DNA of 55,234 nt from Hyphomicrobiales bacterium (GTDB taxonomy: Bacteria; Pseudomonadota; Alphaproteobacteria; Rhizobiales; Beijerinckiaceae), in NCBI GenBank assembly GCA_947455455.1, contig CANGOE010000010.1, forward strand, positions 1 to 55,234. Direction: 5' to 3'. The position numbers and the translations under genes are program-made. Positions 1 to 55,234 of this stretch are shown one piece after another. Below the pieces are notes generated by a model. The model had not been told where the DNA came from, did no database searches, and saw only the letters and a program-made list of their open reading frames with translations. Within the stretch, counting starts at the first letter, position 1. Each line of letters starts with the position of its first letter.

Positions 1-657
1 GTTGGAAATCCGCATCACCATTTTCATGTCATGCTCGACCAGCAAAATTGCCGTCCCTTCGGCCGCGACCTGGGCAATCAGATGATCGATTTCTTCCGAC
101 TCGACCGCATTGCATCCGGCCGCAGGCTCGTCCAGCAACAGCACTTTCGGATCCAGCGCCAGAGCGCGGGCAATTTCGAGCCGCTTCAGCGAGCCATAGG
201 ACAAAGCCCCCGCCTCGCGCTCGGCGGCCCGTTCCAATCCGACACGCTTGAGCAAAGCCCGCGCCCCGTTTTCAGCCGCCTGACTGCGCCTGCGCGAGGA
301 TGGCAACCCCAAGAGATCGGACAGGACAGGCCCGCGCTCGTGCAGATGATGGCCGACCATCACATTGTCCAGAACACTCATCGACTGGAAAATCTGCAAA
401 TTCTGGAAGGTCCGCGACAGGCCGCGCCGGGCAAGCTGGAACGAGGCCATGCCCGTGACATCCTCGCCGTTCAACCGCACCGCACCCGAATGGGGCAGAT
501 AGATGCCGGAAATCATATTGAACAGGGTCGTCTTGCCTGCTCCGTTCGGCCCGATCACCGAGACGATCTCGCCTGCCTTCAGGCTGAAGCTGACATCGCG
601 CACGGCGTGCAAACCGCCGAATTGAATTCCCAATCCTTCAACCGAAAGCAGGCTCAT
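1..657 (-). CDS. livG: Branched-chain-type ABC transporter ATP-binding protein LivG, 3' end outside window
   Basis: The first 219 codons are visible; the gene runs off the left edge, so the C-terminus is missing. I read it directly on the minus strand from ATG at 657-655. Walker A GPNGAGKT is at about residues 36-43, the family signature is [10 protein letters not shown], and Walker B is VLLLDEP followed by AAG, as in LivG. The usual family length is about 255 residues, so roughly 35 are cut off. The start overlaps the livM stop by 4 bases (ATGA), so the two are translationally coupled. It energises an inner-membrane importer of the LivHMGF type. The operon begins with paaN, which suggests an aromatic acid such as phenylacetate as substrate rather than leucine; that is inference. 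livF and the binding protein would lie beyond the window. Confidence 0.93.
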
Positions 658-1616
658 TCTCCCCTCCCCCGCATCAGGCTGACCAGACTGGGCAACAAGC
701 CGTCGCGCAGAAAAATCATCACCAGCATCATGATCAAGCCCAGCATCACCTGCTCATATTGCTGGAACACGGTGAGCACCTGCGGCAACAGTGTCAAAAT
801 TCCCGCCCCGAAAATCGCACCCAGCACCGAGCCGGAGCCGCCCAGCACCGCCATGGTCACCATTTCGATCGAGTGCATGTAACCCGCCACATCGGGGGTG
901 ACCATCCGGTTCTGCAACGCCAGCAAGGAGCCGGCCAGCGAGGCGTAAATGGCCGAGATGACAAAGGCATTGAGCTTGGCCGCCGCGACATCAATGCCCA
1001 CGGTGCTTGCCGCCACCTCGGAGCCGTGCAAGGCCCGAAGGGCGCGTCCGCTCGGACTGTCGTAGAGGTTGAGGGCCAGCCACGCGCCGACCAGCAGAAA
1101 CAACCCGCTCAAGGCATACCAGAACTGCGGATTGGTCAGCGTCAGGCCCCACTCATTCAACACGGCTCTGAGCCCGAGCTCGGGCACTTTCATGCCGTCG
1201 GGACCGCCCGTCAAGGCGGTTTCGTTTGACAGCACCATCGACACCAGAATACCGAAACCCAGACTGGCCACAGCCAGATAATAGCCCTTCAGCCGCAAAA
1301 TCGGGCGGCCGACCACATAAGCGACACTGCCCGACATCGCCGCACCCAACACCATTGCCATTGCCGGATGAACGCCGAATTTCGGCGGCATCAAGGCACA
1401 GGCATAGGCTCCGATTCCGGCAAAACCCGCATGGCCAAGGCTGATCTGTCCGGCATAACCTGTCAGGATCACAATGCCTGTCACCGCCAAACCGTTGACA
1501 AAGATCAGCGAGCCGATCCGGTAATAATAGCCCGAGGGAAAGAACAAGGGCGACAGCGCCATCAAAGCCACCAGCACCAGCAGTGTTGCCTGTTTGGATG
1601 ATAAGGTCATGATCAC
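654..1616 (-). CDS. livM: Branched-chain-type ABC transporter permease LivM
   Basis: This is a 320-residue polytopic inner-membrane protein of the LivM family. The family-typical stretch GYAGQISLGHAGFAGIGAY lies near residues 53-71 and is followed by alternating hydrophobic helices. The start given is GTG at 1616, which overlaps the livH stop (GTGA). An ATG two codons on (1610) sits better spaced from the GGATCGGG stretch and may be the true start. It pairs with LivH as the translocation channel. It is part of the leftward paaN-livH-livM-livG unit, with overlaps at both ends, so it should be co-expressed with PaaN. The substrate cannot be read from the sequence. Confidence 0.92.
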   Translation of the reverse strand: MIMTLSSKQATLLVLVALMALSPLFFPSGYYYRIGSLIFVNGLAVTGIVILTGYAGQISLGHAGFAGIGAYACALMPPKFGVHPAMAMVLGAAMSGSVAYVVGRPILRLKGYYLAVASLGFGILVSMVLSNETALTGGPDGMKVPELGLRAVLNEWGLTLTNPQFWYALSGLFLLVGAWLALNLYDSPSGRALRALHGSEVAASTVGIDVAAAKLNAFVISAIYASLAGSLLALQNRMVTPDVAGYMHSIEMVTMAVLGGSGSVLGAIFGAGILTLLPQVLTVFQQYEQVMLGLIMMLVMIFLRDGLLPSLVSLMRGRGE

Positions 1617-2485
1617 ACCCGATCCATCGACTTGCGGCCGTACAGTCCTTGCGGCATGGCAAACAGCACGGCCAGAATCACCACAAAGGCCACCGCATCC
1701 TTGTATTGCGAACTGATAAATCCGGCGGTCAGCGATTCCATCAAGCCGAGCATCGCGCCGCCGACCAAAGCCCCCTTGGGATTGCCCATCCCGCCCAGCA
1801 TGGCCGAGGCAAACCCTTTCAGCGCCAATGCGATACCGACCTGATAGCTGACCAGCGTGATCGGTGTCACCAGCACACCTGCCAAAGCTCCGATTCCGGC
1901 CGACAAGGCAAAGGACAGGGTCATCACGAAATTGATATTGATACCGACCAATTGGGCCGCCACGCGGTTATTGGAGGTGGCCAGCACAGCACGGCCCAGC
2001 AGGGTTTTGGTAAAAAACAACCACAGACCGGTAAAGATCACCAGCGCACCGGCAATCACCCACAGGCTTTGCGGCAGGATGGTCGCACCCAAGAGCTTGA
2101 TCGGATCATCGCCTGAGATCGCAGGAAAGCGGTGCAACTGTTTGTCGAAGACGATCTGCGCGACGCCCTGGATGAAAATCGACGCGCCGATGGTGATGAT
2201 AATCACCGACACAACCGGTGCACCGCGCGCTGTCTCGATCGCCAGCTTGTTGAATCCCACCCCGATGGCCGCCGTGAGCACGATGGCGATCAGCGCCGCC
2301 AAAGGCAAAGGCAATCCGGCTTGATGGGTAAAGACCGTGATCATGCCCCCCAGCATCACAAATTCGCCTTGGGCAAAATTGACGACATCCGAGGCATTAT
2401 AAATAATGGTGAAGCCCAGCGCGACCAGCGCATAGACCGCACCGACTGTAATCCCCGATAGCAGAAACTGCATCGTTTCAGACAT
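1613..2485 (-). CDS. livH: Branched-chain-type ABC transporter permease LivH
   Basis: This 290-residue polytopic permease begins MSETMQFLLSG and contains the LivH-type segment GAVYALVALGFTIIYNASDV and the later GGMGNPKGALVGG loop. I chose ATG at 2485 rather than the longer frame to 2551. It lies 13 bases past the paaN stop, has GGGGAA about 7 bases upstream, and matches the usual LivH N-terminus. It is the second gene of the paaN-liv unit. It forms the membrane channel with LivM. Its position directly behind an aromatic-degradation dehydrogenase makes uptake of phenylacetate or a related aryl acid a reasonable inference. Confidence 0.93.
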   Translation of the reverse strand: MSETMQFLLSGITVGAVYALVALGFTIIYNASDVVNFAQGEFVMLGGMITVFTHQAGLPLPLAALIAIVLTAAIGVGFNKLAIETARGAPVVSVIIITIGASIFIQGVAQIVFDKQLHRFPAISGDDPIKLLGATILPQSLWVIAGALVIFTGLWLFFTKTLLGRAVLATSNNRVAAQLVGININFVMTLSFALSAGIGALAGVLVTPITLVSYQVGIALALKGFASAMLGGMGNPKGALVGGAMLGLMESLTAGFISSQYKDAVAFVVILAVLFAMPQGLYGRKSMDRV

Positions 2486-2498
2486 GGACGATTCCCCG

Positions 2499-4169
2499 TT
2501 ACACCGCTGTTGGACGGCGCCACATCGCAACCCGATAGCGGTTTGCGACAAAGGCCGTATCGGTCAGACTGGCATTGCCTGCCGGATTTGCCCCCGTGAC
2601 ATGATAGTCCGAGAAGGCCGCACTTTGATTGACGAATATATTGCCCGTCAGATTAATCGACAGATTGACACCGGCAAGACCAAACGCCTCGATGGCCCGC
2701 CCGATGCGGACCTCATCCAGATCATAAAGCGCCGCCGTGATCGCTCCTTTCTGGCGTGCCAGCTGGGCCGCGCGTGCGATGCCCGCATCAGCATCCCTGA
2801 CGGCCACCAGAAAGGCAATCGGGCCGAAACATTCATCCTGATAAAGGGTGGTGCTTTCGGCGTTTGCGGCCAGCAACAAAGGCGTGGCGGTGCGGCCACC
2901 TGTGGCAAGCTGGGCTGTATCGCGGACCACCCTGCCGCCTTCGCCCAGCCAGCGTTCGCGCAACAGCTGTAAACGCTCCAGAGTGGCGGGATTGGCAATC
3001 GCCCCGCAGACACCCGCGGCCCTTGCGGGATCGGACAGCAAATCGTCAATGGCTGTGGCCAGGGCTTGGCAGACCTCGTCGAAACTCTTGTGTCCCTGAT
3101 CGGTGTCGATCCCGTCCACCGGAATGAACAGCGTCTGCGGCGCAGTGCACATCTGCCCGCTGTAGAGCGACAGCGAAAAGGCGATATTGGCGCACATGCC
3201 GGCAAAATCATCGGTGGCGGCAAGGGTCATTGTGTTGACCCCCGCCTCCTCGGTATAGATCTGCGCCTGCGGCGCATGGGCCTTGACCCAGGATCCGAAC
3301 ACATTCGAACCGGTATAATCGATGATCGCCATGTCCGGGTGCCGGACAAGATCCTGCGTGATTTCCTGCCCGGACTGATCGGCCGCCAAGAGCACAATAT
3401 CCCGTGGCAAGCCGAATTCGGCCAGCACATCGCGCATCAGGGATACGGTCAAAGCCAGAGGCAGAATGGCCGAAGGGTGGGGCTTCACAATCACCGGATT
3501 GCCCGTCACCAGACTGGCAAACAGGCCCGGATAGGAATTCCATGTCGGAAAGGTCTGACAGCCGATCACCAGCCCGATCCCGCGCGGAATGATACGCCAG
3601 TGTTTTTCCAGCACGATCGGCTCGGCCTTGCCCTGCGGCTTGTTCCAGATCGCTCTGTCCGGCGTGCGGGCCATATCGGCATAGGCGGTGACAATGGCTT
3701 CGAGTGCGCGATCCTGCGCATGCGGACCACCGGCCTGAAAGGCCATGGCAAAGGCCTGCCCTGTCGTGTGCGTCACGGCATGGGCCATTGTGAAGCTGAG
3801 CCGGTTCAACCGCACCACCATCTCGACACAGAGACCCGTGCGCTGTGAGGGTGTCAAAGCCGTCCAATCCGGCGCGGCCGCCTTGGCCGCCGCAACCAGC
3901 ATCTCGACTGATGCAACAGGATAATCAATGCCGAGCGCGGGCCCGAAGGGTGAAACCTCGCGGCCCACACGCCCCGTCTCCGGATGGCCCGACAGCACAA
4001 AAGCCTTGCCGCGCAAAGCCTCGAACGCGGCCAACCCGTCATCCTTGGCCGTTTCGCCATAGATTTTGCCGCTGGGAATTTCGGAGAAGGGCGCCCAAAA
4101 TCCACGCGTGGCCTGTGCCGCCAAAGCCGCATCCACAAGTTGGCGATGGCGTGTGAAAAGCCCGTCCAT
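2499..4169 (-). CDS. paaN: Phenylacetate degradation aldehyde dehydrogenase PaaN
   Basis: This is a 556-residue NAD(P)-dependent aldehyde dehydrogenase-superfamily protein of PaaN type. The catalytic Cys is in GQMCTAPQ (about C341), the acidic pair in YTEEAGVNT lies near 307-308, and the cofactor-site stretch GNPVIVKPHP is near 223-232. The start at 4169 has GGGGGAG about 6 bases upstream; the open frame continues to 4283 but runs over the control region. PaaN is thought to oxidise the ring-opened semialdehyde in strains that lack a full PaaZ. Here a complete PaaZ is also encoded, so the two may overlap or PaaN may serve a related aldehyde. It is the first gene of the leftward unit, ahead of livHMG, and is driven from the divergent control region at 4252-4280. 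Confidence 0.92.
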   Translation of the reverse strand: MDGLFTRHRQLVDAALAAQATRGFWAPFSEIPSGKIYGETAKDDGLAAFEALRGKAFVLSGHPETGRVGREVSPFGPALGIDYPVASVEMLVAAAKAAAPDWTALTPSQRTGLCVEMVVRLNRLSFTMAHAVTHTTGQAFAMAFQAGGPHAQDRALEAIVTAYADMARTPDRAIWNKPQGKAEPIVLEKHWRIIPRGIGLVIGCQTFPTWNSYPGLFASLVTGNPVIVKPHPSAILPLALTVSLMRDVLAEFGLPRDIVLLAADQSGQEITQDLVRHPDMAIIDYTGSNVFGSWVKAHAPQAQIYTEEAGVNTMTLAATDDFAGMCANIAFSLSLYSGQMCTAPQTLFIPVDGIDTDQGHKSFDEVCQALATAIDDLLSDPARAAGVCGAIANPATLERLQLLRERWLGEGGRVVRDTAQLATGGRTATPLLLAANAESTTLYQDECFGPIAFLVAVRDADAGIARAAQLARQKGAITAALYDLDEVRIGRAIEAFGLAGVNLSINLTGNIFVNQSAAFSDYHVTGANPAGNASLTDTAFVANRYRVAMWRRPTAV

Positions 4170-4251
4170 ACCCGCTCCCCCATTCCGCAAGACCCGTCCA
4201 GACAAGCACCGGTCGGGCTTGTGGAACCTTTGGTCCAAATTTATTTTTCTT

Positions 4252-4280
4252 ATTATTGACTGACCGGTCGGTTTATGCAA
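4252..4280 (-). promoter_or_regulatory. Predicted sigma70-type promoter of paaN-liv unit
   Basis: Read leftward, TTGCAT (4280-4275) and AATAAT (4257-4252) are separated by exactly 17 bases. The 14-bp operator-like dyad falls within the spacer, where a bound repressor would block RNA polymerase. On the other strand TTGACT (4256-4261) could be the -35 of the paaG promoter, but its -10 is not clear (AACACT at 4279-4284 is the 17-base candidate). Predicted by eye only. Confidence 0.5.
4259..4272. promoter_or_regulatory. Operator-like dyad ACTGACCGGTCGGT in divergent paaN/paaG control region
   Basis: This is a nearly perfect inverted repeat centred on CCGG (ACTGACC against ACCGACC, one mismatch). 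The same motif, ACCGACCGGTTAGT, stands at 15591-15604 in front of the paaJ operon. Its position overlaps the promoters on both strands. The likely ligand is the TetR-family regulator encoded at 7020-7619, since TetR proteins bind short dyads of this kind. Which regulator binds is inference. Confidence 0.6.
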
Positions 4281-4327
4281 CACTTTTTTTCAAGAAGCAC
4301 AAGACGATCCGAACGAGGGAGACAGAC

Positions 4328-5137
4328 ATGCAAGGACAGGCTGAGGCTGGGCACGGCCCCGTTTTGGTGCAACTGGACCATGGCGTTTTGCATTTGACGC
4401 TCAACCGTCCCGACAAGCTCAACTCGTTCAATCAGGAGATGCATCTGGCCTTGCGGGCCGGCTTCGAACGCGCCCATGCCGATCCCGCCGTCCGCGCCGT
4501 GTTGCTGACGGGTGCGGGCCGCGGCTTTTGCGCGGGGCAGGATCTGGGCGACCGCGACCCGAGCAAGCAGGATGGCCCGCCCGATCTCGGCCAGACACTC
4601 GAAAACTTCTACAATCCGCTGGTGCGGCTGATCCGCAGTCTGCCCAAGCCGGTCATCTGCGCGGTCAACGGCGTTGCGGCCGGCGCGGGAGCCAATGTGG
4701 CGCTGGCTTGCGATATTGTGATTGCCGCCAAATCGGCGCGCTTCATCCAGGCCTTTTCCAAGATCGGGCTGATTCCGGATGCGGGCGGCTCGTGGTCACT
4801 GCCGCGTATTCTGGGCGAGCCGCGTGCCAAGGCGCTGGCCCTGACCGCCGAGCCGCTAGATGCCGAAACCGCCGCCCAATGGGGGCTGATCTGGAAATGG
4901 GTCGGTGACGACCATCTGCAGGAGGAAGCCACCGCTTTGGCCCAACGCCTTGCAGACGGACCGACACAGGCTCTGGGCATGACCAAGCTGGCGATACAGG
5001 ATGCCGCCAGCCAGCCGCTCGATGCCCAACTGGATCTGGAACGTGACCTGCAACGCCGCGCCGGCCGCAGTGCCGATTACGCCGAAGGAGTCTCAGCCTT
5101 CCTGCAAAAACGCAAACCGGAGTTCAAAGGCCAATGA
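4328..5137 (+). CDS. paaG: Enoyl-CoA hydratase/isomerase PaaG (ring-1,2-epoxyphenylacetyl-CoA isomerase)
   Basis: This is a 269-residue crotonase-fold enzyme. The oxyanion-hole stretch GAGRGFCAGQDL is at about 62-73, NGVAAGAGANVAL is near 114-126, and LIPDAGG places the catalytic acid at about D151. The C-terminal AGRSADYAEGVSAFLQKRKPEF matches PaaG. It isomerises the epoxide of phenylacetyl-CoA to oxepin-CoA and later shifts a double bond in beta-oxidation. ATG at 4328 is preferred over the upstream frame start at 4256: GAGGGAG lies just upstream, and the longer version would begin inside the operator. It is first in the rightward unit and overlaps paaI by ATGA. PaaF is also a crotonase, but the sequence fits PaaG better. 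Confidence 0.94.
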   Translation: MQGQAEAGHGPVLVQLDHGVLHLTLNRPDKLNSFNQEMHLALRAGFERAHADPAVRAVLLTGAGRGFCAGQDLGDRDPSKQDGPPDLGQTLENFYNPLVRLIRSLPKPVICAVNGVAAGAGANVALACDIVIAAKSARFIQAFSKIGLIPDAGGSWSLPRILGEPRAKALALTAEPLDAETAAQWGLIWKWVGDDHLQEEATALAQRLADGPTQALGMTKLAIQDAASQPLDAQLDLERDLQRRAGRSADYAEGVSAFLQKRKPEFKGQ

Positions 5138-5583
5138 GCACACCATCCGCCGCCAGCCTTGATCCGCAACAATTGGCGCAAGCCTGTGCCGATGCCATGT
5201 GGACGGGTGATCACACCACACAGCATTTCGGCATGATGCTGGACCGGATCGATGCCGGACAGGCCACCATGTCGATGACCGTGCAGGACTGGATGACCAA
5301 TGGCCATGCCACCTGCCATGGCGGCTGTATTTTCACACTGGCCGATTCCGCCTTCGCCTTTGCCTGCAACAGCTACAACCAGAATGCCGTGGCACAGATG
5401 GCCTCGATCACCTTTATCAGCCCCGCTTTTGTCGGCGACAGACTGAGCGCCTCGGCGCGCGAAATCTCGCGCAAAGGCCGTGGCGGCATTTATGACATCA
5501 CAGTTACCAACCAGAACGGCGAGCACATCGCCGAATTCCGCGGACATTCGCGCACCATCAAAGGCACGCATCTGCCCGATTAA
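5134..5583 (+). CDS. paaI: Phenylacetyl-CoA thioesterase PaaI
   Basis: This 149-residue hotdog-fold thioesterase carries the motif HGGCIFTLADSAFAF (about 62-76), with the conserved Asp at about 71 in the PaaI/4HBT style. It hydrolyses hydroxylated or dead-end phenylacetyl-CoA thioesters and so rescues CoA when the ring-opening steps stall. Its start overlaps the paaG stop by 4 bases, so translation is coupled. The next gene, paaK, follows after 48 bases. Length and position within paa are typical. Confidence 0.93.
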   Translation: MSTPSAASLDPQQLAQACADAMWTGDHTTQHFGMMLDRIDAGQATMSMTVQDWMTNGHATCHGGCIFTLADSAFAFACNSYNQNAVAQMASITFISPAFVGDRLSASAREISRKGRGGIYDITVTNQNGEHIAEFRGHSRTIKGTHLPD

Positions 5584-5631
5584 GCCACAGCAAAACCACA
5601 AGACCAAGACGAGATTTCGAGGGAGGCTACT

Positions 5632-6945
5632 ATGGAGGATCTGTCACCGCGTCCGGGTGATCTGGAACCGATTGAAACCGCATCGCGCGACGAGATCACC
5701 GGCCTGCAACTGGAGCGCATGAAATGGTCGCTCGACCATGCCTATCACAACTCGCCTTTTTACAAAGAACGGTTTGATGCGGCTGGCGTGCATCCGTCCG
5801 ATTTGAAGACATTGGCCGATCTCGCCAAGTTTCCCTTTACCGTCAAAACCGATCTGCGCGACACCTATCCCTTCGGGATGTTTGCCGTGCCGCGCGAAAA
5901 GCTGTCGCGCATCCATGCCTCATCCGGCACCACCGGCAAGCCGACCGTTGTCGGCTATACCGCCAAGGACATCGACACCTGGGCCAATCTGATGGCCCGC
6001 TCGATCAGGGCCTCGGGCGGACGCGCCGGCGACATTGCGCATATCGCCTATGGTTACGGCCTGTTCACCGGCGGTCTGGGTGCCCATTACGGCGCGGAGC
6101 GGCTGGGATGCACCGTGGTGCCGATTTCGGGCGGGATGACCGAGCGGCAGGTGACGCTGATCAGCGATTTCAAACCACGCATTATCATGGTGACGCCGTC
6201 CTACATGCTGTCGATCCTCGACGAATTCCGCAGGCAGGGTCTCGATCCGCGCCAAAGCTCGCTGGCGGTCGGTATTTTCGGGGCCGAGCCATGGACCAAT
6301 GCCATGCGCGAGGAAATCGAACAGGCTTTCGATATGCATGCCGTCGATATTTACGGATTGTCGGAAATCATGGGGCCGGGCGTTGCCAATGAATGTGTCG
6401 AAACCAAAGACGGTTTGCACATCTGGGAAGACCATTTCTATCCCGAGATCATTGATCCGGTGACCGGCGCGGTCCTGCCCGATGGCGAGATCGGCGAACT
6501 GGTGTTCACCACCCTGACCAAAGAAGGCCTGCCGATCATCCGCTATCGCACCCGTGATCTGACCCGCCTGTTGCCGGGGACGGCCCGCTCGATGCGGCGG
6601 ATCGAAAAGATCACCGGACGCTCGGATGACATGATGATCCTGCGCGGGGTGAATGTGTTTCCAACCCAGATCGAGGAGCAGATTTTGAAATGCCGTGGCC
6701 TTGCCCCGCATTTCCAGATCGAGCTGGTCCGCTCGGGTCGCATGGACAATATGATCGTGCATGTGGAATGCACCCCCCATGCCGCCGATGCCCCGAGCCG
6801 GGATGCCTCGGCCAAAGAACTGGCCCACCACATCAAGAGCATTGTCGGGGTTTCGACAAAAATCAACATCAAGGATCCCGACAGCATGGCCCGCTCAGAA
6901 GGCAAGGCCAAGCGCGTCATCGACAACCGCCCCAAAGGGCAATAA
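5632..6945 (+). CDS. paaK: Phenylacetate-CoA ligase PaaK
   Basis: This is a 437-residue AMP-forming ligase. The nucleotide loop SSGTTGKP is at about 97-104, YGLSEIMGPG is near 238-247, the hinge region is IRYRTRDLT, and the C-terminal GKAKRV carries the usual catalytic lysine region. It activates phenylacetate to phenylacetyl-CoA with ATP and CoA, the entry reaction of the pathway. A GGGAGG ribosome site lies about 8 bases before the ATG. It is third in the paaG-paaI-paaK-paaR unit. A strong RNA hairpin lies between its stop and paaR. Confidence 0.96.
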   Translation: MEDLSPRPGDLEPIETASRDEITGLQLERMKWSLDHAYHNSPFYKERFDAAGVHPSDLKTLADLAKFPFTVKTDLRDTYPFGMFAVPREKLSRIHASSGTTGKPTVVGYTAKDIDTWANLMARSIRASGGRAGDIAHIAYGYGLFTGGLGAHYGAERLGCTVVPISGGMTERQVTLISDFKPRIIMVTPSYMLSILDEFRRQGLDPRQSSLAVGIFGAEPWTNAMREEIEQAFDMHAVDIYGLSEIMGPGVANECVETKDGLHIWEDHFYPEIIDPVTGAVLPDGEIGELVFTTLTKEGLPIIRYRTRDLTRLLPGTARSMRRIEKITGRSDDMMILRGVNVFPTQIEEQILKCRGLAPHFQIELVRSGRMDNMIVHVECTPHAADAPSRDASAKELAHHIKSIVGVSTKINIKDPDSMARSEGKAKRVIDNRPKGQ

Positions 6946-6961
6946 CCGCGCGGCAAGGTGT

Positions 6962-6987
6962 GGTCTGTCATGGCTTCATGACAGACC
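6962..6987 (+). terminator. Perfect 11-bp hairpin between paaK and paaR
   Basis: GGTCTGTCATG (6962-6972), loop GCTT, then CATGACAGACC (6977-6987), followed by CCCC and AAGGG rather than a T-run. It could reduce readthrough into the regulator gene, protect the paaK message end, or, as DNA, be a binding dyad for paaR autoregulation. Without a T-tract a classical intrinsic terminator is only one option. Confidence 0.5.
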
Positions 6988-7019
6988 CCCAAGGGAACCG
7001 ACGATAAAGGACTGAACCG

Positions 7020-7619
7020 ATGGCCCGCACCCGCGCCAGTGACTTTGAGGAAAAGCGGCAGTTGATCCTGACCAGTGCCGCCGCTGTCTTTGCCGAACAG
7101 GGCATGGAAAAGGCGTCGATGTCACAGATCGCCACGCATTGCCATGTCTCGAAGGCCTTGCTCTACCATTACTACCCGTCCAAGGGCGCGCTGATTCTCG
7201 GCATTATCCACGCCCATCTGAGCGATCTTGATGCGGCGGTGGAGGCGGCCAATGATGCCGCTTTGTCGCCCGAAAACCGGTTGCACGGCCTGATCTGGGC
7301 GGTGCTGGATTCCTATCGCGGGGCTGACAACCACCACAAGGTCCAGCTCAACGGCATGGACGCACTGTCCGACGAGCAGAAAAGCGAAATCCGCCGGATC
7401 GAGCGACGGATTGTCGAGCCCTTCACGCAGGTGATCCGCGAGCTCAACCCCGCGCTCGACAACAAGGACCGGCCGCTGATCATGCCGGTCGCCATGTCGC
7501 TGTTCGGCATGCTGAACTGGGTCTATATGTGGTTCCGCGATGGCGGCGCGATGACCCGCGAGGACTATGCGCGACTTGCCACGACCCTGATCATGGAAGG
7601 GTTGAAGGCGGTCCGCTGA
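7020..7619 (+). CDS. paaR: TetR-family transcriptional regulator, probable PaaR
   Basis: This 199-residue protein has an N-terminal TetR DNA-binding domain: MSQIATHCHVSKALLYHYYPSKGAL at about 39-63 is the helix-turn-helix. An all-helical ligand domain follows. It is the last gene of the rightward paa unit, 74 bases after paaK, and converges on paaZ with only 15 bases between the stops. TetR-type PaaR proteins of other proteobacteria repress paa genes and release DNA on binding phenylacetyl-CoA. The dyads at 4259-4272 and 15591-15604 are candidate targets. The family is certain; the specific role is inferred from location. Confidence 0.88.
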   Translation: MARTRASDFEEKRQLILTSAAAVFAEQGMEKASMSQIATHCHVSKALLYHYYPSKGALILGIIHAHLSDLDAAVEAANDAALSPENRLHGLIWAVLDSYRGADNHHKVQLNGMDALSDEQKSEIRRIERRIVEPFTQVIRELNPALDNKDRPLIMPVAMSLFGMLNWVYMWFRDGGAMTREDYARLATTLIMEGLKAVR

Positions 7620-7634
7620 ACCGCCATTCCCTAG

Positions 7635-9695
7635 TCAGTGCGGCCAGCTTTTGGCCACCATGGTCAGCACATCATATTGGGCCACCACTTTGGCGTGCTG
7701 GTTGGTCACACGGCAATCCCACCGCACCTCGCCATGATCGGCAGAGCCGCGCGGATTGATCTCCTTGCAGGTCAGTTGCACCTGCAACGTATCGCCCGGA
7801 TTGACCGGCGTCAGAAAACGCAAATGATCCACCCCGTAATTGGCCAGAACGGGACCCGGTGCAGGATCGACAAACAACCCGGCCGCAAAGGACACGATCA
7901 GATAGCCATGCGCGACCCGTCCGTCGAAAAACGGGTTCTGGCGGGCGGCTTCCTCGTCCATATGGGCATAGAATGTATCACCGGTGAAATGGGCGAAATG
8001 CTCGATATCCTCCAGCGTCACCGTGCGGGTTGCCGTCGTCAACTGCTCGCCGATTCTCAATTCGGCCAGTGATTTGCGGAACGGATGCACCGTATCGTTA
8101 TGCGCGGGCGCACCCGGTATCCAGCGGCCTGTGACCGCGCCCAGCAAATGCGGCGCGCCCTGCACGGCCGTGCGTTGCATGTAATGCTTGACGCCGCGCA
8201 TGCCGCCCATTTCCTCGCCGCCACCGGCGCGGCCCGGACCGCCATGCACCAGACCCGGCAAAGGCGAGCCGTGTCCGGTCGAGCTTTTCGCGCTGACCCG
8301 ATTGCCGATCATCACACGGCCATGGAACGAGGCCAGTCCCACAACCATTTCGCGGGCGGTATCGGCATCATTGGTAAAGACCGAGGAGACCAGCGAACCG
8401 CGTCCGCGCCGCGCCAACGCCACCGCTTCCTCGAGCGAATGATAGGGCATCACCGTGCTGACGGGGCCGAAGGCTTCCACATCATGCACCATCTGTGCCG
8501 CCAGCGGACGGGCGCAATAGAGCAGAACGGGATTCATGAACGCGCCATGCTCGGCATCCCCCGATGCCAGATGGCATTGATCGGGATGGCCCGACACGAT
8601 CTCGGCCTCATGGGCCAGTTCCCGGATCCGCCCGCGCACTTCCTCGCGTTGCGACAGGCTGGCCAGCGGCCCCATCCTGATCCCCTCATCCGCCGGATTG
8701 CCCAACGCAATCGCACCCAATTTGGCATCAAGAGCCGCAACCAGCGCCTCGCAATAGGCCTGCGGCGCAATGACGCGGCGGATGGCCGTGCATTTCTGTC
8801 CGGCTTTCACTGTCATTTCGCGCACGACCTCGCGCACGAACAGATCGAATTCCTCGGTGCCCGGCGCGGCATCCTCGCCCAGAATGGCGGCATTGAGGCT
8901 GTCGGCCTCCATCGTGAAGCGCACCGCATTGGAGACAATGGCGGGATGGGTTTTCAGCATCCGTCCGGTGGCGGCCGAACCGGTAAAGGTCACCGCGTCC
9001 TGCTCGTTGACATGATCGAGCAGATCACCGACCGAACCGCAGACAAGTTGCAAGGCCCCTTCGGGCAACAGGCCGCTGTCGATGATGGCACGCACCATCA
9101 ATTCGGTCAGATAGGCCGTCTGGCTGGCCGGTTTGATCAGCACGGGCATGCCGGCCAGCAAGGTCGGCGCCATTTTTTCCAGCATGCCCCAGCACGGGAA
9201 ATTATAGGCATTGATATGCACCGCCACGCCTTCGAGCGGGGTCAAAATATGCTGGGCAGAAAAACTGCCGTCGCGCGAGAGTTCCTCGACATCGCCATCC
9301 ACCAGCACGCGGGTATTGGGCAATTCGCGCCGGCCTTTCGAGGCATAGGCCAATAAAGTGCCGATGCCGCCTTCAATATCGATCCAGCTATCGGGCCGCG
9401 TCGCACCTGTGGCCGTGGAGAGGCTGTAGAACTCTTCCTTGCGTTCCATCAGATATTGGCCAAGCGCCTTCAGCATCGCCGCACGCTCATGGAACCCCAT
9501 GCGCCTGAGGCTATGCCCGCCCTGCGCGCGTCCATGCGCGAGGGCTGTGGCAAAATCGATTCCGCTGGCATCGATGCTGGCAACGGGCGCACCGGTTGCG
9601 GCATCCAGCAGGACGGATCCGGCTTTGGCCCCACGGATCCATTGGCCGCACAAATAGTTTTCAAGGGCGCGGGGCGCGGCACTGGCTGTCGTCAT
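7635..9695 (-). CDS. paaZ: Bifunctional PaaZ: oxepin-CoA hydrolase and semialdehyde dehydrogenase
   Basis: This 686-residue fusion has an N-terminal aldehyde dehydrogenase domain (about 1-520) with catalytic Glu at about 263 (TMEADS) and Cys at about 302 (AGQKCTAI). Its C-terminal MaoC-like hotdog hydratase has Asp 573 and His 578 in GDTFYAH. It opens oxepin-CoA and oxidises the resulting semialdehyde to 3-oxo-5,6-dehydrosuberyl-CoA. All catalytic residues of both halves are present, so PaaN is not needed to complete it. It is the last gene of the eight-gene leftward operon that starts at paaJ, 24 bases after the preceding gene. Confidence 0.96.
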   Translation of the reverse strand: MTTASAAPRALENYLCGQWIRGAKAGSVLLDAATGAPVASIDASGIDFATALAHGRAQGGHSLRRMGFHERAAMLKALGQYLMERKEEFYSLSTATGATRPDSWIDIEGGIGTLLAYASKGRRELPNTRVLVDGDVEELSRDGSFSAQHILTPLEGVAVHINAYNFPCWGMLEKMAPTLLAGMPVLIKPASQTAYLTELMVRAIIDSGLLPEGALQLVCGSVGDLLDHVNEQDAVTFTGSAATGRMLKTHPAIVSNAVRFTMEADSLNAAILGEDAAPGTEEFDLFVREVVREMTVKAGQKCTAIRRVIAPQAYCEALVAALDAKLGAIALGNPADEGIRMGPLASLSQREEVRGRIRELAHEAEIVSGHPDQCHLASGDAEHGAFMNPVLLYCARPLAAQMVHDVEAFGPVSTVMPYHSLEEAVALARRGRGSLVSSVFTNDADTAREMVVGLASFHGRVMIGNRVSAKSSTGHGSPLPGLVHGGPGRAGGGEEMGGMRGVKHYMQRTAVQGAPHLLGAVTGRWIPGAPAHNDTVHPFRKSLAELRIGEQLTTATRTVTLEDIEHFAHFTGDTFYAHMDEEAARQNPFFDGRVAHGYLIVSFAAGLFVDPAPGPVLANYGVDHLRFLTPVNPGDTLQVQLTCKEINPRGSADHGEVRWDCRVTNQHAKVVAQYDVLTMVAKSWPH

Positions 9696-9719
9696 TATCG
9701 CTGTTCCTGTCGGCTGTGA

Positions 9720-10490
9720 TCAGTTCAATTTCAAGGCGGCAAGCTGTTGGCCGGTCGCCAGCATCCATGCGTCCAGCAAGGCTTCGTTGGGCTGGTGGCG
9801 CAGGCCGAACCGTTTCAGGGTTTCAAACCGTGCCGACCCCGCCTGACCGAAACTGGCGGCCACCCGCGGTTGCCAGAAAGCCACGGCTTTGCGGGCTTCA
9901 AGTCGACCCTCTTCGCTGGCCACAATCCGGGCCAAGCCCTCCACGCCCAATTCGGCATGGCGTTGCTCGCGCGGGGCAATCGCATGGAACACCTCGGCCA
10001 GAGGTGCATAGGAGATGCGCGAGAATTCTTTCAATTGCACGCCGACCGCAAGGCCCATCAATACATTCATCACCACTGCATCGGTCCAGCCTTGCAAAGG
10101 ATAGTGGAACACCGAGAGCCGCATGTCACTGCCCTGTCGCGTAGCCCCGATTTCGACATCACGGCCCATCCGCGCGGCCCATGGATGATGCACCGCATAG
10201 CGACCCTGATCGGCTCCGAATTCACCCATCACCGCCAGCACGCGTTCGGCGTGATCGGTTTTCTCCAGCACGATGCGGGCGGCGGCAATGCGCTCCTTGA
10301 TCCCGGGTGCCTCGTTGATCACCTCGGCAAAACCGGCAGAGCCTGCCAGTTCGCTATCGACAAAGGTTGCCATCAGCCGCAACAGCTCGCCGCGATAACG
10401 CGGCGGCACATTATGCGGTGCAGAGAGCACGCCGCCTTGCGCCAGATAATCCTCAATCGGCATGGATTCTGTAGGACCGGATTCAGACAT
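9720..10490 (-). CDS. Extra PaaA/PaaC-family ferritin-like protein in the paa operon
   Basis: This 256-residue protein resembles the phenylacetic-acid-catabolic ferritin-like family but is separate from paaA (13282) and paaC (12148). It keeps EQRH (175-178) as a metal-type ExxH pair and Glu 47. The first pair is changed: in PaaA, Glu 63 is followed 33 residues later by His 96 in EAGH; here Glu 47 is followed 33 residues later by His 80 in EKTDH, so the ligand Glu position is Lys 77. It may be an accessory or regulatory subunit, or an oxygenase for another substrate. It lies 18 bases after paaE and 24 before paaZ, clearly within the operon. The exact function is unknown. Confidence 0.8.
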   Translation of the reverse strand: MSESGPTESMPIEDYLAQGGVLSAPHNVPPRYRGELLRLMATFVDSELAGSAGFAEVINEAPGIKERIAAARIVLEKTDHAERVLAVMGEFGADQGRYAVHHPWAARMGRDVEIGATRQGSDMRLSVFHYPLQGWTDAVVMNVLMGLAVGVQLKEFSRISYAPLAEVFHAIAPREQRHAELGVEGLARIVASEEGRLEARKAVAFWQPRVAASFGQAGSARFETLKRFGLRHQPNEALLDAWMLATGQQLAALKLN

Positions 10491-10508
10491 GATGACTCCT
10501 CCTCCTTG

Positions 10509-11591
10509 TTACTGGTCGTAGCTGACAACCAGCTTGTCGGTCAGCGGATAGCATTGGCAGGTCAGCACATAGCCCTGTTGGACCTCGTAATCCTCAAGGG
10601 CGTGGTTGGTGTGCATTTCGACTTCGCCTTCCAGCACTTTGGCGCGGCAGGTCGAACACACACCCGCCTTGCAGGCATAGGGCGCATCAAGACTGTTTTC
10701 GAGCGCGGCATCCAGCAGGCTCTGGCCCTGTTTGGGCATTTTGAAACTGCGGGTCGCCCCGTCCAGTGTCACCATCGCCTCGCACGTGTCGGCGCGATCG
10801 GTCACCGAGGCACTGACGGTTCGGGCCTTGGCGCGGCCCGGCTGGCCGGAGGCAAACAGTTCGAATTTGATCTGGCGGTCTGTCATGCCATGCGCACGCA
10901 AAGCGGCGGCAATCGCCAGCATCATCGGTTCGGGACCGCAGATGAAAGCGGTGTCGACAGACGGCAAGTCGATCCATGCCTCGAACAGCTGGCGGCATTT
11001 ATCGCCGTCGATCCGGCCGGTAAACAGATCGATCTCCTGCGATTCCGTCTCCAGAATATGCAAGAGCGACAAGCGGCCCAGATAGAGATTTTTGATGTCC
11101 TCCAGCTCCTCGCGGAACATGATCGAGGAAATCTGCCGATTGGCATAGACCAGCGTAAAGCGCGATTTCGGTTCGCGTTCCAGCACTGTCTTGATGATCG
11201 ACAAAAGCGGTGTGATCCCGCTTCCGCCGGCAAAACCCAGATAGTTTTTGGACTGGTCCGGCTCGATCGGCGTATGGAAATTGCCCATCGGCGGCATGGC
11301 CTCGATGACCTCGCCCGCCTTCAGATGCTCGTTGGCCCAGGTGGAAAAGGCTCCGCCATCGACCCGTTTGATTCCGACCTTCAGCACGCCCTCGTCCTTG
11401 CCCGCACAAATCGAATAGGAGCGGCGCAATTCGGTGCCGTCGAACTGGCGGCGGAAGGTCAGATACTGGCCTTGCGTGAAATCGAACAGCGCACGCTCGT
11501 CCTCGCGCGGCTTCAGGGTGACCACGACAGCATCGCGCGTTTCGCGCCGCACATCGGTCACTTCAAGAGAATGAAAACGTGCCATGGACAC
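10509..11591 (-). CDS. paaE: Phenylacetyl-CoA epoxidase reductase PaaE
   Basis: This 360-residue ferredoxin-NADP-reductase-type protein has, in order, an FAD domain (RRSYSICAG near 59-67), an NAD(P) domain (GGSGITPLLS; later CGPEPMM) and a C-terminal plant-type [2Fe-2S] domain with Cys 307, 312, 315 and 345. It passes electrons from NADPH to the di-iron centre of PaaA. It follows paaD after 24 bases. Length and domain order match PaaE. Confidence 0.96.
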   Translation of the reverse strand: MSMARFHSLEVTDVRRETRDAVVVTLKPREDERALFDFTQGQYLTFRRQFDGTELRRSYSICAGKDEGVLKVGIKRVDGGAFSTWANEHLKAGEVIEAMPPMGNFHTPIEPDQSKNYLGFAGGSGITPLLSIIKTVLEREPKSRFTLVYANRQISSIMFREELEDIKNLYLGRLSLLHILETESQEIDLFTGRIDGDKCRQLFEAWIDLPSVDTAFICGPEPMMLAIAAALRAHGMTDRQIKFELFASGQPGRAKARTVSASVTDRADTCEAMVTLDGATRSFKMPKQGQSLLDAALENSLDAPYACKAGVCSTCRAKVLEGEVEMHTNHALEDYEVQQGYVLTCQCYPLTDKLVVSYDQ

Positions 11592-11615
11592 CCGCTCCTT
11601 CCGGATTGTGGATCG

Positions 11616-12143
11616 TTAGATACATTTGAAATAATCAAAGGGTTCGAGACAGTCGGTGCAACGATAGCTGGCCTTGCACGGCGTCGAGCCGAACTGGCTA
11701 ATCTTTTCGGTGGCCATCGACCGGCAACGCGGACAGGCAATCGCCAGATTCCCCCCCGATACCATGCTCTCAAGACGCGCCTGCAAACGCCCGTCGGCGG
11801 CCGTGCCGTCGATGGGCGGTGCAATGCCGTAAGCCAACAGCTTGTCGCGGCCCGACGGGCTGATCCAGTCGGTTGTCCACGGCGGCGACAATTGCCGCTC
11901 CAGCCGCAACCGTTCCACGCCATGACCGCGCAAGGCGGTTTCGATGTCCAGATTGATGATGCTGGTCGCCGGACAACCCGAATAGGTCGGGGTCACGGTC
12001 ACGACCAGCTCGTCATCGAGATAGCGCACGGCGCGGATGATCCCCAATTCCGTCAGCGAGATCACCGGAATTTCCGGATCCTTCACCTCGTCCAGCCATT
12101 GCCAGACCTGTTCGACCGACGGAGGGGATGTCATAGAGCTCAT
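11616..12143 (-). CDS. paaD: PaaD, iron-sulfur/metal assembly factor of the epoxidase
   Basis: This is a 175-residue protein: an N-terminal DUF59/MIP18-like domain (VKDPEIPVISLTELGII; TPTYSGCPAT) and a C-terminal Cys-rich segment (CPRCRS, then CKASYRCTDCLEPFDYFKCI). It is needed for maturation of the oxygenase complex rather than for catalysis. The frame stays open to 12251, but that part overlaps paaC. ATG at 12143, 4 bases after the paaC stop, or ATG at 12134, which has the better-spaced AGGG, is the real start. Confidence 0.93.
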   Translation of the reverse strand: MSSMTSPPSVEQVWQWLDEVKDPEIPVISLTELGIIRAVRYLDDELVVTVTPTYSGCPATSIINLDIETALRGHGVERLRLERQLSPPWTTDWISPSGRDKLLAYGIAPPIDGTAADGRLQARLESMVSGGNLAIACPRCRSMATEKISQFGSTPCKASYRCTDCLEPFDYFKCI

Positions 12144-12147
12144 GCCC

Positions 12148-12939
12148 TTACCAGACCGCGCCGGGATAAGCGCGTTGCAGAAACTGCATCTGGGCCAGAA
12201 TGAAACCCAGATGCTCGGTATGGATGCCGCGCTTGCCGCCTTTATGCACAAAGGTACCGGCCGGCACCGTCAGGGTCGCCTCGCTCAGCACCCGCAACAC
12301 CGTCTGCTCCCATTTCGGTTTCAGATCGGCCGGATTGGGGGCAATGCCTGCCGCGGCCAGCCGCTCGTCATGGGCATCTGCCACAAACAACTCGCCGGCA
12401 TAGGACCACAGATCATCAAGAGCCGCCTGCATGCGGCGGTGGCTTTCGTCGGTACCATCCCCCAGACGGATCACCAGATCGGCGGACCGCTCGACATGGT
12501 AATAGACCTCCTTGACAGCCTTGGCGGCAATCTCGGCAAGACGCGGATGGGTTGAAGTCTGAAGTGCTTTCAACAATTCCAGATGCCAGACATCGAACAA
12601 GAATTGCCGCATCAGCGTCTGTCCGAAATCGCCGTTGGGCCGTTCGACCAGCAGGACATTTCTGAACTGGGCGGCATCACGCAGATAGGCCAGCTGGTCG
12701 GCCGTGCGGGCTTGGCCGTTCACCGATGCTTCCAGCTCGCCCGCCAGTCCCAGCCACAACTGTGTCTGGCCGATCAGATCGAGGGCCGAATTGGCCAATG
12801 CGATATCTTCCTCCAGCACGGGGGAATGGCCGCACCATTCCGACACGCGATGGCCGAGCACAAGTGTATTGTCGCCGGTGCGCAACAGGAATTCGATCAC
12901 GTCCGCAGTTTCGGTCTCAGGTCGGGATTGTTGGGCCAT
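12148..12939 (-). CDS. paaC: Phenylacetyl-CoA epoxidase structural subunit PaaC
   Basis: This 263-residue ferritin-like protein has the PaaC stretch EEDIALANSALDLIGQ (about 43-58) and a C-terminal GGKRGIHTEHLGFILAQMQFLQRAYPGA. It pairs with PaaA in the oxygenase heterodimer, but members of this branch have no working di-iron site. The start overlaps the paaB stop (TAATG). It belongs to the paaABCDE block. Confidence 0.95.
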   Translation of the reverse strand: MAQQSRPETETADVIEFLLRTGDNTLVLGHRVSEWCGHSPVLEEDIALANSALDLIGQTQLWLGLAGELEASVNGQARTADQLAYLRDAAQFRNVLLVERPNGDFGQTLMRQFLFDVWHLELLKALQTSTHPRLAEIAAKAVKEVYYHVERSADLVIRLGDGTDESHRRMQAALDDLWSYAGELFVADAHDERLAAAGIAPNPADLKPKWEQTVLRVLSEATLTVPAGTFVHKGGKRGIHTEHLGFILAQMQFLQRAYPGAVW

Positions 12940-13223
12940 TACATATGCCCCACTTCTTCCGGAATATCGAAAAAGGTCGGATGCCGGTAGACCTTGGCAT
13001 TGGCAGGCTCGAACAGCGGTCCCTTGTCGGAGGGGCTGGAGGCCGCGATGTCGTTGGATTTCACAACCCAGATGCTGACCCCTTCGTTGCGGCGGGTATA
13101 GACATCACGGGCATGTTTGATCGCCATCTCGGAGTCCGGCGCATGGAGCGAGCCGACATGACGGTGGTTGAGGCCATGCTGGCCGCGGATAAACACTTCC
13201 CAAAGAGGCCATTCACTCGACAT
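12939..13223 (-). CDS. paaB: Phenylacetyl-CoA epoxidase subunit PaaB
   Basis: This 94-residue protein has the typical PaaB sequence: WPLWEVFIRGQHGLNHRHVG at the N-terminus, then ARDVYTRRNEGVSIWVV. It bridges PaaAC heterodimers and is required for turnover. It ends within paaC (overlap TAATG) and lies 58 bases after paaA, with a GGAGG-like site (GGGAGGAACC) before its ATG. Confidence 0.95.
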   Translation of the reverse strand: MSSEWPLWEVFIRGQHGLNHRHVGSLHAPDSEMAIKHARDVYTRRNEGVSIWVVKSNDIAASSPSDKGPLFEPANAKVYRHPTFFDIPEEVGHM

Positions 13224-13281
13224 AGGGGTTCCTCCCGTATGATGACAGGACGGCAGATCATCCGCCGTCGGGATTGATCAC

Positions 13282-14292
13282 TTATTCGGCGGCCAAAGGC
13301 TGGCGGGTCCGGCGGGCCTCTGCCTTTTTGGCATAGGCGGTCAGACCGTCACGGAACCATGCCCCGTCGTCCCATGCCTTGACGCGGGCGGCCAGACGCT
13401 CCTTGTTGCACGGACCGTTGCCGGCCAGCACCTCGAAAAATTCCGTCCAGTCCGGCTCGGAGAAGTCATAGCCCTGCTTCTCCTCGTTCCACGCCAGATG
13501 CTCGTCGGGCACGGTCAGACCCAGATATTTGGCCTGCGGCACGGTCTGGTCGACAAATTTCTGGCGCAACTCGTCATTGGTGTTGATCTTGATTTTCCAC
13601 GCCATGGATTGGGCTGAATGCACCGATTCCTTGTCGGACGGGCCGAACATCATCAAAGACGGATACCAGAAGCGGTTCAACGCATCCTGCGCCATCGCCT
13701 TTTGCTCGGGCGACCCTTGCGCCATCTTCATCATGATGTCGTAACCCTGACGCTGATGGAAACTTTCTTCCTTGCAGATACGGACCATCGCGCGGCTGTA
13801 AGGGCCGAACGAGGTGCGTTGCAACGGCACCTGATTCATGATCGCCGCGCCGTCGACCAGCCAGCCGACCGCGCCGATATCGGCCCATGTCAAAGTCGGA
13901 TAATTGAAAATGGACGAATATTTCATCTTGCCCGAATGGAGCAATCCGATCAGCTCGTCGCGGCTCACCCCAAGGGTTTCGGCCGCGCAATAGAGGTAGA
14001 GCCCATGGCCTGCCTCGTCCTGCACCTTGGCCAGCAAAATCGCCTTGCGCTCCAATGTCGGGGCGCGGGTGATCCAGTTGCCTTCCGGCAATTGGCCGAC
14101 AATTTCGGAATGGGCGTGCTGGCCGATCTGGCGGATCAGCGTTTTGCGATAGCCTTCCGGCATGTATTCCTTCGGCTCGATCTTTTCACCCCGATCGATC
14201 CGCTCCTGAAAGGCGCGATCCTCGGGCGACATTTCGCTCAGGTCTTTGACCCGGTCACTGTCGGTCTTGATCATTTGTGCATACATAGCCAA
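13282..14292 (-). CDS. paaA: Phenylacetyl-CoA epoxidase catalytic subunit PaaA
   Basis: This 336-residue di-iron oxygenase subunit keeps its ligand motifs: Glu 63 in HSEIVG, E93AGH96, and E176SFH179. It inserts one oxygen atom into the ring of phenylacetyl-CoA to give the 1,2-epoxide. It is the second gene of the operon, 16 bases after paaJ. N- and C-termini are of the usual length. These intact ligands are the reference for the altered paralogue at 9720-10490. Confidence 0.97.
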
Positions 14293-14308
14293 TCCCTCCG
14301 AAGTGATG

Positions 14309-15514
14309 TCAGACGCGTTCGATAATCAATGCAATGCCTTGGCCCACGCCGATGCACATCGTGCACAAAGCGTAACGGCCACCCTGCCGGTGCAGTTGGT
14401 ACATCGCGGATGTGACAAGGCGTGATCCGCTCATGCCGAGCGGATGACCCAGCGCAATCGCTCCGCCATTGGGGTTCACATGCGCGGCATCATCGGGCAG
14501 GCCGAGATCGCGCGTCACCGCCAGAGCCTGCGCGGCAAAGGCCTCGTTCAATTCGATCACATCCATCTGGTCGAGACGCAGGCCGGTGCGTTCCAGTACT
14601 TTGCGGACAGCCGGCGCAGGACCAAAGCCCATCACACGCGGCTCAAGCCCCGCCGCCGCCATCCCGACAATGCGGGCACGCGGGGTCAGGCCCTGCTGTT
14701 CGGCCATCTGTTGCGAGGCAATCAGCAAAGCCGCCGCACCGTCATTGACCCCCGACGCATTGCCCGCCGTCACCGTCAGATCGGGACCGTTGATGCCTTT
14801 CAGCTTGGCCATCTGTTCAACCGTCGTGCCGGGGCGCGGATGCTCGTCGGTGTCGATCACCAAAGGATCACCCTTTTTCTGGGGCAGGATCACCGGCGCA
14901 ATTTCATCCTTGAACAGACCAGCCGCCTGTGCGGCGGCCCAACGCGCCTGCGAGCGGGCCGCAAAGGCATCCTGATCGGCGCGGCCGATATGGTAATCGG
15001 CGGCCACATTGTCGGCCGTTTCGGGCATCGAATGGGTGCCGTAGAGGCTCTTCATTTTCGGATTGGTAAAACGCCAGCCGATGGTGGTGTCATAGACCGC
15101 ATTGGAGCGCGAAAAGGCCGTATCGGCCTTGGGCATCACAAACGGCGCACGGCTCATGCTTTCGACACCGCCGGCAATCATCATGTCGCAATCGCCCGAA
15201 CGGATGGCGCGTGCCGCCATGCCCACCGCATCCATGCCCGACCCGCACAACCGGTTGACGGTATTGCCAGGCACGCTGACCGGCAGGCCCGACAGCAAAA
15301 TCGCCATGCGCCCGACATTGCGGTTGTCTTCGCCCGCCTGGTTGGCGCAACCATAAATCAGGTCGTCCACCTTGGTCCAATCGACCGAGGGATTACGTTG
15401 CATCAGCGCCGTCAGGGGCAGTGCCGCCAGATCATCGGCACGGATGGAGGACAGAGCACCGCCATAACGGCCAATGGGTGTGCGCACCGCATCACAAATA
15501 AAGGCTTCAGCCAT
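14309..15514 (-). CDS. paaJ: 3-oxoadipyl-CoA / 3-oxo-5,6-dehydrosuberyl-CoA thiolase PaaJ (PcaF family)
   Basis: This is a 401-residue thiolase with nucleophile Cys 90 (NRLCGSG), His 357 (GHPLG) and Cys 387 (CTMCIGVG). It carries out both thiolytic steps of the pathway, releasing acetyl-CoA and finally succinyl-CoA. PcaF of the beta-ketoadipate pathway is nearly the same protein, so the symbol rests on its place as first gene of the paa operon. A predicted promoter and operator lie 77-126 bases upstream of its ATG. Confidence 0.93.
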
Positions 15515-15590
15515 CTTATCCTCCCGTTCGTCGTTCCGATCGTCCTGAACAGTCTTGTGCCCGGACCCGTGTCATTGCCACAATTCATTG

Positions 15591-15604
15591 ACCGACCGGT
15601 TAGT
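15591..15604. promoter_or_regulatory. Operator-like dyad ACCGACCGGTTAGT before paaJ
   Basis: Matches the dyad at 4259-4272 at 11 of 14 positions and shares its CCGG centre. It sits just downstream of the predicted -10 (15612-15617), at about +2 to +15, a classical repressor position. Candidate PaaR site. Confidence 0.58.
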
Positions 15605-15611
15605 TATATCG

Positions 15612-15640
15612 GTCATAGCATCCCAAACATCACACTTCAA
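15612..15640 (-). promoter_or_regulatory. Predicted sigma70-type promoter of the paaJ-paaABCDE-paaZ operon
   Basis: Read leftward, TTGAAG (15640-15635) and TATGAC (15617-15612) are 17 bases apart. The transcript would begin near 15605, about 90 bases before the paaJ ATG, and run through eight genes. The operator at 15591-15604 lies at its start. Confidence 0.5.
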
Positions 15641-15671
15641 GCGCATTTTTAAGTTTTTGTGTGATGTTTGG
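15623..15671. repeat. Long perfect inverted repeat, 13-bp arms, upstream of paaJ promoter
   Basis: CCAAACATCACAC (15623-15635) and GTGTGATGTTTGG (15659-15671) are exact complements separated by 23 bases. One arm covers the promoter spacer and touches the -35; the other lies just upstream of it. Widely spaced half-sites are a known feature of PaaX operators, though the E. coli half-site sequence is different. It could also form an RNA stem at the end of the paaX message, but no T-run follows. Confidence 0.6.
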
Positions 15672-15732
15672 ACATGCGTTGATCGGACATCTCCAAACGG
15701 CCATTCAGCGCCATATCGGGATTGATTATGAT

Positions 15733-16629
15733 TTAGCCCGCCAACAATTCAAGTCGTCTTTCGACCATCACCGTTCTGGCAGGCAGAGCGCCTTGGGCCG
15801 ATACGAAATGCTTGGAGACATAGGCATCCGCCCCCGCCGACAAAGCCCGATAGAGCTCGGCAAACAAAGCGCGGGCGCGATGGCCGATCCAGGCATCAGG
15901 CAAGGCCTGATCGGGCAAGTCAGGATCGCGCAGGGCCACCTGCCGGAACTGGTGGACCAGCAACAGGCGCAATTGCAACATTTGGTACGGAGAAAAATCC
16001 TCGCTCAAACCGAGACGGTGTTGCACGGGCCCAAAACCGTCGACAAAGAGCTGATAGGCCTCGGCCAAGGGGGCCAGATCCCAGTGCGTTGCCGCCATGG
16101 CCTGAAACATGGCACGCGGACCTTGGGCCTGCGCATCGAAGACGACAGCATGGGCCTGCGGCGGCAGATGCGCCTGCGGACCGAGAAACCAATTGGCCGC
16201 CAGACGGCGAAAACCCGCCAGCTCCAGATGCGCCAATGCGGGCTCGTGGCCGGTCTCGGCCAACCAGACGAAACACCAGTCCTGTCGGGCGCGCCGCTCG
16301 AAAATCCGCGAGGCGGCGAGGAGAAATTCGGTCTGGGCGGTCTCCGACAGGCGGTAATAACTGCGCCGTCCCTCGCGCTCACCCTTCAACCTGTCGGCCG
16401 CAACCAGACGCGACACTGCCGTGCGCACCAGACTCTCGCTGATTCCGACACTGGCGCAGGTCTCGATCAGATTGCCGATCCACAAATGCCCGCCGCGCGG
16501 TTCCACCACATCGCCGTAAATGGTCACGATAAAACCGCCCGCCCGCAACCGGATGGTTTTGATCAATGCATCGATTACGGATGCAGGATCGCCTGCCGCG
16601 ATCTTGGCGCTGTCGGTTGTCTTGCTCAT
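15733..16629 (-). CDS. paaX: PaaX-family transcriptional repressor
   Basis: This 298-residue protein has a winged-helix N-terminus (LIETCASVGISESLVRTAVSRL, about 56-77; GRRSYYRLSE) followed by the PaaX core and C-terminal domains. PaaX represses paa genes and responds to phenylacetyl-CoA. It lies 58 bases after the FAD oxidoreductase gene in the same direction and 218 bases before paaJ. The 13-bp dyad at 15623-15671 in that gap is a candidate target. Presence together with the TetR-type regulator at 7020 is noteworthy. Confidence 0.93.
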   Translation of the reverse strand: MSKTTDSAKIAAGDPASVIDALIKTIRLRAGGFIVTIYGDVVEPRGGHLWIGNLIETCASVGISESLVRTAVSRLVAADRLKGEREGRRSYYRLSETAQTEFLLAASRIFERRARQDWCFVWLAETGHEPALAHLELAGFRRLAANWFLGPQAHLPPQAHAVVFDAQAQGPRAMFQAMAATHWDLAPLAEAYQLFVDGFGPVQHRLGLSEDFSPYQMLQLRLLLVHQFRQVALRDPDLPDQALPDAWIGHRARALFAELYRALSAGADAYVSKHFVSAQGALPARTVMVERRLELLAG

Positions 16630-16687
16630 GCGTCACTGCTGTAAGTGAAGTCGTGTCATGAGGCAAACCCGATCACATTAGGCCGGC

Positions 16688-17983
16688 TCAGGTTTGTTCC
16701 ACACCGCCATCTTGCAAACGATACAGGGCGATCACGGCGGCGAGTCCCAAGCGGCGGAAGGCATGGAAGGGAAACGGCTTGATCGGCCTGAGCGGGAATG
16801 GCAACACGGCCTCGTTGCTGTCCAGCACATAGGCCGCCAGTCTGGCCCCCATCGCTGTCTGCATCCCGACACCGCGCCCCATGCAACCGATGTCGATCAG
16901 CAAGCCCGGTTCGGGTTCGTGCAAATGGGGCAACATGTCCTGGGTAATCGCCACCCGTCCCCCCCAGCGATAAGCGAAAGGAACGCCCTTGACCTGCGGG
17001 AACATTTTGCCGACCACCCGCTCCAGATGCGCCCAATCATCATCGCTGACCGGTTCGCGGAATGGACCACGCCCGCCCATCAACAAACGGCCTTCATGGT
17101 CGAGCCTGAAATACAGCAGTAATTTGCGGGTATCGGAGGACACATGCCCGTTGGGGAAAATGGTTTTGCGGACATTGTCCGTCAAAGGTTCCGTTGCAAT
17201 CTGGAACGAATTCACATCGATGATGGTGCGCTTCAAAGCGGGGATCAGGTGATCGGAATAGCCGTTGGTGCAGATCACAACCTTGCGGGCCAGAACCTGA
17301 TGCCCGCTTGCAGTGGTCACGCAGAACCGCTCGCCCTGCTTGCTGAGCGACACCACGGGCGTATCGCCATGGATGCGGGCCCCGAGTCCTTGCGCGATAC
17401 GGGCCATTTCACGCGCATAGGACAAAGGCTGGACCGCCCCGCCGCGCGGATCCATCCAGCCGCCCTGATAGGATTGCGTGCCCAGATTGTGCACCATCTC
17501 GTCACGGCTCATCATCTGTGCATCAACGCCGTGCTTGGTCCATTGCCGGACCCGTGATTGAGCCAGCGCCAGCCCCTCTGCTGAATGGGCGGCCTGAATC
17601 CAGCCCTTGCGGGCCAAGGGCACCTTCATCTGGTATTTGGCGATCAGATCAAAAGCGCAATCGGCCGTGGTCGCGGCAAATTGAAGCAATGCGCGGCCTT
17701 TGTCCTCGCCATAAATATCGAGCATCTCGTCGGGATCATATTTGAGGCCGGGAATGACCTGCCCGCCATTGCGGCCCGAAGCGCCCCAGCCGGGCTCGCG
17801 CGCTTCGAGCACAACCGGCTTCACGCCCGCCTCGGCCAGATGCAGGGCGGTCGACAATCCGGCATAGCCGCCCCCGATGATGCAAACCTCGGCCTCGATG
17901 GTTTCAGCCAAGGCAGGGGTGGAGGGAGCGGCCACAGCGGTCGCGGCCCAAAGCGATGGTGCAAGCGGGAAAGGCGCGGTCAT
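16688..17983 (-). CDS. FAD-dependent amine/amino-acid oxidoreductase (DAO family, PuuB/OrdL-like)
   Basis: This 431-residue flavoprotein has a Rossmann motif GGGYAG at about 37-42 after a 30-residue N-terminal stretch, then GWGASGRNGGQVIPG near 65-79 and a C-terminal DIGCMGRGVGMQTAMG. These fit the gamma-glutamylputrescine oxidase/OrdL group of the DAO superfamily, which deaminates amino groups oxidatively. The N-terminal extension is alanine-rich and might be a weak export signal, but I would not rely on it. It follows the polar amino-acid ABC genes by 35 bases, so it probably oxidises the imported compound. The substrate is unknown. Confidence 0.8.
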   Translation of the reverse strand: MTAPFPLAPSLWAATAVAAPSTPALAETIEAEVCIIGGGYAGLSTALHLAEAGVKPVVLEAREPGWGASGRNGGQVIPGLKYDPDEMLDIYGEDKGRALLQFAATTADCAFDLIAKYQMKVPLARKGWIQAAHSAEGLALAQSRVRQWTKHGVDAQMMSRDEMVHNLGTQSYQGGWMDPRGGAVQPLSYAREMARIAQGLGARIHGDTPVVSLSKQGERFCVTTASGHQVLARKVVICTNGYSDHLIPALKRTIIDVNSFQIATEPLTDNVRKTIFPNGHVSSDTRKLLLYFRLDHEGRLLMGGRGPFREPVSDDDWAHLERVVGKMFPQVKGVPFAYRWGGRVAITQDMLPHLHEPEPGLLIDIGCMGRGVGMQTAMGARLAAYVLDSNEAVLPFPLRPIKPFPFHAFRRLGLAAVIALYRLQDGGVEQT

Positions 17984-18018
17984 GGAGCTTCTCTCGGTTC
18001 TGGCAGTGGGACGGGGGC

Positions 18019-18774
18019 CTATGCGGGATCGATCGGATGGGTGACACGGCGCAGAAAATCCTGCGTGCGCGGATGGGCCGGATGCGACAGCGTCGAACGC
18101 GCCGGACCCTGTTCGACAATCACGCCCTGATCCATGAAAATCACCCGGTCGGCCACTTCGCGGGCGAAGGCGATTTCATGGGTCACGATGATCATGGTCA
18201 TGCCCTCTTTTGCCAGATCACGCATCACCGACAGCACCTCGCCGACCAGTTCGGGATCAAGGGCCGAGGTCGGCTCGTCGAATAGAATGGCCTGCGGCTC
18301 CATCGCCAGCGCGCGCGCAATCGCGACACGCTGTTGCTGTCCGCCTGACAGTTCGCGCGGAAAGGCATTTTCCTTGTCCGACAGTCCGACACGGGCCAGC
18401 AAATCGCGGCCACGTTGCTGGGCTTTGGCCACATCCTCGCCTTTGACGAACACCGGTCCTTCGGTGACATTGTCGAGCACAGAGCGGTGGGGAAACAGAT
18501 TGAAGCGCTGGAACACCATCGACACATTCTGGCGGATCGCCACAATGCTTTTGGCCTTGTTGTCGACCAGCGTGCCATTGACATGGATGGTCCCGCCATC
18601 ATAGGCCTCAAGCCCGTTGATACAGCGCAGAACCGTCGATTTGCCCGAGCCCGACGGGCCGATGATGCAGACAATTTCACCCTTGGTGATGGCCATCGAA
18701 AAGCCGCGCAAGACATGATTGGTGCCGAAGCTCTTATGCACATCATGCAGATGGATCATGGCAGTCTGGCTCAT
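18019..18774 (-). CDS. Polar amino-acid ABC transporter ATP-binding protein (GlnQ/HisP type)
   Basis: This 251-residue ATPase has Walker [10 protein letters not shown] (39-47), signature [15 protein letters not shown], Walker [15 protein letters not shown] and the switch His in IVTHE. It drives the import system encoded with the permease (18774-19442) and binding protein (19543-20286). Its ATG overlaps the permease stop by one base. The C-terminus is of ordinary length. Confidence 0.93.
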
Positions 18775-19442
18775 CAGCGCTGTCCCGAGGAGAAACGTTT
18801 TTCAAGATAGGTCACCAGCGCCATCAACGGCAGGCTCATGCACAGATACATCAACGCGACCAGTGTAAACACCGAGGTGTTTTTGAAGGTTGACGAGGCA
18901 ATCAGCTTGCCCTGCATTGCCAGTTCGGCCACCGTAATGGTCGAGGCCTGCGAGGAATCCTTGAGCATCATGATCATGATATTGCCATAGGGCGGCAGGA
19001 CGATACGGATCGCCTGCGGCAGAATGACCCGCCGCATCACCATCCACCAGCCCATGCCGATCGATTGCGCGGCCTCGATCTGCCCATGGTCGATGGCCTC
19101 GATCCCCGCCCTGAAATTTTCCGAATGATAGGCGGAATAGGCAATGCCCAAACCGATAATCGCGGCCTGCATCGCCGTCAGGGTAATGCCGAGATCGGGC
19201 AACACAAAATAGATGTAGAACAATTGCACGATGATCGGGATACCGCGGATGAAATTGACGAACAGCTTGGCCGTGCCGTTCAAAACCCAAACGCCCGACA
19301 CCCGCATCAAAGCCCAGACCAGACCCAGCACTGTCGAAATGACCAAAGAGCCGATGGTGAGGCCGATCGTCAGCACAACCCCTTGAAACAGGATCGGGAT
19401 GAATTCGGCGGCATCGGCAAGAAATTTCTGCATTCCATTCAC
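18774..19442 (-). CDS. Polar amino-acid ABC transporter permease (HisM/GlnP type)
   Basis: This 222-residue inner-membrane protein has the His/Glu/Gln-family permease layout. It shows several hydrophobic helices, [31 protein letters not shown] with the EAA-type loop near 103-133, and [19 protein letters not shown]. Only one permease gene is present, so a homodimeric channel is likely. It lies 100 bases after the binding-protein gene, and that gap holds two hairpins. Confidence 0.92.
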
Positions 19443-19460
19443 CCGCTTGACAGATCAGAC

Positions 19461-19532
19461 GGACACCGGCCCCGTGAGAAGCCGGTGTCCATGATGTTGA
19501 GGCACCCGTGATATTTGGGTTTCGGGAGTGCC
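19461..19532 (-). terminator. Two consecutive hairpins between binding protein and permease genes
   Basis: GGACACCGGC (19461-19470) and GCCGGTGTCC (19481-19490) form a perfect 10-bp stem. A second, bulged stem pairs GGCACCCG (19501-19508) with CGGGAGTGCC (19523-19532). Neither is followed by a T-run. In such operons intercistronic stems stabilise the binding-protein message and reduce downstream expression, so partial attenuation is more likely than full termination. Confidence 0.6.
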
Positions 19533-19542
19533 TGGGTGACGC

Positions 19543-20286
19543 TTATTCCAGACCCCATTTGGCAAGGATTTTCTTGACCGTGCCATCGGCCTGCATGGCG
19601 GCCAGCGCCGTGTTGATTTTGCCCAGCAATTCGGTTTCGCCCTTGCGCACACCGATGCCGATGGAACCGGCCATGGTCGCCTTGTAGCTGTTGACCACAC
19701 GGGCTTCGGGGAAATTGCCCTGCTGGATATTATAGGCGGCAATCGGATAATCGGCGAAACCGGCCTGCAGACGGCCTGCATTCACATCGCGCAGAATATC
19801 GGGAATGGTGTCATAGATCTTGACGTCGCCGAAGGCTTTTTTCAGGGGTTCGACATAGGCCGTGCCGACCTGCGCGCCGACCGCATAGCCCTTCATATCG
19901 TCAAAGGATGTGTAGGCTTTGGTGTCCTTTTTAGAGACAATCAGCCCTTCGCCATAGGTGTAGATCGGATCCGAGAAATCGATCTGCTCCTTGCGGGGCG
20001 GGGTGATATACATGGCGGCCGAGATCAGATCGATCTTGCTGGTGGTCAGCGCAGCGATCAGGGTCGAAAACTGCATCGGCTCGATTTGCACCTGAAAACC
20101 CGCACGCTTGCCGGCCTCGGTGACCATGTCGACCATCACACCCTGGATCGTGTTGGTTTTGGTGTCGAGGAAGGTAAACGGAATGCCCGTAGGCGTGGAG
20201 CCGACTTTCAAAGTCTGCTGGGCCATGGCCGGCGTGGCCAGCATCAAGCCGATAACAGCGGTTTGGACGAGACGTTTCAAGGACAT
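19543..20286 (-). CDS. Polar amino-acid ABC transporter periplasmic binding protein
   Basis: This is a 247-residue SBP family 3 protein. The N-terminus MSLKRLVQTAVIGLMLATPAMA is a Sec signal peptide with AMA cleavage; the mature domain shows DLISAAMYITPPRKEQIDFS and GRLQAGFADYP. It captures an amino acid or amine in the periplasm for the permease/ATPase downstream. It is first in the leftward operon that continues to the FAD oxidoreductase. Confidence 0.92.
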   Translation of the reverse strand: MSLKRLVQTAVIGLMLATPAMAQQTLKVGSTPTGIPFTFLDTKTNTIQGVMVDMVTEAGKRAGFQVQIEPMQFSTLIAALTTSKIDLISAAMYITPPRKEQIDFSDPIYTYGEGLIVSKKDTKAYTSFDDMKGYAVGAQVGTAYVEPLKKAFGDVKIYDTIPDILRDVNAGRLQAGFADYPIAAYNIQQGNFPEARVVNSYKATMAGSIGIGVRKGETELLGKINTALAAMQADGTVKKILAKWGLE

Positions 20287-20447
20287 TTTGACCCCCGGTT
20301 CATGATACGATCGCCAAAGTCTACGATGAGGACTCGAACTTGTGCAAGCTATTGATTTCCCGCCCTTTCAAGTAAAGGCTTTGCAATGGAAAATCCTGCA
20401 ATCATGGTACAACCAGACACAGTGACAGCCAGAAACCAGACGGACAG
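20287..20447. other. Divergent intergenic region between SBP gene and DUF2805 gene
   Basis: These 161 bases between divergent genes must carry promoters in both directions. I see no clear dyad or consensus pair. GTGACAG and TTGTGC stretches are present but not convincing. Confidence 0.3.
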
Positions 20448-20675
20448 ATGATGAAAAAGCCGGTCTATTCCGAAGCGTTGATCAGCGAGGCGATCGGTAT
20501 GGCCTGGGCGGATGATGTGTCCTTCGACGATATCAAACGCAAAATCGGGCTTGCGGAAGCCGACATCATCGATCTGATGCGCGCCAACCTCAAACCCTCC
20601 AGCTTCAGACTGTGGCGCAAACGTGTCTCCGGCCGCAAAACCAAACATGCCAAATTGTTGCGCCCGCAGGATTGA
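20448..20675 (+). CDS. DUF2805 / TIGR03643-family small protein
   Basis: This 75-residue basic protein contains MAWADDVSFDDIKRKIGL, DIIDLMRANLKPSSFRLWRK and RVSGRKTKHAKL, the conserved run of the TIGR03643/DUF2805 family. The first half reads like a helix-turn-helix, which would fit nucleic-acid binding, but the function is not known. The start is the first of two adjacent ATG codons (20448 or 20451). It stands alone, facing the SDR gene that ends at 20694. Confidence 0.82.
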   Translation: MMKKPVYSEALISEAIGMAWADDVSFDDIKRKIGLAEADIIDLMRANLKPSSFRLWRKRVSGRKTKHAKLLRPQD

Positions 20676-20693
20676 TGTGCCGCCCTTGCCCCG

Positions 20694-21356
20694 TCAGAAC
20701 GGATGGGGACGACCATCCCAGCATTCAAAACAGCCGGTTGTCTTGATCGATAACGCCGAAAACCGCTGTAACAGCCCCTCAGCCGCTTCCTGCGGGGTAA
20801 TCTGGGCATAATGCCCGCCCATATCGGTTTGCACCCAACCCGGATGATAGATGCCGACAGGAATACCCTCGACGCGCAAATCGACCGCCAGATTGCGCCC
20901 GAGATTGAGCGCCGCTGCTTTCGAGGCGCGATAGATATAACTGCCTCCCGAGGCCGTGTTGTCGGACCCCATTTGCGAGGAAATGATCGCAATCTTGCCC
21001 TTGCCGGCCCTGACTTGCGGCAGGAACGACTGGATCGTCAGAAAAACGCCCGTGACATTGACCGCAAAAGTGGTGGCCCAATCCTCGGCCGGATAATCCC
21101 GTTCGAGCTGTTGGCCTTTTTCGAGATAGATCCCGGCATTGCAAACCAGCAGTGCCAAAGGCTTTTCGGACAACCGGTCGGACAGACGGCTTGGGCCATC
21201 AGGATCGGTCACATCCAGCCCGTGCCATTCGATCCCCTTGATCTGCGGCGGTTCGGCACCGCGAAACGTGGCTATCACGTGCTGGCCCTGAGCGGCGGCA
21301 TTTTGCGCCAGCGCCCGACCGATCCCCCGTGTTGCACCGGTGATAAGAACTGTCAT
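20694..21356 (-). CDS. Short-chain dehydrogenase/reductase (C-factor-like)
   Basis: This 220-residue SDR has TGATRGIG at 6-13, NAG at about 93-95, Ser in ISSQMGS, and the YIYRASKAA active-site segment (YxxxK). C-factor-like members are short, as here. It reduces or oxidises an unknown carbonyl or alcohol with NAD(P). Monocistronic, convergent with the DUF2805 gene; no context points to a pathway. Confidence 0.85.
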   Translation of the reverse strand: MTVLITGATRGIGRALAQNAAAQGQHVIATFRGAEPPQIKGIEWHGLDVTDPDGPSRLSDRLSEKPLALLVCNAGIYLEKGQQLERDYPAEDWATTFAVNVTGVFLTIQSFLPQVRAGKGKIAIISSQMGSDNTASGGSYIYRASKAAALNLGRNLAVDLRVEGIPVGIYHPGWVQTDMGGHYAQITPQEAAEGLLQRFSALSIKTTGCFECWDGRPHPF

Positions 21357-21519
21357 GGTCGCCCCCGCTGGTTACACACACTCCACACCGCCTCACTAGA
21401 AGACTGGTGCCCAAATGCAACGATAAAATCGCTTTGGATGTTGCCATGGCCTTCGGCATCTGGCTAAAAGACACAGGTTGATCCTATGCCGCGCCGCACC
21501 ATCACTGGCCGCCAGAAAA

Positions 21520-21531
21520 GGGGATATCCCC
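21520..21531. repeat. Perfect 12-bp palindrome GGGGATATCCCC over the SRAP ribosome site
   Basis: The palindrome ends 3 bases before the SRAP ATG (21535) and includes the only purine-rich ribosome site (AAAAGGGG). A protein bound there, or an RNA fold between two copies of the message, could limit translation. It may also be chance. Confidence 0.4.
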
Positions 21532-21534
21532 TGA

Positions 21535-22200
21535 ATGTGTACAAATTACCGCCCGACCAGAGAGTCGGAATGGGTTCGTCATCGGCTGGGGGTGGATTTG
21601 CCTGCCGACTATCCGGACGAGATTTACCCCGGCCAAGCCTCGCCGCTTGTCGTCAAAAGCCATCAATCAGGGCGCGTTGCCTGCGGATTGGCCCGCTTCG
21701 GCCTGATCCCGCCATGGGCCAAAGACACCAAGATCAGCCGCCACACCTATAATGCCAGAAGCGAAACCGCTTCCCAAAAGCCCAGCTTCAAAACCGCCTG
21801 GCGGCAGAGGCAATTCGGTCTGGTGCTGGTCGACCATTTTTATGAGCCGAGCTACCAGACAGGCCGGCCGGTCCGCTGGAAAATCGCACTGGAATCGGGT
21901 GAGCCCTTCGCCATCGGCTGTTTATGGGACCGCTGGAACGATCCGGACACCGGTGACATCATTGCCAGCTTTGCAATGCTGACCATCAATGCCGATCCGC
22001 ATCCGGTCATGAACCGGTTTCACAAGGCGCAGGACGAAAAGCGCACGCCTGTGGTCATCCCCGCCCATTTACACCATGACTGGCTAGGCGCGGACCATGA
22101 TCGCGCAACCCGCTTGATGGCACTGCAGACCATGCCAATCCTGACCTCAAGCGCCGCCCCGAGCGGTCCGAAAAATCCGCGCTTGACCGATCCGGCCTAA
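21535..22200 (+). CDS. SRAP-family abasic-site/DNA-protein crosslink protein (YedK/HMCES-like)
   Basis: This 221-residue SOS-response-associated peptidase-fold protein begins MCTNYRP, so Cys 2 becomes the N-terminal nucleophile after Met removal. YNARSET carries the conserved Asn, FYEP (about 103-106) the catalytic Glu, and MNRFHKAQDEKRTPVVI the conserved His. It forms a covalent link with abasic sites in single-stranded DNA and protects them. Most relatives start MCGR; the MCTN start is a known-looking but less common variant. Lone gene, ending 21 bases from the converging ABC operon. Confidence 0.88.
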   Translation: MCTNYRPTRESEWVRHRLGVDLPADYPDEIYPGQASPLVVKSHQSGRVACGLARFGLIPPWAKDTKISRHTYNARSETASQKPSFKTAWRQRQFGLVLVDHFYEPSYQTGRPVRWKIALESGEPFAIGCLWDRWNDPDTGDIIASFAMLTINADPHPVMNRFHKAQDEKRTPVVIPAHLHHDWLGADHDRATRLMALQTMPILTSSAAPSGPKNPRLTDPA

Positions 22201-22221
22201 TCCGCCGGTGAGGCTTGCAGA

Positions 22222-23262
22222 TCAGGAGATCGGAAAATAGCAGGCCACGTGACGGCCTGATAGAGGCAGGGACGGATGGTCGCTGAAATCCGGCACAACG
22301 GTTTTGCAACGCTCTTGCACAAAGGGACACCGCAAATGGAAATGGCATCCCGCAGGCGGAGCCAGCGGCGAGGGCAATTCACCCTCGATGGCCTTGAACA
22401 CGACCAGCTCGTCTCCCTCGGTGACCAGACGGGGAATCGAATCCAGCAAGGCGCGGGTATAGGGATGTTGGGGATGGTCATAGACCTGCAAGGTCGGCCC
22501 GCTTTCGACAATGCGTCCCAGATACATGACGGCGACCCTGTCCGTCATATGGCGGATCACACCGAGATCATGGCTGATAAACAGCATGGTGAGATTCAAA
22601 GTCTGTTTCAAAGTCAAAAACAGATTGATGATCTGCGCCTGGATCGACACATCCAGCGAGGCGACCGGCTCGTCGCAAATCAGCACATCGGGTTGCATGG
22701 CCAGCGCGCGGGCGATGGCCACACGCTGTCTCTGGCCACCGGAAAACTGGTGGGGAAACCTGTCGGCGGCTTCAGCCGGCAGGCCGACGGTTTCGAGCCA
22801 TTGCGCGACATAGGCACCGACATTGGCAGGATCGACAAGACCGTGGACCAGTGGCCCCTCGCCGATCGTCTCGCCGATGCGCACCCGAGGATCAAGCGAG
22901 GCAAACGGATCCTGAAACACCATCTGGATGCGGGTGGTGGTTTTGAGCGGCTTTTTGCCAGCCCCCATCACCGGCACCCCATCAAGCTGGACGGTTCCCT
23001 GGCTTGGGGGATAAATCCCTGCCATCATGCGGCCCAGCGTTGATTTGCCACAGCCGGATTCACCGACAAGGCCCAGCACCTCGCCGCGATGCAGATCAAG
23101 CGACACACCATCCACCGCATGGACAATGCGTTGGTCGACCTCCTGCCCCAGCCAGCCGGCAATATGGTCGCCGAAGCTCAAAGCCGGTGCAAATTGTTTG
23201 GATGCTTTGCTGACGCGCAACAAAGGCCTGTCCGTCATGATCGGGGCTTGCGCTAACAACAT
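22222..23262 (-). CDS. Dipeptide/oligopeptide ABC transporter ATP-binding protein (DppF/OppF type)
   Basis: This 346-residue ATPase has Walker A GESGCGKST, signature [15 protein letters not shown], Walker B DVLICDEPVASLDVS and the C-terminal oligopeptide-family Cys region GCHFHLRCPFVQERCKTV, which may hold an iron-sulfur cluster. I start it at 23262, where the ATG overlaps the stop of the preceding ATPase (TAATG). The frame is open further but overlaps that gene. An ATG at 23238 (MTDRPLL) is a second choice. Last gene of the marR-led operon. Confidence 0.92.
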   Translation of the reverse strand: MLLAQAPIMTDRPLLRVSKASKQFAPALSFGDHIAGWLGQEVDQRIVHAVDGVSLDLHRGEVLGLVGESGCGKSTLGRMMAGIYPPSQGTVQLDGVPVMGAGKKPLKTTTRIQMVFQDPFASLDPRVRIGETIGEGPLVHGLVDPANVGAYVAQWLETVGLPAEAADRFPHQFSGGQRQRVAIARALAMQPDVLICDEPVASLDVSIQAQIINLFLTLKQTLNLTMLFISHDLGVIRHMTDRVAVMYLGRIVESGPTLQVYDHPQHPYTRALLDSIPRLVTEGDELVVFKAIEGELPSPLAPPAGCHFHLRCPFVQERCKTVVPDFSDHPSLPLSGRHVACYFPIS

Positions 23263-24236
23263 TACTGCCAATCTCCTGCAACCGGATGGTGGCACCTGAC
23301 GCGCCGCGCCCCTTTGCTTCGCAAGGCGGGCGAGGTTTGGCACAGCGCATCGGACTGGTTGCACCGCGACACAAAGGCACATTCTGCCCCCAGCCCGATC
23401 AGCGACGGCATCTGTCCGGGAATTTGCACAAGCGGTTGTCCGGGGCTGGCATGGTCGGGCAGGGAATTGAGCAGGCCGCGCGTATAGGGATGATCGGGCA
23501 CCCGCAACAAATCCCGCACCGGACCGCTTTCGATGATCCGGCCCGCATACATCACAAGCAATTGGGAGGCGACCGAGGAGACGGTCGATAGATCATGCGA
23601 AATCCAGATCATCGCGGTGCCGAAATCCTGTGCCAGCGTTTTCATCTGCAACAGGATTTGCGCCTGGATCGAGACATCCAGTGCCGTGGTCGGCTCGTCG
23701 CAAATGATCAGCTTGGGGTGGTTGAGCAAAGCAATGGCAATCGCCACCCGCTGGCGCATCCCGCCGGAAAACTGGTGCGGGAAATAGCCCAGCCGGCGCG
23801 CCGCATCGGGGATGCCGACCTTGTTGAGCACATCGATGCACCGCGCATCGGCCGCTTGACGCGACAGGGTTTCGTGCGCTTCAAGCGCCAAGCGCATTTG
23901 CGTGCCGATTGAAAGCACAGGGTTGAGTGTCGTGGACGGGTCCTGAAAAACCATCGAGATTTCACGCCCGCGCACGGCTCTGAGGTCAGGCTCGCTCATG
24001 CCGATCAACTCGCGGCCCTGCAGGCGCACGGATCCGGCAACAATTTTGCCGGGCGGGTCCACAAGTCCGAGAATGGAAAAACCGGTCACGCTTTTGCCCG
24101 AACCGGACTCACCGACCAGACCGATGATTTCACCCTCATGAAGGGTGAACGACACATCGTTGACGGCCTTCAGCACGCCGTTTCGGGTCATGAAATGGGT
24201 GGACAGGCCTTCGACTTCGAGGAGAATCCTGCTCAT
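23262..24236 (-). CDS. Dipeptide/oligopeptide ABC transporter ATP-binding protein (DppD/OppD type)
   Basis: This 324-residue ATPase starts MSRILLEVEGLSTHF. It has Walker A GESGSGKSV, signature FSGGMRQRVAIAIAL, Walker B IICDEPTTALDVS and the C-terminal Cys segment GAECAFVSRCNQSDALC. An open frame extends about 220 codons upstream, but that stretch is the permease gene read in another frame. ATG at 24236 overlaps the permease stop (ATGA) and has AGGAGA-type context. It works with the DppF-type partner. Confidence 0.93.
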   Translation of the reverse strand: MSRILLEVEGLSTHFMTRNGVLKAVNDVSFTLHEGEIIGLVGESGSGKSVTGFSILGLVDPPGKIVAGSVRLQGRELIGMSEPDLRAVRGREISMVFQDPSTTLNPVLSIGTQMRLALEAHETLSRQAADARCIDVLNKVGIPDAARRLGYFPHQFSGGMRQRVAIAIALLNHPKLIICDEPTTALDVSIQAQILLQMKTLAQDFGTAMIWISHDLSTVSSVASQLLVMYAGRIIESGPVRDLLRVPDHPYTRGLLNSLPDHASPGQPLVQIPGQMPSLIGLGAECAFVSRCNQSDALCQTSPALRSKGARRVRCHHPVAGDWQ

Positions 24237-25123
24237 CGTTTCAACCTCGGATTCAACTGGTCCCTGACCTGGTCGCCGACCAGATTGATCGCAACAATCA
24301 GCACGATCAGGGCAATCCCCGGATAAATCGAAATCCAGTAGCGACCGGACAACATATATTGGAAGCCGTTGGCAATCAGCATCCCCAGAGAGGGTTCGGT
24401 CACCGGCAAGCCCAATCCCAGAAAGGACAGCGTCGCCTCCAGTGCAATCGCATTGGCAATCTGCACCGTGGCCACCACAATCAGGGGCGGCAGACAATTG
24501 GGCAGGATATGGCGAAACACCACCCGTGATGCGGAGAGAGGGGTTGAAAGCGCCGCCTCGATATAATCCTTGGACCGTTCGGTGGCGGCCGCCCCATGGG
24601 TGGTGCGGGCGAAATAGGCATATTGGGCGGTGACCAAAGCGGTGATCAACGGCCACTTGCCCTGCCCCAGCAAAGCCGCCAGCACAAGCGCCAGCAAAAT
24701 CGCGGGGAAAGAAAGCTGCAGATCGATGATCCGCATGATCAGGGTTTCGATGCGCCCGCCGAAATAGGCCGCAACCGCGCCAAGCGTCGCCCCGAGCGAA
24801 AAGGCGATAAAACCGGCGGTCAGACTGATCTGGATCGACACCCGCAACCCGTACAGAATAGCCGACAGAATATCGCGGCCTTGCGCATCGGTACCGAGCC
24901 AATGGGTAAATCCGGCTGAACCGACATAGCCGGGCGGACGGCGCGCATCCATCAAAACCAGCTTGGACAATTCATAAGGATCCTGCGGGGTAATCCACGG
25001 AGCCAGCACAGCCAGTGCGATGATCAGCACCACGACAATCAGCGCACCCAAAGCAAGGTGACTGCTTCTGAACTCGTTCCAGAAAACACGGGCGGGGGTC
25101 TCGACCTGCGGGCGGTTTGACAT
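24233..25123 (-). CDS. Dipeptide/oligopeptide ABC transporter permease (DppC/OppC type)
   Basis: This 296-residue permease opens with a short cytoplasmic N-terminus and TM1 (LGALIVVVLIIALAVLAPWI). It has the DppC-family stretch HWLGTDAQGRDILSAILYG and the EAA-type loop EAALSTPLSASRVVFRHILPNCLPPL. It forms the channel with the DppB-type partner, whose stop lies 2 bases upstream. Membrane-bound, no oddities. Confidence 0.94.
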   Translation of the reverse strand: MSNRPQVETPARVFWNEFRSSHLALGALIVVVLIIALAVLAPWITPQDPYELSKLVLMDARRPPGYVGSAGFTHWLGTDAQGRDILSAILYGLRVSIQISLTAGFIAFSLGATLGAVAAYFGGRIETLIMRIIDLQLSFPAILLALVLAALLGQGKWPLITALVTAQYAYFARTTHGAAATERSKDYIEAALSTPLSASRVVFRHILPNCLPPLIVVATVQIANAIALEATLSFLGLGLPVTEPSLGMLIANGFQYMLSGRYWISIYPGIALIVLIVAINLVGDQVRDQLNPRLKR

Positions 25124-25125
25124 GG

Positions 25126-26097
25126 TTAGCTCCTGCGGTGCCGCAAGCGCGGATCAAGGAAGACATACACAATGTCGACAGTCAGATTGATCATGATGAA
25201 CAACAGCGCCACCAGCATCAGATAGGCGACCATCACGGGCCGGTCGAGGGTGGAGATGGAATCGATGATCAGCTTGCCAACCCCGGGCCATGAAAAAATG
25301 GTCTCGGTCACCACCGCAAAGGCCAGTGTCGATCCCAATTCCAGCCCGAACACTGTGACAATCGGGATCGAGATCAGCCTCAGCACATGGCGATAGAGAA
25401 TGGTCAATTCGCTTTCCCCCGATGCACGGGCAAATTTGACCGTATCCGTCAGCATGGTTTCGCGTGTGCCCGCACGGGCAAGCCTGACCATCATGGCGAA
25501 TTTGAACAGGGACAGATTGAGCGCAGGCAGAAACAGATAGGCCAGCCCCTCCCCCGTCAGAAAGCTCCATTCGATCCCGAACAAAGACGCGGTCGGTCCG
25601 CGATTGCCTGCGGGAAACCATCCCAATGTCACAGCGAAAGTAAAAATCAGCACCAGGCCGATCCAGAAGGTCGGCACCGAAAACCCGAAAATCGACAGGC
25701 CCATGATCATCTTTGACAACACTGTGTCAGGACGGTAGCCCGCATAAATCCCGAGCGGCACACCCAGCACCGTTGCTCCCAACACCGCCGTCAATGTCAA
25801 TTCGATTGTCGCAGGGAGTCTGGAAAAGATAAGGTCGATCACCGGCATGTTATAGACAAAGGACCGGCCGAAATCGCCTTGCACCAGACGCACGAGAAAA
25901 TCGAAATATTGCTTCCACAAAGGCTGGTCGAGCCCATAGGCCTTGATCGTCTGTTCGCGGATCAGTTGGGTTGCATCGGGTGAAATCAGCACATCGATCG
26001 GATTGCCGACGGCATAGACACCGACAAAAACCAGCACCGAAATGATCAGCATGACCACCACAGCCTGACATACGCGCTGGATTACAAAACCTAGCAT
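25126..26097 (-). CDS. Dipeptide/oligopeptide ABC transporter permease (DppB/OppB type)
   Basis: This 323-residue permease starts MLGFVIQRVCQAVVVMLIIS, as in the DppB family. It includes GLDQPLWKQYFDFLVRLVQGDFGRS and the coupling loop ARASGESELTILYRHVLR. The substrate class is short peptides, nickel or opine-like compounds. The neighbouring amidase and isoaspartyl peptidase genes favour a peptide- or amide-like substrate. It follows the creatininase-like gene after 25 bases. Confidence 0.94.
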   Translation of the reverse strand: MLGFVIQRVCQAVVVMLIISVLVFVGVYAVGNPIDVLISPDATQLIREQTIKAYGLDQPLWKQYFDFLVRLVQGDFGRSFVYNMPVIDLIFSRLPATIELTLTAVLGATVLGVPLGIYAGYRPDTVLSKMIMGLSIFGFSVPTFWIGLVLIFTFAVTLGWFPAGNRGPTASLFGIEWSFLTGEGLAYLFLPALNLSLFKFAMMVRLARAGTRETMLTDTVKFARASGESELTILYRHVLRLISIPIVTVFGLELGSTLAFAVVTETIFSWPGVGKLIIDSISTLDRPVMVAYLMLVALLFIMINLTVDIVYVFLDPRLRHRRS

Positions 26098-26122
26098 GCA
26101 AACCGTTCCTTTGATGCGCGGA

Positions 26123-26824
26123 TCAAGCCCAATCCTGCATGATCACGTGCCGTGTTTCTGCGACGGCTGTCGCCCAGATCGCCAGCATCTCGTCATCCGG
26201 CCGCTGGTAGAAACCGCCATAATTGCCATCGCCGAGCAATTGCTTTTTGGCGAGCGGATCAAGCTGCTGGAACCGCGCAATCGGCATCATCGGCTTTTGG
26301 TGGTCGGGCATCGCAATGCCGGGCAAGCGGGTCCACGGAAAATTTTCCATCCACGAGGCATGGGAGGCCACCGGATCGATTTTTTGCACATGCGCCATGG
26401 TTTGCGGCGCGCTCCACCAGTTATGCCATTTGACCTGCACCCCGTGGTGACGGTCGAGCCATTCCAGCACGGCCCCATGGGCAGGCGAATTGCCGCCATG
26501 GCCGTTGACGATGGTGATCTTTTTGAACCCCGACCGCACCATGCCATCCAGCACATCGGTGATCACGGCGCACAGTGTTGATAGTTTCAAGGTGACCGTG
26601 CCGGGATATTCGACGAAATTAGGGGTCAGCCCGTAATTGATCACAGGAAACACCGGAATGTTCTGCCCCTCGCAAGCATCCAGCGCGACCCGCTCCGACA
26701 GAATGGCATCCACACACAGGCTCAGATAGGCATGTTGTTCGGTCGAACCGATCGGCAAAACCGCACGGTCATCACGACCCGCATGGTCAGCCACCTGCAT
26801 CCAGTTCATGTCCGCTATACGCAT
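26123..26824 (-). CDS. Creatininase-family amidohydrolase
   Basis: This 233-residue protein has the family metal motifs: GSTEQHAYLSLCVDA (about 26-40; Glu, His and Asp ligands) and VNGHGGN (about 106-112). Creatininase-family enzymes hydrolyse cyclic or linear amide bonds with two metal ions. Here GSTEQH is followed by AYLSL instead of the common GPHLP, so it is a divergent member. The gene begins 1 base after the marR stop and is co-transcribed with the peptide ABC genes. The substrate may be the imported amide; this is inference. Confidence 0.85.
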   Translation of the reverse strand: MRIADMNWMQVADHAGRDDRAVLPIGSTEQHAYLSLCVDAILSERVALDACEGQNIPVFPVINYGLTPNFVEYPGTVTLKLSTLCAVITDVLDGMVRSGFKKITIVNGHGGNSPAHGAVLEWLDRHHGVQVKWHNWWSAPQTMAHVQKIDPVASHASWMENFPWTRLPGIAMPDHQKPMMPIARFQQLDPLAKKQLLGDGNYGGFYQRPDDEMLAIWATAVAETRHVIMQDWA

Positions 26825-26825
26825 C

Positions 26826-27458
26826 TCAAACCCCGTGCTTTGCTGTTATGGAATGACGCTCGTGATCACTTTCGGTGTCGCTGTCATTGTCTTGTGCGAA
26901 CATCGACAGCATGACTTTCGCCATCAACGCATTGAGCGTTTCTTGTTCGACCAGTGACAGCGGCGCCAGCATTTCCTGCTCGAAAGCGACAAAGCGCGGC
27001 AAAGCCGCGTCATAGATCGCCTGACCGAACGGCGTGAGCGAAAGATATTGCATCCGGCGGTCCAGCGCCTGTGTAGAGCGGACGATATAACCGAGCTTGG
27101 ACAAGCGGTTGACCGCCCGGCTCAAGGTGTTTTTCGGAAAGGCCGTCGAGGAGGCAATTTCGCTGGCGGTTACGCCCTCCATCAGGGCCAGCGAATAAAT
27201 CACCACAAATTCCACCCGTGACAGACCGAACTCCTGCTCGACCCAACTGTAAAGCGGCTGGTTGTAGCGCAAGGCGAGATAGTTGAAGCGGGCGGCAAAA
27301 CCGCACGGGTTTTTCCAAAGGCGCGTATGGGTAAAGGCATCAAGCCTGTCCCGCGACAGCAATTCCGAACCTGTTCCATATGGGATGATACCGGAATTGG
27401 CAGACCCGATGTCCAAGGGCGGTGCAACACCATGTTCTGCAGTGTAATTATTAGCCAT
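26826..27458 (-). CDS. MarR-family transcriptional regulator
   Basis: This 210-residue protein has a winged helix: SLALMEGVTASEIASSTAFPKNTLSRAVNRLSKLGYIVR, about 91-129, with the wing in RSTQALDRRMQYLSLTPFG. It is longer than simple MarR proteins (about 150), with an extra N-terminal 50 residues. It is the first gene of the leftward operon, divergent from the binding-protein gene at 27618. GGAATT repeats in the shared intergenic region are candidate sites, so it likely controls both directions. Confidence 0.88.
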   Translation of the reverse strand: MANNYTAEHGVAPPLDIGSANSGIIPYGTGSELLSRDRLDAFTHTRLWKNPCGFAARFNYLALRYNQPLYSWVEQEFGLSRVEFVVIYSLALMEGVTASEIASSTAFPKNTLSRAVNRLSKLGYIVRSTQALDRRMQYLSLTPFGQAIYDAALPRFVAFEQEMLAPLSLVEQETLNALMAKVMLSMFAQDNDSDTESDHERHSITAKHGV

Positions 27459-27492
27459 TAGCCGCTCTTTTAAATCAGGTCATATCCAGCCG

Positions 27493-27559
27493 TGAATTCC
27501 ACTATAGAGCGAAAAATTAGTTCCACAAGGAATTGACTACCCTGAATTTAAGGAATTGA
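27493..27559. promoter_or_regulatory. Repeated GGAATT motifs in the marR/binding-protein intergenic region
   Basis: AAGGAATTGA occurs twice in direct orientation (27527-27536 and 27550-27559). GAATTCC at 27494-27500 and the small dyad TTCC-ACAA-GGAA at 27521-27532 add further half-sites. They sit in the 159-base gap between divergent genes. Candidate MarR operator; TTGACT at 27533-27538 may be the -35 of the rightward promoter. Confidence 0.4.
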
Positions 27560-27617
27560 ATACGAAACCTGCTCTGGTCCGTGGCGGATCAGACTGCTGA
27601 GATACGAGGGGGTTCTC

Positions 27618-29222
27618 ATGAGTATGATTTCGCATCGTTTGGCCATCGGACTGGCACTGGCGACCATCACGGTTGCGCCCGCAACCTTGCTGTCACAATC
27701 CGTTTCTGCCCAGACGCTGACAATCGGCGTGCGCGGTGGTCCCGATTCGATCGACCCGCATTTCACCGCCACCGGCACCCATGCGGAATCCCTCAAGCAT
27801 GTCTTCGATACGCTGGTCTGGTCCGGCGACGGGCTGGAGGTTGAACCCCGCCTCGCTGAAAGCTGGAAGGCGGTCAATGACACCACATGGGAATTCAAAC
27901 TCCGTAAAGGGGTCAAATTCCATGACGGCTCCGACTTCACCGCAGAGGATGTGAAGTTTTCCATCGAGCGTATTCCGGTTGTGTCCGGTCCCAACCCCAC
28001 AACCATCTATGTCCGCCGCGTCAAGGAAACCAAGATCATCGATGCCCACACCATCCATGTGGTCACAGACGGACCTTCGCCGATCCTGCCCAACGACTTC
28101 ATCCGCCTGTTTATCGTCTCCTCGAAAGCGGCCGCAGGCCTGACCAAGGAAACCGCCAACGAGGCCTTCAACTCCGGCAAGGCCGCCATTGGGACCGGCC
28201 CCTATAAATTTGTCTCGTGGCAACCCAAGGGCGATCTGGTGATGGACCGCTTCGACGGCTATTGGGGCCAGAAAGAGCCTTGGGCCCGCCATGTCCGCAA
28301 AGAGATCCCCAATGATGCCGCCCGCGTGGCCCAACTCAAGGCAGGCCAGCTTGATCTGATCACCCGCGTGCCGGCCACCGATGTCGCCAGCCTAAAAACC
28401 GATCCGAAGCTGACGGTCAAGACCATTGATACGGTTTATGTTTTCAACGTCGAAATCGACATGCGCGACAAGGCATTGAATGTCACAGCCAAAGACGGCT
28501 CGGCGCTCGACAAGAACCCCTTCCTCGATCTGCGCGTCCGTCAGGCCATCGATATGGCGATTGACCGCAAGGCTTTGGCCGAAATCGCTATGGAAGGGCT
28601 GGGCCAGCCCGTCAACCAGCTTGTGACTTCGTCGATTTTCGGCTTCAACAAGAGCCTGCCTCCGCGCCGTTACGATGTCGCGGCCGCCAAGAAACTGTTG
28701 GCCGATGCCGGTTATCCCAATGGCTTCAAACTGCAGTTCACCTTCACGCAGGATCGCCTGCCGGGTGACCGTCAGGTCGGTACCTCGATTGCGCAGATGC
28801 TTGCCGCCATCGGCATTGATGCGCAAGCCAATGCCCAGCCGGCCGCAGTGTTCTTCCCTGCCCGTACCCGTGGCGAATATTCCATCTCGATGTCGGGTTG
28901 GGGTACTTTGACAGGCGAGGCCCATTATACCCTGTCCTCGCTGGTCCATTCCAACGACAAAGACAAGAAAATGGGCGCTTTCAACGTGCTCAATTACAAG
29001 AATGAGGAAGCCGACAAACTGCTTCAGCAAGCCGCCATTGAAATGAATGACGACAAGCGCCGCAAGCAATTGGAAGATGTCAACGCCATCGTCGAAAAAG
29101 ACATGCAGAGACTGCCGATTGTCGCGGTCGGTTCGGCCTGGGCCATGCAGAAAGACAAGGTGACCATCAAAGCGCGTGTCGACGAAGATACGCTGGCGAT
29201 GAACATCAAACCGGCCCGCTGA
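27618..29222 (+). CDS. Peptide-type ABC transporter substrate-binding protein (SBP family 5)
   Basis: This 534-residue protein has an N-terminal signal peptide cut after about VSA (residue 33). The mature part has the family signature region GLEVEPRLAESWKAVNDTTWEFKLRKGVKFHDG. It captures the substrate in the periplasm for the DppBCDF-type machine encoded divergently. GAGGGGG lies before the ATG. First of four rightward genes; only 2 bases to the next gene. Confidence 0.93.
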   Translation: MSMISHRLAIGLALATITVAPATLLSQSVSAQTLTIGVRGGPDSIDPHFTATGTHAESLKHVFDTLVWSGDGLEVEPRLAESWKAVNDTTWEFKLRKGVKFHDGSDFTAEDVKFSIERIPVVSGPNPTTIYVRRVKETKIIDAHTIHVVTDGPSPILPNDFIRLFIVSSKAAAGLTKETANEAFNSGKAAIGTGPYKFVSWQPKGDLVMDRFDGYWGQKEPWARHVRKEIPNDAARVAQLKAGQLDLITRVPATDVASLKTDPKLTVKTIDTVYVFNVEIDMRDKALNVTAKDGSALDKNPFLDLRVRQAIDMAIDRKALAEIAMEGLGQPVNQLVTSSIFGFNKSLPPRRYDVAAAKKLLADAGYPNGFKLQFTFTQDRLPGDRQVGTSIAQMLAAIGIDAQANAQPAAVFFPARTRGEYSISMSGWGTLTGEAHYTLSSLVHSNDKDKKMGAFNVLNYKNEEADKLLQQAAIEMNDDKRRKQLEDVNAIVEKDMQRLPIVAVGSAWAMQKDKVTIKARVDEDTLAMNIKPAR

Positions 29223-29224
29223 TC

Positions 29225-30178
29225 ATGGCCGGTCTTGCATTGGGCTTGCACGGGGGCTGCGGGACACTGGACCGCAGCCTGATGTCCGAAGCCGATTGGG
29301 CTGAAAGCCGCGATCACATCGCACAGGCCCTGCGCGCAGGCTGGGCGGTCCTCAAGGCGGACGGGCGGGCCATCGATGCCGTGCAGGCCACCATCATGGT
29401 GCTTGAGGATAGCCCGCATTTCAATGCGGGCTATGGTGCGGCACTGACCGAGAATTTCAACCACGAGCTTGATGCCTCCATCATGGATGGTGAAACGCTC
29501 AATGCCGGTGCTGTCACCTCCATCACCCGCGTGCGCAACCCTATCCAGGCGGCCCGCGCCGTGCTGGAGGGCGGCAAAGCCGTGTTGTTGACGGGTTCGG
29601 CCGCCGATGCCTTTGCCGAACAGGCCGGATTGACGATGGTCAAACCGGATTATTTTACCACCCAACGCCGCATCGATGCCGTCAAAAGCCTCAAGCAACG
29701 CGCTTTGACGGGCACCATCGCCAAAGCCTCCGAAGCCGAGAAGCACGGCACGGTGGGTGCTGTTGCCCGCGACAGCCACGGCCATCTTGCCGCTGGCACC
29801 TCGACCGGTGGCTTCAACAACAAGCCGCAGGGCCGCGTCGGTGACAGCCCGATCATCGGGGCGGGAACCTATGCCAGAGACGGTGTCTGTGCGGTCTCCT
29901 GCACCGGACAGGGCGAGGTCTTCATCCGGCGTGTCGCGGCCTATGATGTCGCCGCCCGCATGGTCTACGGCCAGCAAAGCCTGAAACAGGCTTCCGATAT
30001 TCTGGTCCACGAGACGCTGGCGAGCCACGGGATCGGGGCGGGCATGATCGTGCTGGGTGCGCAGGGCGATCCCCTTGCCCCTTATAACACCTTGGGCATG
30101 TATCGCGGCTGGATCGGCACCGATGGCCGCATGACGGTTGCCACCCATCACGAGTTGCACGAGTTAGGAGACGTCTGA
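29225..30178 (+). CDS. Isoaspartyl peptidase / L-asparaginase-type Ntn hydrolase
   Basis: This 317-residue protein starts LGLHGGCGTLD and contains FNAGYGAALT and the autocleavage site HG/TVGAVARD with nucleophile Thr 176, followed by AGTSTGGFNNKPQGRVGDSPIIGAGTYA. Such proenzymes split into two chains and hydrolyse beta-aspartyl peptides or asparagine. No signal peptide, so it should be cytoplasmic, acting after import. Its place directly behind the peptide-binding protein supports beta-aspartyl peptide or amide catabolism. Confidence 0.92.
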   Translation: MAGLALGLHGGCGTLDRSLMSEADWAESRDHIAQALRAGWAVLKADGRAIDAVQATIMVLEDSPHFNAGYGAALTENFNHELDASIMDGETLNAGAVTSITRVRNPIQAARAVLEGGKAVLLTGSAADAFAEQAGLTMVKPDYFTTQRRIDAVKSLKQRALTGTIAKASEAEKHGTVGAVARDSHGHLAAGTSTGGFNNKPQGRVGDSPIIGAGTYARDGVCAVSCTGQGEVFIRRVAAYDVAARMVYGQQSLKQASDILVHETLASHGIGAGMIVLGAQGDPLAPYNTLGMYRGWIGTDGRMTVATHHELHELGDV

Positions 30179-31209
30179 TGTCCCATCCTTCCATTCTGGT
30201 TTGGGGAGCCGGTGCCATTGGCGGCACGCTCGGGGCCTATTGGGCGCGTGCGGGCCTGCCGGTCACCATGGTCGATCTGGATCAGGCCCATGCACAGGCA
30301 TGTTCCACCACCGGCTTGCAGATCACCGGACCAGTCGAGCAGTTCCGTCAGGTCATCCCGACCTTCACGCCGCAGACCATCACCGGCCAGTTCGATATCA
30401 TCGTGCTGGCGGTCAAAGCGCAGGCAACCGAGGCCGCGCTGGGCCATCTGGTCTCCCATCTTGCCCCGGAGGGTTATGTCCTGTCCGCCCAGAACGGATT
30501 GAATGAAATCCTGATCGAACGGGTGTTGGGCGCGCACAGGACCATGGGTTGCTTCGTCAATTTCGGGGCTGATTGGCAAGCGCCGGGCGAGGTCATGTTC
30601 GGCAATCGTGGTGCCGTGGTGGTGGGCGAGATCGACGGCACGATCAAACCGCGCACCCAAGCCATGCATGCCCTGCTCAAAGTCTTCGAGCCTGATGCCG
30701 TGCTGACCGACAATATCTGGGGCTATCTCTGGGGCAAGCTGGCCTATGGCGCGATGCTGTTTGCCACCGCCCTGACACCCGATTCGATGACCGACAATTT
30801 CAAAGACCCGCGCCGCTTTGTGGTGTTCGACAGGCTCGGCCGCGAGGTCATGGCCGTCGCCCATGCCAGAGGGGTCAAACCCATCGGCTTCAACGGCTTT
30901 GACCCCGAATGCTTTTCAAGCACGGCTCCTGAAAGTGCCGCCAAAGCCTCGATACAACGGCTTGCGGAATTCAACAGCAAAACGGCCAAGACCCATAGCG
31001 GGATCTACCGCGATCTGGCGGTGCGCAAGCGCAAGACCGAGGTGGATCCGCAGATCGGGATTATCTGTGAACTTGGCGAGGAGGCAGGGATCAAAACACC
31101 GGCCCTGAAACATCTGGTTGCCCTGATCCACGATCTGGAAAACGGCACCAAACCCATGGCCTATGAAACCTTCGCTTTGCTCATCCAGACCTGCGAGGAG
31201 ACAGCATGA
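30178..31209 (+). CDS. 2-dehydropantoate 2-reductase-like (PanE/ApbA family) oxidoreductase
   Basis: This 343-residue protein has the Rossmann motif GAGAIGGTLGAYWARAG at about 8-24, AVKAQATE for the ligand site, and the C-terminal ApbA domain (LWGKLAYGAML with the conserved Lys). The biosynthetic PanE is usually about 300 residues; the extra length and catabolic setting suggest a 2-oxo or 2-hydroxy acid dehydrogenase used in degradation. The ATG overlaps the preceding stop by one base, and the end overlaps the SDR by 4. Confidence 0.85.
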   Translation: MSHPSILVWGAGAIGGTLGAYWARAGLPVTMVDLDQAHAQACSTTGLQITGPVEQFRQVIPTFTPQTITGQFDIIVLAVKAQATEAALGHLVSHLAPEGYVLSAQNGLNEILIERVLGAHRTMGCFVNFGADWQAPGEVMFGNRGAVVVGEIDGTIKPRTQAMHALLKVFEPDAVLTDNIWGYLWGKLAYGAMLFATALTPDSMTDNFKDPRRFVVFDRLGREVMAVAHARGVKPIGFNGFDPECFSSTAPESAAKASIQRLAEFNSKTAKTHSGIYRDLAVRKRKTEVDPQIGIICELGEEAGIKTPALKHLVALIHDLENGTKPMAYETFALLIQTCEETA

Positions 31210-31961
31210 CCAGCCCGTTTGATCAACGGGTTGTTCTGGTCACCGGTTGCGCACAAGGCATCGGTCAGGCCATCGCACTGGAATTCCAGCGTGCCGGCGC
31301 AGTGGTCTTTGCCGCCGATCTTGATGCCGCCGCCCTCAAGGCCTTCGCATCCCGACACGGCATGCATGATCTGGCGTTCAATGTCGGCGATCAGGCCCAA
31401 TGTCATCAGGCCATCGAACAGATCAGCCGGCAAACCAGCCGCCTCGATATTCTCGTCAATGCGGCAGGCGGTGTCAGGGGGCAGGTCGGCGGACCTGTCG
31501 CCAATGTCACGCCAGCGGCATGGCATGCGATTTTCGAGGCCAATGTCGACGGGGCTTTCTGGTTGTCGCAAGCGGCTTCAAGCCTGATGCAGGCCAAGAG
31601 TTTCGGCCGCATCATCAACATCGCATCGGGCGCGGGATTGCGGCCCAGCCTCACCGGCATCCAGGCCTATACAGCGGCCAAACATGCGCTGGTCGGCCTC
31701 ACCAAGCAACTCTCGCAGGATCTCGGCCCGATGGGCATCACCTGCAACGCCGTTGCACCGGGTTTTGTGCGCTCCAACCCCTCGACCGAAAAACAATGGG
31801 AGGCCTATGGCGCGGATGGACAGGCCCGCTTGATTGCGGGCATCCATACCCGCCGGCTCGGCACGGCGCAGGATATTGCCCATGCCGTGCTGTTCTTTGC
31901 CAGCGAGCAATCGGGCTGGATCTCGGGCCAGATTCTATCCGTCGACGGCGGACGCTCCTAA
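31206..31961 (+). CDS. Short-chain dehydrogenase/reductase (FabG-like)
   Basis: This 251-residue SDR has TGCAQGIG near 14-21, NAAGG near 85-89, a catalytic Ser in IASGAG and YTAAK (YxxxK) near 157-161. It ends ILSVDGGRS, as in FabG-like oxidoreductases. It starts within the last codons of the PanE-like gene (ATGA) and closes the four-gene rightward operon. Its stop codon lies inside the first unit of a 17-bp tandem repeat. Confidence 0.9.
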   Translation: MTSPFDQRVVLVTGCAQGIGQAIALEFQRAGAVVFAADLDAAALKAFASRHGMHDLAFNVGDQAQCHQAIEQISRQTSRLDILVNAAGGVRGQVGGPVANVTPAAWHAIFEANVDGAFWLSQAASSLMQAKSFGRIINIASGAGLRPSLTGIQAYTAAKHALVGLTKQLSQDLGPMGITCNAVAPGFVRSNPSTEKQWEAYGADGQARLIAGIHTRRLGTAQDIAHAVLFFASEQSGWISGQILSVDGGRS

Positions 31962-32007
31962 TCGGGACATATGCCCAATCGTCAGACATGCCTAATCGTG
32001 AGACATG
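31957..32007. repeat. Three tandem 17-bp units at the SDR gene end
   Basis: Units are CCTAATCGGGACATATG (31957-31973), CCCAATCGTCAGACATG (31974-31990) and CCTAATCGTGAGACATG (31991-32007). Units 2 and 3 differ at two positions; unit 1 is more diverged and contains the TAA stop. It lies between convergent genes. No function is evident; slippage-type duplication is likely. Confidence 0.75.
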
Positions 32008-32025
32008 GGTTCGACCGGTCGCGCT

Positions 32026-33054
32026 TCAGCCTTTGTCCAGACTTGATACGGTGGCCACAACAAGGCAACAATTGCCCGGACGCACACGGCCCGGCTGGCG
32101 GCGGCCGTAGAGAATGCCATCGGCATTGTAATAGACCGTTTCAGGAGCGCGCGACAAATCCCACAGGCAATGGATGCGCCCCGCAGGCTGGCCTGCTGTG
32201 ACGGCTGTGCCGTTCTTGTGGAATGGCTCGAATACGCCGTCCATGGTGGCATAGACATAGGCCTTGCTGCCGGGCAATTCCAGAATGGTCGAAGGCTCGG
32301 ACGCGACAGCCATCTCGCTTGGCAAGACACCCAAATGCGCCAGAACATTGCGCACGCCACGGCGGCACACCTCCAGCGCGTCGAGTGAAACCGTCCCCCC
32401 TCCGCCCATTTCGGTGCCGACCGTAATCATACCGGCGCGGACAGCGGCGGCGGTTGCCGTGCGGGGATCACCCATATTGGCAATTACCACGGTCATCGGC
32501 GCACCGAAGGCCTGGACGGCCGCAACATTCTTCTTCGTCAGTTCGGGATCAAGACTCGGTTCGATGATCGCACTGGGAATGATATCGAGCGAGGAGCCTC
32601 CCGAATGAAGATCGAGAAAGGCATCCCCGTGCGGGAAAATGTAATCATGCACATAGGCCGTGATTTGATGGGTGATGGTCCCGAGCGGATCACCGGGAAA
32701 GGTGCGGTTGAAATTCAACCCGTCAACCGGTGAAACGCGCTGGCCGGCCATGGCCGCATGCACATTGTTGGATGGCATCAGGATCAGCCGCCCCTGCACC
32801 ATCGCAGGATCAAGATCGCGCATCAGTTCCGAAATAACAATCGGCCCCTCATATTCGTCGCCGTGATTGCCGCCTTCGAGGATCACCGTCGGGCCGGTGC
32901 CATTGCTGATGATCCCGACAGGAACCTGTGTCACGCCCCAGGCATCCTCATGCGGCGAATGGGGAATACGGATATAGCCCGTCTGCCGCCCCTGCTTGTC
33001 GAGATCGACGGTCATAAATCCGGTTGACGGACGCACCTGAATTGTCTGGCTCAT
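32026..33054 (-). CDS. Succinylglutamate desuccinylase/aspartoacylase-family deacylase (DoeB-like)
   Basis: This 342-residue M14-like zinc hydrolase has GGNHGDEYEG (about 61-70; His and Glu ligands), NFNRTFPGD and FLDLHSGG (His ligand near 149). Relatives remove acyl groups from N-acyl amino acids, such as N-acetyl-diaminobutyrate in ectoine use, but no other ectoine genes are here. The start is MSQTIQ at 33054; an alternative ATG lies 5 codons upstream. It closes the polar amino-acid ABC operon, so it likely deacylates the imported compound. Confidence 0.85.
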   Translation of the reverse strand: MSQTIQVRPSTGFMTVDLDKQGRQTGYIRIPHSPHEDAWGVTQVPVGIISNGTGPTVILEGGNHGDEYEGPIVISELMRDLDPAMVQGRLILMPSNNVHAAMAGQRVSPVDGLNFNRTFPGDPLGTITHQITAYVHDYIFPHGDAFLDLHSGGSSLDIIPSAIIEPSLDPELTKKNVAAVQAFGAPMTVVIANMGDPRTATAAAVRAGMITVGTEMGGGGTVSLDALEVCRRGVRNVLAHLGVLPSEMAVASEPSTILELPGSKAYVYATMDGVFEPFHKNGTAVTAGQPAGRIHCLWDLSRAPETVYYNADGILYGRRQPGRVRPGNCCLVVATVSSLDKG

Positions 33055-33106
33055 AACGACACCCCGCAAAAATCGACCGTAAAGAGGTTCAAGGCATTGA
33101 TTGGAA

Positions 33107-33144
33107 CGGGCCGGACGACAGCCTGCTTGCTCGCGTCCGGCCCG
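33107..33144 (-). terminator. 11-bp GC-rich hairpin between binding protein and deacylase genes
   Basis: CGGGCCGGACG (33107-33117) pairs perfectly with CGTCCGGCCCG (33134-33144), with a 16-base loop. No T-run follows on the minus strand. It lies 3' of the binding-protein gene, like the stems at 19461-19532, so message protection or attenuation is likely. Confidence 0.6.
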
Positions 33145-33152
33145 ATTGTGGT

Positions 33153-33935
33153 TTAGAGGGTCGGCAATGGATCCATCGGCATATCCAGATATTTCTGGTG
33201 CAACCGGTCCAGCTCGCCATTCATGGTGTTAAAGAAGATAAAACCATCGAGCCAGCGCACAAGATTGTGCTGGTCCATCTGCACACCCATATGGGCAGGC
33301 GAACGGCGGATCACGAATTTGCGGTCAAATTCCTTGTTGGGATTTTGCTTGGCAAGCGATTGCGCCACAATCGAATTGGTCGCAATCAGATCGGCCTGAC
33401 CGGAAATATAGGCGGCGGCGGCTGTCGCATCGTCTTCGGTGCGCATGATATTGGCTTTGGCATTGGCCGAGGAAATCGCCAATTCCTGTGTCGACCCTTT
33501 GGCGGCGGCAATCTTCAAAGTGCCGATGGCAGAGGCGGCATCAACCATTGCGGATTTGGGGCCATAGACAGCCAGAAATGTATTGGCATAGGGCGCTGTG
33601 AACTGGATCTGCTTGGCGCGCTCCGGTGTCAGACCCATCACGGAAATCACAATATCGACTTTGTCGGTCAGCAAAAACGGGATCCGGTTCGCGCCGGTAA
33701 TTTGCTGCATTTCGAGTTTCACACCCAAGCCCTTGGCCACCATTTCGGCCAGTTCGATATCAAAGCCGACAGGATTACGATTGGCATCTTGCGAGCCGAA
33801 GGGCGGCGCATCCAAAGGAACACCGATCCGCACAACCCCTTTGGAAATAATATCCTGCAACTTGTCGGCTTTGGCTTGGGGAGCCCCGAATACCAAAGCT
33901 CCCAGAGCCAGCAGACCGAAAACAAATTTCTTCAT
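33153..33935 (-). CDS. Polar amino-acid ABC transporter periplasmic binding protein
   Basis: This 260-residue SBP family 3 protein has a signal peptide MKKFVFGLLALGALVFGAPQAKA, then GVPLDAPPFGSQDANRNPVGFDIELAEMVAKGLGV. I start at 33935, where AGGGAGA lies upstream; the longer frame adds 12 residues that do not fit a signal. It is fourth in the operon permease-permease-ATPase-SBP-deacylase. The substrate is unknown. Confidence 0.92.
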   Translation of the reverse strand: MKKFVFGLLALGALVFGAPQAKADKLQDIISKGVVRIGVPLDAPPFGSQDANRNPVGFDIELAEMVAKGLGVKLEMQQITGANRIPFLLTDKVDIVISVMGLTPERAKQIQFTAPYANTFLAVYGPKSAMVDAASAIGTLKIAAAKGSTQELAISSANAKANIMRTEDDATAAAAYISGQADLIATNSIVAQSLAKQNPNKEFDRKFVIRRSPAHMGVQMDQHNLVRWLDGFIFFNTMNGELDRLHQKYLDMPMDPLPTL

Positions 33936-34015
33936 CGCATCTCTCCCTGTTAAGTGGGGTTCAATCCCCATAGGCTTGTCATCATTGCAGTTTTCCGGCC
34001 CGAAGCAGGGGAACC

Positions 34016-34747
34016 CTAATTCAGGACGGCATCAAGAAAACTTTTTAATTCGGCTGTTTGCGGGTTCGACAACGTGTCTGCCACCGCTCCTTGCTCCCAG
34101 ACCTTCCCCTCATGCATGAACACAATGCGGGTGGCGAAGTGCCGCGCAAATCCCATCTCGTGTGTGACCAGAATCATGGTCATGCCATCACGCGCCACCC
34201 CTTCAAGCACGCGCAAGACTTCACCGGTCAATTCCGGATCCAGTGCCGAGGTCACCTCGTCGAACAGCATCAATTGGGGGTTCATCGCCAGCGAGCGCGC
34301 AATGGCGACGCGCTGTTGCTGGCCACCCGAGAGCTGTTGCGGCATGGCATCGATTTTATCGGCCAGTCCCACCCGTGCCAGCACATCGGAAGCGATCTTG
34401 CGGGCCTGATCGGGGCTCTGCTTGAGCACGAGACGGGGGGCCAGCGTGATATTGTCGCTGACGCTCAGATGCGGAAACAGATTGAAACTCTGGAACACGA
34501 TCCCGACATTCTGGCGCAGTTTGCGCAGGTCGGTATCGGGATCATTGACCTTGACACCATCGATCAAAATCTCGCCGCTCTGGATAGGTTCCAAACCGTT
34601 CAGACAGCGCAGAAGCGTCGACTTGCCCGATCCGGACCGCCCGATAATCGCAATCACCTCGCCCGTCTCGATCGACAGACTGACATCGTTGAGAACGCGC
34701 AAGGGTCCGTAATTCTTGCTGACATTGATCAATTCAACGCGCGACAT
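34016..34747 (-). CDS. Polar amino-acid ABC transporter ATP-binding protein
   Basis: This 243-residue GlnQ-type ATPase has Walker A GRSGSGKST (near 36-44), signature [15 protein letters not shown], Walker B LMLFDEVTSALDPE and LVTHE. Note DEV instead of the usual DEP, a mild variant. It overlaps the preceding permease gene by 14 bases. It energises the importer. Confidence 0.93.
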   Translation of the reverse strand: MSRVELINVSKNYGPLRVLNDVSLSIETGEVIAIIGRSGSGKSTLLRCLNGLEPIQSGEILIDGVKVNDPDTDLRKLRQNVGIVFQSFNLFPHLSVSDNITLAPRLVLKQSPDQARKIASDVLARVGLADKIDAMPQQLSGGQQQRVAIARSLAMNPQLMLFDEVTSALDPELTGEVLRVLEGVARDGMTMILVTHEMGFARHFATRIVFMHEGKVWEQGAVADTLSNPQTAELKSFLDAVLN

Positions 34748-35384
34748 TGAAACGCTCCTCCAGCCGCCGGCTCCATTGGGTCAACGGAAAACAGATCAGG
34801 AAATAGATGCAGGCCACTGTGATATAGACGGCAAAGGGTTTGTAGGTGGAGGCCGAGGTCAATTGGCCCTCGCGGGTCAATTCGACAAAACCGATGGTGG
34901 CGGCCAGCGAGGTGTTTTTGATCAATTGCACCAGAAAGCCGATGGTCGGCGGCGTTGCAATGCGGACCGCCTGCGGCATGATGATGTGCCGCATCTGTTG
35001 AATATAGCTCAGACCAAGCGAGGCACCGGCTTCCCATTGGGTGGGGGCAACGGCGATCAACGCGCCCCGCCAGATTTCACCCAGAAAGGCCCCGCCATAG
35101 ATGGAATAGGCAAAGGCCGCCGCTGTCCAGGCATTGACCGGCAGACCCGCGATAGACAGCCCGAAATAGAACAAAAACAGCCAGACCAGCAAAGGCGTGC
35201 CCTGCACAATCTGGATGTAGATCGAGGCCGCAACACGCAAGGGCGCAAAGGACGAAATCCGCATCACCGCCAGAACCAGCCCGACCATGGCCCCGCCGGT
35301 AAAGGCCAGTGCCGTCAGCGCCAGTGTCCAGCGGGCCGCAAACACCAGATAGACAATATCGCCGGTTCCGAATTCCCTGATCAT
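34734..35384 (-). CDS. Polar amino-acid ABC transporter permease 2
   Basis: This 216-residue membrane protein contains FLGEIWRGALIAVAPTQWEAGASLGLSYIQ, the coupling loop of His-type permeases. It pairs with the permease upstream (35381-36040), overlapping it by 4 bases, to give a heterodimeric channel. No unusual features. Confidence 0.92.
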   Translation of the reverse strand: MIREFGTGDIVYLVFAARWTLALTALAFTGGAMVGLVLAVMRISSFAPLRVAASIYIQIVQGTPLLVWLFLFYFGLSIAGLPVNAWTAAAFAYSIYGGAFLGEIWRGALIAVAPTQWEAGASLGLSYIQQMRHIIMPQAVRIATPPTIGFLVQLIKNTSLAATIGFVELTREGQLTSASTYKPFAVYITVACIYFLICFPLTQWSRRLEERFNVAR

Positions 35385-36040
35385 CGTGCAAACACCTGAC
35401 GGTAGATCACGGCAAAAACACCGCGCATCAGAAAGGCCAGAGCAAGATAGATCGCCCCAATGACGGTATAGACCTCGAAATCCCGGAAGGTGCGCGATTG
35501 GATGATCGAACCGACATGGAACAGGTCCTGCACCGAAATTTGCGAGACCACACTGGTCGCCAGCATCAACAGGATGAACTGGCTGGACAAGGCCGGATAC
35601 ATGGCTTTGAGGGCCGGAAACACGATGACATAGCGGAAGATCTGCCAGGGGGTGAGCCCCAGAGCCTGCCCGGCCTCGATTTGCGATTTCGGGATGGCTT
35701 CCAGTCCGGCGCGGATGATCTCGGTTGAGTAGGCCCCCAGATTGATCACCAGAGCAATCAAGGCCGCATCAAACCCTTCCAGACGCAGGCCGAGCGACGG
35801 CAAACCGAAATACAGCAGAAAGATCTGGACCAGCAAAGGGGTGTTGCGGATGGTCTCGATATAGACCGTCACCGCCTGTCGGGCGCGCGAGCCGCCATAG
35901 GTTTTGGCGCAAGCACAGGCAAGGCCGAGGAAAAACCCCAAAACCATCGTGCACACCGATAAAACCAGCGTAACAGCCAAGCCTTCGAGTAAAAACTCCC
36001 AAGCCGCAAATACATCGCGGAACTGCAGACCGTATTTCAT
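35381..36040 (-). CDS. Polar amino-acid ABC transporter permease 1
   Basis: This 219-residue membrane protein has TM1 GLAVTLVLSVCTMVLGFFLGL and the coupling stretch YSTEIIRAGLEAIPKSQIEAGQALGLTPWQ. First gene of the five-gene leftward operon; its promoter should lie in 36041-36180. A clear consensus pair is not visible there. Confidence 0.92.
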   Translation of the reverse strand: MKYGLQFRDVFAAWEFLLEGLAVTLVLSVCTMVLGFFLGLACACAKTYGGSRARQAVTVYIETIRNTPLLVQIFLLYFGLPSLGLRLEGFDAALIALVINLGAYSTEIIRAGLEAIPKSQIEAGQALGLTPWQIFRYVIVFPALKAMYPALSSQFILLMLATSVVSQISVQDLFHVGSIIQSRTFRDFEVYTVIGAIYLALAFLMRGVFAVIYRQVFAR

Positions 36041-36183
36041 GCCTTACGCGTCCGTCCCCAATTGTTAAACTCGCTCTATTGGCCAGCTATTCAACCAGAC
36101 AAACAAATGGACGCACAAAGGTCAATCCTTAATGTGGGAACGCGCACGCATGGCACAGTTGCCGGATGCGGCTTCGGCCAGAA

Positions 36184-36211
36184 TTGACTCGTCACAAGCC
36201 CCGTCCATACT
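36184..36211 (+). promoter_or_regulatory. Predicted promoter of the GFA-family gene
   Basis: TTGACT (36184-36189) and CATACT (36206-36211) are 16 bases apart, followed by GGAG at 36227-36230 and the ATG at 36239. Visual prediction. Confidence 0.4.
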
Positions 36212-36238
36212 GGACCTTCAAAATACGGAGGATTGGAT

Positions 36239-36667
36239 ATGGATCGCACCATCACCGGAGGCTGTCTGTGCGGAAAGCTGGCCTATGAAGTGCCCGGCTC
36301 TGTAACAGCCATCGATTATTGCCATTGCGCGCGGTGCAGAAAAGCCAGCGGCAGTGCCTTTGCGGCTGTCACCTCTGTGTCCAAATCACGGTTCAAAATC
36401 ACCAAGGGCCAGGAATATCTCAAATCCTACAAGACCGATGCCGATTTCGAGCGCGTATTTTGTTCCGAATGCGGCTCACAGCTGTACAGCATCCGGCCCG
36501 CTCTGGTTGACACCATCAGATTGCGAGTGGGTACGATCGATACGGCGATCGAAGGCAAAGTCTCGGCCCATATTTTCGCCTCGTCCAAAGCCCCGTGGCA
36601 TGACATCTGCGATCAAGCCCCCCAATATGAGGAAAGGCCGCCTGTCCCGACGCCATCTGGTCTTTAA
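36239..36667 (+). CDS. GFA-family zinc-binding protein (glutathione-dependent formaldehyde-activating enzyme-like)
   Basis: This 142-residue protein has paired Cys motifs GGCLCGKLAY (C9, C11), CHCARCRKASGSAF and CSECGSQLY, as in the GFA/CENP-V fold, which binds two zinc ions. Biochemical role in most members is unclear; some bind S-hydroxymethylglutathione. I choose ATG at 36239 over TTG at 36233 because GGAG is 8 bases upstream. Single gene between two transport operons. Confidence 0.87.
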   Translation: MDRTITGGCLCGKLAYEVPGSVTAIDYCHCARCRKASGSAFAAVTSVSKSRFKITKGQEYLKSYKTDADFERVFCSECGSQLYSIRPALVDTIRLRVGTIDTAIEGKVSAHIFASSKAPWHDICDQAPQYEERPPVPTPSGL

Positions 36668-36818
36668 CCTGCAGGTCATCGGTCCTTCATGGCCACATTC
36701 TGTTTGAACCCGCGCGGAGCCTGTGGCCGGTTGTGCTGATATTATCTGCTGGACATATCGAAAAGCAGGCCCTTAAATGTATTGGCTTTGAAACGTTTTG
36801 TGCAAAAGGGTCCCCGGC

Positions 36819-38057
36819 ATGACGCACTATCTGTTTAAGAATTTCCAACTGCTCGAACCCTCCTTCGGTGATGTGCAAAGCGGTTTTGAAGTGCTGGTCG
36901 AGAATGATCTGATCCGCGAAGTGTCGGACAAGCCGATCAAAAGCGACAGCGCCACGGTGATCGATTGCGGCGGGCAGACTTTGATGCCGGGCTTGATCGA
37001 CAGCCATGTGCATGTGTTCTTGAGCGATGTCTCCATCCGCAACATGGAAAACGTCCCCCTGACCCTGATGACAGCCCGTGCGGTATCCTTGATGAAGGGG
37101 ATGATCGATCGCGGCTTTACCAGCGTGCGCGATACCGGCGGGGCCGATTGGGGCATCAAGGAGGCGGTGGATCGCCATGATGTGGCGGGTCCGCGTCTGT
37201 TTATTGCCGGTCAGGCGATCGGCCCGACAGGCGGACACTCCGATTCGCGCCGCAGAACCGATTACGGCCTGCGTTGCCATTGCTGTAATGCCATGTCCTA
37301 CACCATGAATGTCTCGGACGGCGTGACCGAGGTGCGGCGCGCGGCACGCGAGCAGATGCGTCAGGGTGCCGACCAGATCAAGATCATGATGTCGGGCGGT
37401 GTCGCCTCGCCCTATGATCCGCTGACCAGCCTGCAATTCAGCATGGAAGAAGCCCGTGCGGCGGTAGAAGAGGCCCATGCCTTTGGCCGCTATGTCTGCG
37501 CCCATGCCTATACGCCCGAAGCCATTACCCGCGCCGCCCATGCCGGTGTCCGCACCATCGAACACGGCAATCTGATCGACGAGCCTGCGGCCAAACTGAT
37601 GGCCGAAAAAGGCATGTTCCTGATCGCCAATCTGGTGGCCTATTATGCGATGAAAGAGCGCGCGGCCGAATTCGGCATGTCGGCCGAGATGCTGGAAAAG
37701 AATGATCTGGTGATCGACGGCGCGTTGAAATCACTCGAAATCTGCAAGCGTGCCGGTGTCCCTGTCGGCTACGGTTCGGATTTGCTTGGCCAGTTGCAGG
37801 TGGATCAATCGCGTGAATTCCTGTTGCGCTCCGAAGTGCTGTCGCCCATCGATATCATCCGCTCTGCCACCACGGTTGGTGCGCAGATCGTGCGGATGGA
37901 GGGCAAGCTGGGCACCATCAAGGCCGGTGCTTTTGCCGATCTGTTGCTGGTGAATGGCAATCCGCTCAAAAATCTGGGTCTGATGCAAAATCAGGGTCGC
38001 GATCTCTCGGTGATCATGAAAGCCGGACGGTTCCACAAAAACACCCTGACCCATTAA
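36819..38057 (+). CDS. Metal-dependent amidohydrolase (prolidase/imidazolonepropionase-like)
   Basis: This 412-residue TIM-barrel amidohydrolase has LIDSHVHVFLSD (HxH ligands near 61-63), QIKIMMSGG (bridging Lys), VCAHAYTPEAI and TIEHGNLID (His ligands) and GYGSDLLG (Asp). It resembles enzymes that cleave Xaa-Pro or N-acyl amino acids. The start MTHYLF at 36819 has AAAGGG upstream. It heads the rightward operon with polyamine-type ABC genes, so it probably hydrolyses the imported compound. Confidence 0.87.
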   Translation: MTHYLFKNFQLLEPSFGDVQSGFEVLVENDLIREVSDKPIKSDSATVIDCGGQTLMPGLIDSHVHVFLSDVSIRNMENVPLTLMTARAVSLMKGMIDRGFTSVRDTGGADWGIKEAVDRHDVAGPRLFIAGQAIGPTGGHSDSRRRTDYGLRCHCCNAMSYTMNVSDGVTEVRRAAREQMRQGADQIKIMMSGGVASPYDPLTSLQFSMEEARAAVEEAHAFGRYVCAHAYTPEAITRAAHAGVRTIEHGNLIDEPAAKLMAEKGMFLIANLVAYYAMKERAAEFGMSAEMLEKNDLVIDGALKSLEICKRAGVPVGYGSDLLGQLQVDQSREFLLRSEVLSPIDIIRSATTVGAQIVRMEGKLGTIKAGAFADLLLVNGNPLKNLGLMQNQGRDLSVIMKAGRFHKNTLTH

Positions 38058-38073
38058 GGCGGGTTGACCGGAA

Positions 38074-38898
38074 ATGCAGATGCTGGCGTTGCGAGAAGGT
38101 TGGTTTGGTCGTCTGGCCTTGAAAGGCACAGCCAGTCTGGCCATGGCCTATATTCTGCTTCCGCTGGTCTTTGTGATCTGGCTGTCGTTTTTTGCGCAAG
38201 AGATTCCGAGCTTTCCGCCCGATGGCTATTCCTTGCGGTGGTTTCTCGCGATTGCCGATCACAAGGTTTTTGCACAGGGCTTTGTGCTGTCCTTGCAGGT
38301 CGGCTGTCTGGCCACTGTGCTGGGGCTGGTATTGGGCGTGCCGGCCAGCCTTGTTGTGGTGCGCTATCCGTTCAAGGGCCGCAACATTGCCAACGGACTG
38401 TTGCTTGCCCCTCTGATCGTGCCGGGCGTGGTGCTGGGCACATCCCTTTATGTGTTCCAGATCGAAACCGAGATTGCCACCGGCTATCCGATGATGGGCT
38501 CGTTCTGGGGGCTTGTTCTGGCCCATACGCTGATTGTGATTCCGTGGACCATGCGTCTGGTCACTGCCAATCTGCAGGGGTTGGATCGCAGTATCGAGGA
38601 AGCGGCTTCCAATCTGGGTGCGCCGCCTTTGACAACCTTTTATCGGGTGACCCTGCCGATGATCCGCCCCGGCATTGTTGCCGCCGCCTTGTTCGGTTTT
38701 GTCAATTCCTTCGGCAATCTGGAAATGTCGCTGTTTCTGGTCGGACCGGGCCGGACCACCCTGCCGATTGCGATCTTGCAATATCTCGAATGGAAAATTG
38801 ATCCGACCGTCGCCGCCGCCTCGGTCCTGCAAATTGCCCTGATTGCCACGGCTTTGCTGATCACCGACCATTACGTCAAATTGTCACGGGTGGTTTAA
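38074..38898 (+). CDS. Polyamine-type ABC transporter permease (PotC-like)
   Basis: This 274-residue permease has TM1 AMAYILLPLVFVIWLSFFA and the EAA loop EEAASNLGAPPLTTFYRVTLPMIRPGI. Its TAA stop is directly followed by the ATG of the ATPase gene. It forms the channel with the PotB-like protein at 41057. Confidence 0.92.
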   Translation: MQMLALREGWFGRLALKGTASLAMAYILLPLVFVIWLSFFAQEIPSFPPDGYSLRWFLAIADHKVFAQGFVLSLQVGCLATVLGLVLGVPASLVVVRYPFKGRNIANGLLLAPLIVPGVVLGTSLYVFQIETEIATGYPMMGSFWGLVLAHTLIVIPWTMRLVTANLQGLDRSIEEAASNLGAPPLTTFYRVTLPMIRPGIVAAALFGFVNSFGNLEMSLFLVGPGRTTLPIAILQYLEWKIDPTVAAASVLQIALIATALLITDHYVKLSRVV

Positions 38899-39987
38899 AT
38901 GGCCAAACTTTCGCTCGACAGTCTAACCCGCAGTTATGGTGATCTGACCGTCGTGAATTCTGTGTCTCTGGCTGTACCGCATGGCGAATTTCTTGTTCTG
39001 CTCGGCCCCAGCGGGTGCGGCAAAACCACCACCTTGCGGATGATCGCCGGTTTTGTCGAACCCAGTTCCGGGTCGATCCATATCGGCGATCAGAACGTGA
39101 CGGCCAAGCCGCCCTGGAAACGCAATTGCGGGCTGGTGTTCCAAAACTACGCGCTGTTTCCGCATATGACGGTGGCCGAGAATGTCGCTTTCGGGCTTGA
39201 AATGCGACAGGTCGAAAAATCCGAGATGGGCAAGCGCGTCAATGATGCTTTGCGCATGGTCCGGCTCGACCATCTGGGGCACCGTTATCCCCGCCAAATG
39301 TCGGGCGGACAGCAACAGCGTGTCGCTCTGGCGCGTGCGCTCGCCATCCAGCCGGATGTCTTGTTGCTCGACGAACCTCTGTCCAATCTCGATGCCAAAT
39401 TGCGCGAGGAAGTGCGGATCGAAATCCGCGAATTGCAACGCAAACTCGGTTTGACGACCATTCTGGTAACCCATGACCAGGAAGAAGCCCTGACCGTGGC
39501 CGACCGGCTGGTGGTGATGCAGGACGGCCATGTCAGACAGATCGGCACCAAGCGCGATCTGTACGAGCGGCCTGCCGACCGCTTCATTGCCTCCTTTATC
39601 GGCCGCAGTTGTTTCAACGAGGGGGTCATTACCCGATCCGGTCGGTTCGAGACCGAGGATGGGTTGGTGTTCAAAGTCCTTGATACGGGAGCTTCAGGCC
39701 CCGCCAGTCTGGCTTTGCGGCCCGAACGTTTTGTGATCGGTGATCAGGCGCACAGCATGGACAACCACTTCACCGGTACGGTGGAATTTGTATCCTATCT
39801 GGGCTCCTCGATTGATGCGCATGTCCGTTTGGGATCCTCCACCAAGATGGTGGTGCAAATGGCCAATCGCGACGGGTTTATCGAACCCTCCGAAGGGGAC
39901 GCATTAACGATAGGTTGGGCTCAATCGGCCGGTCTGACCTATCCACGCAATCAAGGCTCGATCTCGCAAGGGGGACAAGTATCATGA
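38899..39987 (+). CDS. Polyamine/iron-type ABC transporter ATP-binding protein (PotA-like)
   Basis: This 362-residue ATPase has Walker A GPSGCGKTT (near 36-44), signature [15 protein letters not shown], Walker B VLLLDEPLSNLDAK, LVTHDQEE and a C-terminal TOBE/OB domain (about 240-345). It drives the importer made of the neighbouring permeases. The end overlaps the binding-protein ATG (ATGA). Confidence 0.94.
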   Translation: MAKLSLDSLTRSYGDLTVVNSVSLAVPHGEFLVLLGPSGCGKTTTLRMIAGFVEPSSGSIHIGDQNVTAKPPWKRNCGLVFQNYALFPHMTVAENVAFGLEMRQVEKSEMGKRVNDALRMVRLDHLGHRYPRQMSGGQQQRVALARALAIQPDVLLLDEPLSNLDAKLREEVRIEIRELQRKLGLTTILVTHDQEEALTVADRLVVMQDGHVRQIGTKRDLYERPADRFIASFIGRSCFNEGVITRSGRFETEDGLVFKVLDTGASGPASLALRPERFVIGDQAHSMDNHFTGTVEFVSYLGSSIDAHVRLGSSTKMVVQMANRDGFIEPSEGDALTIGWAQSAGLTYPRNQGSISQGGQVS

Positions 39988-41054
39988 CCAAGCATAACCC
40001 AATGCTGTTGAACCGCCGCCATTTCATGCAGATGACCGCGCTGGCCTCTGGCACAATGGCCCTGACGGCGGCAGGCACCTCGCAGGTGTTTGCGCAACAA
40101 GCCAAAGTCGTCGTCGGCACCTGGGGTGGGGACTACGCCCGCCTGCTGACCAAAAACATCGAAGACCCCATCCTGAAGCCGAAGGGCATCGAGAGCGTGC
40201 AGGATCAGGCATCGGATGCGCCGCGCCGCGCCAAGATGGTGGCCGAAAAGCGCCTGCCGCGCGGCACCACGGATATCCAGGGTTTCTCCTCCGCCAATAT
40301 GTTCGAGATGAACGAGGCCGAGGTTGTCGAAAAGCTCGATTACTCCAAAATTCCCAATGCCGCCAACCTCCTGCCCGCGATGAAATATCCATACGGGATC
40401 GGGCAGATCTATTCGGGCAAGGTGGTTGTCTATAATCCCAAGATGATTTCACCCGCCCCGACCAGCTTCAAGGATGCGTTCGATCCGAAATGGGGCAACA
40501 AAAACGGCGTGATCGACATTCAATATATCTATGTCGTCATGGCGGCTTCGCTGGCCGCCACCAATGGCGCCTCGATGACCGATTTCGAAAAAGCCAAAGA
40601 CGTGCTGATGGCCGCCAAAAAAGCCGGCATCCGTGTGTATCCGACCAATGAGGCGTTTGCACAGGCGCTCAAAACCGAAGAAATCGGCATGGGCATCATG
40701 TGGAAAGCCCGCGCCGTGCAATGGCAGAATTCCGGCATTGCTGTGGAGTCTGCGGCACCGAGCGAAGGGATTCCTCTCTATATTTCCGGCTTCTCGATTG
40801 CCAAGAATGCCCCCAACAAGGATGCGGCCTATGCCTATCTGAATGCGATGCTCGAAAAGAGCGCGCAGGAGGCCTTTGCTGTCGACATGGGCTACAATCC
40901 GACGGTCACCAACGCCGTGGTTGCCCCCGATCTGCAGAAGCGTATCGGCTTTACACCTGATGAAATGAAGCGCCTGAAAGACCTGAATTACGACTACATC
41001 GCCAAGAATGATGCGGTGATCAAGGAATGGTGGGACAAGGTGTTCAAAGCCTGA
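39984..41054 (+). CDS. Polyamine-type ABC transporter substrate-binding protein with Tat-like signal
   Basis: This 356-residue protein begins MTKHNPMLLNRRHFMQMTAL. The twin Arg followed by a hydrophobic stretch and a cut after VFA suggests Tat export. The mature part has VVVGTWGGDYARLL, as in the PotD/FbpA-like group. ATG at 39984 overlaps the ATPase stop; the longer frame from 39915 would run through the end of that gene. The last residues overlap nothing; the next ATG is 3 bases on. Confidence 0.92.
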   Translation: MTKHNPMLLNRRHFMQMTALASGTMALTAAGTSQVFAQQAKVVVGTWGGDYARLLTKNIEDPILKPKGIESVQDQASDAPRRAKMVAEKRLPRGTTDIQGFSSANMFEMNEAEVVEKLDYSKIPNAANLLPAMKYPYGIGQIYSGKVVVYNPKMISPAPTSFKDAFDPKWGNKNGVIDIQYIYVVMAASLAATNGASMTDFEKAKDVLMAAKKAGIRVYPTNEAFAQALKTEEIGMGIMWKARAVQWQNSGIAVESAAPSEGIPLYISGFSIAKNAPNKDAAYAYLNAMLEKSAQEAFAVDMGYNPTVTNAVVAPDLQKRIGFTPDEMKRLKDLNYDYIAKNDAVIKEWWDKVFKA

Positions 41055-41056
41055 GC

Positions 41057-41926
41057 ATGACCCCTTCATCCGCACAGACACAGCGGGGCCTTACGGCCTC
41101 GCTGTTGATCGGTCCGGCCACAGTATTTGTGGCCGTGAGCCTCCTCGTGCCGATGGCCATTCTGTTCCGCTACAGCCTGAATGCCTTTGTGCCGGGCAAA
41201 TTCATGGTCGATGCGCTGACCCTCGACAATTACATCAAATTTTTCACCGACCCATATTACTCCTCGGTTTTGTTGCGCACGGTGCGGGTTGCCATGATTT
41301 GCACGGTCGTGTGCTTCGTCCTTGGTTTTCCGCTGGCCTATGTACTGGCGCGCAGTCAGTCGCGCTTCAAAAATCTGCTGGTGATTCTCGTCGTCCTGCC
41401 GCTGTTTGTCGGCAATGCCGTGCGCGCGGCGGGCTGGATGGTCTCGCTGGGCAACAAAGGCGCTTTCAACCAGTTGATGATCGGGTTTGGCTGGATCGAT
41501 CAGCCGATCGAGATCATGTATACGGAAGCGGCTGTGCTGATCGGCATTATTGCCGTCAATCTGCCCTATATGGTTTTGACACTGCAAGGCGTGCTGGAAG
41601 GCATTGCGCGCTCGACCGAGGAGGCCGCTTTCAGTCTGGGTGCCACGCCTCTGGTAATGGCGCGACGGATCTTATGGCCCTTGGCAATGCCCGGCATCCT
41701 GGCCGGCAGTATCCTGACCTTCATTCTGGCAATGAACGCCTATGCTACCCCGGCTTTGCTGGGCGGCCCCAAATTCCAGATGATGGGCACGCTGGTTTAC
41801 GGCCAGTTTTCGCAACAGAACAACTGGCCATTCGGCGGCGCGATTTCCTTTATCCTGATGACAGCCACGCTGGTACTCACCAGCCTCTCGCAAATGCTGA
41901 TTGCCCGCCGCTATCACGTCTCGTGA
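41057..41926 (+). CDS. Polyamine-type ABC transporter permease (PotB-like)
   Basis: This 289-residue permease has TM1 ASLLIGPATVFVAVSLLVPMA and the EAA loop EEAAFSLGATPLVMARRILWPLAMPGI. I start it at ATG 41057 (MTPSS), 2 bases after the binding-protein stop; the frame extends 10 codons into that gene. Last gene of the operon and the last GC-rich catabolic gene before the polysaccharide cluster. Confidence 0.92.
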   Translation: MTPSSAQTQRGLTASLLIGPATVFVAVSLLVPMAILFRYSLNAFVPGKFMVDALTLDNYIKFFTDPYYSSVLLRTVRVAMICTVVCFVLGFPLAYVLARSQSRFKNLLVILVVLPLFVGNAVRAAGWMVSLGNKGAFNQLMIGFGWIDQPIEIMYTEAAVLIGIIAVNLPYMVLTLQGVLEGIARSTEEAAFSLGATPLVMARRILWPLAMPGILAGSILTFILAMNAYATPALLGGPKFQMMGTLVYGQFSQQNNWPFGGAISFILMTATLVLTSLSQMLIARRYHVS

Positions 41927-42133
41927 GAAGCGAGATTGCTATCGCGACTTGTAAAGTGCACGCCTTTAAAGCCACGAGAAGGCAAAAGACAGATTGATCA
42001 GTGGAAAATTCTTGTCGACCTCTTTCGGATATATCGTGTTTCAACAAGCAGGATACCGCCCAAGCCTGACGCTCACCGACCCAATTCGGTGAACACATCC
42101 GATACAGATCAACCGATGTGTGCACGCAGTGCC
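41927..42133. other. Convergent intergenic boundary between transport region and polysaccharide cluster
   Basis: These 207 bases lie between convergent genes. No open frame of note, no tRNA and no att-like direct repeat was seen. A short stem CTCG-TGAGAAG-CGAG overlaps the permease stop but is weak. Base composition begins to fall here. Confidence 0.35.
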
Positions 42134-43057
42134 CTATCTGGGCCCGCCCATCCAAAGGCTCAAATCGCGTTGTAATAATTTTTCAAGCAACAAGATGTCA
42201 TTGGAGAATTCCTGACGCATTTCATCTTGCAATTGAGCTGAAAGGACTGCTTTTTTGTCGCGCTTGGCGACAAATAACTGCCGCAAACGGGGTTGAATAT
42301 CCAACCGCTCGATATGCAAAAGCCGTTTTACAAAACCAACAATCTTCATCAACCAAGGGTTCGGGATAGAAATCTCTTGATACAACCATCTCAATTTGAC
42401 TTGTTGTCCCTCGTTGATCCTCGGAAATACACTCCGGCCATCGTCGGGAACATTTAAAAAATCAAGCACACTGCGATAAACGTCACCGGTGTGAGAGATA
42501 AAATCATCGAAAACGATCAGTTTCAATTGATTTGCCGGTATCAGTTTCATGGCCCGCTCAAGTTGCTCACCCATTCTGGCAACATCGGCATAGATCAGCA
42601 TAGACGCATGTTTGCAGTGTTTCGGGATCTGCTTTCCCAGCTTGCGCTGGCTTTGGAGATGCCAGGCTTTCTCGAAACTCGAGCAATTTTCCTGAAGCGA
42701 TTCTATGTATTTTTCATAAAGCGCTTGAACCATATCCCGTGGATTTCGGATCATCACTATAAATTTGGCATTGGGATCAAATGCCAAAATCTGCTCGATG
42801 GCTTCCTTCGAGTAGAGATACCAGACAGAGGCCTCGCCAACTGCCGCGTATTCACCGCCCTCCAAGTGGCCGAAGCAGGTTTTGAGATAATCGCTTTCAT
42901 GCTCGACACACCGCAAATTAGGCAAATCGGACGCAAAGAAGTGTGGTTCCTTGGGGATCGAAAAGCCAATCCGGGGGTGTGACTTCAAATATTCACTTAA
43001 TGCCGTTGTGCCGCAACGCGGGGCGCCGATAATGAAAAAATTGGGTTTCGGGATCAT
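42134..43057 (-). CDS. PAPS-dependent sulfotransferase
   Basis: This 307-residue protein starts MIPKPNFFIIGAPRCGTTAL; IIGAPRCGTTALSEYL (9-24) is the 5'-phosphosulfate loop. IVMIRNPRDMVQALYEKY (near 104-121) is the 3'-phosphate binding segment. It transfers sulfate from PAPS to a sugar or lipid acceptor. It ends the operon cysD-cysNC-flippase-sulfotransferase, so PAPS supply and use are encoded together. Acceptor unknown; a cytoplasmic glycan precursor is most likely. Confidence 0.9.
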   Translation of the reverse strand: MIPKPNFFIIGAPRCGTTALSEYLKSHPRIGFSIPKEPHFFASDLPNLRCVEHESDYLKTCFGHLEGGEYAAVGEASVWYLYSKEAIEQILAFDPNAKFIVMIRNPRDMVQALYEKYIESLQENCSSFEKAWHLQSQRKLGKQIPKHCKHASMLIYADVARMGEQLERAMKLIPANQLKLIVFDDFISHTGDVYRSVLDFLNVPDDGRSVFPRINEGQQVKLRWLYQEISIPNPWLMKIVGFVKRLLHIERLDIQPRLRQLFVAKRDKKAVLSAQLQDEMRQEFSNDILLLEKLLQRDLSLWMGGPR

Positions 43058-43077
43058 TGGCGCACCTCAAGAAACGT

Positions 43078-44364
43078 TCAGACGATGGCAATGCGAATGG
43101 CCAGTCGCTTGCGCACCAACCGCACCAAGCCCATATTCCAGAGCATTAACGAGATCGCTGAGGCCATTGCGGCGCCGATTTCCTGCCATAAAGGGACCAG
43201 CACAAGACACAATACGATATTCAGCAATGTCGAAAGCATCAACGTCTTCATACTATCGCGTTCAAACCCCGTCATATTCAGTATGAGCGCGACTGATCCG
43301 CATCCGACATTCACCAACTGCCCCAAGGACAGAATGATCAGCGCGTTATAGCTCCCGATATAAGACGTTCCGTACAATAACTCCAATATAGAGTGGCCAA
43401 AAATAACCAATATTATAATGAATAGACCTGATAATAAAAAAGTGATCCGGGCTGATTTTTTACCCAGATCTTCAATTCCTGCTAAATCTTTCACTGCATA
43501 TAATGCTACAAACCGTGGACCAATGAGCATATTGATTAAAAGCAACGGCAATGAAGCCATTAAAGAAATGCTTTCAGAGACTTTGTAAATCCCGAGTGAA
43601 TAATCGCTTGTCATCAAGCCGAGCATTAAAGAAGGAATATAGTTATTCAACGATCCTGCCAATTTCAAAAACAGAAATGGCAAAAAAACAACCAGCCATT
43701 TCCTATCGGGTTTGGATTTGAACAATTCTATTAAGTTGAAATGACCTTTTGATAGATTGGATAATATTTTTACATTTTTCCTAATCATCAATATAAATGA
43801 AATAAATATCGACAATAAAGAACCAATAATTGCTGTTTCTATTGTCAGATATTGATTGACCCACAATATTAAAATAATAGATAGATAAATGAATGGTGTC
43901 AGCACCCACTCCAGTGATTGGGAATATATTGCTTGTCCGAACCCCTGCAGGACTGATGAATAGATCACCGTATATGAAATAAGCGGGATAAACAGCACAC
44001 TTAAAATTAATGAAATTTTTCTATTTTCAACATCTATATAATAAAAAGACCAAAAGATAATTGCTGAAATAGCCAGTATGGAAATAACAGCAGTCCATAT
44101 ATTTGCCTTGGACAGCATAGAAGACAATGAATACCAGTCATGTGTCTGCTTGCATTGCGCCGCCTCCCGCACCATCAAAGGAGCCATCCCGCTCATGGCC
44201 GGCAAAGCACAGAGCCCGACGATCGACATTGCAAAGGCAAGGGCTCCATAGGAATCCGGCCCAAGTGTACGCGATACCAGAACCGACGTCACAGTCTGAA
44301 CCAGCAACAAGAAAAATCTCTGCCCGCCAAGAACGGACATGTCTCTGGAAAACCGAGGCACCAT
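43078..44364 (-). CDS. Polysaccharide (PST/Wzx-type) flippase
   Basis: This 428-residue protein has about 12-14 hydrophobic helices and the family start MVPRFSRDMSVLGGQRFFLL. The MATE/PST fold is suggested by LVSRTLGPDSYGALAFAMSI. It flips lipid-linked glycan units across the inner membrane. ATG at 44364 has GGAAT upstream; a TTG 11 codons earlier (44397) is less likely. Coding sequence is AT-rich (20/60 and 13/60 G or C in 43681-43740 and 43741-43800), unlike most neighbours, suggesting transfer. Confidence 0.88.
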   Translation of the reverse strand: MVPRFSRDMSVLGGQRFFLLLVQTVTSVLVSRTLGPDSYGALAFAMSIVGLCALPAMSGMAPLMVREAAQCKQTHDWYSLSSMLSKANIWTAVISILAISAIIFWSFYYIDVENRKISLILSVLFIPLISYTVIYSSVLQGFGQAIYSQSLEWVLTPFIYLSIILILWVNQYLTIETAIIGSLLSIFISFILMIRKNVKILSNLSKGHFNLIELFKSKPDRKWLVVFLPFLFLKLAGSLNNYIPSLMLGLMTSDYSLGIYKVSESISLMASLPLLLINMLIGPRFVALYAVKDLAGIEDLGKKSARITFLLSGLFIIILVIFGHSILELLYGTSYIGSYNALIILSLGQLVNVGCGSVALILNMTGFERDSMKTLMLSTLLNIVLCLVLVPLWQEIGAAMASAISLMLWNMGLVRLVRKRLAIRIAIV

Positions 44365-44486
44365 AGAAATTCCAAGCGTATGAGAGGGACCAGTCAAAAT
44401 TGATTGATCCCTTATAGTCTATTTCGATAGCCGGTATCCCATGCCGCTGAAACAGGAACAGCCATGAGACCAACCCTTTCCGCCTT

Positions 44487-46388
44487 TTACAGCTTGGCCG
44501 CCAGCAACCGGACAGTTTCGGAATAATCCCCAAGAGTCCCATCAACGATCAAATCGGGGCTTTTCGGAGCCTCGTAGGGGCTGCTTATTCCGGTCATATT
44601 GGGCAGTTGTCCGGTCCTTGCCTTTTTGTAAAGCCCTTTGGGGTCGCGTTCCTCGCATAGAGCCAGCGGCGTATCGACAAAGACCTCTAAGAAATGGTCC
44701 GGCCCGATCAATTCGCGGGCCATTTGCCGTTCGGCACGGAACGGGCTGATGAACGCCGTGATTACGATCAAGCCGGCATCCATCATCAAACGGGCAACCT
44801 CGGTCACCCTGCGGATGTTTTCCACACGATCAGCCTCTGTAAATCCCAGATCCCTGTTAATGCCCTGCCGGATGTTATCGCCATCAAGAATATAGGTGCG
44901 CTTGCCCTGTGCGTAGAGTTCCTTTTCAAGGGCATTGGCGAGTGTCGATTTTCCGGACCCCGAGAGGCCGGTGAGCCAGACCACTTTACCGGCATGGCCG
45001 TTCATCCTTTCGCGATCGGGCCTGCTGATGCCCAAGGCCTGCCGATGCACATTTTGTGCGCGCCTGAGATTATGGCGGATCAGCCCTGCCGCTACGGTCA
45101 CATGGCTTTGTTTATCCACCAGAATAAAGGCCCCCAATACGTTTGATTGCGCATAGGGAGCGAAGACCACTGGTTTGCCCAGCGCCAGATTGGCAACGGC
45201 GATATCGTTGAGACCCAGTTGACGGCATGTCTCATGGGCCTGGCTGTTGACATTGATCCTGTATTTGAGGCTCGTCAGGCTTGCCCCTGCCCATTGATTG
45301 GCCAGCTTGATGTCGTAATTCCGGCCGATCAGCCCCGCCTCGTCATGTAACCAGATGATCGTCGCCTCGAACTGGTCGGTCATTTCCAAAGGTTGGTTGG
45401 CCCGTCCGATCACATCGCCACGGGATGCATCGACCTCCCTATCCAGCACCAGCGTCACAGCATCCCGGGCTGTCGCAACAGCCAAGTCGCCATCGGAAGT
45501 GACGATGCGGGCAATTTTGGCGGTTTGACCGGAGGCTGTCACACGAACCTCGTCGCCGACAGCAATATGCCCGCTTGCCAAAGTCCCTGAAACGCCCCGA
45601 AATTCGGCATTCGGACGATTGACCCACTGCACCGGAAAGACCGTTTGCGTGTCAACAGGATGCTCGATCGCCAGCGTTTCCAGACAGCCCAACAGGGTCG
45701 GGCCGACATACCACGGCGTGCGGGCCGAGCGGGTTGTCACATTGTCACCCTTCAGGGCGGACAAAGGGATGGCAACAACTGTCTTGAACCCGAATGCATC
45801 GAAAGATGATTTGAATTCGGCATGGATGGCATCAAAGATAGTCCTGTCATAATTGACAAGATCGATCTTGTTGATGGCCAAAACCACATGCCTGATGCCC
45901 ATCAAGGATGCCAGAAAAGCATGGCGGCGGGTTTGTGCCAGAACGCCTTTGCGTGCATCGATCAGAATGATCGCCGCATCGGCCGTGGAGGCACCAGTCA
46001 CCATATTGCGTGTATATTGCTCATGGCCGGGTGTATCGGCGACAATGAATTTGCGGTTTGGCGTGGCAAAAAACCGATAAGCCACATCAATGGTGATCCC
46101 CTGCTCGCGCTCGGCCGTCAGCCCGTCGACCAGCAATGCAAAATCGATTTCGTTGCCCTGCGTTCCATGACGTTTTGAATCGGCTTGCAGTGCATTGATC
46201 TGGTCATCGAATATTTGCTGTGTTTCCCACAAGAGCCGGCCGATCAGCGTGCTTTTGCCGTCATCGACACTGCCGCAGGTGATGAAGCGCAGTAAATCCA
46301 TATTGGCTTGATGCTTGATCCAGTCAGCAACCGAATGGGTTCTTGCAACGGTCTTCGGGGAAGTCCGGGAGATTTTGGAGCGGGCCAT
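44487..46388 (-). CDS. cysNC: CysNC: sulfate adenylyltransferase large subunit fused to APS kinase
   Basis: This is a 633-residue fusion. The N-terminal GTPase/CysN part (about 1-440) has [24 protein letters not shown] and NKIDL. The C-terminal CysC part (about 450-633) has P-loop GLSGSGKST and [19 protein letters not shown]. With CysD it makes APS and then PAPS, the sulfate donor. The same fusion is called NodQ in rhizobia. The ATG overlaps the cysD stop by one base. Presence beside two sulfotransferases points to sulfation rather than assimilation. Confidence 0.95.
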
Positions 46389-47857
46389 CAGAAATACCCC
46401 TCCTGCTTTTTCTTTTCCATCGAGCCGGAACTGTCGGTGTCGATCTTGCGGCCCTGACGCTCGGATTGGCGGGCATTGATCGTTTCAAGCAAAATATCTT
46501 CGAGGGTTTCGGCCTCGGATTCGACAGCACCTGTCAGCGGGTAACAACCGAGGGTTCTAAAGCGCACTTTACGGATCTGGATCGTCTCGCCATCAGAAAT
46601 CTGACAGCGATCGTCATCAACCATCATGATCATGTCCGGGCGCATGATGACCGGTCTGGGTTTGGCAAAATAGAGCGGCACAACCGGTATCCCCTCTTGA
46701 TAGATATATTGCCAGATATCGAGCTCGGTCCAGTTGGACAGGGGAAACACCCGGATGCTTTCATCCGGTGCTTTACGCGTATTGTAGAGATTCCATAATT
46801 CCGGCCGCTGGTTTTTGGGGTCCCAACGATGCGAGCTGGTTCTGAAAGAAAAGACACGCTCCTTGGCACGGGACTTCTCCTCGTCGCGTCGTGCCCCGCC
46901 GAAAACCACATCAAAACGATATTTGTCGAGCGCCTGCTTCAGGCCTTCGGTTTTGGTGATGTCGGTGTGGAGTGACGAGCCGTGATCGAAAGGATTGATG
47001 TTCTTCTCGATCGCTTCGGGATTGATATGGACCAGCAATTCCATGCCTGTTTCCCGCACCATCGCATCGCGGAACCGATACATGTCCTGAAATTTCCATG
47101 CTGTATCGACATGCAACAGCGGGAACGGCGGGGGTGACGGATAAAAAGCCTTGCGGGCCAGATGGAGCATCACGCCGCTGTCCTTGCCGACGGAATAGAG
47201 CATGACAGGGTTTTGGGCCTCGGCGACAGCCTCGCGCAAGATATGGATGCTCTCGGCCTCAAGCCGTTTGAGATGCGGCGAAGGACTTGTTTGCAAACCG
47301 GCCGGTTTCGATAGGCTTGCAATCACGGGCATGGAAGATTGATAGGCTTGCGGACACATATGCAGGGTGTCGGACCCGGCCAGCTTGTCCAACATCGTGA
47401 CAAGTTCACCATGTGCAAACACCGCAATGGCGTTGCCAATATGGCTTTGCAACAGATGCAATGCGGACTGCACCGTATCAGATTGCCGATCAGGCAATGG
47501 TATCCAGAAGCGAGCTTCCCTGGCATCATTGGCAAAAAGGCACGGTGCCTGATCAGGCAAGCGGCCCATTTGCACGAAGAGAACCCTGTCCCGCCTGCGA
47601 CGCGCCTGCTCGATGGCCCAATCCAGCACCAGGGCAATCGGCGGGCGACCCAGTTCGTCGCGCAGAGTGTCCGGTGTCAAAATATCGGGTAAAAAACCCA
47701 AACTGGCAATCTTGCGTTCGGCCGTACGCTTGGTGTCGGCCAACCCTTTGGCTTGCAGATCGGCAAAAGCCAGAGTCAGATCCCAAACCTTGCAATCCGA
47801 CAGCCGCTGTCCTTCAAATGTCGCAAAAACAGGAAGATGGTTTGTCGCGATTTTCAT
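46388..47857 (-). CDS. cysD: Sulfate adenylyltransferase small subunit CysD with large N-terminal extension
   Basis: This is a 489-residue protein, whereas CysD is normally about 300. The CysD part begins near residue 193 ([16 protein letters not shown]) and has the PP-loop [16 protein letters not shown] and [14 protein letters not shown], ending with the usual [15 protein letters not shown]. Residues 1-190 form an unrecognised region with [35 protein letters not shown] and [18 protein letters not shown]. The start MKIATN at 47857 has GAGCGGA upstream. An internal ATG (about residue 176, 47332) has no ribosome site, so the long form is probably made. The role of the extension is unknown. Confidence 0.88.
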
Positions 47858-48109
47858 ATTAATCCGCTCAATCAACACATAGAGATCCATTTAAAGCAAA
47901 TTTATAATTTATTCAATAAAAATGCATATTGCGACATTTTTAAAATACATCCCCCTATATTCACAGTTTACAATGCAATCTATCCCGCTCCGACCTGTGT
48001 TTTAGCATCGGAAAAGCAAATGCTGTTTGATCGGGCGCTTCACATGGATGCGCTCATCTGTCATTCAGAGCACTTAAACATCCAATAGCATGACAATCGG
48101 AACCAAGAC
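47858..48109. other. Divergent AT-rich intergenic region between cysD and the GT2 gene
   Basis: These 252 bases must carry promoters for both leftward cysD-cysNC and the rightward glycosyltransferase. The stretch 47890-47945 is mostly A and T. No convincing consensus pair or dyad was seen. Confidence 0.3.
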
Positions 48110-49057
48110 ATGCAATCCGACCATCTCTATCGACAGCTGCGAGTGGCCCTTGTGATACCCTGTTACAACGAGGCTGGAACAATCGGAGCCGTGATTGACG
48201 GTTTTCATTCGGCCATGCCGGGCATTGGCATCACGGTGTTCGATAATGGCTCAATCGACAACACGGCAGACGTCGCACGCGCTAAGGGTGTGGATGTCGT
48301 CCATGTCGCTGTCAAAGGCAAAGGCAATGTCGTCAGGCGAATGTTTGCTGACATTGATGCCGATGTCTATGTCATGGTTGATGGCGATCTGACCTATGAT
48401 CCTGCCAGCATGAAAAGCATGATCGACAAATTGATCGATGATAAGCTGGATATGGTCGTTGGATGCCGTCAAACACCCTCTGAAACCATCAGGACTGCAT
48501 ATAGACGCGGCCATCAATGGGGCAACCGCGTCCTGACCGAGAGTGTTTGCCGGATCTTCGGTGGTTCATTCATGGATATGCTGTCGGGCTATCGGGTCTT
48601 GTCGCGCCGGTTTGTCAAATCATTCCCTGTTCTGTCTGACGGCTTCGGTATCGAAACCGAACTCACGATCCATGCCCTGGAACTGAAGATGCCGGTCGGG
48701 GAAGTCATCACACCCTATGGCGCGCGTCCGGAAGGTTCGGTTAGTAAATTATCGACCTATCGGGACGGCTGGGGGATCCTGATGACCATCTTGCGTCTGT
48801 ATATGCTGGAGCGCCCACTGCAATTCTATGGCCTGATAGGCGCGGTTCTTGCGCTCACCTCCATCGGCTTGTCGTTACCGATCCTGATCGAATTCCTGAA
48901 TTCGGGGCTGGTTCCCCGACTGCCGACGGCGGTGCTATGTGCTTCGATGATGTTGCTTGCGGCCATGTCACTGCAATGCGGTATGATCCTTGACAGCGTG
49001 GCCCGTGGACGAAAGGAAACCAAGCGCCTGTTCTACCTGTTCGCGCCGAAAAAGTAG
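48110..49057 (+). CDS. GT2-family glycosyltransferase (polyprenyl-phosphate type) with C-terminal membrane helices
   Basis: This 315-residue protein has a GT-A fold start VALVIPCYNEAGTIGAVI, then VMVDGDLTYDP (DXD-type) near 95-105 and MLSGYRVLSRRF. Two hydrophobic helices follow at about 240-300. It resembles dolichyl/undecaprenyl-phosphate sugar synthases and so probably loads a sugar on a lipid carrier. First of three rightward genes in the cluster. Confidence 0.87.
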   Translation: MQSDHLYRQLRVALVIPCYNEAGTIGAVIDGFHSAMPGIGITVFDNGSIDNTADVARAKGVDVVHVAVKGKGNVVRRMFADIDADVYVMVDGDLTYDPASMKSMIDKLIDDKLDMVVGCRQTPSETIRTAYRRGHQWGNRVLTESVCRIFGGSFMDMLSGYRVLSRRFVKSFPVLSDGFGIETELTIHALELKMPVGEVITPYGARPEGSVSKLSTYRDGWGILMTILRLYMLERPLQFYGLIGAVLALTSIGLSLPILIEFLNSGLVPRLPTAVLCASMMLLAAMSLQCGMILDSVARGRKETKRLFYLFAPKK

Positions 49058-49177
49058 CACTGCCATGGCCATGTCTGGGATCCAAGCGTTCTGCCGGCGG
49101 AGGATGAAAAATCCTGCCAATCCGGCGAGGCTTGATCGCAGTGTCATCAGCCCCGACGAGACAATGCCTTAGCAATC

Positions 49178-50704
49178 ATGATTGGAAGCCTACTCAAAAA
49201 TCTGTTTCTATCGATCACCAGACCCAGAATCTGTGACTTTCTGGTCGTGGTGATTACCCTTGCCGCCTTGATCAATCTGGTTTCGAGCGGGCGGGGTTTT
49301 GTATTCTGGCCGGATTCAATCGGCTATTTTGGCCCCTTGGCTGATTGGCAGACCGGGCAGGGTTTCACCGCATGGTATGGGCGGGGCTTTGTGTACCCAT
49401 TGTTTCTGACTGGCCTGATTCAGGACAGCACGCATTATCTTCGCGTGCTTGACGCACAGATGCTGTTATTGGCTGGCACCTATCTATTCGCGGGATGGGT
49501 GGTGTGGCGTTGCGGGCATAGGCTGGATCGTTTGCCGGCTTCCAGAGCGATACCGGCCATGGGCCTATTGATGCTCGGACTGATCAGTTTCGATTTCAAC
49601 GCCGCCCAACTCGCCTTGATGCATTCTGCACTGCCCGAAATCATGTTTATTGCGGTATTGGCCCTGCAACTTGTCTTGGTGTGGAAGACACTGCACGCGA
49701 CCGAAAAGCGGATGCAATATGCCGGACTGGCGGGTGTCACTTTCATCGGCTTCATGCTGATCCTGATCAAGCCACACTATCTTTTGACCGCATTGGCGCT
49801 TCCGCCTGTTTTGGCGTTGATGTTGCGACAAAAATTAGCAGGCAAACCGCTAGTCTTAGCCTTGCTGGTCGGTTGTCTATCCGCCACACCCTTTCACCTG
49901 TTCGATCTGCATCAGAAAGCATCATATGATCGGCTTGCCGCAAAAACCTTCGGACCCAGAACCCTCTTCTGCAACAATCTCAATGTCCTTGATCTGGGAT
50001 TTGAACGAGGACTGGAAGACAGACTGAACATCCGGCCGCAGATTGAACAAATCCTCAAAGACGGACCACAAGGTTGGGATGCATTGGGCTTTAATGGTGA
50101 TGCCTGTATGTATGGCGAACTAGGCCGCACGATCAGAAACCAATACAAGGATGATCCCGATAAAGAGGCCAATTATTATCTCTCAACCACGGCTTGGGCC
50201 GCTCTGATCGCGCCGGATATGGTTTTAAATCGGTTGATGCGCCAGTTCAGACTGGCGCTGTCCTCTCCTTTCTTTCGCCATCGCATCCATATCAGCGACT
50301 GCCACCCGTTGGAGGCAGGCCTGAAACGAAGCGCCTTCTTCGAGAGACTGCAAACCGAATGCCTCAGGCACAAGGACGACCGGATCTCCTATTACGATTT
50401 CAAACCTCTCTTGTTCAACTGGATCTACCCCCTGCTTCTCGGCCTCGGCATGTGCAAGTTGGTCTTGATTGGGTTTAAAAGAGGCACAAAAAACAGCTCC
50501 ACCCCCTCACCTTGCGGGAATTTGGCGGCGGCAACATTGCTTGCCATTTTCTCGTTTGTTTTGTTTGTCGGGCTTGTACATTCCTTTGATGTCTTCCGCT
50601 ATATGATGATGATTTCACCTCTCATACTGGTATCATTCTGTTGCATCACGGTATGGCTGTTCACGACAGGGAGCCGAGATTCTGAATTTGTTGACAGTGA
50701 TTAA
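49178..50704 (+). CDS. Polytopic membrane protein, possible GT-C-type glycosyltransferase
   Basis: This is a 508-residue protein with roughly nine hydrophobic helices in the first 250 residues and again at the C-terminus, and a soluble part around 240-400. The first loop has FVFWPDSIGYFGPLADW, with an acidic residue placed as in GT-C enzymes that use lipid-phosphate sugars. It would fit as acceptor of the sugar made by the preceding GT2. No family was recognised with certainty. Confidence 0.6.
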   Translation: MIGSLLKNLFLSITRPRICDFLVVVITLAALINLVSSGRGFVFWPDSIGYFGPLADWQTGQGFTAWYGRGFVYPLFLTGLIQDSTHYLRVLDAQMLLLAGTYLFAGWVVWRCGHRLDRLPASRAIPAMGLLMLGLISFDFNAAQLALMHSALPEIMFIAVLALQLVLVWKTLHATEKRMQYAGLAGVTFIGFMLILIKPHYLLTALALPPVLALMLRQKLAGKPLVLALLVGCLSATPFHLFDLHQKASYDRLAAKTFGPRTLFCNNLNVLDLGFERGLEDRLNIRPQIEQILKDGPQGWDALGFNGDACMYGELGRTIRNQYKDDPDKEANYYLSTTAWAALIAPDMVLNRLMRQFRLALSSPFFRHRIHISDCHPLEAGLKRSAFFERLQTECLRHKDDRISYYDFKPLLFNWIYPLLLGLGMCKLVLIGFKRGTKNSSTPSPCGNLAAATLLAIFSFVLFVGLVHSFDVFRYMMMISPLILVSFCCITVWLFTTGSRDSEFVDSD

Positions 50705-50829
50705 TGGCAATATTATAGAAATGCATGCTTATTCGGATTAATAGTTGTTAAAGTTTTAAAACTGAACTGTGGTTTTAACTTTAAAAACGATTTAATTCTT
50801 GCACATTCAATTCATTCGCGGACTTTAAA

Positions 50830-51552
50830 TTGATTTTGATCAGTCAACCCAATTTACTGTTTTTAAAACCCAGAAAGGTTGCGGGAACATCTTTTGAAAT
50901 TGCACTTTCAAATTTCACTGATGACACCTCGATCATCACTCCTATTACCGACACGGATGAAGCCATCCGCGCAAGCCTGAGTTTTCGGGGGCCTCAAAAT
51001 TATCACATGTCCATTGTCGAGGTCATGAAAACATGCAATTTGGGGATCTGGAAAGAACTCATCCAAAATCGCAAGCCATTGAAATTCTGGAACCATATCC
51101 CTGCGACACTGGTCAAGGAGCGATTGGGACATAGCCAGTGGTCAAGCGCCTTCAAGATTTCGATCGTCCGCAACCCTTATGACATGGCCATTTCACGATA
51201 TTTTTTCACAACCCAGACAGTCGATTATTCGCCCCAGGATTTTGAAAATTTTTGTGTCTCCCAAGGAACAGCTTTCAAACAAAATCTGGAACAATATTTT
51301 ATCGGACATGAAGAAATCATCGATTTTTATATCAAGTATGAATCCATCAATGACGACATTTTAAAACTAGAAAATCAATTCAATGAATTAAAAGGGCTCT
51401 CGGACATTTTTTCCCGGATAAAAGCCAAAGGGCAATTTCGGCCGCCCAATGCCATAGCCGGTGAAATGTTTGCGCAGGCACCTTTGGCGAAAAAAATCAT
51501 TACCGAGACATGCCGTTTTGAAATTGAAAAATTCGGCTATGAAAGCCCCTGA
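50830..51552 (+). CDS. Second sulfotransferase-family protein
   Basis: This 240-residue protein has LFLKPRKVAGTSFEIAL (about 10-26) as the 5'-phosphosulfate loop, in the form KVAGTS, and ISIVRNPYDMAISRYFF near 115-131 for the 3'-phosphate. The start is TTG at 50830 (or 50836); no ATG precedes the P-loop. Low GC. It differs from the sulfotransferase at 42134, so two acceptor positions may be sulfated. Confidence 0.75.
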   Translation: MILISQPNLLFLKPRKVAGTSFEIALSNFTDDTSIITPITDTDEAIRASLSFRGPQNYHMSIVEVMKTCNLGIWKELIQNRKPLKFWNHIPATLVKERLGHSQWSSAFKISIVRNPYDMAISRYFFTTQTVDYSPQDFENFCVSQGTAFKQNLEQYFIGHEEIIDFYIKYESINDDILKLENQFNELKGLSDIFSRIKAKGQFRPPNAIAGEMFAQAPLAKKIITETCRFEIEKFGYESP

Positions 51553-51559
51553 TTGAATC

Positions 51560-51619
51560 GGGCCGAATGAATTGGAAGAGAACCAACAAGCCCTTTTGGT
51601 TCATTCTTACCCTTGGCCC
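51560..51619. terminator. Possible bidirectional terminator stem between convergent genes
   Basis: AACCAA (51581-51586) pairs with TTGGTT (51596-51601). Alternatively, GAATGAA (51565-51571) pairs with TTCATTC (51600-51606), with outer arms GGGCC (51560-51564) and GGCCC (51615-51619). It lies between the sulfotransferase stop and the converging GT4 stop. Stem lengths are moderate. Confidence 0.4.
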
Positions 51620-51635
51620 TTAACCCGACAATGCT

Positions 51636-52772
51636 TCATGCTGTTCCATTGACTGCAGATATAATCAGCCTGTGCCATTGATCAAAAACCAGATCCGGCG
51701 CAAAGCGGTCGCAGACCTCGGGCGCTCGCTGTGCAAGCTGTACCCGCTTCAGGGGATCTTCCATCAGACTTTTCATCGCACCGGCCAGTGCATTCACATC
51801 GTTCGGAGGCACCAACAGTCCGTCTATCCCATGACGAATAATATCGCGGGGCCCACTGGGACAGTCAAAGCTGATGACAGGAAGCCCGCAAGCCATTGCT
51901 TCGGCCAATGCCAAGCCGAAACCCTCGTAGAGAGAACTGAATACAAAGAGATCACCCGCATGAAGCCAGTCGAATGGCGGGGAGACAACGCCTGCCATGA
52001 AAACCCTGTCTGCCAGTGCAAGGTGTTCGATGAGCTTGAACAAGTTAGCCAACTCCGGCCCCTCGCCGATGATCACCAATGTCCAATCGGGAAAGTCATC
52101 TGCAACCTGTCTGAATGCGTGAAGCAACAAGTCAAAACCCTTTTCAGGCGCCAATCGCCCCATGGCCATGACTGTGAACTGTCCGAATTGTTCAGGTTTT
52201 ACAATGTCCTTGCACATGATGCGAGGAACCGGATTCGGTATGCGGACACCCCGCCACAAAGTTTGGCGATGCGTGACTTCTTTCTCCAGCGCGCTGGAAA
52301 GCACAACCACACTGTGAGCATATGGGTATAGCAATTGGCGCATCAGGCGCCATCGCAGGCTGACGGGATGGTAACGCCAGTCGGTTTGTTCCGACACGAT
52401 CACAGGGATGCCTGTGCCGATGAGAGCCTGCAAGACCTGTACATTCACCGAATCTATAAACGAAATCACCACATCCGGTGCGCTTTCCGAAAGCGTGTGG
52501 CGCAAGACTTTTATCGAGCGGAATTGTCCCGCCAGATCGAACCAGCGATAGGTCGAACCGATCGTTTGCGAAGCCTTGATGCGGGGGACCTCTGGAGGTA
52601 TGTCATAGAAATCTGCCGTCGCATCATGCAGTGTCATCACTGTCGGCTTATGTCCCGCTTGGGCAAGTGCACCGGCCAGCCATAAAACAATGCGTTCGGT
52701 TCCCCCACTGCCAAGCGAGCCTGTCACCAACGTCACGCGTAGGCCATTTTTCATCACAAGACTGTCAAGCAT
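51636..52772 (-). CDS. GT4-family glycosyltransferase
   Basis: This 378-residue GT-B enzyme has an N-terminal GSLGSGGTERIVLWLAGAL and the C-terminal GT4 segment SSLYEGFGLALAEAMACGLPVI, with the E-x7-E pair and MAMGRLAPEKGFDLLL before it. It adds a sugar from a nucleotide donor to the growing repeat unit. The ATG at 52772 has no clear ribosome site; ATG at 52754 is an alternative. It lies 103 bases after the asparagine-synthase gene, same strand. Confidence 0.9.
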   Translation of the reverse strand: MLDSLVMKNGLRVTLVTGSLGSGGTERIVLWLAGALAQAGHKPTVMTLHDATADFYDIPPEVPRIKASQTIGSTYRWFDLAGQFRSIKVLRHTLSESAPDVVISFIDSVNVQVLQALIGTGIPVIVSEQTDWRYHPVSLRWRLMRQLLYPYAHSVVVLSSALEKEVTHRQTLWRGVRIPNPVPRIMCKDIVKPEQFGQFTVMAMGRLAPEKGFDLLLHAFRQVADDFPDWTLVIIGEGPELANLFKLIEHLALADRVFMAGVVSPPFDWLHAGDLFVFSSLYEGFGLALAEAMACGLPVISFDCPSGPRDIIRHGIDGLLVPPNDVNALAGAMKSLMEDPLKRVQLAQRAPEVCDRFAPDLVFDQWHRLIISAVNGTA

Positions 52773-52875
52773 GGGGAGGGTTCACTTCAATCGTTTCAAA
52801 GCATCCCGTACGGTATCCAATTCCCACAACGCGATTGATTTATCAGAATATCTGCCCTCATCCCATTAGAGATCT

Positions 52876-54891
52876 TCATTGATTATCTCCAAAGGCATGC
52901 CGAGGGGGTTCAATCGAGGCTGACTGGCTTTCCAGCCAGGATTGAAACATCAAAACGTTCCATAATTGGTACTGCCAGTTGCGCTTGCCGGAGAGATGTT
53001 CCTCCCATTTGGTGCGGATAGGTCCCACATGGAAGTAACCCTCGCGCTTCAATCTTTCTTCATCCAGCAAGGCTTCGGCCCAATCCCTCAACGGTCCGCG
53101 CAACCACGCAGCGATTGGCACGCCAAAGCCCATTTTAGGCCGCTCGATCAGTTCTTTGGGAACATATTTGTAGAGAACCTGCCGCAAAATCCATTTGCCG
53201 CTCCCATCCCGCAACTTCATGGATTGCGGGATACGCCATGCATATTCAACGACACGATGATCAAGAAACGGCATGCGGCTTTCCAGAGATGCACCCATCG
53301 AAGCCCTATCGACTTTCACCAGAATATCGTCAGGCAGATAAGACAGGCTATCCATTGCCATCATCCGCTGGACATCATCCAGCCCTGAAAGCGAGAATTC
53401 ATTGTCTTGCATCACGGTGAAAGGTTCTTGCCCTCCAATGACCACCTCAGCAGGATCTAGATGACTGATCAACCGGAAATAGAGATCGTCGATCCTTTGA
53501 AAATCCAGAATCTGCGCGCCCTTGTGGAGTTTGAGGCCTATATTTGTTTGATTAAAGGATTGGGGCAGAACATTCTCAAAGGGTCCGAGTATGAAATTCC
53601 ACACAGAAGGAGAAATAGAACGAATTATACTTGCTGCAAAGAGCCGAAGCACACGCGGCACTCGTGAAAGTTTGTTCCAAAGGCTTTGGGTGAAAATATA
53701 ACGATTATAGCCCGCAAACAATTCATCGCCTGCATCACCGGAAAGCGAAACGGTGACGTGGCGGCGCGCGAGTTCGGACACGAGGACTGTGGCGATTTGC
53801 GACGAGTCCGCAAAGGGCTCGCAATACAGCTTGGGCAATCGGGCGATGACATCCAGCACCTGATCCGGTGTGACATAGAGCTCCGTATGATCGGTTCCTA
53901 AATGGGCCGCAACTGCTTTGGCGTATCCGGCCTCGTCATAGCCTTGCTCACTGAACCCGATCGTAAAGGTTTTTATCGGACTGGCGGATTGGGATTGCAT
54001 CAGGGCTACGATGGCCGAGGAATCAATGCCACCGGACAAAAAAGCTCCCAGCGGGACGTCTGCCAACATTTGTTGCTTGACCGCAGATCGGAGCAAGCCT
54101 TCGAGCTCGTCTGCAATGTCCTCAGCCGAGCCCGTGAGGGGGGACCGATTGCCTGACACGGCAATCCCGGCCATCGACCAGTATGTCTCAACCTTAATCG
54201 TCTTGCTTGCCACAGAAAGTGTGAGCAATTGCCCCGGTTGTAGTTTGTGAATGCCTTGATAAATCGAATGTGGTGCGGGGATGTAATTGTGGCGCATGAA
54301 AAGTGCCAGAGCGTCGCGGTTGATATCCGCACGAAAGGATGGATGGACCCTCAGCGCTTTTAATTCCGACCCGAACAGAAAGCAGTCATTTTCGCCATCA
54401 CCCTGCCAGCCGTAATAGAGTGGCTTCTCACCCAGCCGATCCCGCCCCAATGTGAGACTCCGCTCATTTTTATCCCACACGGCAAATGCAAACATGCCTA
54501 TGCAACGCTCTATTGTGGCTTTGATGCCCCAAACAGCAAAGCCCATGAGCAGGGTTTCAGTGTCGGATGTCCCTTTCCATGACGGGCGGGGAAATGCATC
54601 ATAACGGGTGCTTTCAAGCTCTCCGCGCAGTGCGAGATGATTATAGATCTCACCATTGTAGACGAGCACAAACCGCCCGTCACAACTTGTCATAGGTTGG
54701 TGCCCGGCTGTCGAGAGGTCGATCACCGACAAGCGGCGATGGGCCAGCGCTACTCCGGCTTCGTCATCAATCCAGATGCCATCATCATCAGGCCCGCGAT
54801 GGGCAAGGGTATTGCCCATTCGCGATACAATGTCCTGCGCGAGTAGAGCGTTAAACCCGTTTAACTCTATAAAACCTGCCAGACCACACAT
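52876..54891 (-). CDS. asnB: Asparagine synthase-like glutamine amidotransferase (AsnB family)
   Basis: This 671-residue protein starts MCGLAGF, so Cys 2 is the glutaminase nucleophile; ATG at 54891 is therefore right, not the frame start at 54912. RGPDDDG is at 32-38. The synthetase half has the PP-loop SGGIDSS at 286-292. The family makes asparagine from aspartate and glutamine; many cluster-encoded copies instead amidate sugar acids of surface glycans. Its position at the edge of a polysaccharide cluster favours the latter, which is inference. Confidence 0.93.
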   Translation of the reverse strand: MCGLAGFIELNGFNALLAQDIVSRMGNTLAHRGPDDDGIWIDDEAGVALAHRRLSVIDLSTAGHQPMTSCDGRFVLVYNGEIYNHLALRGELESTRYDAFPRPSWKGTSDTETLLMGFAVWGIKATIERCIGMFAFAVWDKNERSLTLGRDRLGEKPLYYGWQGDGENDCFLFGSELKALRVHPSFRADINRDALALFMRHNYIPAPHSIYQGIHKLQPGQLLTLSVASKTIKVETYWSMAGIAVSGNRSPLTGSAEDIADELEGLLRSAVKQQMLADVPLGAFLSGGIDSSAIVALMQSQSASPIKTFTIGFSEQGYDEAGYAKAVAAHLGTDHTELYVTPDQVLDVIARLPKLYCEPFADSSQIATVLVSELARRHVTVSLSGDAGDELFAGYNRYIFTQSLWNKLSRVPRVLRLFAASIIRSISPSVWNFILGPFENVLPQSFNQTNIGLKLHKGAQILDFQRIDDLYFRLISHLDPAEVVIGGQEPFTVMQDNEFSLSGLDDVQRMMAMDSLSYLPDDILVKVDRASMGASLESRMPFLDHRVVEYAWRIPQSMKLRDGSGKWILRQVLYKYVPKELIERPKMGFGVPIAAWLRGPLRDWAEALLDEERLKREGYFHVGPIRTKWEEHLSGKRNWQYQLWNVLMFQSWLESQSASIEPPRHAFGDNQ

Positions 54892-54912
54892 TCTCTTATA
54901 AAACACCCACAC

Positions 54913-55234
54913 ATGATTTAAACATCTATTCTCATGTATAACATATTCAGAATTAATTATTCACTCTCCTTTTGGCGTGATCTCTTATGCAAAAATCTCA
55001 TATTTTCAACCTATATCAAATATTTTAAATAATATAAAATAGTATAGATATTAAAATATAATTATACTATAATAAATTTAGTAAAATTTCTATTAAAATT
55101 TATTTTATATAAATAATAATTCAAATTTTATAGCTGATTGAATTATTATTATATATTATAATTTTATTTATTTTTAAAAGTTTATAATTTCAAGAAAAAA
55201 TAAAATATTTTAGCAAAAAATATTTTTAAAATTA
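54913..55234. other. Extremely AT-rich non-coding stretch upstream of asnB
   Basis: No gene is recognisable. In 55021-55234 only about 15 of 214 bases are G or C by hand count. TTATAC at 54933-54938 on the minus strand might serve as a -10 for asnB. Sequence this AT-rich is a typical target for H-NS-like silencers (MucR/Ros or Lsr2-like in other groups), but no specific site is seen. Confidence 0.6.

Follow-up and report, generated by a model that had tools for sequence, protein, structure and literature searches.

An N-Terminal Domain Outside Named Families on a Sulfation-Associated CysD of Alpha-, Beta-, and Gammaproteobacteria

We describe a conserved protein domain, located ahead of the small subunit of ATP sulfurylase (CysD), that is not named in any of the collections searched (Pfam, NCBIfam, and PHROGs). 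Proteins with this extended architecture were found in Beta-, Gamma-, and Alphaproteobacteria, and their gene neighborhoods indicate that they are very probably CysD copies dedicated to sulfation. Few enzymes of sulfur metabolism are better known than CysD, and to our knowledge the role of a given copy, assimilation or sulfation, can usually not be read from its own sequence. The extra domain appears to mark the sulfation CysD across three bacterial classes and is absent from the examined copies beside cysH. It could serve as a simple marker for clusters making sulfated polysaccharides or metabolites and as an entry point for studying how cells direct APS into PAPS. Among the titles and abstract beginnings listed from an open-licence literature collection, none mentions such a CysD domain.

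The Extended cysD Gene and Its Neighbors

The analyzed stretch of DNA, hereafter the window, is 55,234 nucleotides long. Its features of interest are as follows.

46388..47857, minus strand: extended cysD, ATG at 47857, stop codon at 46388-46390, 489 residues
47863..47869, minus strand: putative ribosome site GAGCGGA, ending 5 bases before the ATG
47333..47800, minus strand: N-terminal domain, residues 20-175 (AlphaFold, 65-sequence conservation, purifying selection)
47714..47731, minus strand: conserved block K-R-T-A-E-R, residues 43-48, R48 invariant in the 65-sequence alignment
47504..47533, minus strand: conserved block A-N-D-A-R-x-x-R-x-W, residues 109-118, in the turn that joins strands 2 and 3 (65-sequence alignment)
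47279..47332, minus strand: linker, residues 176-193, variable in length in the alignment, mean pLDDT 55 at residues 181-190
46391..47278, minus strand: CysD core (ATP sulfurylase small subunit), residues 194-489, TIGR02039 match, PP-loop intact
44487..46388, minus strand: CysNC, a fusion of the CysN GTPase and the APS kinase CysC (PF00009, PF22594, PF01583)
43078..44397, minus strand: polysaccharide flippase (Polysacc_synt, PF01943)
42134..43057, minus strand: sulfotransferase (PF13469, 62.6 bits; PF00685, 37.4 bits)
48110..49057, plus strand: glycosyltransferase family 2, divergent neighbor (PF00535)
50830..51552, plus strand: weak sulfotransferase match (PF00685, 20.7 bits, under the cut-off of 22)

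Judged by its sequence, the gene probably encodes the small subunit of ATP sulfurylase. The NCBIfam model for CysD (TIGR02039) is matched over its whole length (positions 1-294 of 294) by residues 196-489, with 490.6 bits against a cut-off of 396.6, and PF01507 matches residues 216-443. The PP-loop SxGKDS is intact at residues 222-227, and S222, G224, K225, D226, and S227 are invariant in 65 sequences. In all this, as in its adjoining CysN partner, the protein is like the rest of its family. The architecture differs and the core does not: family members measure about 300 residues and contain no other domain, whereas some 190 additional residues precede the core here, as the original prediction had it. 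A long N-terminal part before a PAPS-reductase-like domain is likewise known from the NCBIfam entries PRK13795, PRK08576, and PRK08557, but their profiles match the core common to both (starting no earlier than window residue 175) and not the N-terminal domain.

The start of the frame also agrees with that prediction, which placed the GAGCGGA site before it and saw no internal start with a ribosome site. At the junction of domain and core, the window offers ATG, GTG, and TTG codons at residues 176, 178, and 188, none of them preceded by a Shine-Dalgarno-like 4-mer. Across the 65 aligned rows (window included), an ATG occurs in the junction of 15, and any junction start codon follows such a 4-mer in three. 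An internal start of the CysD frame is therefore unlikely on sequence grounds. Upstream, an alternative in-frame ATG at 47890 would yield 500 residues.

On the other side of the gene, the CysNC ATG shares one base with the cysD stop codon (TGATG). The sulfotransferase lies downstream of CysNC and the flippase on the same strand, and CysQ is not adjacent to cysD in the window. The host genome encodes a separate assimilatory set comprising a NirA/CysI-like reductase, CysH, a plain CysD, a kinase-less CysN, and CysG; its CysH also exceeds the APS-reductase cut-off. Throughout, "CysI-like" denotes the NirA/sulfite-reductase family without any model above its cut-off. The name TauE/SafE-like was given by eye, and an NCBIfam match to it is absent.

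A Predicted Folded Domain under Purifying Selection

With 65 sequences as input, AlphaFold predicts one compact domain at residues 21-170, with block-mean pLDDT values of 93-98 that fall to 75 at residues 171-180. Three helices (27-36, 43-53, and 75-87) are followed by three strands (91-99, 105-111, and 116-120), a helix (126-140), and a further strand (144-148), and the domain closes with a short helix (152-157) and a strand (165-167). Conservation starts near residue 19-25, leaving residues 1-18 as a variable tail, and the domain proper thus takes up about 155 of the 190 extra residues. D111, R113, and W118 of the second conserved block are invariant in the 65 sequences, and the near-invariant charged residues of the domain are K43, R44, R48, D67, E68, R86, R89, D111, R113, and R116. 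For the ten pairs with the smallest dS, dN/dS of the domain is 0.10-0.27.

The extension cannot be put down to a chance open frame, since it is predicted to fold, is common to relatives, and is under purifying selection; its description from the letters alone as protein-like has held up. An ATG does occur at residue 176, and a reader might suppose that translation begins there and that the extension is untranslated or an annotation artefact. That supposition is hardly credible: the residue-176 ATG is neither conserved nor equipped with a Shine-Dalgarno-like site, selection acts on the extension, its predicted fold is conserved, and 65 aligned proteins share the identical architecture.

Relation to Known Families and Folds

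Profile searches brought up no convincing family, in line with the initial view of a new domain of unrecognized fold. Residues 1-192 have zero Pfam or NCBIfam matches at E <= 10. When the N-terminal domains of all 65 members were scanned, Pfam (limit 0.1) returned four families in one member each, none recurrent (best 0.0012), NCBIfam (limit 0.01) likewise four families in one member each (best 0.0025), and PHROGs zero matches at 0.01. The helical half (profile positions 35-92) gave a tentative profile match to HP0242-like knotted helical proteins, with E 0.021 for HP0242 and 5e-5 for a tandem chimera.

In the predicted model, residues 88-172 resemble half of an RNase H/integrase fold with the acids missing. 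The order strand-strand-strand-helix-strand may correspond to that of RNase H-like proteins (integrases and the RNase H of reverse transcriptases), but only a half domain is present, without the catalytic acids and without a significant sequence match. Run against the PDB with the domain alone, Foldseek gave reverse-transcriptase chains as its best hits (E 2.8e-3), and VIA-align superposed residues 90-170 on integrase cores with Z 7.2 and an rmsd of 2.1 A over 77 residues, a Z below 8 that may reflect only a common arrangement. In a viral fold library, the domain alone found none below E 9e-3; the whole model retrieved chiefly PP-loop proteins such as PAPS reductases.

These likenesses raise the question of whether the domain could be the remnant of a transposase or integrase (a helix-turn-helix joined to the initial half of an RNase H-like core), either binding DNA, with the enzyme regulating its own divergent promoter, or taken over simply as a scaffold. 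To the two structural matches one may add a profile alignment, made without guidance, to IS3-like transposases (25 sequences from relatives), in which, by our reading, strand 1 lies at most about two residues off the structural register and the first helices coincide with the helix-turn-helix. Yet this profile match is not significant (P 0.11), as equally high scores came from 15 of 200 shuffles by column and 12 of 200 by block. The consensus of strand 1 (LVLFAQL) and strand 4 (IAVFPHG) contains no acid, although the mapping of positions is approximate; rve (PF00665) is absent from the 65 N-terminal domains at E <= 0.1, and the lack of a PHROGs match also speaks against such an origin. We regard this origin as very unlikely. 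The fuller account strikes us as a long shot too: a transposase/integrase piece with an inactive half of the core would have been fused once to a sulfate-activating enzyme and then kept, in three proteobacterial classes, as a working component of a PAPS synthase devoted to sulfation alone.

Distribution and Origin

Extended CysD is scattered. The extension is absent from the 59 other nearest genomes, but the domain search found 60 extended loci in other bacteria, which meets the original suggestion to look for the same domain fused to CysD elsewhere and answers the concern that relatives might lack it altogether. At the order level, 43 of 297 genomes had a match at E <= 0.1, and only the host genome and one other (G219) stand out; the remaining matches, which are short and reach 6e-4 at best, were set aside as chance. 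The class-level search counts 6 positives among 385 genomes, after a seventh (G488, E 6.9e-4) was rejected because its frame lies opposite an apparent adenylate-cyclase gene. In a recheck covering loci L006-L012 and L090, the 65-sequence profile found no match. No convincing relative came from plasmids or phages (best E 3, 6, and 0.7 among the matches listed), and of 94 pattern-matching stretches in viral contigs none encodes a relative.

The extended loci were gathered by searches with the domain alone, not with the CysD core, and in 99 of 99 frames of at least 150 residues (duplicates included) the domain is in frame with a CysD core. A domain standing alone beside sulfotransferases, which had been envisaged as well, was never seen among them. 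In a tree of the core (129 rows), 70 extended and 59 plain sequences are split at a single branch (SH-aLRT 98). Because the extended cores all lie on one side of it, one fusion event would suffice for all extended CysD.

A comparison of two extended loci reveals a natural chimera. Loci L032 and L041 are 98-100% identical in the core and 88-97% in CysNC DNA, but 68-77% in N-terminal domain DNA; the break falls near the domain junction, and the domain stays with its upstream neighbors. It follows that no tight co-adaptation ties the domain to one CysNC. Two seemingly longer upstream fusions, L031 (746 residues; L030, a copy of it, was left out of the counts) and L082 (766 residues), were rejected, as the extra open frame runs opposite other genes, namely CysQ in L031 and a permease-like gene in L082.

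Genomic Context of Extended and Plain CysD

Extended CysD also differs from plain CysD in its neighborhood, where it is linked to sulfation and not to cysH or cysI. Among 72 extended loci, of which at least two are double-counted (L033/L229 and L071/L228 are very likely the same places), 71 have CysN within 4 kb, fused to CysC in 67; none has CysH within 8 kb or a CysI-like protein, and 32 have CysQ within 3 kb, often divergently encoded beside cysD. The 30 plain loci include 29 with CysN (9 fused), 19 with CysH, 17 with a CysI-like protein, and none with CysQ. Restricting both sets to loci with 8 kb on both sides, and dropping the doubles, leaves 39 extended loci (CysN 39, fused 37, CysH 0, CysI-like 0, CysQ 18) and 26 plain ones (CysN 25, fused 9, CysH 15, CysI-like 14, CysQ 0).

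The exceptions can be described individually. Five extended loci lack a fused CysNC: contig ends truncate L060 and L078, the CysN/CysNC frame is in pieces in L026 and L227, and the first copy in L067 has a short broken CysN. In L027, L029, and L046, CysNC lies 0.9-2.7 kb from cysD and is not adjacent. All nine plain loci with a fused CysNC come from Pseudomonas/Stutzerimonas genomes. Among the partners looked for, CysN is the sole one found downstream in 64 of 64 relatives. A survey of CysD and CysH (40 entries representing 38 genomes, as G1113 equals G1291 and G857 equals G1292) found CysH in 0 of 10 genomes whose sole CysD is extended and in all five of the tested genomes that carry both forms.

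Sulfotransferases were counted among open reading frames picked by motif and then confirmed or not by Pfam. This procedure replaced an iterated profile that, because these proteins are so diverse, recovered only 14. In the extended loci, 32 picked open reading frames include 13 matches to Sulfotransfer_3, 10 to Sulfotransfer_1, and 3 to Sulfotransfer_2 (overlapping counts), versus a family match in 0 of 13 picks from plain loci, with about twice as much DNA searched in the extended set (1.16 vs 0.55 Mb) and a picking rule not identical between the two. The extended picks had numbered 39; four of more than 900 residues were left out, and of the remaining 35, five were removed (two CysD, one CysNC, a frame in L050 overlapping CysD, and L228 as the double of L071) and two frames added (L040, 14485-15483; L068, 5544-6425), whereas the 13 plain picks were kept unpruned.

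Possible Function of the Domain

The original idea of a new domain tied to sulfation is supported by its predicted fold, its conservation, its single origin, and its genomic surroundings. In our view the domain probably acts in docking or regulation and not in catalysis. The best explanation as a whole, which we hold with about even confidence, is a PAPS-making complex of extended CysD and CysNC with a docking or regulatory domain, and we tentatively propose the kinase domain of CysNC as the docking target. In such a complex, the N-terminal domain would contact the APS kinase end of CysNC through its conserved KRTxER and NDARxxRxW faces; APS leaving CysD would be captured and phosphorylated, and the resulting PAPS would serve the sulfotransferases of the surface-polysaccharide cluster, not cysteine synthesis. 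Counting against this explanation are the L032/L041 chimera and the adjacency of CysQ, seen in only 32 of 72 extended loci and not in the window.

The domain might instead, in line with one of the two original suggestions, tether CysD-CysNC to an outside sulfotransferase, glycosyltransferase, or membrane assembly, delivering PAPS at the site of use. Sulfotransferases and polysaccharide genes are indeed nearby, the modeled linker looks flexible, and the L032/L041 chimera exchanges core and CysNC while its domain stays with the upstream neighbors. We nonetheless judge a tether rather unlikely, as a conserved domain with a docking surface common to sulfotransferases of three Pfam families is hard to see and CysN is the one constant downstream partner. 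A similarly small likelihood attaches to the other original suggestion, tuning, in the form of a domain that senses APS, PAPS, or PAP and allosterically adjusts the activity of ATP sulfurylase. Several of the near-invariant charged residues could bind a phosphorylated nucleotide, and the PAP-removing CysQ is often the divergent neighbor; against it, the domain itself shows no convincing match to known families.

In Mycobacterium tuberculosis, CysD and a CysN-CysC fusion feed PAPS to sulfotransferases, and one complex is described as the branch point for reduction and sulfation (PMC4373884). The gene pair described here is alike in placing CysD beside a CysN-CysC fusion and unlike it in that two sets appear to divide the work in most genomes examined, with the sulfation set bearing the extra domain.

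Comparison with other pairs bears on what the domain is needed for. Rhizobia have a CysD-CysNC pair, NodP-NodQ, devoted to the sulfation of an exported molecule, and we know of no such N-terminal extension in NodP. Together with the plain CysD that accompany a fused CysNC (9 of 30), this indicates that PAPS synthesis can proceed without the domain. Nor can the domain serve only to shield APS from CysH, since the ten CysH-less genomes keep it.

The extended CysD and its locus

The CysD of the window (hereafter extended CysD) indeed carries about 190 extra N-terminal residues, as the original prediction held from the sequence alone, and its ATG is preceded by the putative ribosome site (GAGCGGA) named there.

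46388-47857, minus strand: extended CysD, 489 residues, ATG at 47857

The whole TIGR02039 (CysD) model spans residues 196-489 (490.6 bits); at E <= 10, neither Pfam nor NCBIfam has a match to residues 1-192. We distinguish the N-domain (approximately residues 20-175), a linker (176-193), and the core (194-489). The gene for CysNC, a fusion of CysN with the adenosine phosphosulfate (APS) kinase CysC, comes next after cysD with a one-base overlap (TGATG), followed by a flippase and then a sulfotransferase, and glycosyltransferases lie on the opposite side of cysD. Also present are a probable membrane protein of 508 residues (49178-50704), which adjoins a glycosyltransferase and has no Pfam/NCBIfam match, and, within the polysaccharide cluster, an asparagine-synthase-like protein (52876-54912; GATase and Asn_synthase).

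This polysaccharide/sulfation cluster (42134-55234) has a G+C content of 0.495 versus 0.588 in 1-41926, four genomes of the same genus have no CysD by TIGR02039, and the nearest named relatives of the core are Aromatoleum and Achromobacter (Betaproteobacteria). The cluster was probably acquired horizontally, as an island. CysD-CysNC complexes supplying sulfotransferases are already known (PMC4373884). What appears to be new is the N-domain on CysD, for which Pfam, NCBIfam, and PHROGs gave no match common to several members, and none of the titles and abstract beginnings covered by our literature search describes such a domain.

Structure, conservation, and fold resemblance

The extension is a real domain. 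The structure prediction called for at the outset yielded a confident fold for residues 21-170, with a mean pLDDT of 93-98 per ten residues for the domain (AlphaFold, 65 sequences) and 88-97 in the full-length model (pTM 0.82), and the linker residues 181-190 average 55. Predicted helices (27-36, 43-53, and 75-87) precede three strands (91-99, 105-111, and 116-120), and the C-terminal end comprises a helix (126-140), a strand (144-148), a short helix, and a last strand (165-167). W25, R48, D111, R113, and W118 are invariant in the alignment of 65, and K43, R44, T45, E47, D67, E68, R86, R89, Q96, N110, R116, and K142 are among the nearly invariant residues. Of 62 pairs that passed our dN/dS filter, the ten with the lowest dS gave 0.10-0.27 for the N-domain and 0.02-0.09 for the core; N-domain values reach 0.55 at larger distances near saturation (among the 40 pairs listed). 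Judging from these ratios, the N-domain is translated and under selection, less tightly than the core.

In the model, residues 88-172 resemble RNase H-like domains in their strand-strand-strand-helix-strand order. Comparison with such domains gave a VIA Z of 7.2 (rmsd 2.1 Å, 77 residues), where a Z under 8 may reflect a common arrangement only, and the best Foldseek E for the N-domain was 2.8e-3. The counterparts of the strands bearing the catalytic acids in integrases carry none. When the domain profile is compared with IS3-like transposases, strand 1 and the initial helices fall almost in register, but P is 0.11 and 15/200 shuffles scored as well. We report the predicted likeness as a resemblance; exaptation from a transposase would be a bold reading only.

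Distribution and putative single origin

A search of other genomes for the same domain fused to CysD, as suggested at the outset, found it. Two short patterns, both from the N-domain alone, located 60 loci among 84,980 species (one genome per species). Judged by their titles, most belong to Burkholderiales and other Betaproteobacteria or to Pseudomonas and its relatives, with a few from Alphaproteobacteria. All 99 frames with the N-domain (at least 150 residues, duplicates included) hold a CysD core. The N-domain is uncommon, given its low counts in whole-genome samples: 1/60 nearest genomes (the own genome, from which the window comes), 2/297 in the order (own and G219, at better than E 1e-5), 6/385 in the class (one chance match removed), 3/398 in the phylum, and 9/250 in the order of another genome, G857. 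G219 and Rhizobium sp. CF122 (locus L076) encode the same protein, of which the duplicate was dropped, and this places the genome of the window in the order of Rhizobium.

Extended CysD appears to have arisen by one fusion. In a quick, unrooted tree of 129 different cores, all 70 extended ones fall on one side of a single branch versus 59 plain ones (SH-aLRT 98). The window core is one of 30 extended rows that form a starred set, and L038, a locus of an uncultured proteobacterium, comes closest to it at 88% identity.

Genomic context of extended and plain CysD

We compared 72 extended loci (at least two doubled) with 30 plain loci, all from genomes also holding an extended copy (L124, the own-genome assimilatory locus, and 29 others). 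As many extended loci are short, we recounted only loci with 8 kb on both sides, doubles dropped, and the contrast stands.

Genes near extended and plain cysD
Gene; extended (n=72); plain (n=30); extended, 8-kb subset (n=39); plain, 8-kb subset (n=26)
CysN within 4 kb; 71; 29; 39; 25
CysN fused to CysC; 67; 9; 37; 9
CysH within 8 kb; 0; 19; 0; 15
CysI-like; 0; 17; 0; 14
CysQ within 3 kb; 32; 0; 18; 0

The nine plain loci with fused CysNC all belong to Pseudomonas or Stutzerimonas genomes. Five extended loci lack it: in two, a contig end truncates the locus, in two others the frame is fragmented, and the fifth is a broken copy. ORFs with a sulfotransferase-like motif matched Sulfotransfer_3 (13/32), _1 (10/32), and _2 (3/32; overlapping counts) in extended loci and no Sulfotransfer family in plain loci (0/13), the picking being not fully symmetrical between the two sets. 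The CysQ of extended locus L040 exceeds the TIGR01331 cut-off. The gene after the divergent cysQ is often permease-like (L024, L027, L040, and others); its product looks TauE/SafE-like by eye, matches nothing in NCBIfam, and may transport sulfate or sulfonate for the unit. L067 holds a second extended CysD (3472-5372) that adjoins a sugar-nucleotide gene, with its CysN cut to 157 residues; it looks like a decaying duplicate.

Division of labor within genomes

The own genome encodes a separate assimilatory set (NirA/CysI-like reductase, CysH, plain CysD, CysN without kinase, and CysG), in which CysH scores above cut-off with both NF002537 and the APS reductase model TIGR02055. A CysH that acts on APS can do without a kinase, in keeping with a division of labor between the two sets. 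The family match of the kinase-less CysN (L124:4355-5974) ends near residue 437 of 539, and the C-terminal rest is membrane-like by eye.

Among 38 genomes with extended CysD, 28 have a further CysD and ten do not. The (P)APS reductase model NF002537 found no reductase above its cut-off in these ten, the sole matches being CysD itself, and found one in all five tested genomes with both kinds (four of the 28 and the own genome). Sat-type ATP sulfurylase (PF01747) occurs in 2/15 genomes, G1193 and G1227, both among the extended-only ten. In the other eight, no sulfate-activating enzyme was found besides extended CysD, and CysH is undetected; on this comparative evidence, the simplest explanation is that the CysD product is intended for PAPS use.

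Possible role of the N-domain

The N-domain cannot be needed for the chemistry, because plain CysD with CysNC exists (9/30 plain loci). By its genomic company, it is tied to CysNC and sulfation. We propose that it would be a non-catalytic docking or regulatory module of the CysD-CysNC complex, which would favor APS capture by the kinase.

A pair of extended loci, L032 and L041 (9947-13300 in each), from Pseudomonas seleniipraecipitans and Stutzerimonas urumqiensis, bears on this proposal. Their CysD cores are 98-100% identical and their CysNC DNA 88-97% (250-base blocks), whereas the N-domain DNA is only 68-77% identical and the upstream stretch 76-82%. The pair is a natural chimera, formed by recombination of modules, which stands against a tight co-adaptation of N-domain and CysNC and leaves room for an N-domain partner outside the complex. 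The break in identity lies near L032:10540, within about 70 bases of the domain end, and the chimera suggests that the N-domain is exchangeable at the linker.
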